Assembly (NCBI GenBank): GCA_032622095.1
Contig: CP136061.1
Span: forward strand, 90,433,745 to 90,497,744
Reading direction: 5' to 3'
From: Siphonodentalium dalli
Taxonomy: Eukaryota > Mollusca > Scaphopoda > Gadilida > Siphonodentaliidae
DNA: 64,000 bases
The position numbers and the translations under genes were made by a program. The notes beneath the pieces are model-generated. The model was not told the origin of the DNA, made no database searches, and saw only the letters and a program-made list of their open reading frames with translations. How positions within the stretch are numbered: the stretch's first letter is position 1; every line of letters starts with the position of its first letter. Below, in pieces: positions 1 through 64,000 of the stretch.

Positions 1-34
1 GATCAGAATATAAAAAGAGACGAAACACAAGAAC

Positions 35-402
35 GTGGCTACACAAGGACGTGGCTACATAAGGACGTGGCTACACAAGGACGTGGCTACACAAGGACGT
101 GGCTACACAAGAACGTGGCTACACAAGGACGTGGCTACACAAGGACGTGGCTACAGGACGTGGCTACATAAGGACGTGGCTACACAAGGACGTGGCTACA
201 TAAGACTAAGGACGTGGCTACACAAGGACGTGGCTACACAAGGACGTGGCTACATAAGGACGTGGCTACACAAGGACGTGGCTACACAAGGACGTGGCTA
301 CACAAGGACGTGGCTACATAAGGACGTGGCTACACAAGGACGTGGCTACACAAGGGCGTGGCTACATAGTGGCTACACAAGGACGTGGCTACATAAGGAT
401 AT
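35..402. repeat. 16-bp minisatellite
   Basis: About 23 head-to-tail units of GGACGTGGCTACACAA, with CATAA/CACAA variants and occasional short units. Translation gives a repetitive reading frame (residues such as WLHKDVATQGRG), which is a by-product of the array. The same GGACGTGGCTACA core occurs once per unit in the larger array at 780-1515, so this array looks like a local expansion of part of that unit. Confidence 0.9.
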
Positions 403-417
403 ATATATAGAAAACAC

Positions 418-1711
418 TTAAAGATGCATCATCCGAATTAACGCTCCCAAATTACTATTTCTTTGTCTTCGGAGGGTAATTTTTTTTTTATTCCAGTCGA
501 GGAACCCACACACCAAAGTTCAGAGTGATCAGATATCGATTTTTTAAATTTGTTATACTTATTTGTGGCCTGGAAAAAAGTCGTCAAGGCGACGGTCTCG
601 GACAGAATTGCGGATGAATAAGGGTAGCTCTAAAATCAAGAGGTAATACGGTCAAATTTAGTAATAATGCGGCCATATTTCGTTGAACAACATGTTGATA
701 AATAACACGTTTTGGGCAATTTTATATTATATAGTTGACAGTGGTTAGCATTATTTTGTTGTAATTAACCGATTCTGATAACAGTGGTAAAGGTGGTGGT
801 GGGATCAGAATCTTCAAAGAAACGGGGACACAAGGACGTGACTATATATATAGATTGGTATATAGAATACATCTAACACATATGTGTAGATATGAGGTCT
901 TAGTGGTGAAGGTGGTGGTGGGATCAGAAAAGAGACGGGGAAACAAGGACGTGGCTATACACACAGATATATATATAGAATACATTTAACATGTGATGTA
1001 GATAGGTGGTCTTAGTGGTAAATGTGGTGGTGGTGGTGGGAACAGAATCTCAAAAGAGGGGTGGCCACAAGGAGTTGGCTACATAAAGATAGATATTATA
1101 GCATACATTTAACACGTGGGTGTAGATATGTTGTCTTGGTGGTAAATGTGGTGGTGGTGGTGGTGGGAACAGAATCTCCAAAGAGACGGGGGGCACATGA
1201 ACGTGGCTACATACAGATAGCACACATTTAACATGTGGGTGTAGATATGTGGTCTTAGGATAAATGTGGTGGTGGTGGTGGTGGTGGTGGTGGGAACAGA
1301 ATCTCCAAAGAGACGGGGATACAAGGACGCGGCTACATACATATAGATATATAGCACACATTTAACATGTGGGTTATAGATAGGTGGTCTTAGGGTAAAT
1401 GTGGTGGTGGTGGTGGTGGTGGTGGTGGGAACAGAATCTCCAAAGAGACGGGGATACAATAAGGACGCGGCTACATAAATATAGATATACAGAATATATT
1501 AACATGTGGGTGTCAGAGACCGTCGGTTTGACAACTTTTTTTCTAGGCTACAAATAAGTACACATCTCGAGAAATAACAAATTTCAAAAATCGATATCTG
1601 ATCACTCTGAGCTTTGACGGGTGGGTTCCTCGACTCAAATCAATTATTGTTTACCCCCGAAGGCAAAGAAATAGTAATTTGGGAGCGTTAATTCGGATTA
1701 TATACCTTTAA
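418..1711. mobile_element. MITE family A, copy 1, TTAA-flanked, expanded by a minisatellite
   Basis: Both ends begin at TTAA, followed by AGATGCATCATCCG on the left and, read inward, AGGTATATAATCCG on the right. They continue into a shared inverted repeat of roughly 150 bp (AATTAACGCTCCCAAATTAC and onward). Other copies lie at 6466-6893, 7129-7330 and 8496-8970, where the ends read TTAAAGGTACTCAATC. The TTAA target site is typical of piggyBac- or Kolobok-type insertion, but no transposase is present. This copy is about three times longer than the others because of the internal array. Confidence 0.75.
780..1515. repeat. About 120-135 bp tandem array inside MITE A copy 1
   Basis: Six to seven units, each with a GGT run of variable length, then GGAACAGAATCTCCAAAGAG, ACGGGG, ACAAGGACG(T/C)GGCTACA, an ATAGATATATA stretch and ACATTTAACATGTGGGTGTA. 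The GGT runs lengthen in the later units. The poly-His frames on the minus strand are produced by these runs and are not genes. Confidence 0.85.
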
Positions 1712-2347
1712 GAGCTGACTTTCAAATAGGAAACAACTTGGGAGCATGCATGGGGCCCATCGGTTCGCCACGTCCCTATGCAACATATGCCTAGTACCTA
1801 CAATCCTCAGACATAATTGGCCCCGGACCAGATATATTTTATTTCGAACCAGAAATAAACCACAGACAACATTTAATTTCATGCCATGCGCCTGTTAATT
1901 CGTAATGATTTGGGTTTCTTAGCCATGTAGTAACAATGGTGTAAATATGAGTAGAACCGACAACAAACGCACCCTGTATGCTGGAGGTTATACCGGAGAA
2001 ACTATAGCTTCGATGAAAAAATAAAATAAACAGTGATACAGCACATCTACGCATGGGGCCAGAGGGATGGGCATATGGGACAGCTTACTCACCACAGGGG
2101 GGGGGGGTGCCATTTTATACTACATTGAATTGCAAAAAAAAAACCACAACAACTTAATATCAAGAGTAACAGAACATTTGTAATGGCACGAAAGAAAAGA
2201 ATATAAATTTTTATAGAAAAAAAATGTAGTTCATCGAAAGTGTTTTTAAGGTACGGATGGAGAAGGCGATGCATATTGCGGTTAAAATGGTCATATCCGT
2301 TATAACCGCCATAAAACAGAAATAATATTAAAATATAGCCATATAGC
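1712..2347. other. Intergenic stretch without recognised gene
   Basis: No convincing coding frame, RNA gene or repeat family was recognised here. The only notable feature is a run of about 12 G at 2096-2107 followed later by A-rich sequence. Confidence 0.5.
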
Positions 2348-2526
2348 TTGTTCTTATACCAATCATAAATATCGCGTAAATAGTATGTTATTGTCAAGTT
2401 CGTACGATGTGTTATGTAAACAAAAGGCGTGTTCTTTAAATTTTTGGCTTTTGTTTACATAACAAAGCGTACGAACTTGACAATAACATACCATTTACGC
2501 GATATTTATGATTGGTATGAGAACAA
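2348..2526. repeat. Fold-back hairpin, 79-bp arms
   Basis: Arms 2348-2426 and 2448-2526 are inverted copies with no indels and only a few mismatches, separated by a 21-bp loop. The arms include TATGTTATTGTCAAGTTCGTACG and its complement. This is probably a snap-back MITE; no family relative was seen elsewhere in the window. Confidence 0.85.
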
Positions 2527-2670
2527 AACAGAGACGCTAGGTGATTACTGAATATTAGTTAAAAGAGTGGGTGACTACTGAATGCCAGTTAACATGGGGT
2601 GAATACTGCCCACTAGTTTACAGAGGGGTGAGTACTAGTTTACAGAGGGGTGAATATTGAATACTAGTTA
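2525..2670. repeat. Short degenerate tandem repeat
   Basis: Four to five diverged units of roughly 28-35 bp built on GGGGTGAATACTG followed by ACTAGTTTACAGA. It begins at the right edge of the 2348-2526 hairpin. Confidence 0.6.
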
Positions 2671-2951
2671 AGAAAATATGCGATGAAGGACATAAATTTC
2701 ATAACTTTTCTCAATAGTAAATCATTCTGACAAACTGTTCCACATTAAGAGAAAACGTTCTGTTATCTATTTTCCGACACAGTGATGACCAGATGCGACG
2801 CCGTTGATCGTTGAGGCAGTGAACGCCTATCACGGGCAATTTGGTCGCCATCAAAGTCGCGTTCCCGCTTTTTATTTGAACCATTTAGTGACGATGAGTT
2901 TTCGATGACCTCACTTTAAATCTCGTCGAGTAAGATTTAACTCAACAAGGC

Positions 2952-3462
2952 AGTACTTATGGAATCCTATTAGGGCCACTTCCTAATGGCGCTTTCGGCG
3001 CGCGCCGAAAGCGACAAAAAGTGCGCCATTAGTAACGCGCCGAAAGCGACAAAAAGTGCGCCGAAAGCGACAAAAAGTGCACCGTTACGGCGCACTTTTT
3101 GTCGCTTTCGGAGCTTTCGGCGCGCGCCGAAACATACCCTAATGGCGCACTTTTTGTCGCTTCCGGCGGGCGCCATTAGGGAGTGGTCCTAATAGTATGC
3201 CATTAGTAACGCGCCGAAAGCCGTTACGGCGCACATTTTGTCGCTTTCGGCGCGCCGAAACATGCGCTAATATCGCACATTTTGTCGCTTTCGGCGCGCG
3301 CCGAAAGCGCCGAAAGCGACAAAAAGTGCACCGAAAGCGACAAAAATAGTGCGCCGTAACGGCGCATATTTTGTCGCTTTCGGCGCGTTACTAATGGCGC
3401 ACTTTTTGTCGAAAGCCGAAAGCGCCATTAGGAAATGGCCCTAATAGGATTCCATAAGTACT
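2952..3462. mobile_element. Fold-back element with CGAAAGCGACAAAAAGTGCG repeats
   Basis: The outer inverted repeats run from AGTACTTATGGAATCCTATT on the left to its complement on the right. The interior is a thicket of CGAAAGCGACAAAAAGTGCG units in both orientations, many joined head to head around GGCGCGCGCC. ACTCAACA occurs just outside both ends (2940-2947 and 3460-3467), which could be a target duplication. The GC content is well above the flanks. No transposase is present. The overlapping plus and minus frames here are artefacts of the palindromic units. Confidence 0.75.
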
Positions 3463-3484
3463 CAACAGCTGCGCAGTTATGGCC

Positions 3485-3625
3485 CCTAGCAACGTTGAGT
3501 AAAACGTTGAGTAAACTATTTCTACTCAACGAGTTGAGCAAAATTTTTCTCAACACCTGAAAATGAAATCGCTCAACAACCGATTGATTTTGCTCAACAG
3601 TTGACTGAACATTTTCTCAGTTAAG
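3485..3625. repeat. Degenerate ACTCAAC/GTTGAGT repeats
   Basis: Several copies of GTTGAGTAAA and of its complement lie close together next to the fold-back element. Similar words recur at 4500-4610, so 2880-4640 may be one larger degraded element, but its ends could not be fixed. Confidence 0.5.
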
Positions 3626-4412
3626 AAAAGGAGTTGGCTAGGAATATGTGTTGTTAGAATTCTCGAAACTAAACTGGATGATATATCCAGAATCAGCTAA
3701 TTAGATTTGGAAATATCTGGAAATTTATGAAATTCCTGATATAATATCCGAAAATGGTCTGTTGGAAGATATTAAATTATTTTGCGATATATTTGATTCA
3801 TATATGTCTGGATTATGTGTGGTGTCCATGAAATTAGAACACCGGCCTCAAAATGTTTACTTTTAATGAGGCGATGAAGTTATGAAGTTCCGACATACCT
3901 ATCGGCCATCTCCTCCCATCTCAATGTTGCATTTATAGATCCAAAAATGATGTTGAAACGTAGATTAAACATCTTGAAATGACTACCATTATATATATAC
4001 AGTGTTTTAAATAGAGTTATTGTTCTTAAAACTGTTGATCCACGTGTTGATTAAATGGTTTAGAGCGCAATCCCATTGTTGCAATCGTTCCCTGATTTTT
4101 GGTAAAGCACACCAATTCCCAAGGCTGTCGAAGGAATAGTTCAGTGTTTATCCCATTGTTAGGCACAGGCAACTCATAACAGACAAATCGCACGGGCGCT
4201 TCAATGTGGGAGCAGTCCGGGTTGTTTCGGACATATCTATTCACATTCAACGGCGATTAGTTTATGTTAATCACGTTGTTGGGCGTGGATGGCCGGCTAT
4301 TGTGTCCAATCGCGACCAGCGCACGAATTGTACGTCGTGGTCAAAACATGCTCAACGGCACATTTCCAGTTGATTGCATTATGTGGGATCAATTGTGCTC
4401 TATAAGTCGGTC

Positions 4413-4493
4413 AGAGCACGCGAATAGTTCTTTACCAGAATAAATCTCGTCTTCGACTCAATTGATTCTGGTAAAGAACAATTCTTGTGCTCT
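4413..4493. repeat. Imperfect hairpin
   Basis: AGAGCAC followed by GTTCTTTACCAGAAT on the left is mirrored by ATTCTGGTAAAGAAC and GTGCTCT on the right, with a loop of about 20 bp. Confidence 0.65.
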
Positions 4494-4639
4494 AACCTTT
4501 ACTTGTCATTGTTGAGTACTCGTTACTCAAACCTTGAATACAAACCGCAAATTATCACTCAAAGTGTTGAGTAGAGATTTTACTCATTTTAGTCAACAAG
4601 ATTTTCAGTGCTCTCTTTTGACTCGACATTAATTTTACG

Positions 4640-6465
4640 GCGAAAAATATATAGGCCTACATGAACGATCTAAATATATATATGGTAATTGCTAACTCTG
4701 AATTTGCGAAACCTCTCTATCTGTAATAACGATAGACGAAAGTGTTAGAACGACCGGAAACGAAAAATGAAAACATTGCTTGCATTCAAACGTATAATTC
4801 GCTTTCAAAACGACCAACCAGTACCTATTACTAAGTTACTTCTGGGTTCAGTCTTTGAGGTTAGACAATTTAACGCACTTTGATCTGTAGGAGAGATGCT
4901 AGCCGTCTCATTTCTATGTTCTCGTGGTTAACACAGGTGTGAATGTGTTTCCACGCGGTTAATTGTGCCAAAAATACTAAAAGCATTATTTATCCAGCTT
5001 CTCTTTTTAAACACTGAGTGGTTTAAGATTGGATTTCGAAATGCTGATCGACAGAAGGATCGTGTAAGAACAATAAGCTTATAAGCGCTCTTCGTTACCG
5101 GAATTGGTTGAGTAATTTCGCTGCAACGAAACTCTGATTAGATCACTTTCTTACGCCGGAGTTCGAGAGGCATGCTGATGATGTTGCGTATCCATGCGGT
5201 TCCGGTTTAGCGGAATTATGGCGGATTATATTTGACCAAGGACTTATACTCGATTAGAGTACCACGCTGCCATGATATCATCGAGCTGTTGTTCCAGTGA
5301 CGTTTTACTGTTCTCTGTCCACAGAGTGCCACGATGTTGTTGAGACTCGACTTACACACACGAGTTTCTGGATTCGAGTATAACTCTGGAATATATCACC
5401 ACACTGCGGTGTTGCGTCTCCAATTCCAATTTGAATAAATTTCAGCCGATTTGATTGGACCAGAGTCGTTCACAGGCGTCTGTCGAGAGTTCCACTGTGA
5501 TGTGTAGAGACTGAACTTCCGATTTGAACAAAACTCAACTGCGGATTTGATTTGACCAGTGACACATATATTATAACTATATATGCATGCTGGCTGCATG
5601 TCTCCGGCAACGTTTTTTTTTGGCTGACAAGTGACTTGAACAGGAGTCAATCGGGTCGAATGTCCGCTTATTGTGGAGTCTCCATGATTCTGGTTTGAAT
5701 AGAGCTCAACTGATATCTCGATCCGAATTCAGACTGATCTGATCAATATCATAGGATCGTTCTTCAGACCACATGAAATGGCGCGACAAATGTACATGAT
5801 GTCTGTGATACGATATTTCAAGTCCCTGGAAAAATGCCGCGAAGACGCCATGGTGAGTTAATATTTATTACACACCTCTCGCTCCCGATGCGCAGCAGTA
5901 CTATGCAGAGATCATTCTGATGACGCTCCATCAACCTACATACATGTATACATGCATGTTAACAATGAAACACGTGTAGTTATGCTTATTATATACATGC
6001 CATGTTCACATACAATTATTTATTAATTATTGTTTTATTATGCATTGTATTCTTAGCATACTGCTTTTATTGGTGTTTATGAAACAAATCTTACTTTATC
6101 ATCTTATACGGCAATAATATATAGAGCCTAAAAGTGCATGTGACCTGTCAGCAGGGACGTGTCGATAGGAGTGGCAGCGGCGTGATGGTTGAGTTGGAAA
6201 TTTAATGCCTGTCACAGCATAAATTGGAAATTTCAGACAGAAATCATGTTTAAATTTTTTATTTTTTTTACAAACAGTCGAAATTTTCCCCTCTTCCGGT
6301 CTAATGTTTAAACCGAATTGCCACCAGTTAGACAATTTCCTACTATGGGTTTTAGGGTGGAAAGCACTCTTAGAATCCGTGAATTAAAAAAATACATGCT
6401 TATACAAGGTTTATTTAGGCACATACAGGATTTGTTATGTCCTGATTATGTGATGCTGCTTTTAT
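4640..6465. other. Intergenic stretch without recognised gene
   Basis: No gene was recognised. Between about 5100 and 5760 phrases such as GATTTGAcCAGTGAC, TTTGAATAGAGCTCAACT and GAGTTCCACTGTGATG recur in diverged form, suggesting an old tandem repeat whose unit could not be defined by eye. Confidence 0.45.
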
Positions 6466-6893
6466 TTAAAGGTACTCAATCCGACACAGACGGGGGTAAA
6501 ACATATTTGATTCGAGTCGATGAACCCACCCATCAAACTCAGAATATCGATTTTTGAAGTTTGTTATTTCTCGAGATGTGTAATAATATGTGACCCAGAA
6601 ACACGTGGTCAAACGGAGGGTCTTCAAACAAAATTGCGGATGAAGGTGGATAACTCTAAAATTAAGTGGTAATACTGTCAAATTCGTGATACTTTAGTGA
6701 TTTTGTTGAATAAAATGTTGATAAATAACAAGTTTTTGGAAATTTGATACCATAGTTGACAGTGGTTAGCATTATTTTGTTGCAATAAATCGATTCTGAT
6801 AACTAAAGTGTATTTTGAAGAAAAGGTTGTTGTTGTTGTTGTTGTTATATCTTGATGGTATGGGCACCGGCTGATCAGATTGAGTACCTTTAC
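6466..6893. mobile_element. MITE family A, copy 2
   Basis: The left end is TTAAAGGTACTCAATCCG. The right end, read inward, is GTAAAGGTACTCAATCTG, so the right TTAA is mutated to TTAC. About 428 bp. It carries the conserved internal segment GACAGTGGTTAGCATTATTT and a GTT microsatellite near the right end. Confidence 0.75.
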
Positions 6894-7128
6894 AGTTTCC
6901 ATTTCATGGTTGAGACGAACGTCATGTACGCCATGTGACGCCAACGGGATGCGTATGGAACATACGATTTGTCAATATAGAACAACAGTAACACTGTATT
7001 CTATATATATATATAGGAACAAGCATGTGGTAAAAGACAAACGCATCATAACACATGCATGATACAACAATCCCTGGACTGTTAAAACAATATTGTAAAT
7101 CTACGGCATGCAGTGGAGAGGGAATCAT

Positions 7129-7330
7129 TTAAAGGTACTCAATCCGATCAGACGCTCCTAAATTACTATTTCTTTGGCTTCGGGAGTAAAAAATACTCGA
7201 TTCGAGTCGTGGAACCCACCCATCAATGTTCAGAGTGATCAGATATCGATTTTTGAAGTTATTATTGTTATTTCTCGAGATGTGTAATAATATGTGGCCC
7301 AGAAACACGTGGTCAGACGGATTTTAGCGA
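7129..7330. mobile_element. MITE family A, copy 3, left part only
   Basis: It starts with TTAAAGGTACTCAATCCG and follows the family through the CTCGAGATGTGTAATAATAT segment to about 7320, then loses similarity. The right inverted repeat is missing. Confidence 0.65.
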
Positions 7331-7820
7331 ATATTGGATATGTTATATACGATGGTCTCCTCTTTCCAAATTTAGCTTGTTAAGATTTTTTTCCGGGTAG
7401 GCCCCATATTTCAAACCCGACAGAATACCCCAACAACATATAATTGATTTACCATACCTACATGTACCGTTACTTTCTAAAAATTACGGCAATTATACAA
7501 CCGTCATATATATGAGCATTAGTCCTTTCGCAGATCACGATCATTGTTCTGTAAAATGACGAACAAAGTGCTGTATATATACATATGCAGACAGTTAGTT
7601 GTATTTTTCCGGACCGATCAGCTGACAGACAGTACGAGTGGCGTGTGATAAACACAGAACGACACGTGTGTTAATGGGTTTAATTGTCGGTACGACATTT
7701 GTGCCATCGCGGAGGAAAGAATTCGAGGCTGTGTCTCTCGTTCTATCCTTCTGTGATGGCACTTATGCAGTACCAACAAACCCATCAACACACGCACGAG
7801 TGTCGCTATGTGTATATGTA
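7331..7820. other. Intergenic stretch without recognised gene
   Basis: No feature recognised apart from a short inverted pair around 7670-7800: GTGTTAATGGGTTTAATTGTCGGTAC-like sequence is loosely mirrored by the GTACCAACAAACCCATCAACACACG stretch, probably an old hairpin. Confidence 0.4.
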
Positions 7821-8032
7821 CAGTAATGCCCAAAGTAATTGACCACTTAACCACAGCAGAATTATGGGTAATTTTTCAGGATTTAGTCGGAAATATGGCT
7901 TGTTGCCATTCATCGGAAAGCTCTCGGCAAGAGCTTTCCGATGAATGGCAACAAGCTATATTTCCGACTAAATCCTGAAAAATTACCCATAATTCTGCTG
8001 TGTTAAGTGGCCAATTACTTTGGGCATTACTG
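7821..8032. mobile_element. Snap-back hairpin MITE P1, copy 1
   Basis: Type example of the family. Two arms of about 105 bp are near-perfect inverted copies meeting at GAAAGCTCTCGGCAAGAGCTTTC. The ends are CAGTAATGCCC and GGGCATTACTG, flanked by TA on both sides, a Tc1/mariner-like target site. Arm landmarks in order are TAACCACAGCAGAATTATGG, TCAGGATTTAGTCGGAAATA and TGGCTTGTTGCCATTCATCG. No coding capacity; a transcript through it would fold into a ~100-bp stem. Confidence 0.9.
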
Positions 8033-8495
8033 TATACTTCCCCATGCAGCAAGCAGCTAGATAAATCAGACTGACCTGACCATAATACATCGATACCTAA
8101 GCAGCTGTTGTGTTGGAATGCATATACCTCTAGATTTCCAATTTTCCAGTTATATGGGGTTATCGTCACCCGGTTGTTTTATATGGTGAAGAATTACTAC
8201 CATAATTATAAAGAATGCTCTTTTCATCTTAGCTCACTGTGACATAAAGCCTGTGTTAATTAAGTCAAGTGCCACATACTTCATCACGAAACATATCATA
8301 AACGCCCCAGGTTGACCTCCCTAATATTTGGCAATAGGTACATAGATGAAGGTAAATATAGACCCAAGAGTCTACCAAGACTAGATCTGGAGTGTTTAAC
8401 CCATATGAATCCATTTGTTGCATTGGCATGTGGATAAAGGTTTATGAATATAGAACTAGCCAGTGTGTGACAAACTATATATTGAGCTCTATACA
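8033..8495. other. Intergenic stretch without recognised gene
   Basis: No coding frame, RNA gene or repeat recognised. Confidence 0.45.
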
Positions 8496-8970
8496 TTAAA
8501 GGTACTCAATCCGATTTGATGGTCCCCATATCATGATTACAACAACAACAACAACAACAACATTTGTTAAAATACCGCTTCAGATCAGAATCGAGTAATT
8601 GCCCAAAAAATAAAGCTAACCACAGTCAACTATAGTATAAAATTGCCCAAAACCTGTTATTTATCAACATGTTGTTCAACGAAATTTTGTCGGTTTGTCA
8701 AATATCTGACACAAAAAATAGCTACTTGATTTTAGAGTTATTCATCTTCGTCCGCAATTTTGTCCGATGCCGCCATCTTCTCATCGGCTGTTTACTGTGC
8801 CACTTAAAATTATCGATGGTGAAAAAAATATAGATTTTAAACATCAATATCTGATCACTCTGAGCTTTGATGTTGGGTGGATTCCTCGACTCGAATAAAA
8901 TATTTTTACCCTCGATCGAAACCAAGGAAATAGTAATTTGCGAGCGTTAATTCGGATGATGCATCTTTAA
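8496..8970. mobile_element. MITE family A, copy 4
   Basis: TTAA at both ends, with AGGTACTCAATCCG inside the left end and the complement of AGATGCATCATCCG inside the right end, so its two ends combine the two end variants of the family. About 475 bp, with an ACA microsatellite near the left end. Confidence 0.8.
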
Positions 8971-8980
8971 AGGCATCGAA

Positions 8981-9164
8981 TTAAAGTGATATGAAACACT
9001 CCAATATAGGGGTTCTGTTGAGGTGCTCACATCGAAGAATTATGATCCATGTTGTTATTTCGGAATATTTTACTGCATATTGATTAGAAGATGTCAATAG
9101 CGAATAATCTAACTGAAAGTAGTCATTTTCATAACGGTTATGTCAAAATACATATTGTTGTCCC
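8981..9164. mobile_element. Left end of a family E-like TTAA MITE
   Basis: TTAAAGTGATATGAAACACT starts eleven bases after family A copy 4 and matches the start of the family E MITEs at 45080, 49570 and 59580. Similarity fades after about 150 bp, where the outer part of the giant palindrome begins. Confidence 0.5.
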
Positions 9165-9349
9165 ACAATTGATGATAACCCGCCTGTTTGGCCCCCAGAT
9201 CAGGAACGATAACTCTATCCGACCTATATGCAGTACATGGAGGGTGACCTATATTCTCCGCCCACGCGTCGGTCTATTTGTATGCCGGTTGTGCATGTCC
9301 GGACATGACCCGTTGGTTATATCCAATGGGATAATGTTAAAGTGACACT

Positions 9350-9605
9350 CGCAATGAAAACTTCAAAAAATTCAAAACTTCAAAAATTTCAAAAACTTCA
9401 AAAAGTTCAAAAACTTCAAAAAGTTCAAAAAGTTCAAAAAGTTCAAAAACTTCAAAAAGTTCAAAAAGTTCAAAAAGTTCAAAAATTTCAAAAACTTACA
9501 AAATTTCAAAAAGTTCGAAAAACTTCAAAAAAATTCAAAAACTTCAAAAACTTCACAAATTTCACAAATTTCACAAATTTCACAAATTTCAAAAAACTTT
9601 AAAAA
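9350..9605. repeat. 10-bp TTCAAAAA satellite, left arm
   Basis: About 25 units of (C/G)TTCAAAAA with one or two extra A, turning to TTCACAAAT units near the inner end. It sits directly inside the TTAAAGTGACACTCGC motif. The mirror copy at 15340-15585 uses the same unit but differs in unit order and contains an extra AAATTTTTTAATTTT interruption. Confidence 0.9.
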
Positions 9606-9615
9606 TTAAACAAAA

Positions 9616-9853
9616 TTCAGGATTTAGTCATAAATGTGACCCGCTATATCAAATCCAGTCGGAAGTCGGGATTTTTTTTATCCTGTGCCAATGCATTCTC
9701 TTATATATGCGAGTCGACCAGCCACCGCCGCCGGCGGCGGCGGCGGCGGCAACTACATAATCCTATGGCATGCAAAGAAATTGGCGGCGGCGCTGCCGCC
9801 GGCGGTTCAGGATTTAGTCAAAAATATGGCTTGTTTCCATTCATCGGAAAGCT
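9616..9853. mobile_element. Nested MITE fragments in left arm: P1 half-hairpin split by MITE G/P2 half plus GCC block
   Basis: TTCAGGATTTAGTCA appears at 9616-9630 and again at 9806-9820, where it continues as the P1 arm to GAAAGCT at 9853. Between these 15-bp direct repeats lie the terminal sequence of MITE G (ATGTGACCCGC from 9634), a half of hairpin P2 (9681-9720) and a GC-rich block of GCC/GGC runs. So each arm holds only one half of each hairpin; the partner half is in the other arm. The direct repeat reads as a target duplication made when the G-derived piece entered P1. Confidence 0.7.
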
Positions 9854-9942
9854 ATGGGGGTACGGTGGTGAGCGCCACTGAAAAAAGCAAGTGAGCGAGG
9901 GAAAAAAGAGAAAAATAACATGACAAGTAGTACATAGTACAA

Positions 9943-9948
9943 TTTATT
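9943..9948 (-). terminator. Poly(A) signal, left cassette
   Basis: AATAAA on the minus strand, seven bases after the stop codon of the left 285-aa ORF. The mirror signal is at 15000-15005. Confidence 0.6.
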
Positions 9949-9955
9949 ATATTAA

Positions 9956-10813
9956 CTATTCACAGTCACTTTCGTCCGAATTGTCATCACTTTCGTCAGA
10001 TGTGTCATTTGTTTCGTCCATGAACTTTTCTAGCAATGGTCTGTACTTTAATATTGACATTTTCACTGCATCACGATCTTCAAAACCATTCTTCATATAT
10101 TTCTCCACTTTATCCATGACACTGTTGTGCAGCGTACCATTGCGCAGCCACATATTCTTTATTATTGTCCAAGCATAAACATTCATAAATAGCCTCATGC
10201 CTTCAGTTTTAAGATCTGTACTTTTAAGGTCCTTGTCAGCTTGTACTTTTGCCTCTTTTTCTGTCGAGCCATTTTCCATATACGTTTCCACGTTATCACT
10301 CCATGCTTCTTGTGCTTTATCTCTACTCTCATCACACAAACTTTTGAAGTATTCATCTTCATTCGATTTAATTTTCTTATTCTGACTATCATCCGTGTCC
10401 TCAGTTAATTTTCGTTTTAACTTATTTTCTTGACACCAGTTTTTTACGTGTCTCTGGACATCATGCTGATCTTCGAACAAAAGCCCACAGTCATTGCAAG
10501 GGTACGACATGTCTTCTCGAATGCCTATGTTTTTATGGTTTTCTTTATTAATTTCATTGATCTCACCAGGTGTCCTTATGTCCTTAGTATAGCCATTATG
10601 TTGACCCTGGGGCACACTATAATTATATGTCATGCACTCCCGTTGACCAGGGAGATCTCTGTCATCATATTTCATCTCATTCCGTTGATCCGGGCTATTG
10701 TTGTCATCATATTTCACCACATTCTGTTCATCTGGGTGCTCGCTGTCCTTATGGAGATTATATTTCACGCCATTCCATTCACCCATATGTTGGTTCGTGT
10801 CCTCTTTTAGCAC
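9956..10813 (-). CDS. 285-aa C2HC zinc-finger protein, left copy
   Basis: Predicted protein identical to the right-arm copy at 14135-14992, where the annotation is given in full. It is the promoter-distal gene of the left cassette, overlaps the ATPase gene by 35 bp in another frame, and ends just before a poly(A) signal and the MITE debris at the arm tip. Confidence 0.75.
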   Translation of the reverse strand: MLKEDTNQHMGEWNGVKYNLHKDSEHPDEQNVVKYDDNNSPDQRNEMKYDDRDLPGQRECMTYNYSVPQGQHNGYTKDIRTPGEINEINKENHKNIGIREDMSYPCNDCGLLFEDQHDVQRHVKNWCQENKLKRKLTEDTDDSQNKKIKSNEDEYFKSLCDESRDKAQEAWSDNVETYMENGSTEKEAKVQADKDLKSTDLKTEGMRLFMNVYAWTIIKNMWLRNGTLHNSVMDKVEKYMKNGFEDRDAVKMSILKYRPLLEKFMDETNDTSDESDDNSDESDCE

Positions 10814-11681
10814 ATTCTGTCGCAGCCGTAATGTGTCCGGGGTTGCGGCTTTTTAAATCCACCAGTAGGTAACCGTACGGTTCACTCGTCGCTTCCGAAA
10901 ACTCTCGCATCATACGTTGAGGGCATTCAGGATACATCTGTCTTGATAATGTTGAAATTAAACCCTTGTCAATTGGATTATTGAACAATACCAAATATTG
11001 ACAATTTCGTCGTTGCGTCGGATCCTTGTTGTAGTAGAAATTCTGGTTCAAACTTATCAAAGATAAGTTCAAATGGTGACTTCCTTCGGAATGTAAATCA
11101 TTAACTCTCTGGTCTTTTGATGAAGTTTGCATCAAGTCATCGAGTACAACTAGATTTTTATACTGGGGGTTGATAAGAGAATCCAAGTTTGCTGGTATTC
11201 CCCGTATAAAGTTGACCTGAGGGGTGACGGTATACTTTATGTCATCATATAGGGGCTGCCAATATTTATAAAACCATATTATTCTGTCAGGTGCGGGTGA
11301 TATTTTTGAGGCAGACTTTTGTAGCAAGGTTTTCACGAAGTACGTCTTCCCACTAGATGTCGGTCCACTTACACATGCCGTGAATGGATGCTTGAAAATA
11401 AAATCTTCTTGGACATTGGCCATTGAATCATCAAAGCAGGATGTTATGTCGCTTTGTTGCTGTTTCCCCTGCTGGTGTTGTAGTATCTGGTGTTGCTGTA
11501 ATGGCGGTTGTTGTGGCTGATGATGCTGCTGCCTGTTGCTGCTGCTGCTGTTTGTTGCTGCTGCTTGGTGGTGCTGCTGTGGGTGTCGGTTAACAAACTC
11601 AGTGTGCTTAGATTGTACATGTCTTATCAAATCATGGTTCCGCACATACTCACTAGAGCAAATTGAACACTGGTGCTTCAT
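10779..11681 (-). CDS. Zinc-finger plus HerA/FtsK-type packaging ATPase, left copy
   Basis: 300 aa, predicted protein identical to the copy at 13267-14169 (see there for domains). Both Walker motifs and the N-terminal finger are intact in this arm too, so neither copy has decayed. That argues for recent duplication, ongoing gene conversion between the arms, or an error-free copying mechanism. Confidence 0.85.
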   Translation of the reverse strand: MKHQCSICSSEYVRNHDLIRHVQSKHTEFVNRHPQQHHQAAATNSSSSNRQQHHQPQQPPLQQHQILQHQQGKQQQSDITSCFDDSMANVQEDFIFKHPFTACVSGPTSSGKTYFVKTLLQKSASKISPAPDRIIWFYKYWQPLYDDIKYTVTPQVNFIRGIPANLDSLINPQYKNLVVLDDLMQTSSKDQRVNDLHSEGSHHLNLSLISLNQNFYYNKDPTQRRNCQYLVLFNNPIDKGLISTLSRQMYPECPQRMMREFSEATSEPYGYLLVDLKSRNPGHITAATECAKRGHEPTYG

Positions 11682-11720
11682 TTATACTTGACTAAAATAT
11701 CTCGGGGGTATATGGCTTTC

Positions 11721-11727
11721 CTTTATA
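11721..11727 (-). promoter_or_regulatory. TATA box of the left ATPase gene
   Basis: TATAAAG on the minus strand, starting 46 bases upstream of the ATPase ATG. Mirror of 13221-13227. Confidence 0.6.
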
Positions 11728-11761
11728 CAAATGTTCCTTATAACCTCAAATCTGTCCTGTA

Positions 11762-11842
11762 TTAACGGCGGCGGCGTTTGCCGACGGCGTTTTTTTCCAC
11801 CGGCCTTTCAATAGCCTTCGAAAATTTAGGTAAATTACTCAT
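11762..11842 (-). CDS. Micro-ORF, 26 aa, left version
   Basis: The start codon overlaps the stop of the 73-aa ORF (ATGA). In this arm a run of seven A shifts the frame relative to the right arm, so the peptide ends in a basic tail with four consecutive Arg. The right arm (six A) reads on to a different 31-aa product. Whether either is made is unknown; the basic tail resembles a nuclear or DNA-binding tail. No function is assigned. Confidence 0.35.
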   Translation of the reverse strand: MSNLPKFSKAIERPVEKNAVGKRRRR

Positions 11843-12060
11843 TTTAGTTCAGTGAATATGTCGTTTGGAGTTTTCTTTTTAACTTTTCCAATGTTTGTCT
11901 TCTTCGCTCTTCCTCCTTTTATCTCTTTAACTTTTATCTTCTTAGATCCGGGTTTCCTTATAAGTTTTTCAGGTTTCACTTCAGTCTTGGGTAGGTACTT
12001 CGAGTCATCGTAGGGTACATATTTTTTAAGATCAAAGTCATAATAGTGCGGAGTCCCCAT
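11839..12060 (-). CDS. 73-aa lysine-rich protein, left copy
   Basis: Identical predicted protein to 12889-13110; first gene of the left cassette, reading away from the centre of the palindrome. See the right copy for details. Confidence 0.7.
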   Translation of the reverse strand: MGTPHYYDFDLKKYVPYDDSKYLPKTEVKPEKLIRKPGSKKIKVKEIKGGRAKKTNIGKVKKKTPNDIFTELK

Positions 12061-12097
12061 TCCGGCTAAAGTTCAAAGTGTACTCTGAAGTAGTAAT

Positions 12098-12106
12098 TTT
12101 TATATA
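12098..12106 (-). promoter_or_regulatory. TATA box of the left 73-aa gene
   Basis: TATATAAAA on the minus strand, 46 bases upstream of the ATG. Mirror of 12843-12851. Confidence 0.6.
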
Positions 12107-12179
12107 CGCCAAAATACCATCCAAGACGTATACCCTTATAAACTTCGGACCAGTCCTAGTAACGCGCACGTCAACGCCG

Positions 12180-12184
12180 CCGGA

Positions 12185-12239
<55 letters not shown>

Positions 12240-12262
12240 TCTGTTGTTGTAGTTGTTGTTGT
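12180..12262. repeat. GGC/GCC triplet run, left of centre
   Basis: A near-pure GGC run of about 60 bp followed by a GTT-rich tract. It gives spurious poly-Ala/poly-Val frames. The mirror run at 12663-12772 is longer by about three triplets. Similar GCC blocks occur at the outer end of each cassette (9720-9805 and mirror). Confidence 0.85.
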
Positions 12263-12675
12263 TCACATGTTCGAACTTCCTGCATTATATACAAGAACGA
12301 CAGGGACGTGGCGACAGGGGGCTGGGATGTCTGCCCCCACCCTCAACTTTGATAGCAATAAGTTGAAAATGTCATGCCCGACACATTAGTTGGAATTTTA
12401 CACCACATGTAGGTTGAACTTGTTTCATTGTCTGATTTTCCAACATGTTATTAGTGTGAAATTTGTAGTTTTTAGACCAATAATAGTCTGAAATGATGTC
12501 CATCCGTCTGTTGGAAATTTAGATTAGACATTTCAAACTGTTCGAACGTTTGAGGTACCAACTTTCCAACCTAAGGGAGGAGGTGCAAATATGGTATTTG
12601 GTATCGGAGTTTGGTCTGGTTGAAGGAGGGGGTGGTGCAATTGGAAATCACTCATAATTGCAATGACATTTGTAT
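12263..12675. repeat. Central spacer of the palindrome: dispersed repeat H
   Basis: Not part of the inverted arms. It shares diverged but clear sequence order with 16200-16480 and 28735-28945: CGACAGGGGG-like start, ACATTAGTTGGAA, GTGAAATTTGTAGTTTTTAGACC, CTGAAATGA(TG)TCC and GTTGGAAA. All three copies have the same orientation. So the virus-like arms are joined through a host dispersed repeat. Confidence 0.6.
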
Positions 12676-12700
12676 CAACAACAACAACTACAACAACAGA

Positions 12701-12764
<64 letters not shown>

Positions 12765-12772
12765 TCCGGCGG
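12663..12772. repeat. GCC triplet run, right of centre
   Basis: An ACA-rich tract, then an almost pure GCC run of about 20 triplets ending in GCCTCCGGCGGCG. It lies 70 bp upstream of the right-hand TATA box and could influence promoter or nucleosome behaviour. That is inference. Confidence 0.85.
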
Positions 12773-12842
12773 CGTTGACGTGCGCGTTACTAGGACTGGT
12801 CCGAAGTTTATAAGGGTATACGTCTTGGATGGTATTTTGGCG

Positions 12843-12851
12843 TATATAAAA
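12843..12851 (+). promoter_or_regulatory. TATA box of the right 73-aa gene
   Basis: TATATAAAA starting 46 bases before the ATG at 12889. The ATPase gene has TATAAAG at exactly the same distance, and the 285-aa gene has TTTAAAAA 44 bases before its ATG. Confidence 0.65.
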
Positions 12852-12888
12852 ATTACTACTTCAGAGTACACTTTGAACTTTAGCCGGA

Positions 12889-13110
12889 ATGGGGACTCCG
12901 CACTATTATGACTTTGATCTTAAAAAATATGTACCCTACGATGACTCGAAGTACCTACCCAAGACTGAAGTGAAACCTGAAAAACTTATAAGGAAACCCG
13001 GATCTAAGAAGATAAAAGTTAAAGAGATAAAAGGAGGAAGAGCGAAGAAGACAAACATTGGAAAAGTTAAAAAGAAAACTCCAAACGACATATTCACTGA
13101 ACTAAAATGA
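12889..13110 (+). CDS. 73-aa lysine-rich protein, right copy
   Basis: The first gene outward from the palindrome centre. The N-terminal third is Tyr/Asp-rich with a repeated (K)YxPxxxSKY-like pattern. Residues from about 28 onward are strongly basic with many Lys (KLIRKPGSKKIKVKEIKGG, then GRAKK, KVKKK). There are no Cys, membrane segment or signal peptide. Size and charge would suit a DNA-condensing or minor core protein of a virus-like particle, or a nucleic-acid-binding regulator; this is inference from composition and no family was recognised. The start is supported by the TATA box 46 bp upstream. The stop overlaps the start of the next micro-ORF as ATGA. Confidence 0.7.
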   Translation: MGTPHYYDFDLKKYVPYDDSKYLPKTEVKPEKLIRKPGSKKIKVKEIKGGRAKKTNIGKVKKKTPNDIFTELK

Positions 13111-13202
13111 GTAATTTACCTAAATTTTCGAAGGCTATTGAAAGGCCGGTGGAAAAAACGCCGTCGGCAAACGCCGCCGCCGTTAATACAGGACAGATTT
13201 GA
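13107..13202 (+). CDS. Micro-ORF, 31 aa, right version
   Basis: It starts inside the stop of the 73-aa ORF (ATGA overlap) and ends 19 bp before the ATPase TATA box, filling the gap between the two genes. The first 17 residues match the left version. After the A6 run the frame differs, giving an Ala/Asn-rich end instead of the Arg-rich tail. One arm must carry an indel, and the homopolymer is also where an assembly error is most likely. Translation is unproven. Confidence 0.35.
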   Translation: MSNLPKFSKAIERPVEKTPSANAAAVNTGQI

Positions 13203-13220
13203 GGTTATAAGGAACATTTG

Positions 13221-13227
13221 TATAAAG
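13221..13227 (+). promoter_or_regulatory. TATA box of the right ATPase gene
   Basis: TATAAAG 46 bases upstream of the ATPase ATG. Its position between the micro-ORF and the ATPase suggests the ATPase is transcribed from its own promoter, not as part of one long message. Confidence 0.65.
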
Positions 13228-13266
13228 GAAAGCCATATACCCCCGAGATATTTTAGTCAAGTATAA

Positions 13267-14169
13267 ATGAAGCACCAGTGTTCAATTTGCTCTAGTGAGT
13301 ATGTGCGGAACCATGATTTGATAAGACATGTACAATCTAAGCACACTGAGTTTGTTAACCGACACCCACAGCAGCACCACCAAGCAGCAGCAACAAACAG
13401 CAGCAGCAGCAACAGGCAGCAGCATCATCAGCCACAACAACCGCCATTACAGCAACACCAGATACTACAACACCAGCAGGGGAAACAGCAACAAAGCGAC
13501 ATAACATCCTGCTTTGATGATTCAATGGCCAATGTCCAAGAAGATTTTATTTTCAAGCATCCATTCACGGCATGTGTAAGTGGACCGACATCTAGTGGGA
13601 AGACGTACTTCGTGAAAACCTTGCTACAAAAGTCTGCCTCAAAAATATCACCCGCACCTGACAGAATAATATGGTTTTATAAATATTGGCAGCCCCTATA
13701 TGATGACATAAAGTATACCGTCACCCCTCAGGTCAACTTTATACGGGGAATACCAGCAAACTTGGATTCTCTTATCAACCCCCAGTATAAAAATCTAGTT
13801 GTACTCGATGACTTGATGCAAACTTCATCAAAAGACCAGAGAGTTAATGATTTACATTCCGAAGGAAGTCACCATTTGAACTTATCTTTGATAAGTTTGA
13901 ACCAGAATTTCTACTACAACAAGGATCCGACGCAACGACGAAATTGTCAATATTTGGTATTGTTCAATAATCCAATTGACAAGGGTTTAATTTCAACATT
14001 ATCAAGACAGATGTATCCTGAATGCCCTCAACGTATGATGCGAGAGTTTTCGGAAGCGACGAGTGAACCGTACGGTTACCTACTGGTGGATTTAAAAAGC
14101 CGCAACCCCGGACACATTACGGCTGCGACAGAATGTGCTAAAAGAGGACACGAACCAACATATGGGTGA
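13267..14169 (+). CDS. Zinc-finger plus HerA/FtsK-type packaging ATPase, right copy
   Basis: 300 aa. Residues 5-26 form a classic C2H2 finger (C5, C8, H21, H26). Residues 33-77 are a Gln/His-rich linker encoded by CAG/CAC-rich DNA. The ATPase domain begins near HPFTACVSG: Walker A GPTSSGKT at 106-113, IIWFYKYWQPLYDD at 134-147, Walker B LVVLDD at 177-182, a LISLNQN segment at 208-214 (sensor-like), and a C-terminal YLVLFNNPIDKGLISTLSRQ motif at 229-248. In the HerA/FtsK superfamily (A32-like) this type pumps DNA into capsids and is a hallmark of Maverick/Polinton, adintovirus and related elements. Fusion to a DNA-binding finger could tether the motor to DNA. Its own TATA box lies upstream, and its 3' end overlaps the next gene by 35 bp. 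Intact in both arms. An AAA-type helicase is a less likely reading. Confidence 0.85.
   Translation: MKHQCSICSSEYVRNHDLIRHVQSKHTEFVNRHPQQHHQAAATNSSSSNRQQHHQPQQPPLQQHQILQHQQGKQQQSDITSCFDDSMANVQEDFIFKHPFTACVSGPTSSGKTYFVKTLLQKSASKISPAPDRIIWFYKYWQPLYDDIKYTVTPQVNFIRGIPANLDSLINPQYKNLVVLDDLMQTSSKDQRVNDLHSEGSHHLNLSLISLNQNFYYNKDPTQRRNCQYLVLFNNPIDKGLISTLSRQMYPECPQRMMREFSEATSEPYGYLLVDLKSRNPGHITAATECAKRGHEPTYG
14091..14098 (+). promoter_or_regulatory. TATA-like motif of the right 285-aa gene
   Basis: TTTAAAAA inside the 3' end of the ATPase gene, 44 bases before the ATG of the 285-aa ORF. It is weaker than the other two TATA motifs but at the matching distance. The mirror motif is at 10850-10857 on the minus strand. 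Confidence 0.4.
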
Positions 14170-14992
14170 ATGGAATGGCGTGAAATATAATCTCCATAAG
14201 GACAGCGAGCACCCAGATGAACAGAATGTGGTGAAATATGATGACAACAATAGCCCGGATCAACGGAATGAGATGAAATATGATGACAGAGATCTCCCTG
14301 GTCAACGGGAGTGCATGACATATAATTATAGTGTGCCCCAGGGTCAACATAATGGCTATACTAAGGACATAAGGACACCTGGTGAGATCAATGAAATTAA
14401 TAAAGAAAACCATAAAAACATAGGCATTCGAGAAGACATGTCGTACCCTTGCAATGACTGTGGGCTTTTGTTCGAAGATCAGCATGATGTCCAGAGACAC
14501 GTAAAAAACTGGTGTCAAGAAAATAAGTTAAAACGAAAATTAACTGAGGACACGGATGATAGTCAGAATAAGAAAATTAAATCGAATGAAGATGAATACT
14601 TCAAAAGTTTGTGTGATGAGAGTAGAGATAAAGCACAAGAAGCATGGAGTGATAACGTGGAAACGTATATGGAAAATGGCTCGACAGAAAAAGAGGCAAA
14701 AGTACAAGCTGACAAGGACCTTAAAAGTACAGATCTTAAAACTGAAGGCATGAGGCTATTTATGAATGTTTATGCTTGGACAATAATAAAGAATATGTGG
14801 CTGCGCAATGGTACGCTGCACAACAGTGTCATGGATAAAGTGGAGAAATATATGAAGAATGGTTTTGAAGATCGTGATGCAGTGAAAATGTCAATATTAA
14901 AGTACAGACCATTGCTAGAAAAGTTCATGGACGAAACAAATGACACATCTGACGAAAGTGATGACAATTCGGACGAAAGTGACTGTGAATAG
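14135..14992 (+). CDS. 285-aa C2HC zinc-finger protein, right copy
   Basis: Residues 10-80 hold about five diverged 13-14-residue repeats of the pattern P(D/G)QxNxxKYDD. Residues 106-127 are a C2HC finger (C106, C109, H122, C127), followed by basic clusters (KLKRK, KKIK) that could be nuclear localisation signals. The region 150-260 is predicted helical and contains an internal duplication: VETYMENGSTEKEA near 175-188 mirrors VEKYMKNGFEDRDA near 236-249. The C-terminus is a run of Asp/Glu/Ser. Helical proteins of this style with a finger sit beside packaging ATPases in other invertebrate virus-like elements as far as I recall; function unknown. It overlaps the ATPase gene by 35 bp and is followed by a poly(A) signal. 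Confidence 0.75.
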   Translation: MLKEDTNQHMGEWNGVKYNLHKDSEHPDEQNVVKYDDNNSPDQRNEMKYDDRDLPGQRECMTYNYSVPQGQHNGYTKDIRTPGEINEINKENHKNIGIREDMSYPCNDCGLLFEDQHDVQRHVKNWCQENKLKRKLTEDTDDSQNKKIKSNEDEYFKSLCDESRDKAQEAWSDNVETYMENGSTEKEAKVQADKDLKSTDLKTEGMRLFMNVYAWTIIKNMWLRNGTLHNSVMDKVEKYMKNGFEDRDAVKMSILKYRPLLEKFMDETNDTSDESDDNSDESDCE

Positions 14993-14999
14993 TTAATAT

Positions 15000-15005
15000 A
15001 ATAAA
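15000..15005 (+). terminator. Poly(A) signal, right cassette
   Basis: AATAAA beginning eight bases after the stop codon of the 285-aa ORF, followed by a T-rich stretch. It lies before the MITE fragments, so messages would end inside the cassette. Confidence 0.6.
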
Positions 15006-15094
15006 TTGTACTATGTACTACTTGTCATGTTATTTTTCTCTTTTTTCCCTCGCTCACTTGCTTTTTTCAGTGGCGCTCACCACCGTACCCCCAT

Positions 15095-15332
15095 AGCTTT
15101 CCGATGAATGGAAACAAGCCATATTTTTGACTAAATCCTGAACCGCCGGCGGCAGCGCCGCCGCCAATTTCTTTGCATGCCATAGGATTATGTAGCTGCC
15201 GCCGCCGCCGCCGCCGGCGGCGGTGGCTGGTCGACTCGCATATATAAGAGAATGCATTGGCACAGGATAAAAAAAATCCCGACTTCCGACTGGATTTGAT
15301 ATAGCGGGTCACATTTATGACTAAATCCTGAA
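15095..15332. mobile_element. Nested MITE fragments in right arm (mirror of 9616-9853)
   Basis: Reverse complement of the left-arm block: P1 half at 15095-15142, GC-rich block, P2 half at 15228-15267, MITE G end finishing at 15314, and the 15-bp P1 piece at 15318-15332. Confidence 0.7.
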
Positions 15333-15339
15333 TTTTGTT

Positions 15340-15585
15340 TAATTTTTAAAGTTTTTTGAAATTTGTGAAATTTGTGAAATTTGTGAAATTTGTGAAGTTT
15401 TTGAAGTTTTTGAAATTTTTTGAAGTTTTTGAAGTTTTTCCAAAAATTTTTTAATTTTGTAAGTTTTTGAAATTTTTGAACTTTTTGAACTTTTTGAAAT
15501 TTTTGAAGTTTTTGAAATTTTTGAACTTTTTGAACTTTTTGAACTTTTTGAACTTTTTGAACTTTTTGAAGTTTTCGTTGCGAGT
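15340..15585. repeat. 10-bp satellite, right arm
   Basis: Mirror of the left satellite (TTTTTGAA(C/G) units). The unit succession differs from the left, so this is the fastest-evolving part of the arms and rules out a simple copy of the same read. Confidence 0.9.
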
Positions 15586-15710
15586 GTCACTTTAACATTA
15601 TCCCACAGTGTGCGCCATGCGTTACTTTAACATTCATCCATAGTGAGTGTCACTTTAATAATCATCCCCAGTGAGAGCCTAGTGTCCCTTTAAAATTAAA
15701 GACTGAAGCT
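15586..15710. repeat. Terminal sub-repeats with GTGTCACTTTAA
   Basis: Three to four diverged units of about 30-38 bp, each with a GTGTCACTTTAA-like core and a TATCCCA/ATCATCCCC-like tail. The left arm has only one such unit (around 9325-9350). A C-run at 15714-15726 follows. Confidence 0.6.
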
Positions 15711-16199
15711 ACCCCCCCCCCCCCCCGAGATCATCACGTGATATACATGTAGATACTATACCATTCATATGGAAAAGTCTGAATATAACCAGCGGGTCAT
15801 GTCCGGACATGTCCAACCGGTACAAGTAGACCTTCGAAATTTTTTGGACATGCCCAACCGGTATACAAATAGACCGACGCGTGGGCGGAGAATATAGGTC
15901 AAGCTGTCTAGACGGGAGTACTGCAGAGAATAGAGTTATCGTTCCTGAAATGGCCCCAACTGGGGTGGGTATCATCACACAATATTAACACAATACTAAA
16001 CAATTAAAGATAAATTATAACGTAATTTTGCTGGTGTCTTTCGCATGGATTTTCTCGTTCCGAACTGTCATATTACACTCGAGAACCTAAATAAAAAGCA
16101 GATTTCGGAAAAATTGGCAGGAATCCTGAATAAATATTTAATATAAATATTTATTACTATAATTGTCGCTGATCCAAAGAATCAATGTCCCTTAAAGTT

Positions 16200-16480
16200 T
16201 ATCCACAATCTCTCACTCTTCAATGCAGGGAAGTTGCGACAGGGGGTTGGGTGTATCACCTCCGACTTTGGTCAAAATGTTTTACAGTTGTAAATTTCAT
16301 GACTGACACAACATTAGTTGGAAATTACATACCAAAAAACTAGCTACATATAGGTTGAGATTTTTACGAACCAGCAGGCATAATCAGTGAGGAATGTTTT
16401 GTTTTTAGACCGATCGTCTTGGTAATAATGTTGGACTGAAATGACCATCGGTTGGAAAATTTTCACTTGTAAATTGAATT
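16200..16480. repeat. Dispersed repeat H, copy 2
   Basis: Matches the palindrome spacer in the same orientation: GCGACAGGGGGTTGGG, ACAACATTAGTTGGAAAT, TTTTTAGACCGATCG, GGACTGAAATGACCATCGGTTGG. It lies only about 230 bp beyond the outer edge of the right arm. Confidence 0.6.
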
Positions 16481-16784
16481 GAATTCAATTCAGTTTAGTC
16501 GTCAATAATATACATTACATATGTGTATACGTAAATACAATATATATGGTCATTATAGGTATACATGTATATAAGTATGACATAAAAAATAGGAATGTGG
16601 TGGTCGATATTCGTTAGTTACACTCTTTAAGTTCGACGGACTGATTGTAGTAATCCTCAGGGGGGCCGGCTAAATATTTCAAGGGCCTTCTTAATAAATA
16701 CTGGCAAGTTTTTAACTGTCTTATGACACCCCAATGTAGATCCTATAGTCTCGTCCCCGCACACCTAAATGTATACACTCTTCT

Positions 16785-17084
16785 TTACCACCGGTGTCGC
16801 GTGTAATATTTCCCTTGTATGTTAAAAGTGAGGTTCCGCGTGCTGGTCTCTAATTGGCGTTCGCGTAATGATTTAGGAAACTCGTATTTTCGGTCAAATT
16901 CGTCAAACATTTGCATTGCTAATTTCGGTGGAATAATAAGATGATTATATAACAATGAAAGTGAATAATTATCTGGAGCCTCGTACCTGTTAATTTCGGT
17001 TCTATTTATTGACATTACAATTGAAGATTGATGACTTGTGGGGCATTTCAACGCATCGATGCACAGAACTGAACAGTAGGACAA
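16785..17084 (-). CDS. Unrecognised 99-residue open frame, possible terminal exon
   Basis: The frame begins with a TTG codon directly after CAG (CCTATAATCAG), which could be a splice acceptor, and ends with TAA. Composition looks protein-like (for example EFDRKYEFPKSLRERQ near residues 62-77) with no repeats. No family recognised, no upstream exon found, and no homologous copy in the window. It could be a fragment of a decayed gene or chance. Confidence 0.2.
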   Translation of the reverse strand: MSYCSVLCIDALKCPTSHQSSIVMSINRTEINRYEAPDNYSLSLLYNHLIIPPKLAMQMFDEFDRKYEFPKSLRERQLETSTRNLTFNIQGKYYTRHRW

Positions 17085-17972
17085 CTGATTATAGGGTAGA
17101 ACATATACCTACGTTCACAACAATGATATCTCACCTGCTAACCAGATGTCATGTTCTTGATTCATTTGTCACAATGTACAGATGGTGACTTTTATTATAT
17201 CCGGGGTGAAATGTTATGACTTTCACTGCAATTAATATAACACACGATTTCACGAATTTTATATACTTGACTGATTGATTTATTGCAAAGTCACATACAA
17301 TGTTCAGTGAAACAAGCAAACGATGTATATGCAGCCAATACCATATCTAATCGTGGTTCCGATTATATAGCGATTGGTATTCAATCTGAGTAACAGGTGG
17401 TACGCGATGTTCCGATTGTATATCAAAATGTTTATCCAGATTTAATCGAAAGGGGGTCATTATATTGACAAAGTAACGGAGCTATTCAGAAATTTAAAAC
17501 AAATATATGAAAAACATTGTTTACAGAGCGTTTTTTTTTAAAGACCGTTTTTAACAGAAAGTACGTAACCACATTGGCTGTGTTCCCATGGCAGAGACCC
17601 AGAACCGTGCATGAGCGGGGGGGGGGGGGGGCGAAATAAATATAGGCGAGAAAACAAGCGACCAGACATGCCTCTTTAAACTGAGGTGGACAGACCAAAA
17701 CAAACATTCCCATATAAACTAAGAAGGATAACTCTAGGGTAGAAAAAGCTAACAACGTGATAAATTGTGTACTCTTTTGAAATTACTCCCAGCGCCAAAC
17801 CTGGGTCAGCCAAATTCCATTCAAATCCGATAACCCATGGCTGCATGAGATATAAGCCCGTATGTTGCAATTTTAATCCAGTATAATTATGACAAGACCA
17901 GGAACCTAGCTACTTCATATTTTGCTCGAAAATGGCGGCAAAATATCACGCCTGGAAATTTCGTTTGTCTAT
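17085..17972. other. Intergenic stretch without recognised gene
   Basis: Nothing recognised except a run of 14 G around 17618-17631. Confidence 0.45.
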
Positions 17973-18436
17973 ATGTGACCCGCCATATCAAATCCAGTCG
18001 TAAGTCGGGATTTTTTTTACCCTGTGCCAATGCATTATCTTATATATGCGAGTCGACCATAGGTCGCCTCGCATATAAAAGAGAATGCATTGGCCTAACA
18101 ATTTAAAAAAAATTTAATAATTTTTTCTTGTATTATTTAACAATTTTATTATTTCACCCATACAGAGCCCCAGACAAACATGAGCAGACGACACTCTTCT
18201 ATATGCTTCTATATATGTGTGGGGCTCCCTGCAGGGTAATGGATGTTTTTTTTATTTTATGTCCTAAAAATTGTAAGAAACATTTATTTAAAAAATAAAT
18301 GATAAAAAATTGTTAGGCCAATGCATTCTCTTATATATGCGAGGCGACCTATGGTCGACTCGCATATATAAGAGAATGCATTGGCACAGGGTAAACAAAT
18401 CCCGACTTACGACTGGATTTGATATGGCGGGTCACA
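17973..18436. mobile_element. Snap-back MITE G with two P2 hairpins
   Basis: The ends are ATGTGACCCGCCATATCAAA and its complement. Inside each end comes GTCG(T)AAGTCGGGATTTTTTT, then CCCTGTGCC, then a complete P2 hairpin (18027-18093 and 18318-18387) built on CCAATGCATTCTCTTATATA. The ~225 bp between the hairpins includes a TATTTAAATAA-like inverted pair. The same terminal sequence starts at 9634 and ends at 15314 inside the giant palindrome, and a 5'-truncated copy is at 51031-51421. Confidence 0.8.
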
Positions 18437-18714
18437 TATTTTATATAAATCAACTGGTAGCGTACGTTCCCGGCGGCCCTGGATAATAGGCTATATATAC
18501 CCCCCCCCCATGTATACAACCCGTACATTTTCTTCGATGAGTTGGGATATCATAAAAAATAAAAACACTCAACCGAAACTGTGCCAATCCAATCTCAGCA
18601 AGGTGGCCACGGTATGAAGAGTCCATTGAATATAGAGTTACTCCCCGCCGACAGTAATTTGTTCTTAACAACGTTGGCGGGAAAATATGATCTTCTCGGC
18701 GAATCTGGTAGAAT

Positions 18715-19125
18715 TTAAAGATACCCAAACCGATTTGACACCACAGTACACATAACTACCAATGGGTACGTTTTTCAGACAATGATCAGATCGTTCATTT
18801 ATAGGGGATTTTTGGTGGTCAAATATCGACTTTCAAATGAGGAAGTTTTAGCATGTTTTTAATTTATGTCAGGAGAGCACAAATTCCAATGATCGTCTCT
18901 GATCGATAAAGAGCGTCAATACTTTCGTTTACCAAAAACAGTATATTAATACATTAAAGAGCGTTCTCGATGATGATCGCTCGTATATAATCGTTTACAA
19001 CGTACACATGATGGATGGTTTTGGGGAATTTGTGATACTTGTGCCATGTATATACAAATGATTGTGATTGAAAGTATTTTTCATTTTTCTTTTGACTTGT
19101 AAGCGAAACATTGGCTTAGGAAATT
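18715..19125. repeat. Dispersed repeat J, copy 1
   Basis: Sequence order (a TATCGAC word, GAAAGTTTTAACATGTTTT-like, TGATCG..CTGATAAAGAGCGT, then GATGGTTTTGG.. and TGTGCCAT..ACAAATGATTGTGATTG) recurs in diverged form at 49314-49545. Ends not defined. Confidence 0.5.
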
Positions 19126-19130
19126 TAAAA

Positions 19131-19580
19131 CTAATTTGGTGTCAAATCTGACCGTGCATCTTCAATATGTATAATTTCCAGAACAGACCCATGCAGTTCA
19201 ACACACTGAATTGTAACCAATACAACTTTCAGTTGAAATATAAAAACGATAATTTTGGAAACCATCTGTTGGTGCACATGAGTATAATACTTTGGCATCG
19301 GGCATTTAAATAAAGAAAGAGATGTCCAAATTCTAGAACATCTGTAATGTAATCCAAGGGTATGTGAGATAGGGGCACATGTTTCACGCTGCTGGTTATC
19401 TATGATATATAATCTACGTAATTTGGAAGGAGGTATATAAGATAGGTTGATAAATATACGGGCTTCATATGTTCTGAGAAAATACTTGTTATGCAGGTCA
19501 GAGCAATTGCACCCAAATACCTTGTTCAAAGTTGTATTTTTTATGACTTCAACAGACTTCAATGCGTCTTTTTGGGACAA
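19131..19580 (-). other. 149-codon open frame of unknown meaning, partly duplicated
   Basis: Long for chance in this AT-rich DNA, but it starts at TTG, and the segment 19211-19365 is repeated almost unchanged at 20176-20322, where the frame breaks down on both sides. No domain recognised. A decayed exon or retro-copied fragment is possible; a chance frame inside a repeat is more likely. Confidence 0.25.
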
Positions 19581-19828
19581 ATAATGCTCGTATAAAGTAT
19601 ATTAAAGTACATATCTTAATGCAATTTCGGGGATGGATATTTGACCCCAACGAAGTATGAAACATATTGAAGAACAAGAACAAACAAACATCTAATCAGT
19701 AATATATAGTCCATTCAACATGTCGATGAGTACATGGGCCCATGTTTGAGAAACATAAGATTTTAATATCAGTATTGAGACGGATTGCATGCATTCTAAA
19801 ATTTGGAAAACGTCACATTCTGTTGAAA

Positions 19829-19965
19829 AAATATCAACCTAATTGGGGCCGGGTGGATTTTGGCAAAGTTGGAAATTGGTCGAAAAAGCGGGACCGATTT
19901 CCAAGCTTGATTTGAGTTGAGGGACATCTCAACGTGCCATTCTGATCGATACATAGTCATTTCGA
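19829..19965. mobile_element. SINE body fragment
   Basis: GCGGGACCGATTTCCAAGCTTG, TTTGAGTTGAGGGACATCTC and GTGCCATTCTGATCGATAC match the body of the fuller copy at 30950-31110. Confidence 0.55.
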
Positions 19966-20175
19966 TAAGAAATGAGAATGTGTTCACGTTCACTGAAGCA
20001 AGAGCATTTTGAATTTTGCGATTTATGCGATTTCCTCAAATTAGTAAATCGCAAAATGTCTGACAAAAGTTCACTTTAGATTTATTTCAGCGTTGTTGCT
20101 ATTATTAGTACTATTATTACGCGTTTGATGCCCAAGCAGAAGGTTCTGAACCCACAATGCAGTTTGGACGTATAC

Positions 20176-20322
20176 TTTCAGTTGAAATATAAAAACGATA
20201 ATTGTGGAAACCATCTGTTGGTGCACATGAGTGTAATACTTTGGCATCGGGCATTTAAATAAAGAAAGAGATGTCCAAATTCTAGAACATCTGTAATGTA
20301 ATCCAAGGGTATGTGATATATA
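20176..20322. repeat. Direct duplicate of 19211-19365
   Basis: About 147 bp nearly identical to 19211-19365 in the same orientation, offset about 960 bp (for example CCATCTGTTGGTGCACATGA and ATTCTAGAACATCTGTAATG in both). Confidence 0.85.
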
Positions 20323-20519
20323 TTTTTTATATGAAATTGTCTTCACTTGTGTTTAAATTATCTGTATTATTACAACTGCCCCGCGTGGGTGTATTATGTC
20401 AATAAAAAATGTTATGTTATGTTATGTTATGTTATGTATATAATAGACCACGTTACACACATAATTATATAACAATGGAAATTTGAAATTATTAGTGTGC
20501 GCGTATATAAAATATAGTA

Positions 20520-21350
20520 TACTAGCTGGTGGACCCGACTTCGTCCGGGCTGTTTCCCCTCTGCTTTTCGGCGAATTGCTCGATTTGACCTTGAATTGAC
20601 CATTTTGAAGGTCAGGGTCAGGTTGGGGTCACGATTTGACCAGTCCAAAACACTCTTCGGACAAAAGTAACCCTAGGTATCAAATTTCGTCGAAATCCCG
20701 TCAAAATTCGAGATTTGACCTTGAATTGACAATTTTGAAGGTCAAGGTCAGGTCGGGGTCACAATTTGAACCGTCCAAAACACTCCCCGGACAAAAGTAC
20801 ACCTATGTATCAAATTTCGTCGAAATCCGTCCGTTTTACCAGATTTGACCTTGAATTGACCCTTTTGAAGGTCAAGGTCAGGGTAACGATTTGACCCGCC
20901 CAAAAGACTCCCCGGACAAAATTACCTCTAGGTATCAAATTTCGTCGAAATCCGTCCACTTTTACCAGATTTGACCTTTTTGAAGGTCAAGGTAAGGTCG
21001 GGGTCACGATTTGACCCGTCCAAAACACTCTTCGGACAAAAGTAACCCTAGGTATCAAATTTCGTCGAAATCCCGTCAAAATTCGAGATTTGACCTTGAA
21101 TTGACAATTTTGAAGGTCAAGGTCAGGTCGGGGTCACAATTTGAACCGTCCAAAACACTCCCCGGACAAAAGTACACCTATGTATCAAATTTCGTCGAAA
21201 TCCGTCAGTTTTACCAGATTTGACCTTGAATTGACCCTTTTGAAGGTCAAGGTCAGGTCGGGGGTAACGATTTGACCCGTCAAAAACACTCCCTGGACAA
21301 AATTATCCCTAGGTATCAAATTTCGTCAAAATCCGGCTGGCAGTTTTCCC
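20520..21350. repeat. About 125-bp tandem array with 375-bp higher-order period
   Basis: Roughly six units of ATTTGACCTTGAATTGAC..TTTGAAGGTCAAGGTCA, CCGTCCAAAACACTC..CGGACAAAA and GGTATCAAATTTCGTCGAAA. The stretch at 20636 recurs at 21011 almost exactly, so three units form a higher-order block. It is preceded by CTAGCTGGTGGACCCGACTT and followed by CA repeats, a layout common in mollusc retroelement tails. That attribution is inference. Confidence 0.85.
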
Positions 21351-21359
21351 GGGCCACAG

Positions 21360-21600
21360 CTAACACACACACATCCTCACACACACACCCCACCCCCTCA
21401 CACACACACACACACCCTCCCCCTCACACACACACACACACACAGACAGACAGAAGTCCCAAAATATATATTAGATATAAATGTTTGTATGAGCAAGTGC
21501 GGGTATCTATGTATATGTATGTATATACATATGTATGTATATACATATGTATATGTATATATATGTATATATATATGTATATGTGGGCACATGACGGTTT
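21360..21600. repeat. CA and TATG microsatellites
   Basis: CA-rich run to about 21450, then alternating ATGTATATACATATG words to about 21590. The apparent reading frames here are low complexity. Confidence 0.9.
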
Positions 21601-21609
21601 ACACTATAT

Positions 21610-22018
21610 ATAGATACATAACTATGTTAAATTAGTTATACACATCCACGGACTATTGTTTAAACTGATTGTACGTGTATTCAGTATTGTAGTAAATATA
21701 TAGTAACTGAAATTGATCACCAGGAGACCTCATGCATGCTATTGTAAATAATGTATATATTGTAACTTTGTTTCTCCATACCTGTATTCATTAGGTGATG
21801 AGAATAAAGAATTGAATTGAAAAAGTCCGTGTTTCCATAATTTGCTATACCGGTATATACGCCAATAAACCACCAATCGTATGGTCACAGATAAAATTTC
21901 AGAGGAAGTGCATTGTGTTGTTCCAATATAATGACAGATACGTTCTATGGCAATATTCGAACCCATGTTCAGACTGATACGCTTCCCAACTCTCAATGAA
22001 AAGGCTTCATTTTAAGGA
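21610..22018. other. Intergenic stretch without recognised gene
   Basis: No feature recognised. Confidence 0.4.
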
Positions 22019-22125
22019 TGTCCCCGTGGCCAATGTGGTTATGTCGTGGATAATATCATCACAGTCTGGGCTAGACGAGGTCAACCCGGGTTCAAACCCT
22101 ATGCATTCTGATCGATACATGGTCA
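22019..22125 (+). mobile_element. tRNA-derived SINE, head
   Basis: GTGGCCAATGTGGTTATGTCGTGG resembles an A-box region, and CCCGGGTTCAAACCC is a good B-box. The cloverleaf is not complete. The downstream word TTCTGATCGATACATGGTC also occurs in the SINE body at 19940. Same family as 30950-31110. Confidence 0.6.
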
Positions 22126-22129
22126 AACC

Positions 22130-22896
22130 TAGTCCGTAAACCTGACTTTTATTATCAGAGCATAGCTCTATAAAAGTCAGGACTGTATATCACTGAAAGC
22201 AGTACTCCGTCACCAATATTTGGTATGGACATTTACTCGACTTTTCACAAGCGATAACACACACTAAAAAATATTATTTAACAACCAAAACTCCCACATA
22301 CTTGTAGATCAGAGCTTCTAGTACATTTCTAGTGTGTTGTCAATGCATGTTTAAGATGTTAGTCGTGTCATTCTTCGCATAAAGCGAGAGCATATTTCTA
22401 CCGCCTCGAACTTTCAGCCATTTTGTATTTGCAAAAATCCGTCAAAACAGTGAATTAGGAATCGGAAACGGAACGAACATAATTGGATTCCGGCTATATC
22501 ATGTTCTTGTTTGTTTCGAGTTTATTTTCGATTCAAATATTTATAAACATGAGAAATAAACTTAATGATTATATATGTATATATGCATGTAACCATTTCA
22601 TAATCACCATCGTCATCATCCGACATCAACATATTATTATTAAAATCATCATCGCCATGATATCATCATAATATATCATCAAATCAATTTTTTTCAAGGG
22701 CGTGGCTAAAGTGCCTTATTAAGTGTCCAAATTATTATTCCAACCTCTTTCCATCCTAATTGAGTGAGAATTTTCCAAATTGACACCTTAACTTACCAAC
22801 TGTCGTCAAATTGTAATATAAGGTAGCCATACGGTCACTTATCGGCGTAGGTAATCGGCTTTAACTAATTGACGACTCTAAGACTATAATATTCAG
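22130..22896. other. Intergenic stretch without recognised gene
   Basis: Only a short hairpin at about 22141-22183 (CTGACTTTTAT / ATAAAAGTCAG) and ATC microsatellite-like sequence near 22610-22680. Confidence 0.45.
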
Positions 22897-22897
22897 A

Positions 22898-23992
22898 TAG
22901 TGATGGGCGGTTAACCGAGAAAACAACTCAGTTTCGATTTTTAACAATAAACCGAAAACCGACCCACGCGATTCTGCTCAAACCGATATTACGTTTTTTT
23001 TATATGTTTGTTTTTCACTTAAATCAACTTATTATACCTCCCCAGGTACTTATTAGTTGATATTGTTATCAAATTATCGGCCTCACTGATCAATATTATA
23101 TCGGAATGTGTCCATTTCGTCTCAGATATGTGCATGTTGTTATAATATCGTATAGGCGACTGTTTTTGTTCTTTTTCAAAACATATGGCCGAACAAAATA
23201 ACGAACATGGTTCAACAAAAAGCCCTGTTTGGAGTTATTTTACGCGTCTAACTGGAGACGACTGCAAAAAAATGTCGCTGCTTAATATGTCATAAAAACG
23301 TCGCTTAAACCAGAGTCCGGCTAACTATATGAATGCCGAACGTACACAAGTCCAAATAAGGCGATAATCGCCAACCAAAAAAATGGAAGCGTCTGCTAAC
23401 TCGAAAACTTAAGTAAATGGTATGAACACTTTGGTCGTCTGGACATTCCGATGTGACGTAATCTGGTAGAAGTTTGCAGCCATTGTGCAGCTTGTAAAAT
23501 ATGTCGCAACATCACACATATCAAAGCGATCACACCGCAGTCATTGAATGTGGGTCAATCATACACGTGTCAATAATTGTTACACAGTCAGGTCAAGGAC
23601 GCCCACTGTTTGTGAATTTGCTGCTGTTTGTGGTTGAATTCTCAGACACTAATCAATGCATATAATATGATAAATATGTTTTAAACATGTCAGAAAGGGA
23701 TAAACAGTGAAGATGGGGGTGTTTATTTTTTAAAATACCGAATTGTATCATCTTATCGCGTTGGATTCAGTTTGCGTCGGCATTTTGTCCCGTTGTTTAC
23801 CTGTGATCGCATTTCCTTCCTAAAAAATTGAACGTTATTGGGACATTATTGACTCTAATTGCGGTTACTTTGAAAGTATATTCATTTCAGTATAATTTCA
23901 CTATCTAGTAAAAAAAAACGAACCGAAACCGATGTTTTTTTCTCCCAGAAAAACCGAAACCGAACATAAAAAATCAAAACCGCCCATCTCTA
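22898..23992. mobile_element. Decayed hAT-type transposon
   Basis: The left end TAGTGATGGGCGGTT and the inward right end TAGAGATGGGCGGTT form hAT-like inverted repeats. Inside the right end are GGTTTCGG-type repeats. No matching 8-bp target duplication remains. The interior holds a BED-finger remnant (23185-23320). Confidence 0.6.
23185..23320 (+). pseudogene. BED zinc-finger remnant of a hAT transposase
   Basis: From the ATG the frame reads into SPVWSYFTRLTGDD, the typical start of a BED domain. At a run of seven A the reading continues in another frame as KKCRCLICHKNVA, giving the expected CxxC pair, and then meets stops. A frameshift plus stops means the gene is dead. Only the N-terminal part is present. 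Confidence 0.6.
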
Positions 23993-23999
23993 CTCGGTT

Positions 24000-25080
24000 T
24001 CGACTCCATATTGTCGCTAATGCTTTGTCAACGTTATTGGCACGTAAATCTTATGTAAGCATAGCGATGGCGACGTGGTCGGAACTTGGGCGTTTGATAC
24101 CGAGACCACTATTTGAATATTAATGTGTGTTCCAGAACGAAAAAGTTGAAGAAAATTGACAAATTTGTGAATTTAAAAACAGTTCAAACGTTAGTGTATT
24201 CCATGCCTCAGCCCGGACATATATACCAAATTTCATTAATATCCATTGAGAAACAACGGTCCAAACATGTAACACCCCGTTTACACATTTTATTTGGAGC
24301 TGGCCACGGCCTTGGCTTACACTTTATATTGTGTCCCCGCACATATCGCCACGCCCTTGGTCATTGTTTCTTTGAAATCAAACTCCATTGTTTATTAAAA
24401 CTTAAAATTCAAAAAATAGTTGTTGCTGTTGCTTTCACTCGGTCGATCGTTCCCGTAATTATCTGATCTCCTTTCCGGTTATGTAGTTGTAAGTTCGTTC
24501 CGCCTGTTCCGTTCCGTCAATTTACTACAGATCAAGTTTTAAATGTTGACAAATTAACGGTCTCGGATTTATCTCAAAGTTCGGATTATATTTCGAGAGT
24601 CAGGTATTGTACACAATGCCTTCGTAATCTGCCATTATCACTTGATCTTACAACATAATGGTAGCAGATAAAACCATCTAGTTATATGTGAATTTGGTGA
24701 TTGAAATGAGGCGGGGTAGTGTCTAATTTTTTCCCGAAATAGTTTTTCGGCAAGCAGTCTACCATGTATTTTTAAAACAACTACAAATGTCACATTTTTT
24801 TTTTTTTTCGTCGGGTAGCTTGTTGATACTCACTCAGAACAGATTAGTCTTCAACATAATTTATATACAATGTTTGTATTTTCATGTTATAAGTGGGAAA
24901 AAAATTCATAATAATGGAAAAGCACTTGGAGGTCGTGAATAAAGCTACGGAGGCCCAACTATTCGAGAGCGTCTAGCTCTGTTTGAATAGTTGGGTCCAC
25001 CAACTAGGTCAAACCTAGTCAGCTTGCTCACCGAAATGAACACTCATGAGTCCGTGCCTCCATAATTTGATATACATTTA
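24000..25080. other. Intergenic stretch without recognised gene
   Basis: A 117-codon plus-strand frame at 24113-24466 has no recognisable domain. There is a T-run near 24796, and a short inverted pair near 24950-25000 (GCCCAACTATTCGA / TTTGAATAGTTGGG). Confidence 0.4.
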
Positions 25081-25084
25081 TATA

Positions 25085-25408
25085 TAAAAGAGTAGGATCT
25101 GTCTGTTCTGATTTTTCTCCTAGACCCATGAACCGATTTCAACCAAATTTGGTGTAGTGACCCGGGTACCCTGCCGGAGGTTATAACGACATAAGTTTTT
25201 TTTAATTGATTAATTTTTTTTTTTAATTTTAATTAAAAAATAAAATGCTTTTGTCAAATTGAGCAAGGAGTTCAATCTAAAAGTAAATTGATTGAACAAA
25301 TAATTTTATTTAAAAAAAACGTTTTTTATTTATTTATTTTTTTGTAAATCAAAATGTTTAAACCGTCACTGAATAAAGGCTCATTATAAAATGAGCGCGA
25401 AGCGCACA

Positions 25409-25439
<31 letters not shown>

Positions 25440-25520
25440 CGCAGACCCCAAATACACAAAGGGAACGCAGACTTAAACCTATATCCAATACTGAATAAAG
25501 TCTTCCGACTAGTTTTTGTT
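25085..25520. repeat. Dispersed repeat with G30 tract
   Basis: ATGAACCGATTTCAACCAAATTTGG followed by AT-rich sequence, GAGCGCGAAGCGCACACG and 30 consecutive G (25410-25439). The ACCGATTTCAACCAAATTTG word is common in invertebrate non-LTR or Helitron tails, but class is not established here. Confidence 0.45.
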
Positions 25521-26099
25521 TCAGCTAGTTTATATACGGATTGTCGTTTGAAGCTGAGCTAACTTCGAAGAGAAGTATTTTTAACTCCGCTTTGCTCCGG
25601 TGTCCCGGAAAAGCAATTCACATAAAATTGGATATAGAACTCGACCGGGCACGGACGGACGGTAAATGTGGAAAGAAGAACTCGTTGTTTTTGCTAATTA
25701 CCAGTCCAGAATTGTGTTATTCCTCCAAATCGACTGTCTGTGAGCGTGGCCGACTGAACTCAGCGAGCGCAACCCGGAAAATCGACGCTTTGTTTTATTG
25801 GGATAGCACCTGTGCAACCCGTCAATCATCGATTTGAAAGATGTGGGCGGAGCTTTGTGACGCCACACTTAACACAATGTAGCTACCTATTTGTACATCA
25901 GAAACGCCGCTTGTGAAGATAAGGAGGCGTGGCCTAAGACTCCCAGAGTTGTTTGAATTTTGCACATTGAAGTGTAGATTCGAAGCTTTGAGGAATATGC
26001 GGCGGATTTACGCTATTTTATCCTGATTTTAGAATTCTTGTTTTTATTTTGAATAACTTCAATAGGATTTTAACCAAATAACTCACTTTCGTGGACTTC

Positions 26100-26450
26100 T
26101 GTGTTGTTTCCTGGAGCAAATTGGACGTGTGTTTATCGCCAGTGGCTAACGGTCAGTTGTATTGTTGACATCCGGTCAAGTCTGGTCGGACCTGGCGTCA
26201 AGCTGGGCTGACTGACCGACGACGGGCGTCAACGAGGACGCGGTTGTGTAATTTCGGCGAATAATAAAAGGATAATACCTGCTTGGAATTCTTCTTTCTG
26301 AAAAGTCTCGCTTAATGGAATTTTAACACTTTCACTACCATTGACATCGCCCGTCTGTGTAAAAACCACTTCGCCTGACGTTTTGGGTTGATGTTATTTT
26401 GAATTTATATCCCATGGATTCTTGGTTGTGTGGTTGATAAAAGTTGAAAA
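26100..26450 (+). promoter_or_regulatory. TES: Probable 5' UTR and promoter region of the testin-like gene
   Basis: CpG-rich relative to the flanks (GACCGACGACGGGCGTCAAC, GAGGACGCGGTTGTG). No clear TATA. A seven-codon upstream ORF lies at 26414-26437. The transcription start cannot be placed from sequence alone. Confidence 0.35.
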
Positions 26451-26540
26451 ATGGCGACTGGTGGATCTCCTATATATGAACAACCCGGTCCACCAACGAA
26501 GTTCCAGGGCGACATGCAGTCACCAGAAACGAGGAATATG
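26451..26540 (+). CDS. TES: Testin-like gene, coding exon 1
   Basis: Thirty codons from ATG (context GAAAAATGGC) to a GTAAAC donor in phase 0. The peptide is a Gly/Pro/Gln-rich leader starting MATGGSPIYEQ. Such divergent leaders precede the conserved Cys-rich start in testin/LMCD1 proteins. The exon joins in frame to exon 2 at 30788 through a 4.2-kb intron. The identity rests on exon 2, so the exon call is moderate. Nearby upstream ATG at 26414 opens only a short uORF, which supports the chosen start. Confidence 0.55.
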
Positions 26541-27909
26541 GTAAACTTCCTATTAATTAGTCTTTAGTTACTAACGAACTTTCTGATCTACTGTACAGTG
26601 TACAGGACGTATACATGTACAGGTAGGTGGCACATGTAGGTTTACGTAATGGGGTGGGGTGGGCGGGGTTGTCCACCTCCGAAATTTCAACCCCACCGTT
26701 GACCAGTTATATATCGACTGGATTTCTTTATTTCTTCTCCAGTGAGATATTTCGGTTAAAAAGCTTGACTTATGAAATTTACAGATACCGGTATGTGAGT
26801 GTCTACATCTACATGTACATGTACATGTAGACCTTAAATTAAAAAAAATCGACTTTTGGAAATTTATGTCGCTATTTCCGGGTGGAATGGGGTGCGTTAA
26901 CTCTATAAACTATATTTCTGCGATATGTAGACCAGGTATATTAGACCTGTCATATTACGCACATGTCGGAAGTTGCAAGACGCTTTATATCGCCATATAT
27001 AACTTGCCATGCATGGTGAGCGGAGCTGTCTCAATACCGGTATCTGGATTCGTGTAGCTGGACAAGTTTGAAGTTTGTCAGTGACATAACGGGATTATGT
27101 TATTTCTATACCGGCGGCAATGCCGTGGTTTCATGATGGAATTGACAAACCATCTGCTTTCCTCGAATAAAATGATATATACGTAGTTGTGATACTGTCT
27201 GTAACCTGTCAGTTATATACATGACATTCAGATGCATGTACGCACATGGCATGAATCTCGCGTGTGTCGCGCATGTTGCATTCCAGGCCCATGCCAGGGG
27301 CTTGGGCACTGGCTATGTACATGTAGAGGGTCTCGGTTGGGGTAGTTGTCATCATTGAAATTTCTGACTCCACCTCTTGAACCAGACTGATTTTTCCAAG
27401 TCGTTAATGAATTTGCACCCCGTTACGTTCAAAATTTCCAACTGTTGAACATTTTGGATATAAATGTACCCAAACCCCTATCGCCCTTCATGGCTCACTC
27501 ACCGTAGTTAAATCGGCTGCATATTGATAGAGGACCCCAGATTATATCGGATATGCACATATATAAATAATGCATACATGTATCTGATATAACCAGACAA
27601 CCAGGGGCCCTCTATAGATCATGTTAGGCTCCCAACTTCCAATTCGTAGGTTATAAAAAAGGCAACTGGTATTCAGGCACTTCTATGTTTGCCTTCCCAT
27701 TTCTAAATTCTATATTAGATTATCACTGACCTCACTAACACTTGAAACTTGAAAATGTCAGAACCCGATCGCAGCATGCGTGTGACATGGCGTAAACACT
27801 GGAAGATAATATTGTGATTTATATTGTGATTAGTATACTTTTTGCATGCATAATTATATAACATGTGTATACTTGTCATTTGTATATATGCTCTCCTAAA
27901 TTGAGGAGG

Positions 27910-28500
27910 TTAAAGGGGTACTGTACGCCATTTTCATTAAATTTCCGGTGACAACAACGATCTAATATCGATAATATATAGAAACATAAGTAATTTGAGT
28001 CGAAGATGTATTCTGTAAACGCTCAGGTTAATAGGCTATCTTAAAATTTAATAATTTAAAAGTTAATAATTTGATATAAATTGAATTTATGACTGGAGCC
28101 ATAAAATGGCGTCAATTAAATTACGAATTTGCGTAATCAAATAAAGTAAATGAGGGATACTGGCTTGTTAAACCGATCGCACACACGATCGCTTAAAATA
28201 TTATGATGATACGGGGAGAACACTCAAGCCACTCACTGACTAGCGACGATACAATAACTTAAATGATTATATGGGACTAGTATGCCTATAATATAACTTT
28301 TAGTTGATTCATTTGGTTGAAAACTGTACAAAAATTACTCGACAACGACAATTTGTATTTTTGCATTCCGGTAAATTTGTCATCCGTAACACTACTTCGT
28401 ACTCAACAGACTTTCAAATAATGAAAAAAGTGTTACCTTATTCTCAGACTCGGAGACTATAGAAACCAACAACAACATTTGGCGTACAGTACCCCTTTAA
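27910..28500. mobile_element. TTAA MITE with AGGGGTACTGTACGCCA ends
   Basis: The ends are TTAA-AGGGGTACTGTACGCCA and the exact complement, 591 bp in total, with the TTAA duplicated. The interior is AT-rich and non-coding, with no second copy in the window. Confidence 0.85.
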
Positions 28501-28734
28501 CAATAAACACAATATATAATTATATAAGCCCGAAGCTACCGGTATAGAGTAGATACATGTATTCATCTACCAGTTTCCAACTTAATTTGGCAGATGCTCA
28601 ATCTATACTCACTCGTAGAATGGAACAGAATACACCAAGACCGGTATAACATACATGTACATGTACATGTATGTGCTACATTAAATTTCCTGAAATAATT
28701 TCTCTTCAAAATGACCCGAATGTTAGAAATTTAT

Positions 28735-28945
28735 GCCCGACAGGGCCGACACGACATCAGTTGGACACTTCAGACTAAACCAGGTTCAAATTGTTCTGAT
28801 ATTTTGATTTTCCAAACTATACATGTATATAGTGTGAAATTTGTTGTTTAGATCGAAACTTGCATATTTTGTTACTTTCGGTCAATTTTATTTGACAGAA
28901 ATGACCAGCGGTTGGAAAATTTGCATCATTAGAGGAACTTCCCGG
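28735..28945. repeat. Dispersed repeat H, copy 3
   Basis: CGACAGGGCCGACACGACATCAGTTGG, GTGTGAAATTTGTTGTTTAGATCG and AGAAATGACCAGCGGTTGGAAAA follow the order of the palindrome spacer and of 16200-16480, same orientation. Confidence 0.55.
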
Positions 28946-29569
28946 GTATGGGAATTTGGTTTTGGTTCAAGTGGCTGCAGTTTCGAATTCTAAGAACGCC
29001 CCCCCCCCCCCCCCTACCAATAAAAGTTGAGACTGGCAGCACTATCCTACACACTGTCACTTGTCGAGCTCAGCACTAAAGTCTTGTCGACAATACTCGA
29101 TGTTGTCAAAAAACCGCACATACCCTTTAACAACACACTGACCTATTGTTCAACGTGACACACTTAGAAAGGCCACGTGACCTTGATGGAGCGAAATCGA
29201 TCACGTGGGTGACATTGTTTATAAACTCTGCAGCGACTTCCGGTGCTTCTGGCCCACGTGTATTGTCTCGATATGTGACGATGCTGGTAGAATATTGGTA
29301 AATGCGACATACATGTACATATACCGGTACGGTAGAACCTGCTTACACTGGACACACAGGTACCGGGTATGACATCCACTACTACATGTATATGCTTGCT
29401 CACACCAGGAACGAAGCTTGAGGAACTTTGTCCACTTAGAATTTATAAGTTATAATGTAAATTGCATCCCGACTTAGATTAGAATTTTACTGTACAATCC
29501 AGTCATGTACAATTATTTTTTTAATCAAGTAAAATAATTGAAAAATTTAAACAATCGTATTACAGGGGG

Positions 29570-29900
29570 TTAAAGTTCACCTTCATATAACCACATATTT
29601 TAACCCTTTCATGACCAGAGCTGTGCTGGTGCAGCATTAAAGATCCTGTGCGATTGCATTCTCCCATAGGGAGCTTTGCATATATAAGAGAATGCAATGG
29701 CTTATAAGGTCACAGTAAATATTGTTAGGCCAATGTATTCTCTTATATATGCGAGGCTCCCTATGGGACAGGGTTTTCTGCTTTTCACAAAATTTCAGGA
29801 AGCTCCAGTCATGGAATGGTTAATAGGGTTAAACTTTATCCTGATATCACCACATATTTTAATAGGGTTAAACTTTATCCTGATATCACCACATATTTTA
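29570..29900. mobile_element. MITE family D, copy 1, with triplicated 40-bp flank
   Basis: The element lies between TTAA at 29600 and 29820, with ends TTAACCCTTTCATGACC.. and ..CATGGAATGGTTAA, and contains two variant P2 hairpins (29650-29703 and 29724-29766). The ~40-bp flank ending CCACATATTTTAA occurs once before the element (29565-29602) and twice after it (to 29900), so it inserted in or amplified a small tandem repeat. Confidence 0.7.
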
Positions 29901-30496
29901 ACAAGAATGGGTATCTAATCTCCCCAGTGAGGACTGTTAGCAAACTTCACAAACCCAGATCATGTTTATAGTCATTAGTTGCCATGTTCCATTGTAGTTG
30001 GTTAAATAGAGCTTATTTAACTACCCAGTCATAGGAAACTCCTTTGATCCTAAATACAGGAAATGGCAAACAATCACATTTGAAAAAGCCAATAAATTTC
30101 AATGGTAGCTCGGGTGAAATTACTGGGAAATTTGAGCCAGTGAGCAGCTACCTGATATCATTGGCAGTGGAGGCATGTGTAGGATACCGTCACCGAATTC
30201 ACCGTGGGAGGTGTCAACTCTTAAAGATGCTCTCTCTCTTCCGGCCACCACTTTCTACATCAAAGTGCAATATTTCTAGGAAACTCATTTTGAAGGCACA
30301 TTAGCACTGCTGTTTCCAAAACAAACACATGATTACAAATATTTCACATAAAAGTGTTTTAAAAGATAAATTATTAAATTTTCAATCAAAATGTAGTAAT
30401 GTTCTAAAAATAGCCACATAAGAAGCTGTCCCGATTCATAGAAAAATGAATTTCCTAGTGACAGAAGCTCCAATTGACTGGTGTCCCTGACACATA

Positions 30497-30650
30497 CAGT
30501 AATGCCCTAAGTAATCGACCCCTTAACCACAGCAGAATTATGGGTAACTTTTCAGGATTTAGTCAGAAATATGGCTTGTTGCCATTCATCGGAAAGCTCT
30601 CCCCGAGTGCTTTCTGATGAATGGCAACAAGCCATATTTTCGACTAAAAA
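30497..30650. mobile_element. P1 hairpin copy 2, right arm truncated
   Basis: Left end CAGTAATGCCCTAAGTAATC intact after TA; the right arm stops after CGACTAAA, losing the last ~60 bp. Confidence 0.8.
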
Positions 30651-30787
30651 TTTGAACCAACACAGTATGTTTTGAGATACCACCTACGGCCTTGCCAAAT
30701 TAATATGTATATATGTATATAATTTTGGGGTTTGAAAGAGTTATGTTCGTTTAAAAGTTCTAAGAAATTTCGTAATTTTTATTCCAG

Positions 30788-30879
30788 GTTCAGCATGAGA
30801 GGATACAGGACATTAATTTTGGGAATCCTTGCTTGAAATGTGGGAATGGTTGCCCTGGGTTACAGATTCACGGATGGAG
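30788..30879 (+). CDS. TES: Testin-like gene, coding exon 2 (start of Cys-rich N-terminal region)
   Basis: ATTCCAG acceptor, then 92 coding bases ending ..GGATGGAG before a GTGAGA donor (phase 2). The peptide HERIQDINFG followed by NPCLKCGNGCPGLQIHGWR matches the conserved testin/LMCD1 start: Gly-x-Pro-Cys-Leu-x-Cys, Cys-Pro-Gly, then an aromatic/His-Trp-Arg that normally continues Lys-x-Cys-x-x-Cys. Testin is a PET/LIM adaptor of focal adhesions and actin structures that binds zyxin, Mena/VASP-type proteins. The PET and three LIM domains must lie in later exons that are not in this window. A sister family member (LMCD1/prickle-like) is the main alternative. Confidence 0.65.
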
Positions 30880-30949
30880 GTGAGAATTTTGTCAAGTTGG
30901 GATATTTGTATGAGATGTTGTAATGGAAATGAGATTTTTTATTTCTGGT

Positions 30950-31110
30950 TAGGTTGTGGATAAGATGAACGCAGTCTGGGCAAGACGACCTTGGCACAGG
31001 TTTGAACCCTTACAAAGGCAAAAAATCGGGACCAATTTTCAAGCTTGATCTGAGTTGAGAGACATCTCAATGTGCCATTCCGATCCAAATTGTACTGTGA
31101 TTTGTGTATA
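30950..31110 (+). mobile_element. tRNA-derived SINE, fullest copy
   Basis: GTGGATAAGATGAACGCAGTC head, B-box-like AGGTTTGAACCC, then the body GGGACCAATTTTCAAGCTTG and AGACATCTCAATGTGCCATT. An A-rich stretch follows about 10 bp later. It lies 70 bp after exon 2 in sense orientation. Confidence 0.6.
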
Positions 31111-31904
31111 AAATTGAAGAAAAAAAACATTAAATTTAGAAGAGATATTTTCATCCTATCAGCCAATTATGGAAATTAAAATTTTTCTCTCAAAATTAAA
31201 TATTTTTTAGTTGGGCACACTTTTGAAAACGTCAGACTGGTTACATTAGGAGCCCGACATGTGTCAGGTCATCCATAAAAAAAATAAAATTCATACTTGA
31301 TCCCCTCACCACCACCCCCACCCCCCCCCTCCGATCCAACGCCTCTGAGCAGAACATATATTTATAAGACTGAGCATAGGTGAATGCCACATGTAACTCT
31401 CATAACAGGAAATGGATTTTACAGAACATTCAGGTAAATAATTTCTATGTGTACCGCCCCTGACGCTCATTCTTTAACTTCCACAGATATGTGTATACCA
31501 GAAAGCTTGTTATAATTGCCTGATAGCTTGAGGCAAATCGCAAGCAGGAAATTCTTTCAGCGCAATGTCAGCTTTTGAAGAGGTTTCCTCAGACTTTATT
31601 GCTGGGATCTATAGAAATGATTTTTTACTGAGTAGCGTTTAACGTGGCCAAGCAATTAGAGGGTAGTCGGGAGACGCTCTTGTTTGATAGTTTGTTGGGT
31701 GAATACGCAGGAAATGCATTGGTTCCTAAGATGCTTAGCACACACTGAAGTCATTGACGGCAGTTGTAGGTCTAAAGCTTTTCTAGAGATACTGCTTCGG
31801 CAGCTGGCTACTTTAAACTTCCTCTTTGGTGGAATAAAAAACAGACAGGCCAACTGTAATGCTGAGTATCTGATTCATCTACATCATGTGTATGTAGCAA
31901 TCTG

Positions 31905-32345
31905 CTAACATAAGGGCTGTCATTCAATTTTACCTGCATCATCTGTATGTAGCTACCGGTATTTACCAACATAAGGGGCCCCATCACTCAGTTATACCTA
32001 TGCTATGGATATGTAACCTTCTTCAAACATAAGGGCCATCACTCAGTTAAACCTACATTTATGTATATGTAACCATCTTCAAACATAAGGGCCATCACCC
32101 AGTTTTACCTGCATCATCTGTATGTACAATGTAGCTATTTACCAACATAAGGGGCCAATCACTCAGTTATACCTACACTACATGTATGTATATGCAACCT
32201 TCTTCAAACATAAGGGCCATCACTCAGTTTAACCTACATGTACATATACATCATGTATATGTAGCAATGATCTGCTAGCATAAGGGGCCATCACTCGGTG
32301 TGGCACCTAGATCATGTGTATTTATTTTATCCCATTTGATAACAT
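31905..32345. repeat. About 65-75 bp tandem array
   Basis: Around six units of AACATAAGGGGCCATCACTC(AG), TT(A/T)ACCTACA..CAT and GTATATGTA. CATAAGGGCCATCACTCAGT is the most stable word. Confidence 0.8.
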
Positions 32346-32346
32346 A

Positions 32347-32536
32347 TTGTAATGCCCTAAGTAATCGACTTCCTTAATCACAGCAGAATTATGGGTAACT
32401 TTTCAAGATTTAGTCGGAAATATGGCTCAGTGAGAGCTTTCCGATGAATGGCAACAAGCCATATTTCCGACTAAATCCTGAAAAGTTACCCATAATTCTG
32501 CTGTGGTTAAGGAGTCGATTACTTAGGGCATTACTG
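32347..32536. mobile_element. P1 hairpin copy 3
   Basis: Both ends present (first bases degraded to TTGTAATGCCC); about 25 bp missing at the tip of the left arm. It sits exactly between two related tandem arrays. Confidence 0.85.
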
Positions 32537-32930
32537 TATGGGGCCCATCACTGTTTCAATGAATCATGTGTATGTATGGCATATGATAACATACTGTATG
32601 GGGCCCCGTCACTGTTTCAATGGATCATGTGTACTAGTATGTATGGCATATGATAACATATGGGGCCCATCACTGTTTCAATGGATCATGTGCATGTATG
32701 GCATATGATAACATGGGCCCCCCCCCCCCCGTCACTGTTTCAATGGATCATGTGTATGTATGGCATATGGTAACATAAGGGGCCATCACTTTGTGTTGCC
32801 CCTATATCATGTGTATTAAATACACATGATATAGGTGCAACACAAAGTATGGGGCCGGTCACTGTTTCAGTAGATCATGTGCATGTATCGGATTACATAT
32901 GGTAACATAAGGTGCCATCGCTCAGCGTGC
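32537..32930. repeat. About 58-bp tandem array
   Basis: Five to six units of GGGGCCC(A/G)TCACTGTTTC, AATGGATCATGTG and ATGGCATATGATAACATA, related to the 31905-32345 array. It contains a C10 run and a short hairpin around 32800-32850 (CTATATCATGTGTATT / AATACACATGATATAG). Confidence 0.8.
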
Positions 32931-33091
32931 GAAGTGTTTGGTGGCCAGGTAAAGGAGTTCATTTTCTTATCGATTGGACAATTTTGAATAATTCTGAGAA
33001 CTTTTTATCAAACATAAATCATGACTTGTTGGCTCACTAGTCAAGAATGACTCCTTGTCTTTTCTCATTGGAATCTTCACATTTAGAACTA

Positions 33092-33369
33092 CAGTAATGC
33101 CCTAAGTAATCGACTCCTTAACCACAGCAGAATTATGGGTAACTTTTCAGGATTTAGTTGGAAATATGGCTTGTTGCCATTCATCGGAAAGCTCTCGGTG
33201 AGAGCTTTCTGATGAATGGCAACAAGCATATTTCCGACTAAATCCTGAAAAGTTACCCACGAGAGCTTTCCGATGAATCATTGGCAACAAGCCATATTTC
33301 CGACTAAATCCTGAAAAGTTACCCATAATTCTGCTGTGGTTAAGGAGTCGATTACTTAGGGCATTACTG
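33092..33369. mobile_element. P1 hairpin copy 4 with a third, duplicated arm
   Basis: Left arm, then right arm as far as GAAAAGTTACCCA, then a second right-arm copy beginning GAGAGCTTTCCGATGAATCA and running to the end. About 278 bp instead of 212. It looks like an arm duplication during replication slippage on a hairpin. Confidence 0.85.
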
Positions 33370-33423
33370 TAAATGTTTGAACTAAAAGTTTTATTAAATG
33401 GACATATGAATGCCGAGTCTGTA

Positions 33424-33563
33424 CAGTAATGCCCTAAATAATCGACTCCTTAGCGACTGAAAGCTTTCCGCTGAATAGCAACAAGCCATATTTCCGACTA
33501 AATCCTGAAATGTTACCCATAATTCTGCTGTGGTTAAGGATTCGATTATTTAGGGAATTACTG
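33424..33563. mobile_element. P1 hairpin copy 5, left arm shortened
   Basis: The left arm keeps only CAGTAATGCCCTAAATAATC plus a few bases, then jumps to GAAAGCTTTCCGCTGAATAG and the full right arm. Confidence 0.8.
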
Positions 33564-33770
33564 TATATTAATAAAATTGTATAATACATATTTATTAGCG
33601 TATCTTGATGCTTGGTATGAATCCGCAATGATACGGCAAAAGCAGGCTCACCTTGGAGTTTATAAGGGAAAATTAATTTTTCTTTTAAAAAATTAGAGAC
33701 AATCAGCTGAGACAATAGTAAGTTTTATGCAGATAATATTGGTGTACTCTGTACCCATACTAGTAAGAGT

Positions 33771-34009
33771 TTGACCCTTCAGGACGAGTGCGAGTGCATT
33801 CTCTTATATATGCGAGACAGACTCGCATATATATGAGAATGCACTGACTTACAAGACCTATTTTGTTTATTGAACTTAATATCTAAACACCTGTATTCTC
33901 ATATATACATGTATGAAAGGATCCATCTGGGAGACTCGCATATATCAGAGAATGCATTTTCACAGGGTTTTCGCAAAGTTTCAGGAAGTTGCAGTCATGA
34001 AAGGGTTTA
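33771..34009. mobile_element. MITE family D, copy 2
   Basis: Degraded ends (TTGACCCTTC left, AAAGGGTTTAG right) around two P2-type hairpins (33789-33845 and 33890-33958), with TTTCGCAAAGTTTCAGGAAG before the right end. Confidence 0.65.
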
Positions 34010-35021
34010 GAACATTGTATTCCTGTCAAGGCATCTGGTACATGGTTTATTTGAGTTTAGATTTGTAATTTTGTATGTTCAGCATCCAAGTTCATGTCAT
34101 GGCACGTGGAGTATTTCAATGTCATTTCTTTTTTGTGACAAAGTTGTTCATGGCACATGGTGATTTGAATTTGGTTTGTTGTTTGTGGGCACTACACTGA
34201 CAGGTGCCCAAATTTCATCTAATAATCAACAGACATGACACTTGAATATCCCCGTACTGGTCACATCGAAATTCAATTAGAAACTTAGTGTGGGTGACAG
34301 TCATTGAGTGCTGAAGTCAGATTTATTGACACGAGACACGTGGGACGAGATCCCACCTGTCAATTTACTGATGCCAGGTTTTTCAAAAAAATTCAGTTTT
34401 TTTATCCATTTAATTTGTAACAATTGTATTCTTTTATGTTTAAATATTGATTTCGACGAACAATTCATGTCAAGGGACAGATAACCAATTCGCGAAAGAT
34501 CACATGTCTTCGATGTTTATTATAATTACGCGGCCACTTCGTCCACTCAGGCCACTTCGTCTGTAAATGGGTCCCCATCGGAAAACAATATTTACATGGG
34601 TTGATTCAGGTTCGTTCTTTTGTCAGCGGGACACATATCTATATAGTGACCGGGTGCATGCAGGACATGTTGGGTGCATTTCAGCATGTGCTGTTAGCCG
34701 AAATCATGTTTATTATCTATGCAGGTCAATTGCCTGCCTGCCAACTTAATACTCATCATGTTCTTGACATCTCAGGGCCACCAGTCGGTCATTGTCCCAT
34801 TCAAATTGTCACCCCCATTCATTGAAAACTGCACTGACATACACTCCCCAGTACAAAGCAGCCTCCAGATGTCATAATTTGAAGATATTTTTGATTTGAG
34901 TTGAAGGCATGATGCATATTTTCACCCAATTTTAATTTTTATTTGGGAATTGAGTTCAGGGACATCAGAACTTCTACTGCGTATCAGTTTGGCAAGTGAT
35001 CTTTGGTCTAATTTTCCCATA
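34010..35021. other. Intronic stretch without recognised feature
   Basis: No repeat family recognised, apart from a GGCACGTGG/GGCACATGG near-duplicate around 34100 and 34155. Confidence 0.4.
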
Positions 35022-35381
35022 TTAACCCTTTACCCAACAGAAGGGCCCTGTGCCAATGCATTCTCTTATATATGCGAGTCGACCATAGGTCGCCTCGCAT
35101 ATATAAGAGAATGCATTGGCTTAACACATTAAAAGTGTTAAAAAAAAGATTTTTTTTAGGCCAATGCATTCTCTTATATATGCGAGGCGACCTATGGTCG
35201 ACTCGCATATATAAGAGAATGCATTGGTACAGGGCATAACTGTAACTATCACAATGTGGTCAAGGAGCCGGTTCCAATGATATCCATATTTGTATGGTTC
35301 TATTGAGACAGACCGAAGATATTTTAGGCTGTTGAAGCTTTATTTGGCCGGTTTTGGCCAGTTTGTTGGGTAAAGGGTTAA
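35022..35381. mobile_element. MITE family B, copy 1, with two P2 hairpins
   Basis: TTAA at both ends; ends TTAACCCTTTACCCAACA and complement. After GGGCCCTGTG come two complete P2 hairpins (35053-35117, 35160-35228) with CGAGTCGACCATAGGTCGCC at the fold. The right part has CACAATGTGGTCAAGGAGCC and GGCCGGTTTTGGCC. Type example of family B. Confidence 0.85.
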
Positions 35382-35558
35382 ACCTTTTCCTTACCAAATG
35401 GATACTCCCACTCAGTTATCTCCCACTCAGTTAGAACTGAATACATTGGAATGGTCAATTGTTCATTTTTGGGAGGGGGTGTTCTGGAAAAATGAGCAGA
35501 CAACAGACAGACAGGCAAAAAGATAATAGAAGTTCAGAAGTATTCATTCACATTGAAC

Positions 35559-35629
35559 GGAAATGTTCTGATAATAAGTTCAATAAACGATCTGTGGTCG
35601 CTTGTTGAACTTATTATCTGAACATTTCC
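35559..35629. repeat. Hairpin GGAAATGTTC..GAACATTTCC
   Basis: Imperfect inverted pair of ~27 bp (GATAATAAGTTCAATA / TGTTGAACTTATTATC) around a 17-bp loop. The same words recur inside the 53998-55116 tandem array. Confidence 0.75.
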
Positions 35630-36353
35630 TGTGGTAATGACTCATCAAAGAGTATTTAGTATAAAAAAGGCTTAATTTGGGCACACTGCAGACCTGCATG
35701 TACTGGGATGTGAGGAAATTTTGAAATATTCTTGCTTCAAGAAACTTTTTTAGCAAGTAATTTTTCTTCTGTTCAAAACTTCAAATGCATAATTTCTGAA
35801 GTTTCACATTTATATTCATATACATGCTGAAGAAGGCATGTATTAATATGTGCAGATTTGGGTACAATTGCGTATTTTGAGCACACCCTTTTCTGGTTTG
35901 AATTTGGGGGAAATTTACTGACTGAAAAATCCCCTTGAAGTTGTGCTCCCCATTGCCCTTGGTCGCTTCTGGCAACCTGTCGAAATTTGAAAGCAAAATA
36001 GGTTTCGTAAAAATTAGCTTGGAACATTTAATGACTTGCTGGTCGTCACACTATACTCCTTATTACCATTGGCGCAAAAAAACATACAAAACTGATGATA
36101 CTTTATACCGGGCAGGTGTTAGCTTAATGAATACCTGGATAAGACCCTCACATAGTGGCAGCCAGCTAATAAGCATACTTCCAACTCTGACAGGGTATTG
36201 TTGGGCTAATCTCAAAGGTCAAAATCTGACATTACTGACACTCAATGAGAGATAAGTCTGTCTTATAAAAATTTGGTATAGCATTTTCCAAGCAAACAAT
36301 GCTTAGAATGGAATTATTTTCTACAGGTGCTCAGAATTAATCTGTCCTTATTA

Positions 36354-36803
36354 GCAAACCTGCAAATAGTGTGTCTGTCATCTGCAGAATGAGGTCCCCA
36401 GAAGGTGAATTTAGTGATGCTATCCTGCATAGTGTGCTAGCATCACCAATTTCATCCTCTGGAGACCTCATTCTGGTTAGGCTTCATCTTCTGGGAAATA
36501 TCTATAGTCTCAAATTAACATTGTGTTTAGTTATGTTTTCCCTTCTGTGAAGTTTCTATGTCCCCCAATTTGCAGAAGATAAAATGCATAATCGAGGTGC
36601 CCAATGGTTGAACATAACCAAATTCAACTGGAGAACTTCAATCTGATCCTAGGTCTACCATAGCAGTTGAAGGCCCTAAGCAGAATGAGGTTCCCAGAGG
36701 GTGAATTTGGTGATGCTAGCCCATTATGCGGGATAGCATCACTAAATTCACCCTCTGTGGACCTCATTCTGCAAATGACAGACACCCTATTTCAAGGCTT
36801 GCT
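36354..36803. mobile_element. Hairpin MITE P3, copy 1 (paired form)
   Basis: Two hairpins, 36385-36475 and 36683-36772, each with arms CAGAATGAGGT(C)CC(C)AGAGGGTGAATTTAGTGATGC split here into CAGAATGAGGTCCC and GGTGAATTTAGTGATGC. Outer ends are TAGTGTGTCTGTCATCTGC and its approximate complement ATGACAGACACCCTATTTC. Between the hairpins is a smaller pair around TGCATAATCGAGGTGCCC. Type example of P3. Confidence 0.8.
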
Positions 36804-36915
36804 TATTAGTATTATTAACGGTGGTTGTTCTTGTAAATATCTCGTGAAATTTTTTACGTTTCTTGACTGCTACTTGCTGTGTCATTGAAATTCTTCTGTT
36901 TGTTTTTGGTTTGGA

Positions 36916-37285
36916 TTAACCCTTTACCCAACAGAAGGGCCCTGTGCCAATGCATTCTCTTATATATGCGAGTCGACCATAGGTCGCCTCGCATATATAA
37001 GAGAATGCATTGGCTTAACACATTAAAAATTATAAAATTGTTAAAGAATGTAAGAAAAAATGGTAAAAAAAGATTTTTTTAGGCCAATGCATTCTCTTAT
37101 ATATGCGAGTCGACCATAGAGAATGCATTGGCACAGGGCATAACTGTAACTATCACAATGTGGTCAAGGAGCCGGTTCCAATGATATCCATATTTGTATG
37201 GTTCTATTGAGACAGACCGAATATATTTTAGGCTGTTGAAGCTTTATTTGGCCGGTTTTGGCCGGTTTGTTGGGTAAAGGGTTAA
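36916..37285. mobile_element. MITE family B, copy 2
   Basis: Same ends and order as 35022-35381. The second P2 hairpin has lost most of its right arm (jump from GTCGACCATAG to AGAATGCATTGGC). Confidence 0.85.
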
Positions 37286-37363
37286 TATATTGTTCACCAA
37301 TAGTTAGAATATTGGAGATGAGATGGCATCTTATTCATCAATCCAGGCCTCCAAATATTGTAC

Positions 37364-37760
37364 CTGACATTTGCAGAATGAGGTCACCAGAGGGTGAATT
37401 TAGTGACTTACCCTGCACATCGGGCTAGCATCACCAAGTTAACCCTCTGGGGACCTCATTCTGTATGGCCTCATCTGCTATGGGAGACCTAAACTTAGAT
37501 TTAAGTTCCCAGATGGTAAAGGTGGTGATGTGCACCCATTGGGCACCTCGATTATGCACTGTGCTGTCTGCCAATTTCGGGTTATAGGGAAACTATATAT
37601 ATATATAAACTAAAAAAGAAAAAGTAATTTTCTAAAGAAAGTAAAAAAAACCTGTTAATTTGAAAATAAAGATACCATACTATCCAGAGAAGATGAGTCC
37701 TAAGAAGAATGAGGTCCCAGGAGGTGAACTTAATGATGCTAGCCCGCCGGAAGTTTTAGT
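37364..37760. mobile_element. P3 MITE, copy 2, right side decayed
   Basis: A full first hairpin at 37375-37465. The second is reduced to its left arm (37703-37743). Confidence 0.7.
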
Positions 37761-37931
37761 CGAGAATGTTTGTTCTTATCTTCAATTACAAAATTTGGTT
37801 AAGTTTGTGTTATGAGAAATACACTGTATTACTGTCGCATTCTTGGGAGGTATGGTAGAAACCAATGCAACAAGGCAAAAACAGCGAGTTAAGCTAAAAT
37901 TTCAGCCATTATTCATTCTTATAGACCTATA

Positions 37932-38144
37932 CAGTAATGCCGTAATTAATCGACTTCTTAACCACAGCAGAATTATGGGTAACTTTTCAGGATTTAGTCG
38001 GAAATATGGCTTGTTGCCATTCATCGGAAAGCTCTCGGCGAGAGCTTTCCAATGAATCGCAACAAGCCATATTTCCGACCATATCCTGAAAAGTTACCCA
38101 TAATTCTGCTGTGGTTAAGACGTCGATTAATTAGGGCATTACTG
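37932..38144. mobile_element. P1 hairpin copy 6
   Basis: Full length with TA on both sides; tip GAAAGCTCTCGGCGAGAGCTTTC is a perfect fold. Confidence 0.9.
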
Positions 38145-38569
38145 TAGATAGATTTGAAATTTAGAACAATGCATCTTCAACATGTCCACACGATTCAACG
38201 AATGCTACAAAGGTTGTTTCGCAAATCATCGGATCCCTTTATCGAATCGAGTTGTCAGCCTGATTTGCGAATCAATTTGAATTTTGAAGCTTCGCAGGGC
38301 TCAATGTTTTATATGTACTACCGTTACACTGATTTCATCTTTTCATTTCTGGCTCTATCTCACAACTACTCAATATTTCCAACATTCTTTTCACCCACTG
38401 ATAACATGATATATTTGACTGATTTCTGTAAACTCTAAGCAGTTTAGATGCATTCCTGGTGCATTACCAATTTCATGAGCCACTCCAGAATAACGTTTTC
38501 TGTTTGAGGTGTTTCCAATTTTCAGGTTATAACACTTAACTGAACTGAATCGGCTGTAAAATACTTTCT

Positions 38570-38720
38570 ATGAAACAAACTACACAGTCATTATATTAAA
38601 GGCTAATAATACCTAGAAAACGTTAAAATTTGAAAGATGGATTGTTTATATGAATTTAAGTTTAGAACAGGTGTGACATTGGCACGATTCCATTTTACAA
38701 AGCCAAACAGAAATGTACAT
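38570..38720. repeat. Dispersed repeat K, copy 1
   Basis: ACAGGTGTGACATTGGCACG followed by ATTCCATT recurs exactly at 40143-40170, with diverged similarity for about 100 bp upstream (ATTAAA.., GATT(G/A)TTTATAT, AATTTAAGTTTA). Confidence 0.6.
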
Positions 38721-38813
38721 CAAAACAGAAGTTTGCATGATTTGCTCTAGATGAGGCCACATTTAAAAATATATTGGTTTCCTATGATTATACCCAAAAT
38801 TTCGAGAATGAGT

Positions 38814-38960
38814 ACACTAATGCCCTAAATAATCAACTCCTTGACCACAGCAGAATTATGGGTAATTTTTCAGGATTTAGTCGGAAATATGGCTTGTTGC
38901 CATTCATCGGAAAGCTCTCAGTTAGAGTGGTTAAGGAGTCAATTATTTAGGGCATTACTG
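38814..38960. mobile_element. P1 hairpin copy 7, right arm mostly lost
   Basis: Full left arm to GAAAGCTCTCAG, then a jump to TGGTTAAGGAGTCAATTATT and the right end. Confidence 0.85.
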
Positions 38961-39716
38961 TAGGTAAGTACTGTACTGCCCTAAAGCCACATGGTCTAAA
39001 ATAATTAGGGTAGCCAAGGTAGGGAATTTTTTTTATTTTTTTATTTTGAATTCCATTAGATCATTGACAATTTAACCTAGAAAGCTTCACAATTCAGATA
39101 AAATTGAATAGTTCAAAACGAAATATTGTTATCTTGAATTAGTCAGAGCACTAGACTAATAAAACTTCTAAACGTTTTTGTAGGAGAGGTTTGAAAATGG
39201 GTTAGATACCTTTCGATATCCTTCCCACTGAACAAAAACAAAAATTATCAGTGCCTAAAGTCCAATAAAAAGTTTTGGGTAGGCACCTTTTTCTAGGGTA
39301 GGTAGGGAAACCCTAAACACAGGTAATTTTTTTTTTGGCCTTAGTAAATGACTCATCAAATTGGGGTGGCACCCCCCCCCCAGTTAAACCACATTTCAGT
39401 TAGACTTTAAACACGGTCTAATTTAAACCACAAGATAACCAGAGGATTGTGTGGTTAAAACGCATGCAATCATCAACTGGTATGAAACAGTAACTTCCAG
39501 TACAATTGTGGCTCCAGCAAATTAATATATGTCATATAAAAATGAAATGGTTAGCAGTTCAATAGCTACAGTGTATCCGCAGTCAAGGGATATAATCAGG
39601 GTTCATTTACCACATTTAATCGCGGTGTGACGGCAGTCACAGGACTGTTAATAGTGGTGCGCTTATGGTTTTGACCACAGTTAGAAACCCATAATAACCA
39701 GTTACTGGTTCAATTA

Positions 39717-39929
39717 CAGTAATGCTCTAATTAATCGACCTCTTAACCACAGCAGAATTATGGGTAACTTTTCAGGATTTAGTCGGAAATATGGCTTGTT
39801 GCCATTCATCGGAAAGCTCTCAGCGAGAGCTTTGCTATGAATGGCAACAAGCCATATTTCCGACTAAATCCTGAAAAGTTACCCATAATTCTTCTTTGGT
39901 TAAGAGGTCGATTACTTAGGGCATTACTG
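39717..39929. mobile_element. P1 hairpin copy 8
   Basis: Full length; a TGCTATGAATGG change in the right arm makes a small mismatch near the tip. Confidence 0.9.
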
Positions 39930-40059
39930 TACTTAGGACAGTACAGTAAAGTAAAAAAAAAAATCTGTTTATTCTGTGGCTCAAGTGTACCACGCATAAC
40001 ATGATCAATGAACTGAAATAAATGGTGGAAAAATAAATTTCTATTTCAATATAATACTC

Positions 40060-40200
40060 ATTAAATTAAAATCTAATTCCTTGGCCCTTGGGAACATTAA
40101 ATATTGAATAATAGATTATTTATATTTATTTAAGTTTATAGACAGGTGTGACATTGGCACGATTCCATTCAACAAAGCGTAACAGAATTGTGGGATCATT
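40060..40200. repeat. Dispersed repeat K, copy 2
   Basis: Counterpart of 38570-38720. Confidence 0.55.
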
Positions 40201-41090
40201 TCCCCAGGTGAGACGTCCTGGCTGCGTGCTTTCTAATATTCCGTGCCTTATCGGTTGATTACGCCTCGCTAATATATCGCAGGTAATCATATTATCACCC
40301 ACAAATCACACAGCTGCCGATTTTCTCGCATTGATTCTTTTCGGACCACATGAAGTCGTAACTGTAGAATTGAGTGGCCGGGTACTGTGAGTCCGACTGA
40401 TCTTATTCAAATAGTTCCTTTTAATGCGAAACGTTTGCTGGGTAGGTCGATATAATTGTATATGTTTTGTGCGTGTTATTGGCTGTGTGACCAACCCATT
40501 GTCCAACAAATCAACACCATTGTTTGCTTAAGACCTATTTGTTTGGATGTTTTGAGTTCAAAAGGTTGTTCGATTACATGTGCACCGGTCACTTCCCCAT
40601 CCAATCAATGGGGAGCAGTATTGAGGATTATCACGTAGCTTAGAGTGCGTACAAAAGCTGTTCAAGATATTGGAAAGAAGTGAAGGGTACTTATTGTGGG
40701 AAGAGCCACCTATAACTGCTATCTTAAATCTATTTAACTTTGATATAAATCTGTTTTGGTTGTGTTCCCCAAGGGCTTAGTTTTCAAAAGAAGATATTGG
40801 ATCACAGTGTATAATGCTGTCAACGTACCTGTCACCTCTACTTGAGTGACTTTGCCTGGTAGACACACAGATGGTAGCAATCTTGTTTCGAAGGACTACT
40901 GTTAGCCATAGAAACAGATCCTTTATTGAAAGAGAAATCTTAAAATATTCTTCAAAATCCGTTATCTGTTGTTAAAATAATAATTAAAAAAAATGTATAA
41001 TCTTGAAAAAACATAGGAACACTTTGGGTCCAAGCACAAAAAAATACATTTGAAGCGTTTTGTTCATTTTTGGTTCTCAGATGTGTATTA
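40201..41090. other. Intronic stretch without recognised feature
   Basis: No repeat, exon or RNA gene recognised. Confidence 0.4.
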
Positions 41091-41489
41091 TTAACCCTTT
41101 ACCCAACAAACCGGCCAAAACCGGCCAAATAAAGCTTCAACAGCCTAAAATATCTTGGGTCTGTCTCAATAAAACCATACAAATATGGATATCATTGGAA
41201 CCGGCTCATTGACCACATTGTGATAGTTACAGTTAGCCCTGTGCCAATGCATTCTCTTATATATGCGAGTCGACCATAGGTCGCCTCGCATATATAAGAG
41301 AATGCATTGGCCTAAAAAAATTCTTTTTTTAACACTTTTTACCATTTTTTCTTACATTCTTTAACAATTTTATAATGTTTAATGTGTTAAGCCAATGCAT
41401 TCTCTTATATATGCGAGGCGACCTATGGTCGACTCGCATATATAAGAGAATGCATTGGCACAGGGCCATTCTGTTGGGTAAAGGGTTAA
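41091..41489. mobile_element. MITE family B, copy 3, reversed
   Basis: TTAA at both ends; order reversed relative to copies 1 and 2 (GGCCAAAACCGGCCAAAT first). Two complete P2 hairpins at 41243-41312 and 41392-41460. Confidence 0.85.
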
Positions 41490-41579
41490 TGGTTGAAGGA
41501 ATTGTGGCAGTGGTTGTGATTACTAAAAAACACACCACTCAGAGCTGCCATCTCTTAGTATACCCCCCATAATAAAATT

Positions 41580-42440
41580 ATGGGTGGCTATATAGGATCA
41601 GCATGTCCGTCTGTTCATCCGTCCGTCCTTGAGAAAGAGACCTGTATTGGTTCCTGGTGCTACCAACCTGTATTGGTTTCTGGTGCTACCAATGATAGTT
41701 CCTGATATTCGCCATCTCTCTCCCTCCCGTGCCAGCTTCCCAGATCTGGTTATCCAGACAATGATTGTATTGAGGAGATGGCTCCATATAAGCGCCTGGC
41801 CCTTGATGTCAAATCCTCTTCTCTCTCAGACTTATCATACTTACATATATATATATATATTAACATCATTTTGTAAATTGTTGTATAAATCTGGGATACT
41901 AAATAAATAATGTTTACACCAATGATTGTATTGAATCTTATGATATATTATTTGATATGGAACCATGCCAGTGGTTGTGATTGTAAAAGGGCTTATATTT
42001 CCAGGAGCAGCAGATGGGAGGGGTGGGATGGACAAGAAATGCTTCATATATCTGATATATACTGGTATAAGAGAAAATATATTCATTCTAATAGCATTAT
42101 GAGCTAATTTGTGCTCGAAAGTGCTTTAAAATCCTGTATGATCACCAAAATTAGCATTTTCGTCATTTATGCCAATACCTCTGACTAAATGAAGTACCAT
42201 TTTCTGGAGGGTATGCCCTCATTTGATTCTGGCGCCATTGTATACCTCAGACTATAAGTAGATAAATGTGTGCACCCTCTGGCCCTCCCCTCCTGTGCTA
42301 GTTTCCCAGTTCTTGGTTTTCGGTTGAAGGTATTAAATCTATTGATATAATGATATTATTTTATATGGAACCGTGCCAGTGGTCGTGATTGCGGAAAGGC
42401 TTATATCTCTCGGGTTGTAAGCGCATGAAAGCTTCGATCG
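41580..42440. repeat. Dispersed repeat with internal direct duplication
   Basis: TGTCCGTCTGTTCATCCGTC near the start. The segment at 41920-42010 (GATATGGAACCATGCCAGTG, TGTGATTG) is repeated in diverged form at 42325-42425 (TATATGGAACCGTGCCAGTG). No coding frame; class unknown. Confidence 0.5.
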
Positions 42441-42726
42441 TACCCATGAAAGTTTGGCAGATACGTAAGGTAACCGTGCAGCATGAATCAAGTTTTTGTG
42501 TTACTTTTTCACCAAAGGGTAAACATTAAGAACTGCGAATAGACGAGCAATGTTATCGAATCTTAATATTATCCTAAAATACTGGCGTGATGTGAGCAAT
42601 CCTATCCTAAAAACACTCCATAGAAGCACCATCTTCACTGAACCCTGTAATTAGTTGGCGAAACACACAGGATTGATTGCACCCTGTCAGGCCGAGTGCA
42701 TGGATGTTTGTTTCTGGTTTACCCTA

Positions 42727-42928
42727 CAGTAATGCTCTAAGTAATCAACTTCTTAACCACAGCAGAATTATGGGTAACTTTTCAGGATTTAGTCGGAAAT
42801 ACCGCTTGTAACCATTCATCGGAGAGAGCTTTCCGATGAATGGCAACAAGACATATTTTCGACTAAATCATGAAAAGTTACCTATAATTCTGCTGTGGTT
42901 ATGGAGTCGATTACTTAGAGCATTACTG
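42727..42928. mobile_element. P1 hairpin copy 9
   Basis: Near full length but more diverged in the left arm (AAATACCGCTTGTAACC). Confidence 0.85.
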
Positions 42929-42984
42929 TACCTGTATGGATGAAAAACAATTTCCTACAATATTGGGCACTAATTGGGGGCATG

Positions 42985-43105
42985 TTAGAATAGAAGAGAG
43001 TTGAGTTTGGTGATGCTAGCCTGCTGTGTGGGATATAGCATTACTAAATTCACCCTCTGGGGACCTCATTCTGCAAATGTCAGACACTATATCCAGGCTT
43101 GGCTG
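42985..43105. mobile_element. P3 hairpin, copy 3, single hairpin
   Basis: One hairpin with a truncated left arm (AGAGTTGAGTTTGGTGATGC) and a full right arm ending TGCAAATGTCAGACAC. Confidence 0.7.
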
Positions 43106-43426
43106 GCAACAATGGAGGGACATGGGGTACATTTCAGGGACAAGAAATCTCAAGATGGCCTTGATGTCCACATATACATGTATTTCATTGACCATATTTT
43201 AACTTATTTAACTTCCGTTCCTGATCTTATATTATAACCAGACATAATGCTGTAACATCCCAGGTACTAGTATGTTAGTTACTTGTAATGAGCTAGTCAA
43301 ATATAACATGGGGGTCGATCATGCTGGAATAGCAGAAAATCATTCCTTCCTATCCGGGTTCATGCTGTCTGTGGTCAATTGTCGGCAGTTATCTCTCCGA
43401 TTATCATCAGATCTCCATGAGACCCT

Positions 43427-43695
43427 TTAACCCTTCCATGGCTGGAGCTTCCTGAAATTTTGCGAAAACCCTCTGCCAATGCATTCTCTTATATATGCGA
43501 GTCTCCGATAGGAAGACTTGCATATATACATGTAAGAGAATGCATTGGCCTAACAATATTTACCCCGACCTTGTCAGCCAGTGCATTATCTTATATAGAC
43601 GAGGCTCTGATAGGGGGATTATCATTTATAAGAGAATGCAATGGCACAGGATATTTAAAGATGCACCAGCGCATCTCCCGTCATGAAAGTGTTAA
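43427..43695. mobile_element. MITE family D, copy 3
   Basis: TTAACCCTTCCATGGCTGGA left, ATGAAAGTGTTAA right. Two P2 hairpins (43475-43549, 43579-43645), the first with an ACATG insertion in its right arm. Confidence 0.8.
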
Positions 43696-43831
43696 TTAAC
43701 TCATATAATCAGCAGTTTCTACTCAGTGTGTGGATAACAATTTATGAATAGAAACACATACTTATTACTAGCATGCATTTCAAAACAATGATATAGAACA
43801 GCATGCTTTCATAAAAAATCAAGTGCTGCCT

Positions 43832-43956
43832 TTCATCGGAAAGCTCTCATTGAGAGCTTTCCAATGAATGGCAACAAGCAATATTTCCGACTAAATCCTG
43901 AAAAGTTACCCATAATTCTGCTGTGGTTAAGGAGTCGATTATTTAGGGCATTACTG
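43832..43956. mobile_element. P1 hairpin copy 10, left arm mostly lost
   Basis: Starts at CCTTTCATCGGAAAGCTC; full right arm to ATTACTG-TA. Confidence 0.85.
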
Positions 43957-44237
43957 TACTTCGCTGGTTTGTGGTTTCAATACAGGATCATGTAAGCATG
44001 TTGAAATATGTTACCGCCTTACTGGCCAGACCTATTTAATACAGAATTTCCGGAAATCAAAGTTGATTCTTGTGTCTACTTTTACAAGAATCATTTGAAA
44101 ATAAAGAATTGAATCTGAATTTCCTACTTATTTAAAAGCCAATCAATCAGAAACAGGGAGATTTTTATTTTTGGCCTGTTAGTGTGATGTTATTATGTTA
44201 GATCTGAGTTGGAGGTTTTGTATTTCTAGCCTGAGTT

Positions 44238-44330
44238 GGATGCACAGGGTAACAGGTGCATGCTGGCCCCTTGATTCGATTCGAAGGCCTAGCAGGCTAG
44301 CATGCACCTGTTACCATTCCCTGTGCATCA
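44238..44330. repeat. Hairpin with ATGCACCTGTTACC arms
   Basis: GATGCACAGGGTAACAGGTGCATGCTGG on the left is mirrored by CTAGCATGCACCTGTTACC and CCCTGTGCATC on the right, with a loop of about 30 bp. Not related to P1-P3. Confidence 0.75.
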
Positions 44331-44820
44331 AAGATCCTGAGAAGTTAGCTCTCGCGATATCTCTCTTTAATCACAGAGGAGATGTGAGTCAGATCGTAAT
44401 AATATAGAGAGCCAATTATGATTAGTTCTTATATCGGTGCAATCTGCTTCTAACACTATAGGTTAAAGTTCTGCCAGTTTTTTTTCTGCTTGAATTTTTG
44501 TGTTCTGTTCGAATCTTTGATGGTCAAACGAACTGAAAGTGCGACTTGGTTAACACTTGTCTGTGTTCAAATTTTCGCTTTTGACGAAGCATTTCCATGC
44601 CGGGGAAATAGGTGCACTCTCCAGTACAGCTCTCTGATGTTTTTTTTGACTCTGTGTCTTTGTTTGAGGGCAGGTATATCATATTCAATGGTGTTGTTTG
44701 GTGTCTTGACGACTTCCCATGCACTTAAGATGTGACCCCAAGAGTGACTGATGGGGTAAGAACTGATTGGGTGAGGCGTTAAGATGTTTCTGACTATCCA
44801 GCATTTTCCAAGATATGATA

Positions 44821-45033
44821 CAGTAATGCCCTAAATAATCGACTCCTTAACCACAGCAGAATTGTGGGTAACTTTTCAGGATTTAGTTGGAAATATGGCT
44901 TGTTGCCATTCATAGGAAAGCTCTCGATGAGAGCTTTCTGATGAATGGCAACAAGCCATATTTCCGACTAAATCCTGAAAAGTTACCCATAATTCTGCTG
45001 TGGTTAAGGAGTTGATTATTTAGGGCATTACGG
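44821..45033. mobile_element. P1 hairpin copy 11
   Basis: Full length; last base changed (ATTACGG). Confidence 0.9.
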
Positions 45034-45079
45034 TACAAGGGTCTGGGAACATTTAAATATATAAATATATATTACCAGA

Positions 45080-45455
45080 TTAAAGTGATGTGAAACACTG
45101 CGGTAGGGTGACCAAATAGAAATGGAGAATAATCTTGCTTAAAGTAGTTATATTTACAAATATTATATCCAAATTGGTAACACACATCGTCATGCTTATA
45201 TATTCATTAATTGCAGTGATTCTCGAAGGTGAAATCCTTTTCGTTAGTTTATCGCATATAGTTGCGTCCTGAATCTAGAAGTATATATTTACAATTGAGT
45301 GTAGTTCAGGCGATGATTTCTATGGAGTGGTACGTTCGATTTGCTTGAGATTTTCGGCGATGTTACTAAAATGTTACATTCCTCCAGTTGACATAGCGCC
45401 TGAATGCTAACTTATCAGTTTCACATACCCGAACAAGTCCATAATATGTCTTTAA
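45080..45455. mobile_element. MITE family E, copy 1
   Basis: TTAAAGTGATGTGAAACACT at left, ATAATATGTCTTTAA at right; about 376 bp with TTAA at each end. Type example of family E: internal landmarks ATCTTGCTTAAAGTAGTTAT, GTGATTCTCGAAGG and AACTTATCAGTTTCAC. Confidence 0.8.
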
Positions 45456-45687
45456 CCAGAAGGGTCCTAGGTCAATTTTCAAGATTGTTTACAGCAGTAC
45501 CCCTTCCTTAAACATTATTTCTTTGAAACTAATTAACATCCATAAAATATGATCCAGCGAAACCAGTTTTTGAGAAATTTTAATCCCAATTCCTGATTGA
45601 TTTTTGTGACTATCTATTTGATATGATTCCTTAACTTTATCACAGATTGTCTGTTTTTAGTCCTAAATTCATATTAACATCTTCCTT

Positions 45688-45931
45688 TTAACCCTTTGAG
45701 TGCCAGGGGCCGATCTCATCGGCCCTAAACCTACAAAATAAGTCTGTTAAAGAATATAAGAATAAATTATTAAAATTGTAAAAAAAAAAAAAAAAAAAAA
45801 AAAAATTGTTAGGCCAATGCATTCTCTTATATATGCGAGGCGACCTATGGTCGACTCGCATATATAAGAGAATGCATTGGCACAGGGTATATGGGTTGAT
45901 ACGAAAATCGACCTGGCACTCAAAGGGTTAA
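45688..45931. mobile_element. MITE family C, copy 1, with one P2 hairpin
   Basis: Ends TTAACCCTTTGAGTGCCA and complement; TTAA on both sides. An A-run of about 25 precedes a complete P2 hairpin (45813-45882). Confidence 0.85.
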
Positions 45932-45935
45932 ATTA

Positions 45936-46084
45936 CAGTAATGTCTTAATAATTGACTCCTTAACCACAGCAGAATTATGAGAACTTTGCGATGAATGGC
46001 TACAAGCCATATTTCCGACTAAATCCTGAAAAATTACCCATAATTCTGCTGTGGTTAAGGATTCGATTATTTAGGGCATTACTG
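45936..46084. mobile_element. P1 hairpin copy 12, left arm shortened
   Basis: Starts five bases after family C copy 1. Only ~40 bp of left arm remain before GAACTTTGCGATGAATGGCT. Confidence 0.85.
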
Positions 46085-46139
46085 TAGTTTATACTGGGTT
46101 AACCTGGATGCCAATCGGTTATATCTAGTTTAGACTGGG

Positions 46140-46424
46140 TTAACCCTTTACCCAACAAAACGGCCAAAAACGCCCAAATAAAGCTTCAACAGCCTAAAAT
46201 ATCTTCGGTCTGTCTTTTTTCTTACATTCTTTAACAATTTTATAATTTTTTCTTACATTATTTAACAATTTTTATAATATTTTTCTACATTCTTTGACAA
46301 TTTTATCATTTTTAATATGTGTTAAGCCAATGCATTCTCTTATATATGCGAGGCGACCTATGGTCGACTCGCATATATAAGAGAATGCATTGGCACAGGG
46401 CCGTTCTGTCGGGTAAAGGGTTAA
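46140..46424. mobile_element. MITE family B, copy 4, reversed, one P2 hairpin
   Basis: Flanked by GGGTTAACC on both sides. It lacks the first P2 hairpin; the middle is a repeated TTTCTTACATT(A/C)TTTAACAATTT stretch. Confidence 0.8.
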
Positions 46425-46609
46425 CCTGGAGGCCATGGGTTATATTGTGAATTTATACTTAACCAAAAGGCCGTGCAAGCTTTCAATAAGCTGGTAGTCT
46501 GTCTTATGTAAAATTTAGTGATGTTTTAGCTTACATTTCAACAGCCTGCCTGCCAGTGACTAATCTAAACAAACTCCCTTCAAATATAGCTGGCTAGGAC
46601 AGGATTTAT

Positions 46610-47300
46610 ATCTCCTGGCATGAAATCTATGAAAAAAGTGTGTAAATATCCACCCACTAACTGCCAGACCTAATGAGGTATAGACATAATAGACACAACA
46701 TCTCAATTCTTAAGTTCAGGACATGTGTTCTGATTGTGCTGATAAGAATTTGAATCCTCATATAAATTGATATCAATGGAAAAGAAGTGGATTTTAAACT
46801 TCACTCTATAGGCTGGAGACATTATAGAAGCCAATTGCCTAATAATAGATATACTGGTATAGACAAAACATTTGAATTTCGGGACATGGGTTCTAATTTT
46901 TATTATAGGAAATTGAAACCAGTGAAGCCTCATATATATTTGTCTTTAGTTCTTTGGTTTATTTTTGAAGAAAAAGGTGGATTCTAAATTTTTTAAACTG
47001 AGAAATTATAGAAATCTACTGTCAGACCTGACAGAGATGGACAAAGCATTTGAAATTCAGTACACAGGGACAAGAAGTGGATTTTAAACTTTACTCTATA
47101 AACTGGAGAAATTTAATATGGAAACCCACTAACAAATCATTGAAGATTAAATTTACTGGCATTTGTTTTGTTTTGTTTTGTTTTGTTTTGAGGGAAAAAA
47201 ATGGATTGAACTGTTTTTTTATCTGCAGAAATTATAGAAACCTACTATCTGTCAGGCCAGACAAAACATACAGGATGCATGTTCTATTGTAGTCAAAATA
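46610..47300. repeat. Degenerate tandem repeat
   Basis: AAGTGGATTTTAAACTT(C/T)ACT recurs at 46783 and 47075, AAATTATAGAAA(T/C)CTACT at 47003 and 47228, and CAGACCTGAC-like words between. A TTTTG pentamer run lies at 47164-47190. Short frames here have no recognisable domain. Confidence 0.55.
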
Positions 47301-47416
47301 TTATAAAAAATTCATTGAAATCAAGAATTTATTTCACTGATTACATTTTTAATGAAATTACACTTGTATACTGTGAGTACCTTGGATCCCTTTAAGATGC
47401 CTGTGTAAAGACCCTG

Positions 47417-47671
47417 TTAACCCTTTCATGAAGGGAGCAGCGGTAGTGCCGCATTAAATACCCTGTGCCAGTACATTCTCTTATATATGCGAGTCTCCCA
47501 TAGGGAGCCTCGTATATATAAGAGGATGCACTGGCTTACAAGGTCAATATTGTTTGGCCAATGCATTTTCTTACATATGCAAAGCTCCCTATTGGAGACT
47601 CGCTTATATAAGATTGCATTGGCACAGGGTTTTCGCAAAATTTCAGGAAGCTCCAGTCATGGAAGGTTTAA
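47417..47671. mobile_element. MITE family D, copy 4
   Basis: TTAACCCTTTCATGAAGGGA left, CATGGAAGGTTTAA right, with two P2-type hairpins (47470-47535, 47557-47625). Confidence 0.8.
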
Positions 47672-47692
47672 ATACTACACTTACATGTACTA

Positions 47693-47836
47693 CAGTAATG
47701 CCCAAAGTAATCGACTCCTTAACCACAGCAGAAAGCTCTTTCCGATGAATGGCAACAAGCCATATTTCCGACTAAATCCTGAAAAATTACCATAATTCTG
47801 CTGTGGTTAAGGAGTCGATTATTTAGGGCATTACTG
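47693..47836. mobile_element. P1 hairpin copy 13, left arm shortened
   Basis: Left arm ends after CCACAGCAGAAAGCTC; full right arm. Confidence 0.85.
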
Positions 47837-47839
47837 TAC

Positions 47840-48435
47840 TACTTCACTGGCATGGTGCAGTAACATTTCAGTGTCTATTTTATTGGTTATCATTCATGAT
47901 GAGGGCCAATCAGAGAATATCATATGTTTTCAATGGTGTAATAAATTCCACATCAGGAAGTATTTAATGTTTAAAGTCAGTTCCCTCCAATAAAACCTTC
48001 ACTTGATTGCTTTTAACACACTGTCCCTTAGGTGGAACATAGGAACATGTGTCCTTACAATTGCCATAAAAGGGTGTCATGTCACCAGTGGTGCAATTCC
48101 CTAATAATTTACGATGTATTTGATGTATGTGGCACATGACATATGAACCTCATGTTGCTTGATTTTTGACCAATAACAATTTTTACTTCAGGCACATTTG
48201 ACAGCAATTTAATATTTTTTTAATGTTTTGGGAGAAGTAAATTGTCCAGATGTTTCATGGCCATATCTTTGCTTTTATGGACCTCATCATATATGAAAAC
48301 AAGTGTACACTCAATATTTTTCTTAAAGGGAGACTCTACCATCATATGCAGCCATTTTATAAACCATCTCCTACTCTATTCAACAGAAAATATGCAACAA
48401 ATGAATGAATTTGAGTTGGGACATATATGCATACT
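47840..48435. other. Intronic stretch without recognised feature
   Basis: No repeat family or exon recognised. Confidence 0.4.
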
Positions 48436-48439
48436 GGTA

Positions 48440-48652
48440 CAGTAATGCCCTAAGTAATCGACTCCTTAACCAAAGGAGAATTATGGGTAACTTTTCAGGA
48501 TTTAGTCGGAAATATGGATTGTTGCCATTCATTGGAAAGCTCTCGGGGAGAGCTTTCCGATGAATGGCAACAAGCCACATTTCCGACTAAATCCTGAAAA
48601 GTTACCCATAATTGTCCTTTGGTTAAGGAGTCAATTACTTAGGGCATTACTG
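48440..48652. mobile_element. P1 hairpin copy 14
   Basis: Full length. Both arms share the unusual AAAGGAGAATT/AATTGTCCTTT change, so the arms changed together (CCACAGCAG to CCAAAGGAG). Confidence 0.9.
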
Positions 48653-49313
48653 TATGTGAAAGAGAAGTCACTTCTCCCTGGGACAAAATTAGGGAGATCT
48701 GCCACATTTTATGGAGAAAATGTCTCCCAAGTCCCTGTTCTGACAAACAGTAATTTTCCATTCCTTGGTGCTTACTGCCCCCTTCCCCTCATAGACTGGT
48801 TCTCTGATATACTATAATTGGTGCTTACTGCCTCCATGATGGCCAGCCCCCCCCCCCCAGACTGTTCTCTGATATACAGTAATTGGTCCGGTCGTCTGGG
48901 TTCACCTCTCTATTGATTTTTCTCAATAGTTTATGCAAATATGTTATTATTTTATACCGGAGTTGGTATATTTGGTATATGCATCGTATCTATTTGACCT
49001 TCAAATCAATAAAATGCGACGATATTGTCGCGGTTTGAGTTCCGGTACGACTCATTATGTATGGTTATTATTGATTTGGTCTCAAACTAGCCAAGTCACA
49101 AAAACATTTCCTAGAACATTCCATGTACATAAATCACAACTGTTTGGAAACAGGAATGCTTACAAAGGATATTAGGTTTGGGTGGGGGTGGATTTTCCTG
49201 GTTTCTGCCATGGAATATCCATGGTTTGATTTCACACCATATTAAGAACTCACATTGGAATGTTTTCTCTGCAAGACAATAATTAGATCATGCTGATGAG
49301 CCCATTTATATTA

Positions 49314-49545
49314 TACCTGTATTCTGATAGTCAGATATCGACACATAAAGAAAGTTTTAACATGTTTTGAAGCATTGTTAGGCCAGCAAAAAATTCAATG
49401 ATATCGTCCCTGATAAAGAGCGTTTTAAATTATGAAAGTTTGTACTCATTTTCAATTTAACACTGATGGATGTTGTTTGTGGATTTTCACAATGCCTGTG
49501 CCATACAAATGATGTTGATTGCATGTATTGCCCTTTTTTCTTTGT
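49314..49545. repeat. Dispersed repeat J, copy 2
   Basis: GATATCGACACATAAAGAAAG, CCTGATAAAGAGCGTTTTAA and GCCATACAAATGATGTTGATTG parallel the order at 18800-19070. Confidence 0.5.
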
Positions 49546-49569
49546 CTGCATGGTAAGCTCAAAATTACC

Positions 49570-49922
49570 TTAAAGTGATGTGAAACACTCCGGTTGGGTG
49601 ATCAAATAGAAATGTAGTATAATCTTGCTCAAAGTAGTTATTTTTATGAATATTAATCCAAATTTAAAACACACCATCAGTCTTAAATGCCATGCGTATC
49701 GATGGCAAAATCATTTGCGTTAGTTTATTGCCGATTGTTGCATCCCAAATCGAGATGTAAACATTTACAATTGAGCGTAGTTCCTCAGTGTTTTCTATGG
49801 AGTTGTATGTTCGATTTCTTTGAGATTTTGGGCGATGTTAGTAGAATTCTACATTCCCCCAGTCGCCCGAGTACTAACTTATCAGTTTCACGCACCCGAA
49901 CAAGTCTATAATATGTCTTTAA
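49570..49922. mobile_element. MITE family E, copy 2
   Basis: TTAA at both ends, 353 bp; left end TTAAAGTGATGTGAAACACT, right end ATAATATGTCTTTAA. Confidence 0.85.
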
Positions 49923-49924
49923 GA

Positions 49925-50545
49925 AAGTTGAACTTATTTGGTGCCAAATCAATCCATGGAGCTTTAAAATTGGAGTCTCACTGACTCCTAATCTAGCCAG
50001 TATTGATATAAAATAAAAAAAAACCTGGAAATTTCAGTTCGTCTATCATTGGAGTGATTTTAGCAATTTTAGTTTGTCTTGACATCCTCCAATCTATACC
50101 TCACAATTGTGAGTGCCGAAATGTTTGTATTTGCTGTGGGTATTTGTTGTTTGTTGTCATTGCCAAAGCTGAAAACAGGATCAGTTCAGAGCTTCATTTG
50201 TTTAAAAACAACCAACTCATGTCCTGGTTGAGTCAACTGATTACATAACTCGCCTGCAGCCAACAGACTGTCAATAACCACCACAGTTCAAACAGACAGA
50301 TATTAACCATGACAGTACAAACAGACAGATTTGCGGAAATCTGTATTTGAATTGAACGCAGGTGAGCTTTACACAAGTGGCGTGTTATCAGCCAGTGTTG
50401 TTTGGCTGTTTGACAGGATGTTTTTCCTGTTAGTCCGAAAGTGACATTTCCCTGATTAAATTTATTATATAGATACTAAAGTACATGAGCACCAGAAAGT
50501 ACTGAAAGTCATCTACAATCACTGTACTTATTGTACTTTCATGGC
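49925..50545. other. Intronic stretch without recognised feature
   Basis: Only a short near-duplicate (ACAAACAGACAGAT / CAAACAGACAGATATT) around 50290-50330. Confidence 0.4.
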
Positions 50546-50546
50546 A

Positions 50547-50970
50547 AGCCTGAGTTTAAGAGTGCCTGTCATTTGCAGAATGAGGTCCCCAGAGGGTAAA
50601 TTTAGTGATGCTACAGATCCTGCATAGTGGGCTAGCATCACTAAATTCACCCTCTGGGGACCTCATTCTGCTTAGGCCTCATCTTCTCTGGAAAGTTTCT
50701 TTATTATCAAATTTCTATAGAATTCTACTTTTTTTTTAGTTTAGTTTAATTCTCTTGCATGATCGAGGTTCCCAAATGGGTGTACATCACAATATTCACC
50801 ATTTGGGAACTTCAATCTGAGTCCATGTCTCCCATAGCAGATGAGGCCTAAGCAGAATGAGGTCCACATAGGGTGAATTTAGTGATGATAGCCCACTCTG
50901 TGGGATAGTGTCACTAAATTCACCCTCTGGGTACCTCATTCTGCAAATGACTCAAACTTGGCCATGAATC
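50547..50970. mobile_element. P3 MITE, copy 4 (paired form)
   Basis: Hairpins at 50575-50673 and 50856-50944 flank the central pair around GATCGAGGTTCCCAAATGGG / CACCATTTGGGAACTTCAAT. Confidence 0.8.
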
Positions 50971-50996
50971 TCCACTCTGGCCTCGCCCATAGAGAT

Positions 50997-51455
50997 CATA
51001 ATCCACCAGTACAAAACCTGGGATCTTTTTTACCCTGTGCCAATGCATTCTCTTAAATATGCGAGTCGACCATAGGTCGCCTCGCATATATAAGAGAATG
51101 CATTGGTCTAACAATTTTTTACAATTTTAATAATTTGTTCTTGTATTCTTTAACAATTTTATAATTTCACCCAAACAGAGCCCCAGACAAACATGAGCAG
51201 CCAACACTCTTCTATTTGCTTCTATATATGTGTGGGGCTCCCTGCAGGTTTTTTATTTTATGTCCTAAAAATTGTCAGAAACATTTATTTAAAAAAAAAT
51301 AATAAAAAATTGTTAGGCCAATGCATTCTCTTATATATGTGAGGCGACCTATGGTCGACTCGCATATATAAGAGAATGCATTGGCACAGGGTAAATTGAC
51401 TGGATTTGATATGGCGGGTCACATAATCCACCAGTACAAAACCTGGGATCTTTTT
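50997..51455. mobile_element. MITE G, copy 3, 5'-truncated, between 34-bp direct repeats
   Basis: The 34-bp sequence beginning CATAATCCACCAGTACAAAA occurs at 50997-51030 and 51422-51455. Between them is MITE G from TACCCTGTGCC to GGCGGGTCA, with two P2 hairpins (51039-51107, 51318-51388). The left terminal ~50 bp of the element are missing. A duplicated flank this long is far beyond normal cut-and-paste target sites. Confidence 0.8.
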
Positions 51456-51834
51456 GATGTTCTGACCCATTCTGATAGTGAACTTTATAACGTTGAACAA
51501 ACAATGTAGGGAATATATATTTATGTTAATACTTGTTCCTCAGTAAACTACTTCACATCAAGGGTTGTCCCAGCTTGGGATTGCATGCTTTTATGATACT
51601 TTTGTGAGCCGACATTGCAATAAACATTGAAGCAATTACCCCGGAGAAAATTCCATGATAGTATTAAAGTGACGCAAAGCAAAATCGCTCACAGTCACTT
51701 AAATCATACAATTGGGAGTTGGTACATTTGATAAAAACTAAGTAATATATTACCTGCACTGTTTTTCAATGTTATACAGATCCTTGTCGCAACATCAAAA
51801 GGTTCCAGGTTTTTTGCTGGTGGAGTATGCAAGC

Positions 51835-52079
51835 CTTGAAATAGGGTGTCTGTCATTTGCAGAATGAGGTTCCCAGAGGGTGAATTTAGTGATGCTACCC
51901 CGCATAGCGGGCTAGCATCACCAAATTCACCCTCTGGGAACCTCATTCTGCTCAGGTGTAAGCAGAATGAGGTCCCCAGAGGGTGAATTTGGTGATGCTA
52001 GCCCGCTATGCGGGGTAGCATCACTAAATTCACCCTCTGGGGACCTCTGCAAATGACAGGCACACTATTTCAAGGCTTG
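51835..52079. mobile_element. P3 MITE, copy 5, compact
   Basis: Two hairpins (51860-51950, 51962-52048) almost touching, with the normal middle region deleted; ends AAGCCTTGAAATAGGGTGTC and complement. TA-rich flanks. Confidence 0.85.
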
Positions 52080-52480
52080 CTGATATGTGTGATTTTTGAT
52101 ATTATTGGGTGATATGTGTGATTTTCTGTCTATAATAATTTCACTTGCGGCTATGAATAGTTTTTCTGTTGATATAATTTGGTGATATGCACACTTTTCC
52201 CTCGATTGACTAATAAATCCATTAAGGACCTTGGTGCACCTAGAATTCTATCTTATATAATACCAACCCTAATGCATTTATAAGGGTTAGATTTGATTTT
52301 TTCAGGCCCCCATGTCTGATATTCTGGCACCATGTTGATCATGCTAGATATTACATGTTTCAAGAGGGTTCCTGCTGAGTACACTTTCCATCTACAGAAG
52401 GAGTTGAGTTCTAAAAACAGCTGTAAATGAACCCCTTATCAAATTAAAGACAATTTTGATGAACACCTGACAATGTTATC
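52080..52480. other. Intronic stretch without recognised feature
   Basis: A GATATGTGTGATTTT word is duplicated near 52083 and 52111; otherwise nothing recognised. Confidence 0.4.
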
Positions 52481-52484
52481 AAGC

Positions 52485-52830
52485 CTGCAAAATGCAAAAT
52501 GAGGTCCCCAGAGGGTGAATTTAGTGATGCTAGCATCACCAAATTCACTCTCGGGCGAACCCCATTCTGCTTAGGCCTCAACTGCTATGGGAGACAAGGA
52601 TCAGATTGAACTTCCCCAGTTGATGTTGGTGATATTCACTTACCCATTAGTCACCTCAATAATGCATTTTATCTTCTGCAAATTAGGGGATATAGAAACT
52701 GAACGGAAGGGAAAAGTTAACTAAAAACAATGTTAATTTGAGACTAGAGACTTCCTAGAAGAAGAGGCCTAAGCAGAATGAGGTTCTCAGAGGGTGAATT
52801 GGTGATGCTAGCCCACCATGCAGGATGTCA
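52485..52830. mobile_element. P3 MITE, copy 6, decayed
   Basis: First hairpin at 52497-52570 with shortened loop; second reduced to one arm (52777-52815). Confidence 0.7.
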
Positions 52831-52865
52831 TACTCCATATTTCCAGACGTGATCCATAGGACATA

Positions 52866-53314
52866 CAATAATGCCCTAAATAATCAAATCTTTAACCACA
52901 GCAGTGAGAGCTTTCAGATGAATGGCAACAAGCCATATTTCCGACTAAATCCTGGACTTGTTCGGATGTGTGAAACTGCTAAGATAGTACTCAGGCGCTA
53001 TGCCAACTGTGGGAATGTACCATTCTACTAACATAGCCGAAAATCTCAAAGAAATCCACCTTACCACTCCATAGATATCATCGTCTGAACTATGCATAAT
53101 TGTAAATTTTTACATCTCGATTCGGGACGCAACAATCGGCGATAAACTAACCCAATTATTTTGCCATCGAGAGTCAATGCATTTAATTAATATATAAGAA
53201 TGATGGTGTGTGCGCTGTGAATTTGGGTTAATATTCGTAAAAATAACTACTTTGAGCAAGATTATTATCCATTTCTATTTGATCACCCAACCAGAGTGTT
53301 TCACATAACTTTAA
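52866..53314. mobile_element. Chimera of a P1 fragment (copy 15) and a reversed family E MITE
   Basis: P1 sequence from CAATAATGCCC to GACTAAATCCTG (52866-52953, both arms heavily shortened) runs directly into GACTTGTTCGGATGTGTGAAAC, the inner part of family E, which continues to AAACACTCTGG-complement and TTAA at 53311. The E end before GACTTGTTC and the P1 right end are both missing, so the two were joined by deletion or recombination. Confidence 0.75.
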
Positions 53315-53322
53315 AATGCCCT

Positions 53323-53591
53323 GTAACCCTTTCATGACGGGAGCTGTGCTGGTGCAGCATTAAAGATCCTGTGCCAGGGCAATCTCTTATATATGCGATT
53401 CTTCCATAGGGTGCCTCGCATACATGTATATAAGATAATGCACTGGCTTACATGGTCATGGTAAATATTGTTAAGCCAATGTAATCTCTTATATATGTGA
53501 GGATCCCTATGAGAAACTCGGATATTTAAGAGCATGCATTGGCACAGGATTTTTGCAAAATTTCAGGAAGCTCCAGTCATGGAAGGATTAA
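53323..53591. mobile_element. MITE family D, copy 5
   Basis: TAACCCTTTCATGACGGGAG left, ATGGAAGGATTAA right; two diverged P2 hairpins (53378-53446, 53477-53545). Confidence 0.75.
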
Positions 53592-53599
53592 ATTGCCCT

Positions 53600-53997
53600 T
53601 TAAGTATTTATAGATCCCTATCACCAAATATATCACTATCAAGCAAATTAAAATTTATGTAGCCCTTGAACAATGTCAGCATTTTGTATTAATGACCAAA
53701 AATATCATGACTACCCTGAAGCTATGGTTCTTTAAGAGGGAACACCTGCAGATTGACTGTCCTGGCCAGTGCCTCATCTTGCATGCCAAATTATTTGGAC
53801 ACTTTTATTATTCTACTTGTGGGTCCAGATTATAGCCTCCTTCTTGACATTATAGGATAATGTCCCTTGGTCCCCATAAAAGTCAGCTGACCTCTTCTGG
53901 TCTCAGCATGTTATGGCCATAAAACCAATGATTGAATGAAGGGTGTGCATGGTCAATGAGGAACACTTCATTATATCCAGACCACATGGTGCCATAA
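53600..53997. other. Intronic stretch without recognised feature
   Basis: Nothing recognised. Confidence 0.4.
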
Positions 53998-55116
53998 AAC
54001 ACACAGGACAAGTGTGATCAGCTAAGTGTGAGCCACAAAATATCTCCAAACATGGTCCATGGGTAATAACTGTCCCTGGTCATTCTGTCGATTTTCTCAA
54101 TTCATCCCTTGATCTTTGATATCCTTAAGTTCAAAACATGAACATACCATACCGTAGGTCGTTTATTGAAGTTATTATATGAACATTTTCCTCCAATAAA
54201 TAGGACTCATTGTGTACTTTTATAATCTGTGGTCTGCTTTTATTTTTCCTGAAAAATACACAGGACAAGTGTGATCAACCAAGCGTGAGCCACAAAATAT
54301 CTCCAAACATGGTCCATGGGTAATAATTGTCCCTGGCCATTCTGCCGATTTTCTCAATTCATCCTTGGTCTTTGATATTCAAAAGTTCAACAGTTGACCA
54401 TACCATAGGTCATTTGTTGAAGTTATCTGATCATTTCCCTCCAATAAATAGGACACCTTTTGCAATTTTATAATCTGTCGTCTGCTTATTTTTCCTGAAA
54501 AAACACACAGGACAAGTCTGACCAACCAAGTGTGGGCTACAAAATATCTTCAAACAGGGTTTAACCCTTTGAGTGCCAGATCCGATTTTTGTATCAACCC
54601 ATATACCCTGTGCCAATGCATTCTCTTATATATGCGAGTCGACCATAGGTCGCCTCGCATATATAAGAGAATGCATTGGCCTAACAAATTTTCATCATTT
54701 GTTATTATTTTTTACAATTTTTTGTAGGTTTAGTGCCAAGGAATCTTACGTTTTTCATGGACATAAAAATTATTACTGTGAATACTTGGTGATAGTTTTG
54801 AGTTATAACATTCCCCTAAGGTTTTAACCAGTTTGTTTTGAAATTCGCTATAGCATGCTTAAGCATACCCAAAAAAAAAAAATTTAAACATTTTTTAGGG
54901 CCGATTTTACAGACCGTAAATTAGGGCCGATGAGATCGGCCCCTGGCACTGAAAGGGTTAAGGGCAATAATTTGTGGAGTCATTGTCCCGGGCCATTTTG
55001 CTGATTTTCTCATTCATTCTTGATCTTTGATATTAGCCATTTCTGTATATACTCATTGACAAGTAGTTCACAAAGGAAATGTTCAGATAATAAGTTCAAC
55101 AAATGACCATACCATA
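53998..55116. repeat. About 245-bp tandem array, third unit interrupted
   Basis: Units at 53998, 54250 and 54500, each beginning AACACACAGGACAAGTGTGA-like, then ATCTCCAAACATGGTCCATG, CTGTCCCTGGTCATTCTG and GTAGGTCGTTTATTGAAGTT. The third unit stops at 54560, is interrupted by family C copy 2, and resumes at 54962. Confidence 0.8.
54561..54961. mobile_element. MITE family C, copy 2, nested in the 245-bp array
   Basis: TTAA at both ends (ACAGGG-TTAACCC and GGGTTAA-GGGC). One complete P2 hairpin at 54613-54680 next to one end; the rest carries GGGCCGATGAGATCGGCCCC near the other end. Confidence 0.85.
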
Positions 55117-55218
55117 CAGTAATGCCCTAAATAATCGACTCCTTAACCACAACAGAACTATGGGTAACTTTTCAGGATTTAGTCTGAAATATGGCTTGTT
55201 GCCATTCATCGGAAAGCC
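55117..55218. mobile_element. P1 hairpin copy 16, left arm only
   Basis: Left end to GAAAGCCCTCAG; the right arm is absent and family C copy 3 starts 15 bp later. Confidence 0.8.
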
Positions 55219-55232
55219 CTCAGCCATTGAGA

Positions 55233-55446
55233 TTAACCCTTTCAGTGCCAAGGCGATTTTTGTATCAACCCATATTTCCTTGATCATTTTTCAATTTTAT
55301 TGATTATAATAATGTGAAACATTGATGGAAAGAGCTCTTAGAGCACTTTCCATCAATGTATCACATTATTATAATCAATAAATTCGAAAAATGATCAAGG
55401 AAATATGGGTTGATACAAAAATCGGACTTGGCACTGAAAGGGTTAA
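55233..55446. mobile_element. MITE family C, copy 3, itself a near-perfect snap-back
   Basis: TTAACCCTTTCAGTGCCA.. to its complement with TTAA on both sides. The arms (TATCAACCCATATTTCCTTG, ATGATCATTTTTC.., TTGATTATAATAATGTG) pair along nearly the whole ~107 bp. It lacks the P2 hairpin. Confidence 0.85.
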
Positions 55447-56030
55447 TAACCCACTTATTTTTGCTTTTGGGATTGGGAAAATTATAAATATTCACATTGA
55501 CACACAAAAAAGACGGCAAAGACGTTTTTATTTTGGCCTAAGCAGGGCCCAGTTGACCAGGGGTGACTACCGGGAGCTATCATTTCTATGGAGTCTGATA
55601 CTAAGACTATACTACTATGGTCCTCAGAAGAAAAACTTACTGTCCTCCACTGGCACTGTTGCAATTACCCATGATTCTCAGCAATTACCCATGATTCTCA
55701 CCTGTGTTTTCTGACTGAAGACTGGAATCCATAAAACAGAAGAAGACCATGCCTGTCATAATTACCCATTAGATAAAAGATATTTGCGATGTTTGAGCGT
55801 GGCACAGCTGAGGTTTATGCTGCGTTATGATTGCCGACAGTAAGTGGCGGACTCAATTACATGTTTAATTAGGAGCAGTTACCTCCCTTAAAAATCTCAT
55901 TATTCTACAATCCTGGCTGTTTAATGAACAGCCCCATGAATCACCTGCAAATTAACACCTGGATCCCAAATTTTAAGGTGGCGCTGAATGCCACTGATGT
56001 GACCAATATTTAAAAGAAAATATTGGCCCA
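55447..56030. other. Intronic stretch without recognised feature
   Basis: CAGCAATTACCCATGATTCTC is duplicated in tandem around 55660-55700. Nothing else recognised. Confidence 0.4.
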
Positions 56031-56032
56031 AC

Positions 56033-56156
56033 AATGTAAGCCATTGCATTTTCTTATATATGTGAGGCTCTCTATGGAAACTCGCATATATAAGAGAATG
56101 CACTGGCACAGGATCTTTAATGCTGCACCAACACGTCTACAGTTATGAAAGGGATA
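56033..56156. mobile_element. MITE family D, copy 6, right half
   Basis: One P2 hairpin (56041-56107), then AGGATCTTTAATGCTGCACC and ATGAAAGGGATAA; the left half is absent. Confidence 0.7.
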
Positions 56157-56514
56157 AGAGCCTACTTCCTGGTGAAAACATTGTTTATGAGTGACCACCA
56201 AACTATGATGGTTAATAAGTTCCTTAATGGTGCTTCAAATCTCGGTCTTTTTAAGGTGTTCCCTGACCTTGGACAAGGGACTTCAGTATGTCATTTTTGG
56301 CTAATTTCAGGACATTAAATAATGTTTTTAGCATATTGTATCACAATTTATTGACAAGAATAGGTCTCTTTTTTATGGTACCCTGATATAAATTTAAAAA
56401 GGGAACTGATGTAGAATAGTTGAAGACAAATGTACTGAATGTCTCTATTTCTACAATTTGGGAATTTCTAATTGAGGCATTAGAACGGTTCAACTCTGTC
56501 TTGTTTGAATTTAT

Positions 56515-57400
56515 ATTCACCAGAAATATGCAGAAAAAATCCAACAAATTATCAGGAAAAAAACTAGATTACTCCTGTTTAGTGTGGTAAGAAGGACTGG
56601 GCATCAAGAGAGATACAGTTAAGCGCATATGACAAGTGGCATGTTTTCTTACATTAACTTGCTACAGGCACACTATGTTCACAAGGTCAGTTAACTGTTT
56701 ACAACTCAAGGGTTTACAATATTTAATGTTGAGAAATCCCATTCAACCTATATGGATATTAACCCTTCAATGATTGGTGCTTCCTGAAATTTTGTGAAAA
56801 CCATGTGCCAATGCATTGTCTTATATATGCGAGTCTCCCATAGGGAGCATCACATATATAAGAGAATACATTGGCTTAATAATATTTACCTTGTCCTTTT
56901 AAGCCAGTTAATTCTCTTATATAGTTGAGGCTCCATATGGGAGACTCACATATATAAGAGAATGCACTGGCACAGGCTCTTTAATGTTGCACCAGCGCAG
57001 CTCCTGTCATGAAAGGGTTAATGGAAGTTTGTTACTGAATAATTCAATTAATCTATTAGTTTGAAGATTTAGCCTCGTACTGAATGTCTTCGTTAATTTT
57101 ATAATTTAGAACCATAGGTAAATACATAATTTGACTCATTAGCAATCTGAATCTGCTAATATGTCTTGATTATAGTTATGCTAATTTATATGTACGTTAT
57201 TTCCCTCCCATTCACCAGAAATATGCAGAAAAAACTTTGAAAAAAATCAGAAAAATCCAGCAAATTAGCACAGAAAAACTGCATATTACGCCTCTTTAGC
57301 GTATTAAGAAGAACTGAGCATCAACACAGATACAGTTAAGCACATATGACTGGTGGCATGTTTTCTTACATTTCTCTTGCTACAGGCACACTTCAGTGAT
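56515..57400. repeat. Direct duplication around a family D MITE
   Basis: The segment 56520-56680 (CACCAGAAATATGCAGAAAA, ACAGTTAAGCGCATATGACA, GTGGCATGTTTTCTTACATT) recurs in diverged form at 57217-57395. Confidence 0.7.
56759..57021. mobile_element. MITE family D, copy 7
   Basis: TTAA at both ends; left TTAACCCTTCAATGATTGGT, right GTCATGAAAGGGTTAA; two P2-type hairpins (56807-56876, 56901-56969). Confidence 0.8.
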
Positions 57401-57599
57401 AAACGAGCATGCCAGGTGCTTCCAGATCCTAGTCTTACTTTTGTATATCACTCACAGCATTCCCCCTATTCTTATGATGTTCTGTGTTTTCAAAGAAAAC
57501 CTTCTCCCTGACTGGCTGAACTCATTTCTATCTCTCTGGAACTCTGAGCTGTAACTGTTATGAGGTCTTCAACTCATAGAAAATAACTCATTAACACAT

Positions 57600-57840
57600 C
57601 ACATCCACATATTTGTCCCAGAATCAGTTGCAAGGGGGGTAGGGGTGGGGGAAAGCAGGGGAGGGTCGGGGAGACCTACATACCCCCTGTTGGGGAGGGT
57701 TAGCCCCCCCCAATCTTGGAAATCTGCAATGTTCAGCCCGATAGCTTCCAGGATCCTATAGCCCCCCCCCCCCCCCTGTCGGGGATTGTAGCCCCTGCAT
57801 CGGGGAAATCCTGGCAATACCACTGGGGGCAAGTGGAGAG
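57600..57840. repeat. G/C-run-rich low-complexity stretch
   Basis: GGGGGGGTAGGGGTGGGGG-like runs and a run of about 15 C near 57762-57777, sharing TGTCCCAGAATCAG with the array at 58318. The minus-strand frame is Gly/Pro-rich low complexity. Confidence 0.6.
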
Positions 57841-57929
57841 GGGATGAGGGATTTGGGTTGAATGAGATAATAATGGGTATGACTAAGTATCATTATTATG
57901 AGGTCTTCAACTCACAGAAAATAACTCAT

Positions 57930-58300
57930 TAAACCTTTCACGACTGGAGCTTCCTAAACTCAAAACTTTAACACTTCCATGACTGGAGCTTCCTGAAATT
58001 TTGCGAAAACCCTTTGCCAAAGCATTCTCTTATATATGCGGGGTCTCCCAATATTTACTAAATTGATCTTGTAAGCATTCTCTGAAATTTTAGGAAAACC
58101 CTGTGCCAGTGCATTCTCTTATATATGTAAGTCTCTCATAGGGAGCCTCACATATAACAGAATACATTGGCCTTACAATATTTACCTTGACCTTGTAAGC
58201 TAATGCATTCCCTATGGGAGACTCGCATTTATAAGAGAGAGCACTAGCTCAGGATCTTTAATGCTGCACCAGCGCAGCTTCTGTCATGAAAGAGTCAACA
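57930..58300. mobile_element. MITE family D, copy 8, rearranged
   Basis: The left end module is duplicated (CGACTGGAGCTTCCT.. and CATGACTGGAGCTTCCTG), and the P2 arms are scattered (58014-58050, 58107-58170, 58197-58245), ending at ATGAAAGAGTCAA. Confidence 0.6.
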
Positions 58301-58317
58301 CAATCACTTACTCATAG

Positions 58318-58620
58318 CTGTCCCAGAATCAGGTGCATGGGGTAGGGTTGGGGGCATGTCGGTAGGGATTTTGGGTGGATGGGGTAGGGTTGGGGGCATG
58401 TCGGTAGGGATTTTGGGTGGATGGGGTAGGGTTGGGGGCATGTCGGTAGGGATTTTGGGTGCATGGGGTAGGGTTGGGGGCATGTCGGTAGGGATTTTGG
58501 GTGGATGGGGTAGGGTTGGGGGCATGTCGGTAGGGATTTTGGGTGCATGTAGGTAGGGATTTTGGGTGCATGTAGGTAGGGATTTTGGGGGCATGTCGGT
58601 AGGGATTTTGGGTGAATGGG
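58318..58620. repeat. About 42-bp minisatellite
   Basis: About five long units of GGGGCATGTCGGTAGGGATT followed by TTGGGTG(G/C)ATGGGGTAGGGTT, then shorter ~24-bp units. All Pro-rich frames on the minus strand come from this array. Confidence 0.9.
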
Positions 58621-58661
58621 AATGGAATACCCCTAGAAAGTAGAGCTGGAACTCTAAAACT

Positions 58662-58903
58662 TTAATCCTTCCATGACATTTGCGAAAACTCCCAAAGCAT
58701 TGTCATATATATGCGAGTCTCCCATAGGGAGCCTCACATATATAAGAGAATACATTGGCCTGACAATACTTACGTTGACCTTGTAAGCCAGTGCATTCTC
58801 TTATATATGCGAGGCTCCCTGTGGGAGACTCACATTTTAGAGAATGCACTGGTACAGGTTCTTTAATGCTGCACCAGCGCAGCTCCTGTCATGAAACGGT
58901 TAA
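58662..58903. mobile_element. MITE family D, copy 9
   Basis: TTAATCCTTCCATGACA left, GTCATGAAACGGTTAA right; two P2 hairpins (58692-58760, 58788-58852), the first with a clipped left end. Confidence 0.8.
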
Positions 58904-58983
58904 GCTCTGAGATCTACGGTCTATCTACATTTGGAACTCAAGACATAGAAAATCATTTATTAGTATTAAATCACTTCCACATA

Positions 58984-59196
58984 CAGTAATGCCCTAATTA
59001 ATCGACTCCTTAACCACAGCAGAATTATGGGTAACTTTTCAGGATTTAGTCGGAAATATGGCTTGTTGCCATTCATCGGAAAGCTCTCGCTGAGAGCTTT
59101 CCGATGAAACACAACAACCCATATTTCCGACTAAATCCTGAAAAATTACCCATAATTCTGCTGTGGTTAAGTGGTCAATTAATTAGAGCATTACTG
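58984..59196. mobile_element. P1 hairpin copy 17
   Basis: Full length with TA at both ends; the right arm has AACACAACAACCC in place of the usual TGGCAACAAGCC. Confidence 0.9.
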
Positions 59197-59579
59197 TAGT
59201 TGCTCTAGAAATTCATGTCCTGAGGACACATGAAACATAATCTTTTATTAATTTCCCCGCCATTTATATGAAAATGAAATATGAGTTTACTTGTCTTCAC
59301 TTCAATTATTTCCAACCCACATTATTTCCGCGTTATTTCCTCATATAGGAATCTCGGGCAACAGATGGGGGCACCACCTCTATTGTAAAGTCATTTCCAT
59401 AATCCTCTTGACTCAGATTCGGCTGCTGGTCGACAAACAATGGTCGCCAATCTCTCCACATCAGTTTGTTAACAGCCTCATTTAGTAACTGATGGTAATT
59501 AGTAATGTAGGACAGCGAATATCACCTGTCAACCATTATATACCGCCTGATTCAAATTTATATCAAAAGCTTAAATAGG

Positions 59580-59785
59580 TTAAAGTGATGTAAAACACTC
59601 CCTTAGGGTAACAAATAGAAATGTAGAATAATCATGCTCAAAGTAGTTATTTTTACGAATATTAATCCAGATTTACAACACGCACCGTCATTCTTATATA
59701 TTAATAACATGCAATGACTCTCGATGGCGAAATAATTTGCATTGGTTTATTGCCGATAGTTCCTTCCCGGATCAGGATGTAAATA
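59580..59785. mobile_element. MITE family E, copy 3, right end missing
   Basis: TTAAAGTGATGTAAAACACT start; family similarity until GATCAGGATGTAAATATT, then lost. Confidence 0.75.
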
Positions 59786-60204
59786 TTTGTTTTCTGTATT
59801 AAAATTTGATATCGTTTCATTTGTGCCAGTTAAATATTTTAATCGGTGGTCAAGTAAAAATTGCACCTGTATATATAGGCTATGGAAAGAAAATCTAGAG
59901 CTGTGGTCTCTCTGGAACGTTAATGGTACTACATAGTTTTGATTATCAAAATGAAGTGAAAGCAGTGCGTGAAGTTTAAAAATAATTTCATCATGTTAAG
60001 ATAAAGATAACGCAATATCCCTTTTCTGGACAGTCACCTGTTATTCCGTTTACAATCATAGAATGTCAGTGATACAAATGGTGCAATATTTGCTCGGCTT
60101 CCGAGTTTTGTGTTCAAAGTTATATTTTTCATGACTTATTTTTCTGGGAAATGTAATACTTGCAGAAAGATAGTTTATGTATTTATCAATATATTTGATA
60201 CCGG

Positions 60205-60284
60205 TGGGGGGGGGGGGGGGGGGGTGGGGGGGGGGGGGTGGGGTACAGTAATGCCCTAAGTAATCAACTCCTTAACACAGCAGA
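60205..60284. repeat. Long G-run followed by a P1 stub
   Basis: About 37 bases almost entirely G (interrupted by T), then TACAGTAATGCCCTAAGTAA and about 20 more bases of P1 left arm before similarity stops. Confidence 0.8.
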
Positions 60285-60618
60285 AGTTTATGTGCAGAGA
60301 ATAGTAAGTAGTTTTATAGTAAAGAACATAGCACTATAATAGTGTACCTCACATTCTGATGATATATCCAGATGTATTCACGGACTTAGCTGATCCAGGT
60401 TGTAAACTTGTATTGTATAATTAATCTGCAAACTTGTGAAGTGAAATCGTTTGTAGATATCTAACATCTCTTTAAAATTACACCGGCATTCATATCGCTT
60501 TCTTTTGGAGAGTTTTTTGCTTTGGGCAATGAGATCACTTTTAGACTGGTTTCTGTCATCGACTGCCCATTAGCCGCTGATGGTTTATAATTGCCGGTAA
60601 TTACTGCTTTATAATACA

Positions 60619-60885
60619 CTACTCATGAATAATGTGCAGAATCTTAACGAGCGGAGACTGATCACCGAGATTAAATTTCAATGTTTGACTCACAACATTC
60701 TGCATGTGAGGTTTGTTTCGGATGAATCTCCTCTTCTCGGCCATATCACGATTTGTCAGTTTTATTGGGGGAACAAAGCCTTGTGGAGGGTTAATTTCAC
60801 GGGAAAATGACTCCAATTGCACATTGAAAAAACTCTCAGTAAACAACTGATTCAATTGTTTATTTTCATCACCTAAATAGTCCAT
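60619..60885 (-). CDS. Unrecognised 88-residue open frame
   Basis: It begins with a true ATG and is open 11 codons further upstream. The composition is mixed and protein-like (for example EKRRFIRNKPHMQNVV), without repeats. No splice context or family recognised, and it lies inside the presumed testin-like intron on the opposite strand. It could be a fragment of a processed gene or chance. Confidence 0.2.
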   Translation of the reverse strand: MDYLGDENKQLNQLFTESFFNVQLESFSREINPPQGFVPPIKLTNRDMAEKRRFIRNKPHMQNVVSQTLKFNLGDQSPLVKILHIIHE

Positions 60886-61261
60886 AGGTACAGAGATAAT
60901 GTATTTACAATATATACACCTTATTTACAATATGACTGACGACTTTTCCCAGATTAAGAAATCTTGTCTATGATTTCTGTATGAATAAATAAAACATCAT
61001 TTTTGGGAATTGAACCAGCTACTGATGGCCTGATATCAATATAATTCGGACATTGATAGAAATTTTCCTTCTAGAGTTTGTAGCTGCTTGCCCTTCTAAT
61101 GTTTATACTGTGTTAGAAAACTTAGATAATGGTTTATCAAATGAAAAATTTATGTGAAAAGTTTAAAAAAAATTCAACCTTTGTGATCAAATGAAAATAA
61201 GCAGCATATGTATTTGATGCTTCAATTAGGAGGCAATAAAACAGTGTTGAAATTAAAGCCA

Positions 61262-61450
61262 TAAGGAAGTTACTAGTATTACACAACAGTAGTTTTACAT
61301 AAATTTACATGTTTGTTTGACCACAGCCTGTTATGGGAATCTTTCATCAAGATAGGGAAACTTCAAAGGCACCTTATCATTGTAATTTGTCAGAGGTCCC
61401 AAGTGTCCCACCACTCCTCTACAATGTTATCAGTGTAACACATTTTATCC
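61262..61450. repeat. Direct duplication, copy 1
   Basis: About 188 bp (GGAAGTTACTAGTATTACAC through AATGTTATCAGTGTAACACA) repeated nearly unchanged at 61828-62013. Confidence 0.9.
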
Positions 61451-61469
61451 CTGTTTCTAAGTAAATCTT

Positions 61470-61680
61470 ACCCTTGGTTGATGTGTATATTTCCATAATT
61501 CTGACATTGGTTGATGTGTATATTTCCATAAATTCTGACATTGGTTGATGTGTATAATTCCATAATTCTGACATCCGTTGTGTATATTTCTATAATTCTG
61601 ACATTGGTTGATGTGTATATTTCCATAAATTCTGACATTGGTTGATGTGTAAATCTACATAATTCTGATATTGATAGAAC
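61470..61680. repeat. 33-bp minisatellite
   Basis: Six to seven units of ACATTGGTTGATGTGTATAT followed by TTCCATAA(A)TTCTG, lying between the two copies of the 188-bp duplication. Confidence 0.9.
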
Positions 61681-61827
61681 TATAGAAAACTAAGGCAGAC
61701 AATGGTAAATCAAATTAAATGTTTATGTGAAAAGCAGTGAAAAGTTTGTGGTCAAATAAATACCACTAAGCAGCATATGTATTTAATGCTTTAGAAGGCA
61801 ATAAAACAAAGTGTGAAATTAAATTCT

Positions 61828-62013
61828 TAAGGAAGTTACTAGTATTACACAACAGTAGTTTTACATAAATTTACATGTCTGTTTGACCACAGCCTGTTAT
61901 GGGAATCTTTCATCAAGATAGGGAAACTTCAAAGGCACCTTATCATTGTAATTTGTCAGAGGTCCCAAGTGTCCCACCACTCCTCTACAATGTTATCAGT
62001 GTAACACATTTTA
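61828..62013. repeat. Direct duplication, copy 2
   Basis: Counterpart of 61262-61450, offset about 566 bp. The sequence upstream of each copy (AAGCAGCATATGTATTT..) is also shared in diverged form, so the duplicated unit is larger than the near-identical core. Confidence 0.9.
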
Positions 62014-63100
62014 TTATCAGTGTGTGTAAGGTTACACCTGATCTTATCTAACAAGATGGTCTCTTATCAGTGTTGTCCATTGTTTGTTTTCTCACTTTAT
62101 TACTGGATAATTAGACAGGATGGTCCCTAGGGTTTCTAAGCAACCAGGTGGTAAATAAAGGCCTGGGGTTGTCTACCTTTCATCCACAGGAAGTGCTTGA
62201 ATGACATATTAAATTTGTCCCCCAATGATCTAATTACGACCTGAATGGTCTTGACTTCTATGACCACCAACCTTACCTGAGTTCGGGACATGGTTAGTAA
62301 TTAGTTGTACCTGTACTCATTAATTAGGTTAATTATAACAACCTCGGCCTCCTCATGTCAGTTTATGGTTCAGAGGATGACATCACTATTCACTATCTAA
62401 GACTCTACTCATTGTCCTTGTGTATGGTTAATAGTTCAAATGTTAAATAGTTTTCCAGACAAACCCCCCCCCCAGAATCAAGTTAGGCCAACATTAGCTG
62501 TCCAGCGATGACAAAGCTGGTTTGAATCCCAATAAGCACATTTCCGTTCCACGCATAGGGAAGATAACCTGAATCGTGTATCTGGGCAAGTTTATCTGTT
62601 GATTTCCATGGTCAGCAGTTTCCACTTATGGAGTAGAGAGTGATTCGCTTCCCGGGGTCAGTTGTTTTCACGTGGAATAGAGTGATTTTCCTGTGAAATT
62701 AACTCTCTGTGTGGTCTTTTCTTCACCCAACGTCTTGATTTGGCCCAGTGGCTGAAACGACGATAAACCTGAATATATTGTTTTTGCTGAACATTGTTGG
62801 GGGGGGGGGGGGGGGGGGTGTAGCTGGGCTTGCAATGATTGGCCAGCGACTCCTGGTTGGTAGTTGTTTTACTTGTTTACAGGAAACAGTATGTGAGGGA
62901 CTTAGCATATTTAAAGAAGTAGTTACCCGCGATCAAAACAGTAGTACCATAAGCCTGTTAGGTGGTGTATATGATTAGGCTGGGGTACAGACATCATTGT
63001 ATGGGGGATATTCCCATCTAGACATTCCTATCATTGCCAAAGGAAATTGGTAATAGTAAATCACCCTCTGACAGTCATTATAAATGCATTACTTGATTCG
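62014..63100. other. Intronic stretch; possible SINE head and a G-run
   Basis: TTAGGCCAACATTAGCTGTCC with B-box-like GGTTTGAATCCC (62487-62560) may be a degraded tRNA-derived SINE. A run of about 19 G is at 62800-62818. No exon recognised. Confidence 0.4.
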
Positions 63101-63149
63101 AGAATTCCTGCACCAGACCTTCATTAATTTACTGGAGTTTTACCTGCAT

Positions 63150-64000
63150 AGAAAATTAGCATAAAACATTTTCACTGACATGGATATTAGGATTTAGATA
63201 ATGTCCAAGCTAACAAATCTCCAGTCTGAAACCACCTCACGAATGATAAATGTACGTCAGCGGTCTATACCTAACATTGTCTGGCCAGAACAATTTGTAC
63301 ATGGTTGGAGATTGCATGCCTTGAGAACAAAATGAAAAGCATTTTCACTGACATAGATATTAGGATTTAGATAATGTCCATGTTAACAAATCTCCAGTCT
63401 GAAACCACCTCACGAATGATAAATGTACGTCAGCGGTCTATACCTAACATTGTCTGGCCAGAACAATTTGTACATGGTTGGAGATTGCATGCCTTGAGAA
63501 CAAAATGAAAAACATTTTCACTGACATGGATATTAGGATTTAGATAATGTCCATGCTAACAAATCTCCAGTCCAAACTATCACACAAATGATGAATGTAC
63601 GTCAGCAGTCTATACCTGACATGACCAGAATGTTTTATAACTGGGCAGAGATTGGCCAGAGGACAAAACGTAAAACATTTTCACTGACATATGTCGCTAA
63701 CATTGTCTGGCCAGAATGTTTATACCTGGACAGAGAATATATGGCCTGAGAAAAACGAAACCACCAACTTAATGATGAATGTACATCAGCCGTCTATACA
63801 TTTTAAACATCGGCTAGCCAGAACTTTTTACCTGGGCAGATTGTCCTGAGAAATAAAATTCACCACACGTGTGACGATATACATTAGTGGTCTATAACTA
63901 ACATCGTATGGACAGAGCTTGCATACCTGAGAAGAGATTGTCCTGAGAAATAACAAATCCACGTGTGATGAACATCTATACCTAATATTGGCTAGCCAGA
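63150..64000. repeat. About 173-bp satellite array, continuing past the window end
   Basis: Units begin near 63165, 63339 and 63511 with CATTTTCACTGACAT(G/A)GATAT, then TTAGATAATGTCCA, CAAATCTCCAGTC, AATGTACGTCAGCGGTCTAT and CATTGTCTGGCCAGAA. The first two units are almost identical; from about 63600 units become shorter and more diverged. No open frame. Confidence 0.9.

What the first reader, a model, noticed from the sequence alone, without database searches (positions are those of the whole stretch)
9165..15975. Giant palindrome carrying two mirror-image copies of a minimal virus-like gene cassette
Arms of about 3.1 kb are reverse complements with essentially no differences across coding sequence, and the duplicated genes are intact in both arms. 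Reading directions diverge from the centre. Maverick/Polinton and adintovirus elements normally have single-copy genes between modest terminal repeats, so a head-to-head double cassette with nothing else between is unusual. It could be an inverted dimer formed at a hairpin end during protein-primed or rolling-hairpin replication, or an element whose whole genome has become its terminal repeat.
Basis: partly seen in the sequence, partly recalled or inferred. Interest (0 to 1): 0.88.

Follow-up and report, generated by a model that had tools for sequence, protein, structure and literature searches.

The report
Mirror-image virus-like mobile DNA element
A 6.8-kilobase piece of apparently mobile DNA in an unidentified, probably eukaryotic genome carries the same three-gene virus-like cassette twice, as mirror images, and short repeats at its edges suggest that it was inserted as one unit, perhaps with help from a larger Maverick-type virus-like element.

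Summary
The palindrome is in the window. Near-identical arms lie at 9327-12263 and 12677-15605, with a 413-bp spacer between. The inner arm has 1 mismatch in 2729 aligned columns, and the three ORFs are identical in both arms. Each arm carries a 73-aa basic protein, an A32-type (packaging) ATPase (Pox_A32 E=1.1e-6, above cut-off) and an overlapping 276-aa protein; both larger proteins have weak, below-cut-off finger matches.

New here: the element runs 9170-15977, with exact 6-bp duplications (CACAAT) directly outside and (TGA)2//(TCA)2 termini. Vertebrate Mavericks have 6-bp duplications and comparable end motifs (PMC8097293, passages). The outermost ends are not mirror-perfect: 130 of 149 aligned columns identical, 231 gap columns. 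No polymerase, integrase, protease or capsid gene was found.

Best reading: a recently integrated, helper-dependent, Maverick-like element with a palindromic (snap-back or inverted-dimer) genome. It fails the gene-content test for Maverick membership. Rivals are in-place duplication with gene conversion, another transposon class, and misassembly. The host genome could not be searched, no homologues were obtained and no reads were available, so copy number, relatives and assembly validity stay open.

The parts
9164..9169 (.). left target-site duplication CACAAT
   Evidence: Exact match to 15978-15983, directly outside the inverted-repeat edges that BLAST had set at 9170 and 15977; a random pair of window 6-mers matches with P=0.0004. 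The parse is unique: the neighbouring bases do not match (sequence). It was noticed by eye, then checked.
15978..15983 (.). right target-site duplication CACAAT
   Evidence: As above.
9170..9326 (+). left outer terminal inverted repeat, diverged; starts TGATGATAACC
   Evidence: Score 134 against a maximum of 28 in 300 shuffles; 130 of 149 aligned columns identical, 231 gap columns.
15606..15977 (-). right outer terminal inverted repeat, diverged, 215 bp longer than the left because of extra segments; reads inward TGATGATACCC
   Evidence: Contains further TTAAAGTGACACTC-like units (read by eye).
9327..12263 (-). left near-identical arm (genes on - strand)
12677..15605 (+). right near-identical arm (genes on + strand)
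12264..12676 (.). 413-bp spacer at the centre
   Evidence: one weak match elsewhere in the window (75% over 68 columns).
12889..13110 (+). ORF3, right arm: 73-aa basic protein, pI 9.9
   Evidence: no Pfam hit at E<=0.01; one weak PHROG hit, E 0.079.
11839..12060 (-). ORF3, left arm, identical
13267..14169 (+). ORF1, right arm: 300-aa protein, finger-like N-terminus (weak), Q/H-rich stretch, A32-type (packaging) ATPase domain
   Evidence: Pox_A32 E=1.1e-6, 28.8 bits over cut-off 22.8; Adeno_IVa2 E=0.0041 and finger families E 0.0086-0.092, all below cut-off.
10779..11681 (-). ORF1, left arm, identical
14162..14992 (+). ORF2, right arm: 276-aa acidic protein, one C2H2-like finger (weak), overlaps ORF1 by 8 nt
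   Evidence: DUF7128 E=9.7e-5 and zf-C2H2 E=0.012, both below cut-off; pI 4.8.
9956..10786 (-). ORF2, left arm, identical
12843..12851 (+). TATA-like motif upstream of ORF3, right arm
   Evidence: Pattern starts at 12843 and 12845; four other + strand starts and two - strand starts in the arm, so suggestive only.
15000..15005 (+). AATAAA beginning 8 nt after the last base of the ORF2 stop, right arm
   Evidence: two other + strand and one - strand AATAAA in the arm, so suggestive only.
9357..9605 (.). AAAACTTCA tandem array, left arm; the step in arm identity lies inside it
   Evidence: mismatches stop at 9533 apart from one at 9752.
15341..15575 (.). the same tandem array, right arm
12181..12239 (.). 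(CGG)n near the centre, left arm; partner (CGC)n at 12701-12768 is 9 bp longer
9631..9721 (.). piece of a dispersed repeat family of this window, inside the arm
   Evidence: 45 HSPs outside the element, best 94.4% over 90 columns (recounted in 73).
9805..9862 (.). piece of the dispersed 217-bp palindromic repeat family, inside the arm
   Evidence: 27 HSPs outside the element (recounted in 73).

Best explanation
It is a mobile element of 6808 bp that integrated as one unit. SHOWN: two mirror-image copies of a three-ORF cassette, a 413-bp spacer, inverted-repeat edges beginning TGATGAT, and an exact 6-bp duplication directly outside them. INFERRED: it is a helper-dependent relative or by-product of a Maverick/adintovirus-type element. 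Such elements are thought to copy linear DNA from the ends with a protein primer, which uses short terminal repeats for jumping back, and to integrate with a retrovirus-like integrase that makes 6-bp duplications. During copying, the displaced single strand of a shorter ancestor folded back near the (CGG)n/(GTT)n tract and primed on itself, or two copies recombined. The product had an origin-bearing end on both sides, so it could be replicated and integrated in trans by a full-length helper. Afterwards one outer end was exchanged with a diverged relative, most likely inside the AAAACTTCA array, where arm identity drops from 99.96% to 95%. The cassette (ATPase, finger-like protein, small basic protein) may bias packaging of the helper's particles toward its own DNA; this last step is a guess.
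For: Exact CACAAT duplication at repeat edges that BLAST had set beforehand (chance 0.0004 per pair of positions), and no inverted similarity in the 200 bp beyond it (score 19; 300 shuffles mean 19.6, maximum 31), so the mirror structure ends at the insertion boundaries. Period-3 terminus TGATGAT on both ends (about 1.4% of window 7-mers have that property), comparable to (AGT)2//(ACT)2 of vertebrate Mavericks, which PMC8097293 links to jumping-back in protein-primed replication (passages). A32-type ATPase domain above the Pfam cut-off; packaging ATPase is a regular Polinton gene (PMC4028283, passages). The ORFs are open and identical; if the tip divergence (19 of 149 columns; 20 of 183 with the adjoining stretch; so at least about 5.5% per lineage) had built up after insertion without selection, 0 of 2000 simulations at 5.5% kept all three ORFs open, so insertion looks recent and the tip difference older than insertion.
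Against: No PolB, integrase, protease or capsid gene was found in the element, and no helper in the window. The termini are not the (AGT)2 or (AG)3 types that the passages of PMC8097293 give as common in vertebrates. A simple snap-back product should be identical out to its tips; the diverged tips need an extra recombination step. The arms hold pieces of repeats dispersed in the window, which fits a long life inside the host genome better than a recent viral by-product. A single copy was seen; no homologues could be obtained. The decay simulation ignores selection, and at 0.5% divergence 433 of 2000 runs, at 0.2% 1067 of 2000, kept all ORFs open.
Confidence: 0.5

Rival explanations
1. In-place origin: an endogenous virus-like cassette inside an older transposon was duplicated in inverted orientation in the host chromosome, and the inner arms have been kept alike by gene conversion while the outer parts drifted. 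The palindrome then has no role in replication.
For: Arm identity falls in steps from 99.96% (inner) through 95.0% (array side) to 130 of 149 columns with 231 gap columns at the tips, as expected where conversion tracts end. Both ends of the near-identical block lie at or near low-complexity tracts, the AAAACTTCA array and (CGG)n. The arms contain pieces of dispersed repeats.
Against: The ORFs stay open, which neutral decay at 5.5% per lineage would not allow (0 of 2000), unless they are under selection. The 6-bp duplication is still exact.
Confidence: 0.22
2. Misassembly: one real cassette was written twice, in opposite orientation, because the assembler crossed low-complexity tracts at both ends of the block.
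For: The block is bounded by tandem arrays on both sides. No reads, coverage or second assembly could be examined.
Against: The arms differ by one substitution outside the arrays (9752 against 15196), a T-run indel, a 9-bp (CGG)n difference and further differences in the AAAACTTCA array, so the block was not simply copied. Diverged inverted tips and a matching 6-bp duplication exist outside the block.
Confidence: 0.15
3. A non-autonomous DNA transposon of another class that also makes 6-bp duplications, such as Dada or IS3EU (recalled, not checked here), which picked up a virus-like cassette.
For: The element encodes no recognised enzyme for moving itself, so the 6-bp duplication alone does not name the enzyme; TG...CA ends occur in several integrase-like families (PMC2836005, passages).
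Against: A tandem trinucleotide terminus together with an A32-type ATPase suits a Maverick-type origin better. Ginger elements have 4-bp duplications (5 bp in TDD-4/5) and TGTNR ends, which this element does not have.
Confidence: 0.1
4. A stable lineage whose normal genome is this palindrome: a minimal virus-like satellite in which nearly the whole genome is terminal repeat and each arm repairs the other. This is a special case of the best explanation, so its odds overlap with it.
For: Unit-sized boundaries with a 6-bp duplication and two intact cassettes.
Against: Only one copy seen, and the tips do not match each other, which regular arm-to-arm repair should prevent.
Confidence: 0.12

Closest known systems
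Maverick/Polinton elements (polintoviruses)
   Same: 6-bp target-site duplication, terminal inverted repeats, tandem short repeat at the very ends, ATPase of the packaging type; comparison from passages of PMC8097293 and PMC4028283.
   Different: No PolB, integrase, protease or capsid gene found; 6.8 kb instead of 12.7-24.6 kb; repeats of about 3.1 kb instead of 46-1447 bp (intact vertebrate elements, PMC8097293); end motif (TGA)2.
Adintoviruses and the clam adomavirus of PMC11071296
   Same: That preprint reports zinc-finger genes ('Ziftr') in some adintoviruses and in a Tegillarca adomavirus, which also has a packaging ATPase homologue (passages).
Palindromic defective genomes of protein-primed linear replicons (adenovirus symmetric recombinants and inverted-repeat vectors; hairpin derivatives of yeast pGKL1): recalled, not seen in the listings
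   Same: Two origin-bearing ends, mirror-image arms, helper dependence (recalled).
   Different: Those arose in culture or as plasmids; none is known to me as a chromosomal copy with a target-site duplication.
Foldback transposable elements (recalled)
   Same: Very long inverted repeats containing tandem arrays, short middle.
   Different: The arms here hold intact virus-like genes. Foldback elements were not compared by sequence.

Membership tests
Maverick/Polinton | 6-bp target-site duplication | tested here: met
   CACAAT at 9164-9169 and 15978-15983.
Maverick/Polinton | terminal inverted repeats | tested here: met
   Edges 9170 and 15977, score 134 against a maximum of 28 in 300 shuffles.
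Maverick/Polinton | end motif (AGT)2//(ACT)2 or (AG)3//(CT)3 (common vertebrate types; the passages also mention an AC-type) | tested here: not met
   Ends are (TGA)2//(TCA)2: same kind of repeat, different letters. Invertebrate motifs were not looked up.
Maverick/Polinton | packaging ATPase gene | tested here: met
   Pox_A32 above cut-off; a tree against Polinton ATPases could not be made, so kinship with the Polinton branch is untested.
Maverick/Polinton | protein-primed PolB, integrase, protease, major and minor capsid genes | tested here: not met
   Pfam shows none of these in ORF1-3. Outside the element only three ORFs reach 130 aa: two repeats and one of 156 aa without a Pfam hit. Of 66 ORFs of 80 aa or more not inside the element, 9 were scanned with Pfam. 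Split or spliced remnants were not searched.
Adintovirus | PolB plus integrase plus adinto-type virion genes | tested here: not met
   As above, with the same limits.
Parvovirus-type rolling-hairpin replicon | Rep/NS1 gene and terminal hairpins | tested here: inconclusive
   No Rep/NS1 hit in the ORFs; ORF1 has only a below-cut-off P-loop match to PF00910 RNA_helicase, E 0.063. The tips were not folded.
Protein-primed linear replicon (mode of working) | short tandem repeat at the very end allowing jumping-back | tested here: met
   TGATGAT on both ends; the replication itself is untested.

The most novel reading that the evidence does not exclude
A lineage of virus-like satellites whose normal genome is a palindrome: almost the whole genome is terminal repeat, both arms carry the same packaging cassette, and the element spreads by using the polymerase, integrase and capsids of a Maverick-type helper.
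Probability: 0.15. Interest if true: 0.85.

Novelty: new variant of a known kind. Interest (0 to 1): 0.55.

Why it matters
If real, it would be a mirror-image, genome-integrated relative of Maverick-type virus-like elements. It would show that snap-back or inverted-dimer genomes of protein-primed replicons can enter chromosomes as units, and would suggest that such elements have small dependants. It also offers a concrete test: look for a full-length helper that shares its TGATGAT ends.

Tried and rejected
Relatives in IMG/VR: ORF1, 3 stretches matched a pattern, 0 confirmed; ORF1 core, 5 matched, 0 confirmed; ORF2, none matched. In GTDB genome contigs: ORF1, 15 matched, 0 confirmed. In phage records: ORF1, no match. 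ORF3 was not sought in these collections. A degenerate Walker-A pattern gave 0 hits in the stricter form and 69 loci in the looser one; tblastn of the three ORFs against all 69 gave only two hits at E 0.073 and 0.085, which I treat as no relative. A 29-base block of the terminal repeat gave 0 hits in IMG/VR. These collections hold viral contigs and prokaryotes, and may leave out records of the window's own genome, so the misses say little about animals.

PDB by sequence gave only finger matches at E 0.15 and 0.89 for ORF1. PHROGs gave nothing for ORF1 and ORF2 and one weak hit for ORF3 (E 0.079). NCBIfam gave only hits far below their curated cut-offs. AlphaFold without alignment gave poor models (ORF1 mean pLDDT 32.7; ORF2 45.6), so no fold search was run.

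Rejected: a pure copy-paste assembly error (the arms differ in several places) and a Maverick membership claim (gene content not met). Papers: ten searches, with passages read in PMC11071296, PMC8097293, PMC2836005, PMC4028283, PMC6431247 and PMC11071308 (the last two gave little of use). Among the titles and abstract starts listed and those passages I saw no mirror-image Maverick-type element; most listed papers were not opened.

Full report
OBSERVATION. Self-comparison of the window shows one dominant inverted repeat: 9374-12263 against 12677-15575, 98.97% over 2902 columns. A gapped alignment extends it to 9327-12263 and 12677-15605 with 10 mismatches and 48 gap columns; 8 of the 10 mismatches and 38 of the 48 gap columns lie in an AAAACTTCA tandem array at the outer end of each arm. 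Inside that (9534-12263 against 12677-15414) there is 1 mismatch and 10 gap columns (one T-run base and 9 bp of (CGG)n), with 2729 aligned columns; the three ORFs are letter-identical between arms. A 413-bp spacer lies at the centre.

BOUNDARIES. The inverted similarity goes on outward in a diverged form, and BLAST ends it at 9170 and 15977. In the 200 bp beyond, the score is 19 against a shuffled mean of 19.6 and maximum of 31; the outer zone itself scores 134 against a maximum of 28 (300 shuffles each). Directly outside those edges lie identical hexamers, CACAAT, at 9164-9169 and 15978-15983; two random window hexamers agree with probability 0.0004. The neighbouring bases differ, so the parse is unique. 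Both ends start TGATGATA. This is what insertion of the whole 6808-bp palindrome as one unit, with a 6-bp target duplication, would leave.

CASSETTE. Reading outward from the centre, each arm has: ORF3, 73 aa, pI 9.9; ORF1, 300 aa, with a weak finger-like N-terminus and an A32-type ATPase domain (Pox_A32 E=1.1e-6, 28.8 bits against cut-off 22.8; Adeno_IVa2 E=0.0041 and finger families below cut-off); and ORF2, 276 aa, overlapping ORF1 by 8 nt, with a weak finger match. pI values are. A TATA-like motif lies upstream of ORF3 (12843) and an AATAAA begins 8 nt after the ORF2 stop, but both motifs recur in the arm. The large ORFs exceed chance: 0 of 1000 Markov simulations reached 276 codons. Outside the element only three ORFs reach 130 aa: two are repeats, and the third (156 aa) has no Pfam hit. 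Of 66 ORFs of 80 aa or more not inside the element, 9 were scanned with Pfam and 0 of 9 had a hit at E<=0.01. So no polymerase, integrase, protease or capsid gene was found; split remnants were not searched.

ARM IDENTITY STEPS. Inner 99.96%, array side 95.0% with 38 gap columns, tips 130 of 149 aligned columns with 231 gap columns (with the adjoining stretch 163 of 183; BLAST pieces 76% and 87%). If the tip divergence had accumulated after insertion without selection, open ORFs would not be expected: all three stayed open in 0 of 2000 simulations at 5.5% per lineage, 6 at 2%, 90 at 1%, 433 at 0.5% and 1067 at 0.2%. Hence either the tips differed before insertion, or the cassette is under selection with gene conversion between the arms. 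The inner arms also carry pieces of two repeat families that are dispersed in this window: 45 HSPs for 9631-9721, 27 for 9805-9862 and 1 for the spacer, 73 in all (recounted; sequences). The lineage has therefore either lived in this host genome or shed repeats into it.

HOW IT MOST LIKELY WORKS. Intact vertebrate Mavericks have terminal inverted repeats, 6-bp duplications and end motifs such as (AGT)2 that permit jumping-back in protein-primed replication; they are 12.7-24.6 kb with repeats of 46-1447 bp (PMC8097293, passages). Packaging ATPase is a regular Polinton gene (PMC4028283, passages). This element has the 6-bp duplication, the same kind of terminus and an A32-type ATPase, but nothing recognised that would copy or insert it. 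The simplest account is a helper-dependent element whose genome became an inverted dimer by snap-back priming or recombination between inverted copies, keeping an origin-bearing tip on both sides, with later exchange of one tip at the AAAACTTCA array. Steps shown: structure, duplication, ORFs, identity steps. Steps inferred: helper, replication mode, snap-back origin, tip exchange, and any packaging function. Precedents among adenovirus defective genomes and yeast linear plasmids are recalled only; the listings did not show them.

MEMBERSHIP. It is not filed as a Maverick/Polinton or adintovirus, because the gene-content features were tested (within the limits above) and not met, and the common vertebrate end motifs do not match. 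That it works like a protein-primed, integrase-inserted element remains the best reading (0.5). Zinc-finger genes and packaging ATPases are reported for some adintoviruses and a clam adomavirus (PMC11071296, passages), a possible link that could not be tested by sequence.

LIMITS. The host is unidentified; that it is a eukaryote, probably an animal, is inferred from the gene-poor, repeat-rich sequence and was not tested. Copy number, helper, host and assembly validity are open.

Noticed in passing
2348-2526, 7819-8034, 32349-32540, 33090-33371, 35045-35235, 37930-38146, 39715-39943, 42725-42930, 44819-45035, 48438-48654, 51829-52080, 55232-55447, 58982-59198: At least 13 short self-complementary (foldback) repeats of about 180-280 bp in one 64-kb window, at least six of them of one 217-bp family (listing cut short); pieces of dispersed repeats of this kind lie inside the giant palindrome's arms.
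   Followed up: partly
15606-15779: The right outer end has extra TTAAAGTGACACTC-like units and a G-run that the left end lacks (read by eye; alignment).
   Followed up: partly
20566-21335, 25-399, 58304-58702: Tandem or direct repeats elsewhere in the window.
   Followed up: no
9732-9749, 12185-12238, 12702-12764, 15198-15215: The four runs of four or more exact GGC, GCC, CGG or CCG units that a pattern found in the window lie inside this element.
   Followed up: no
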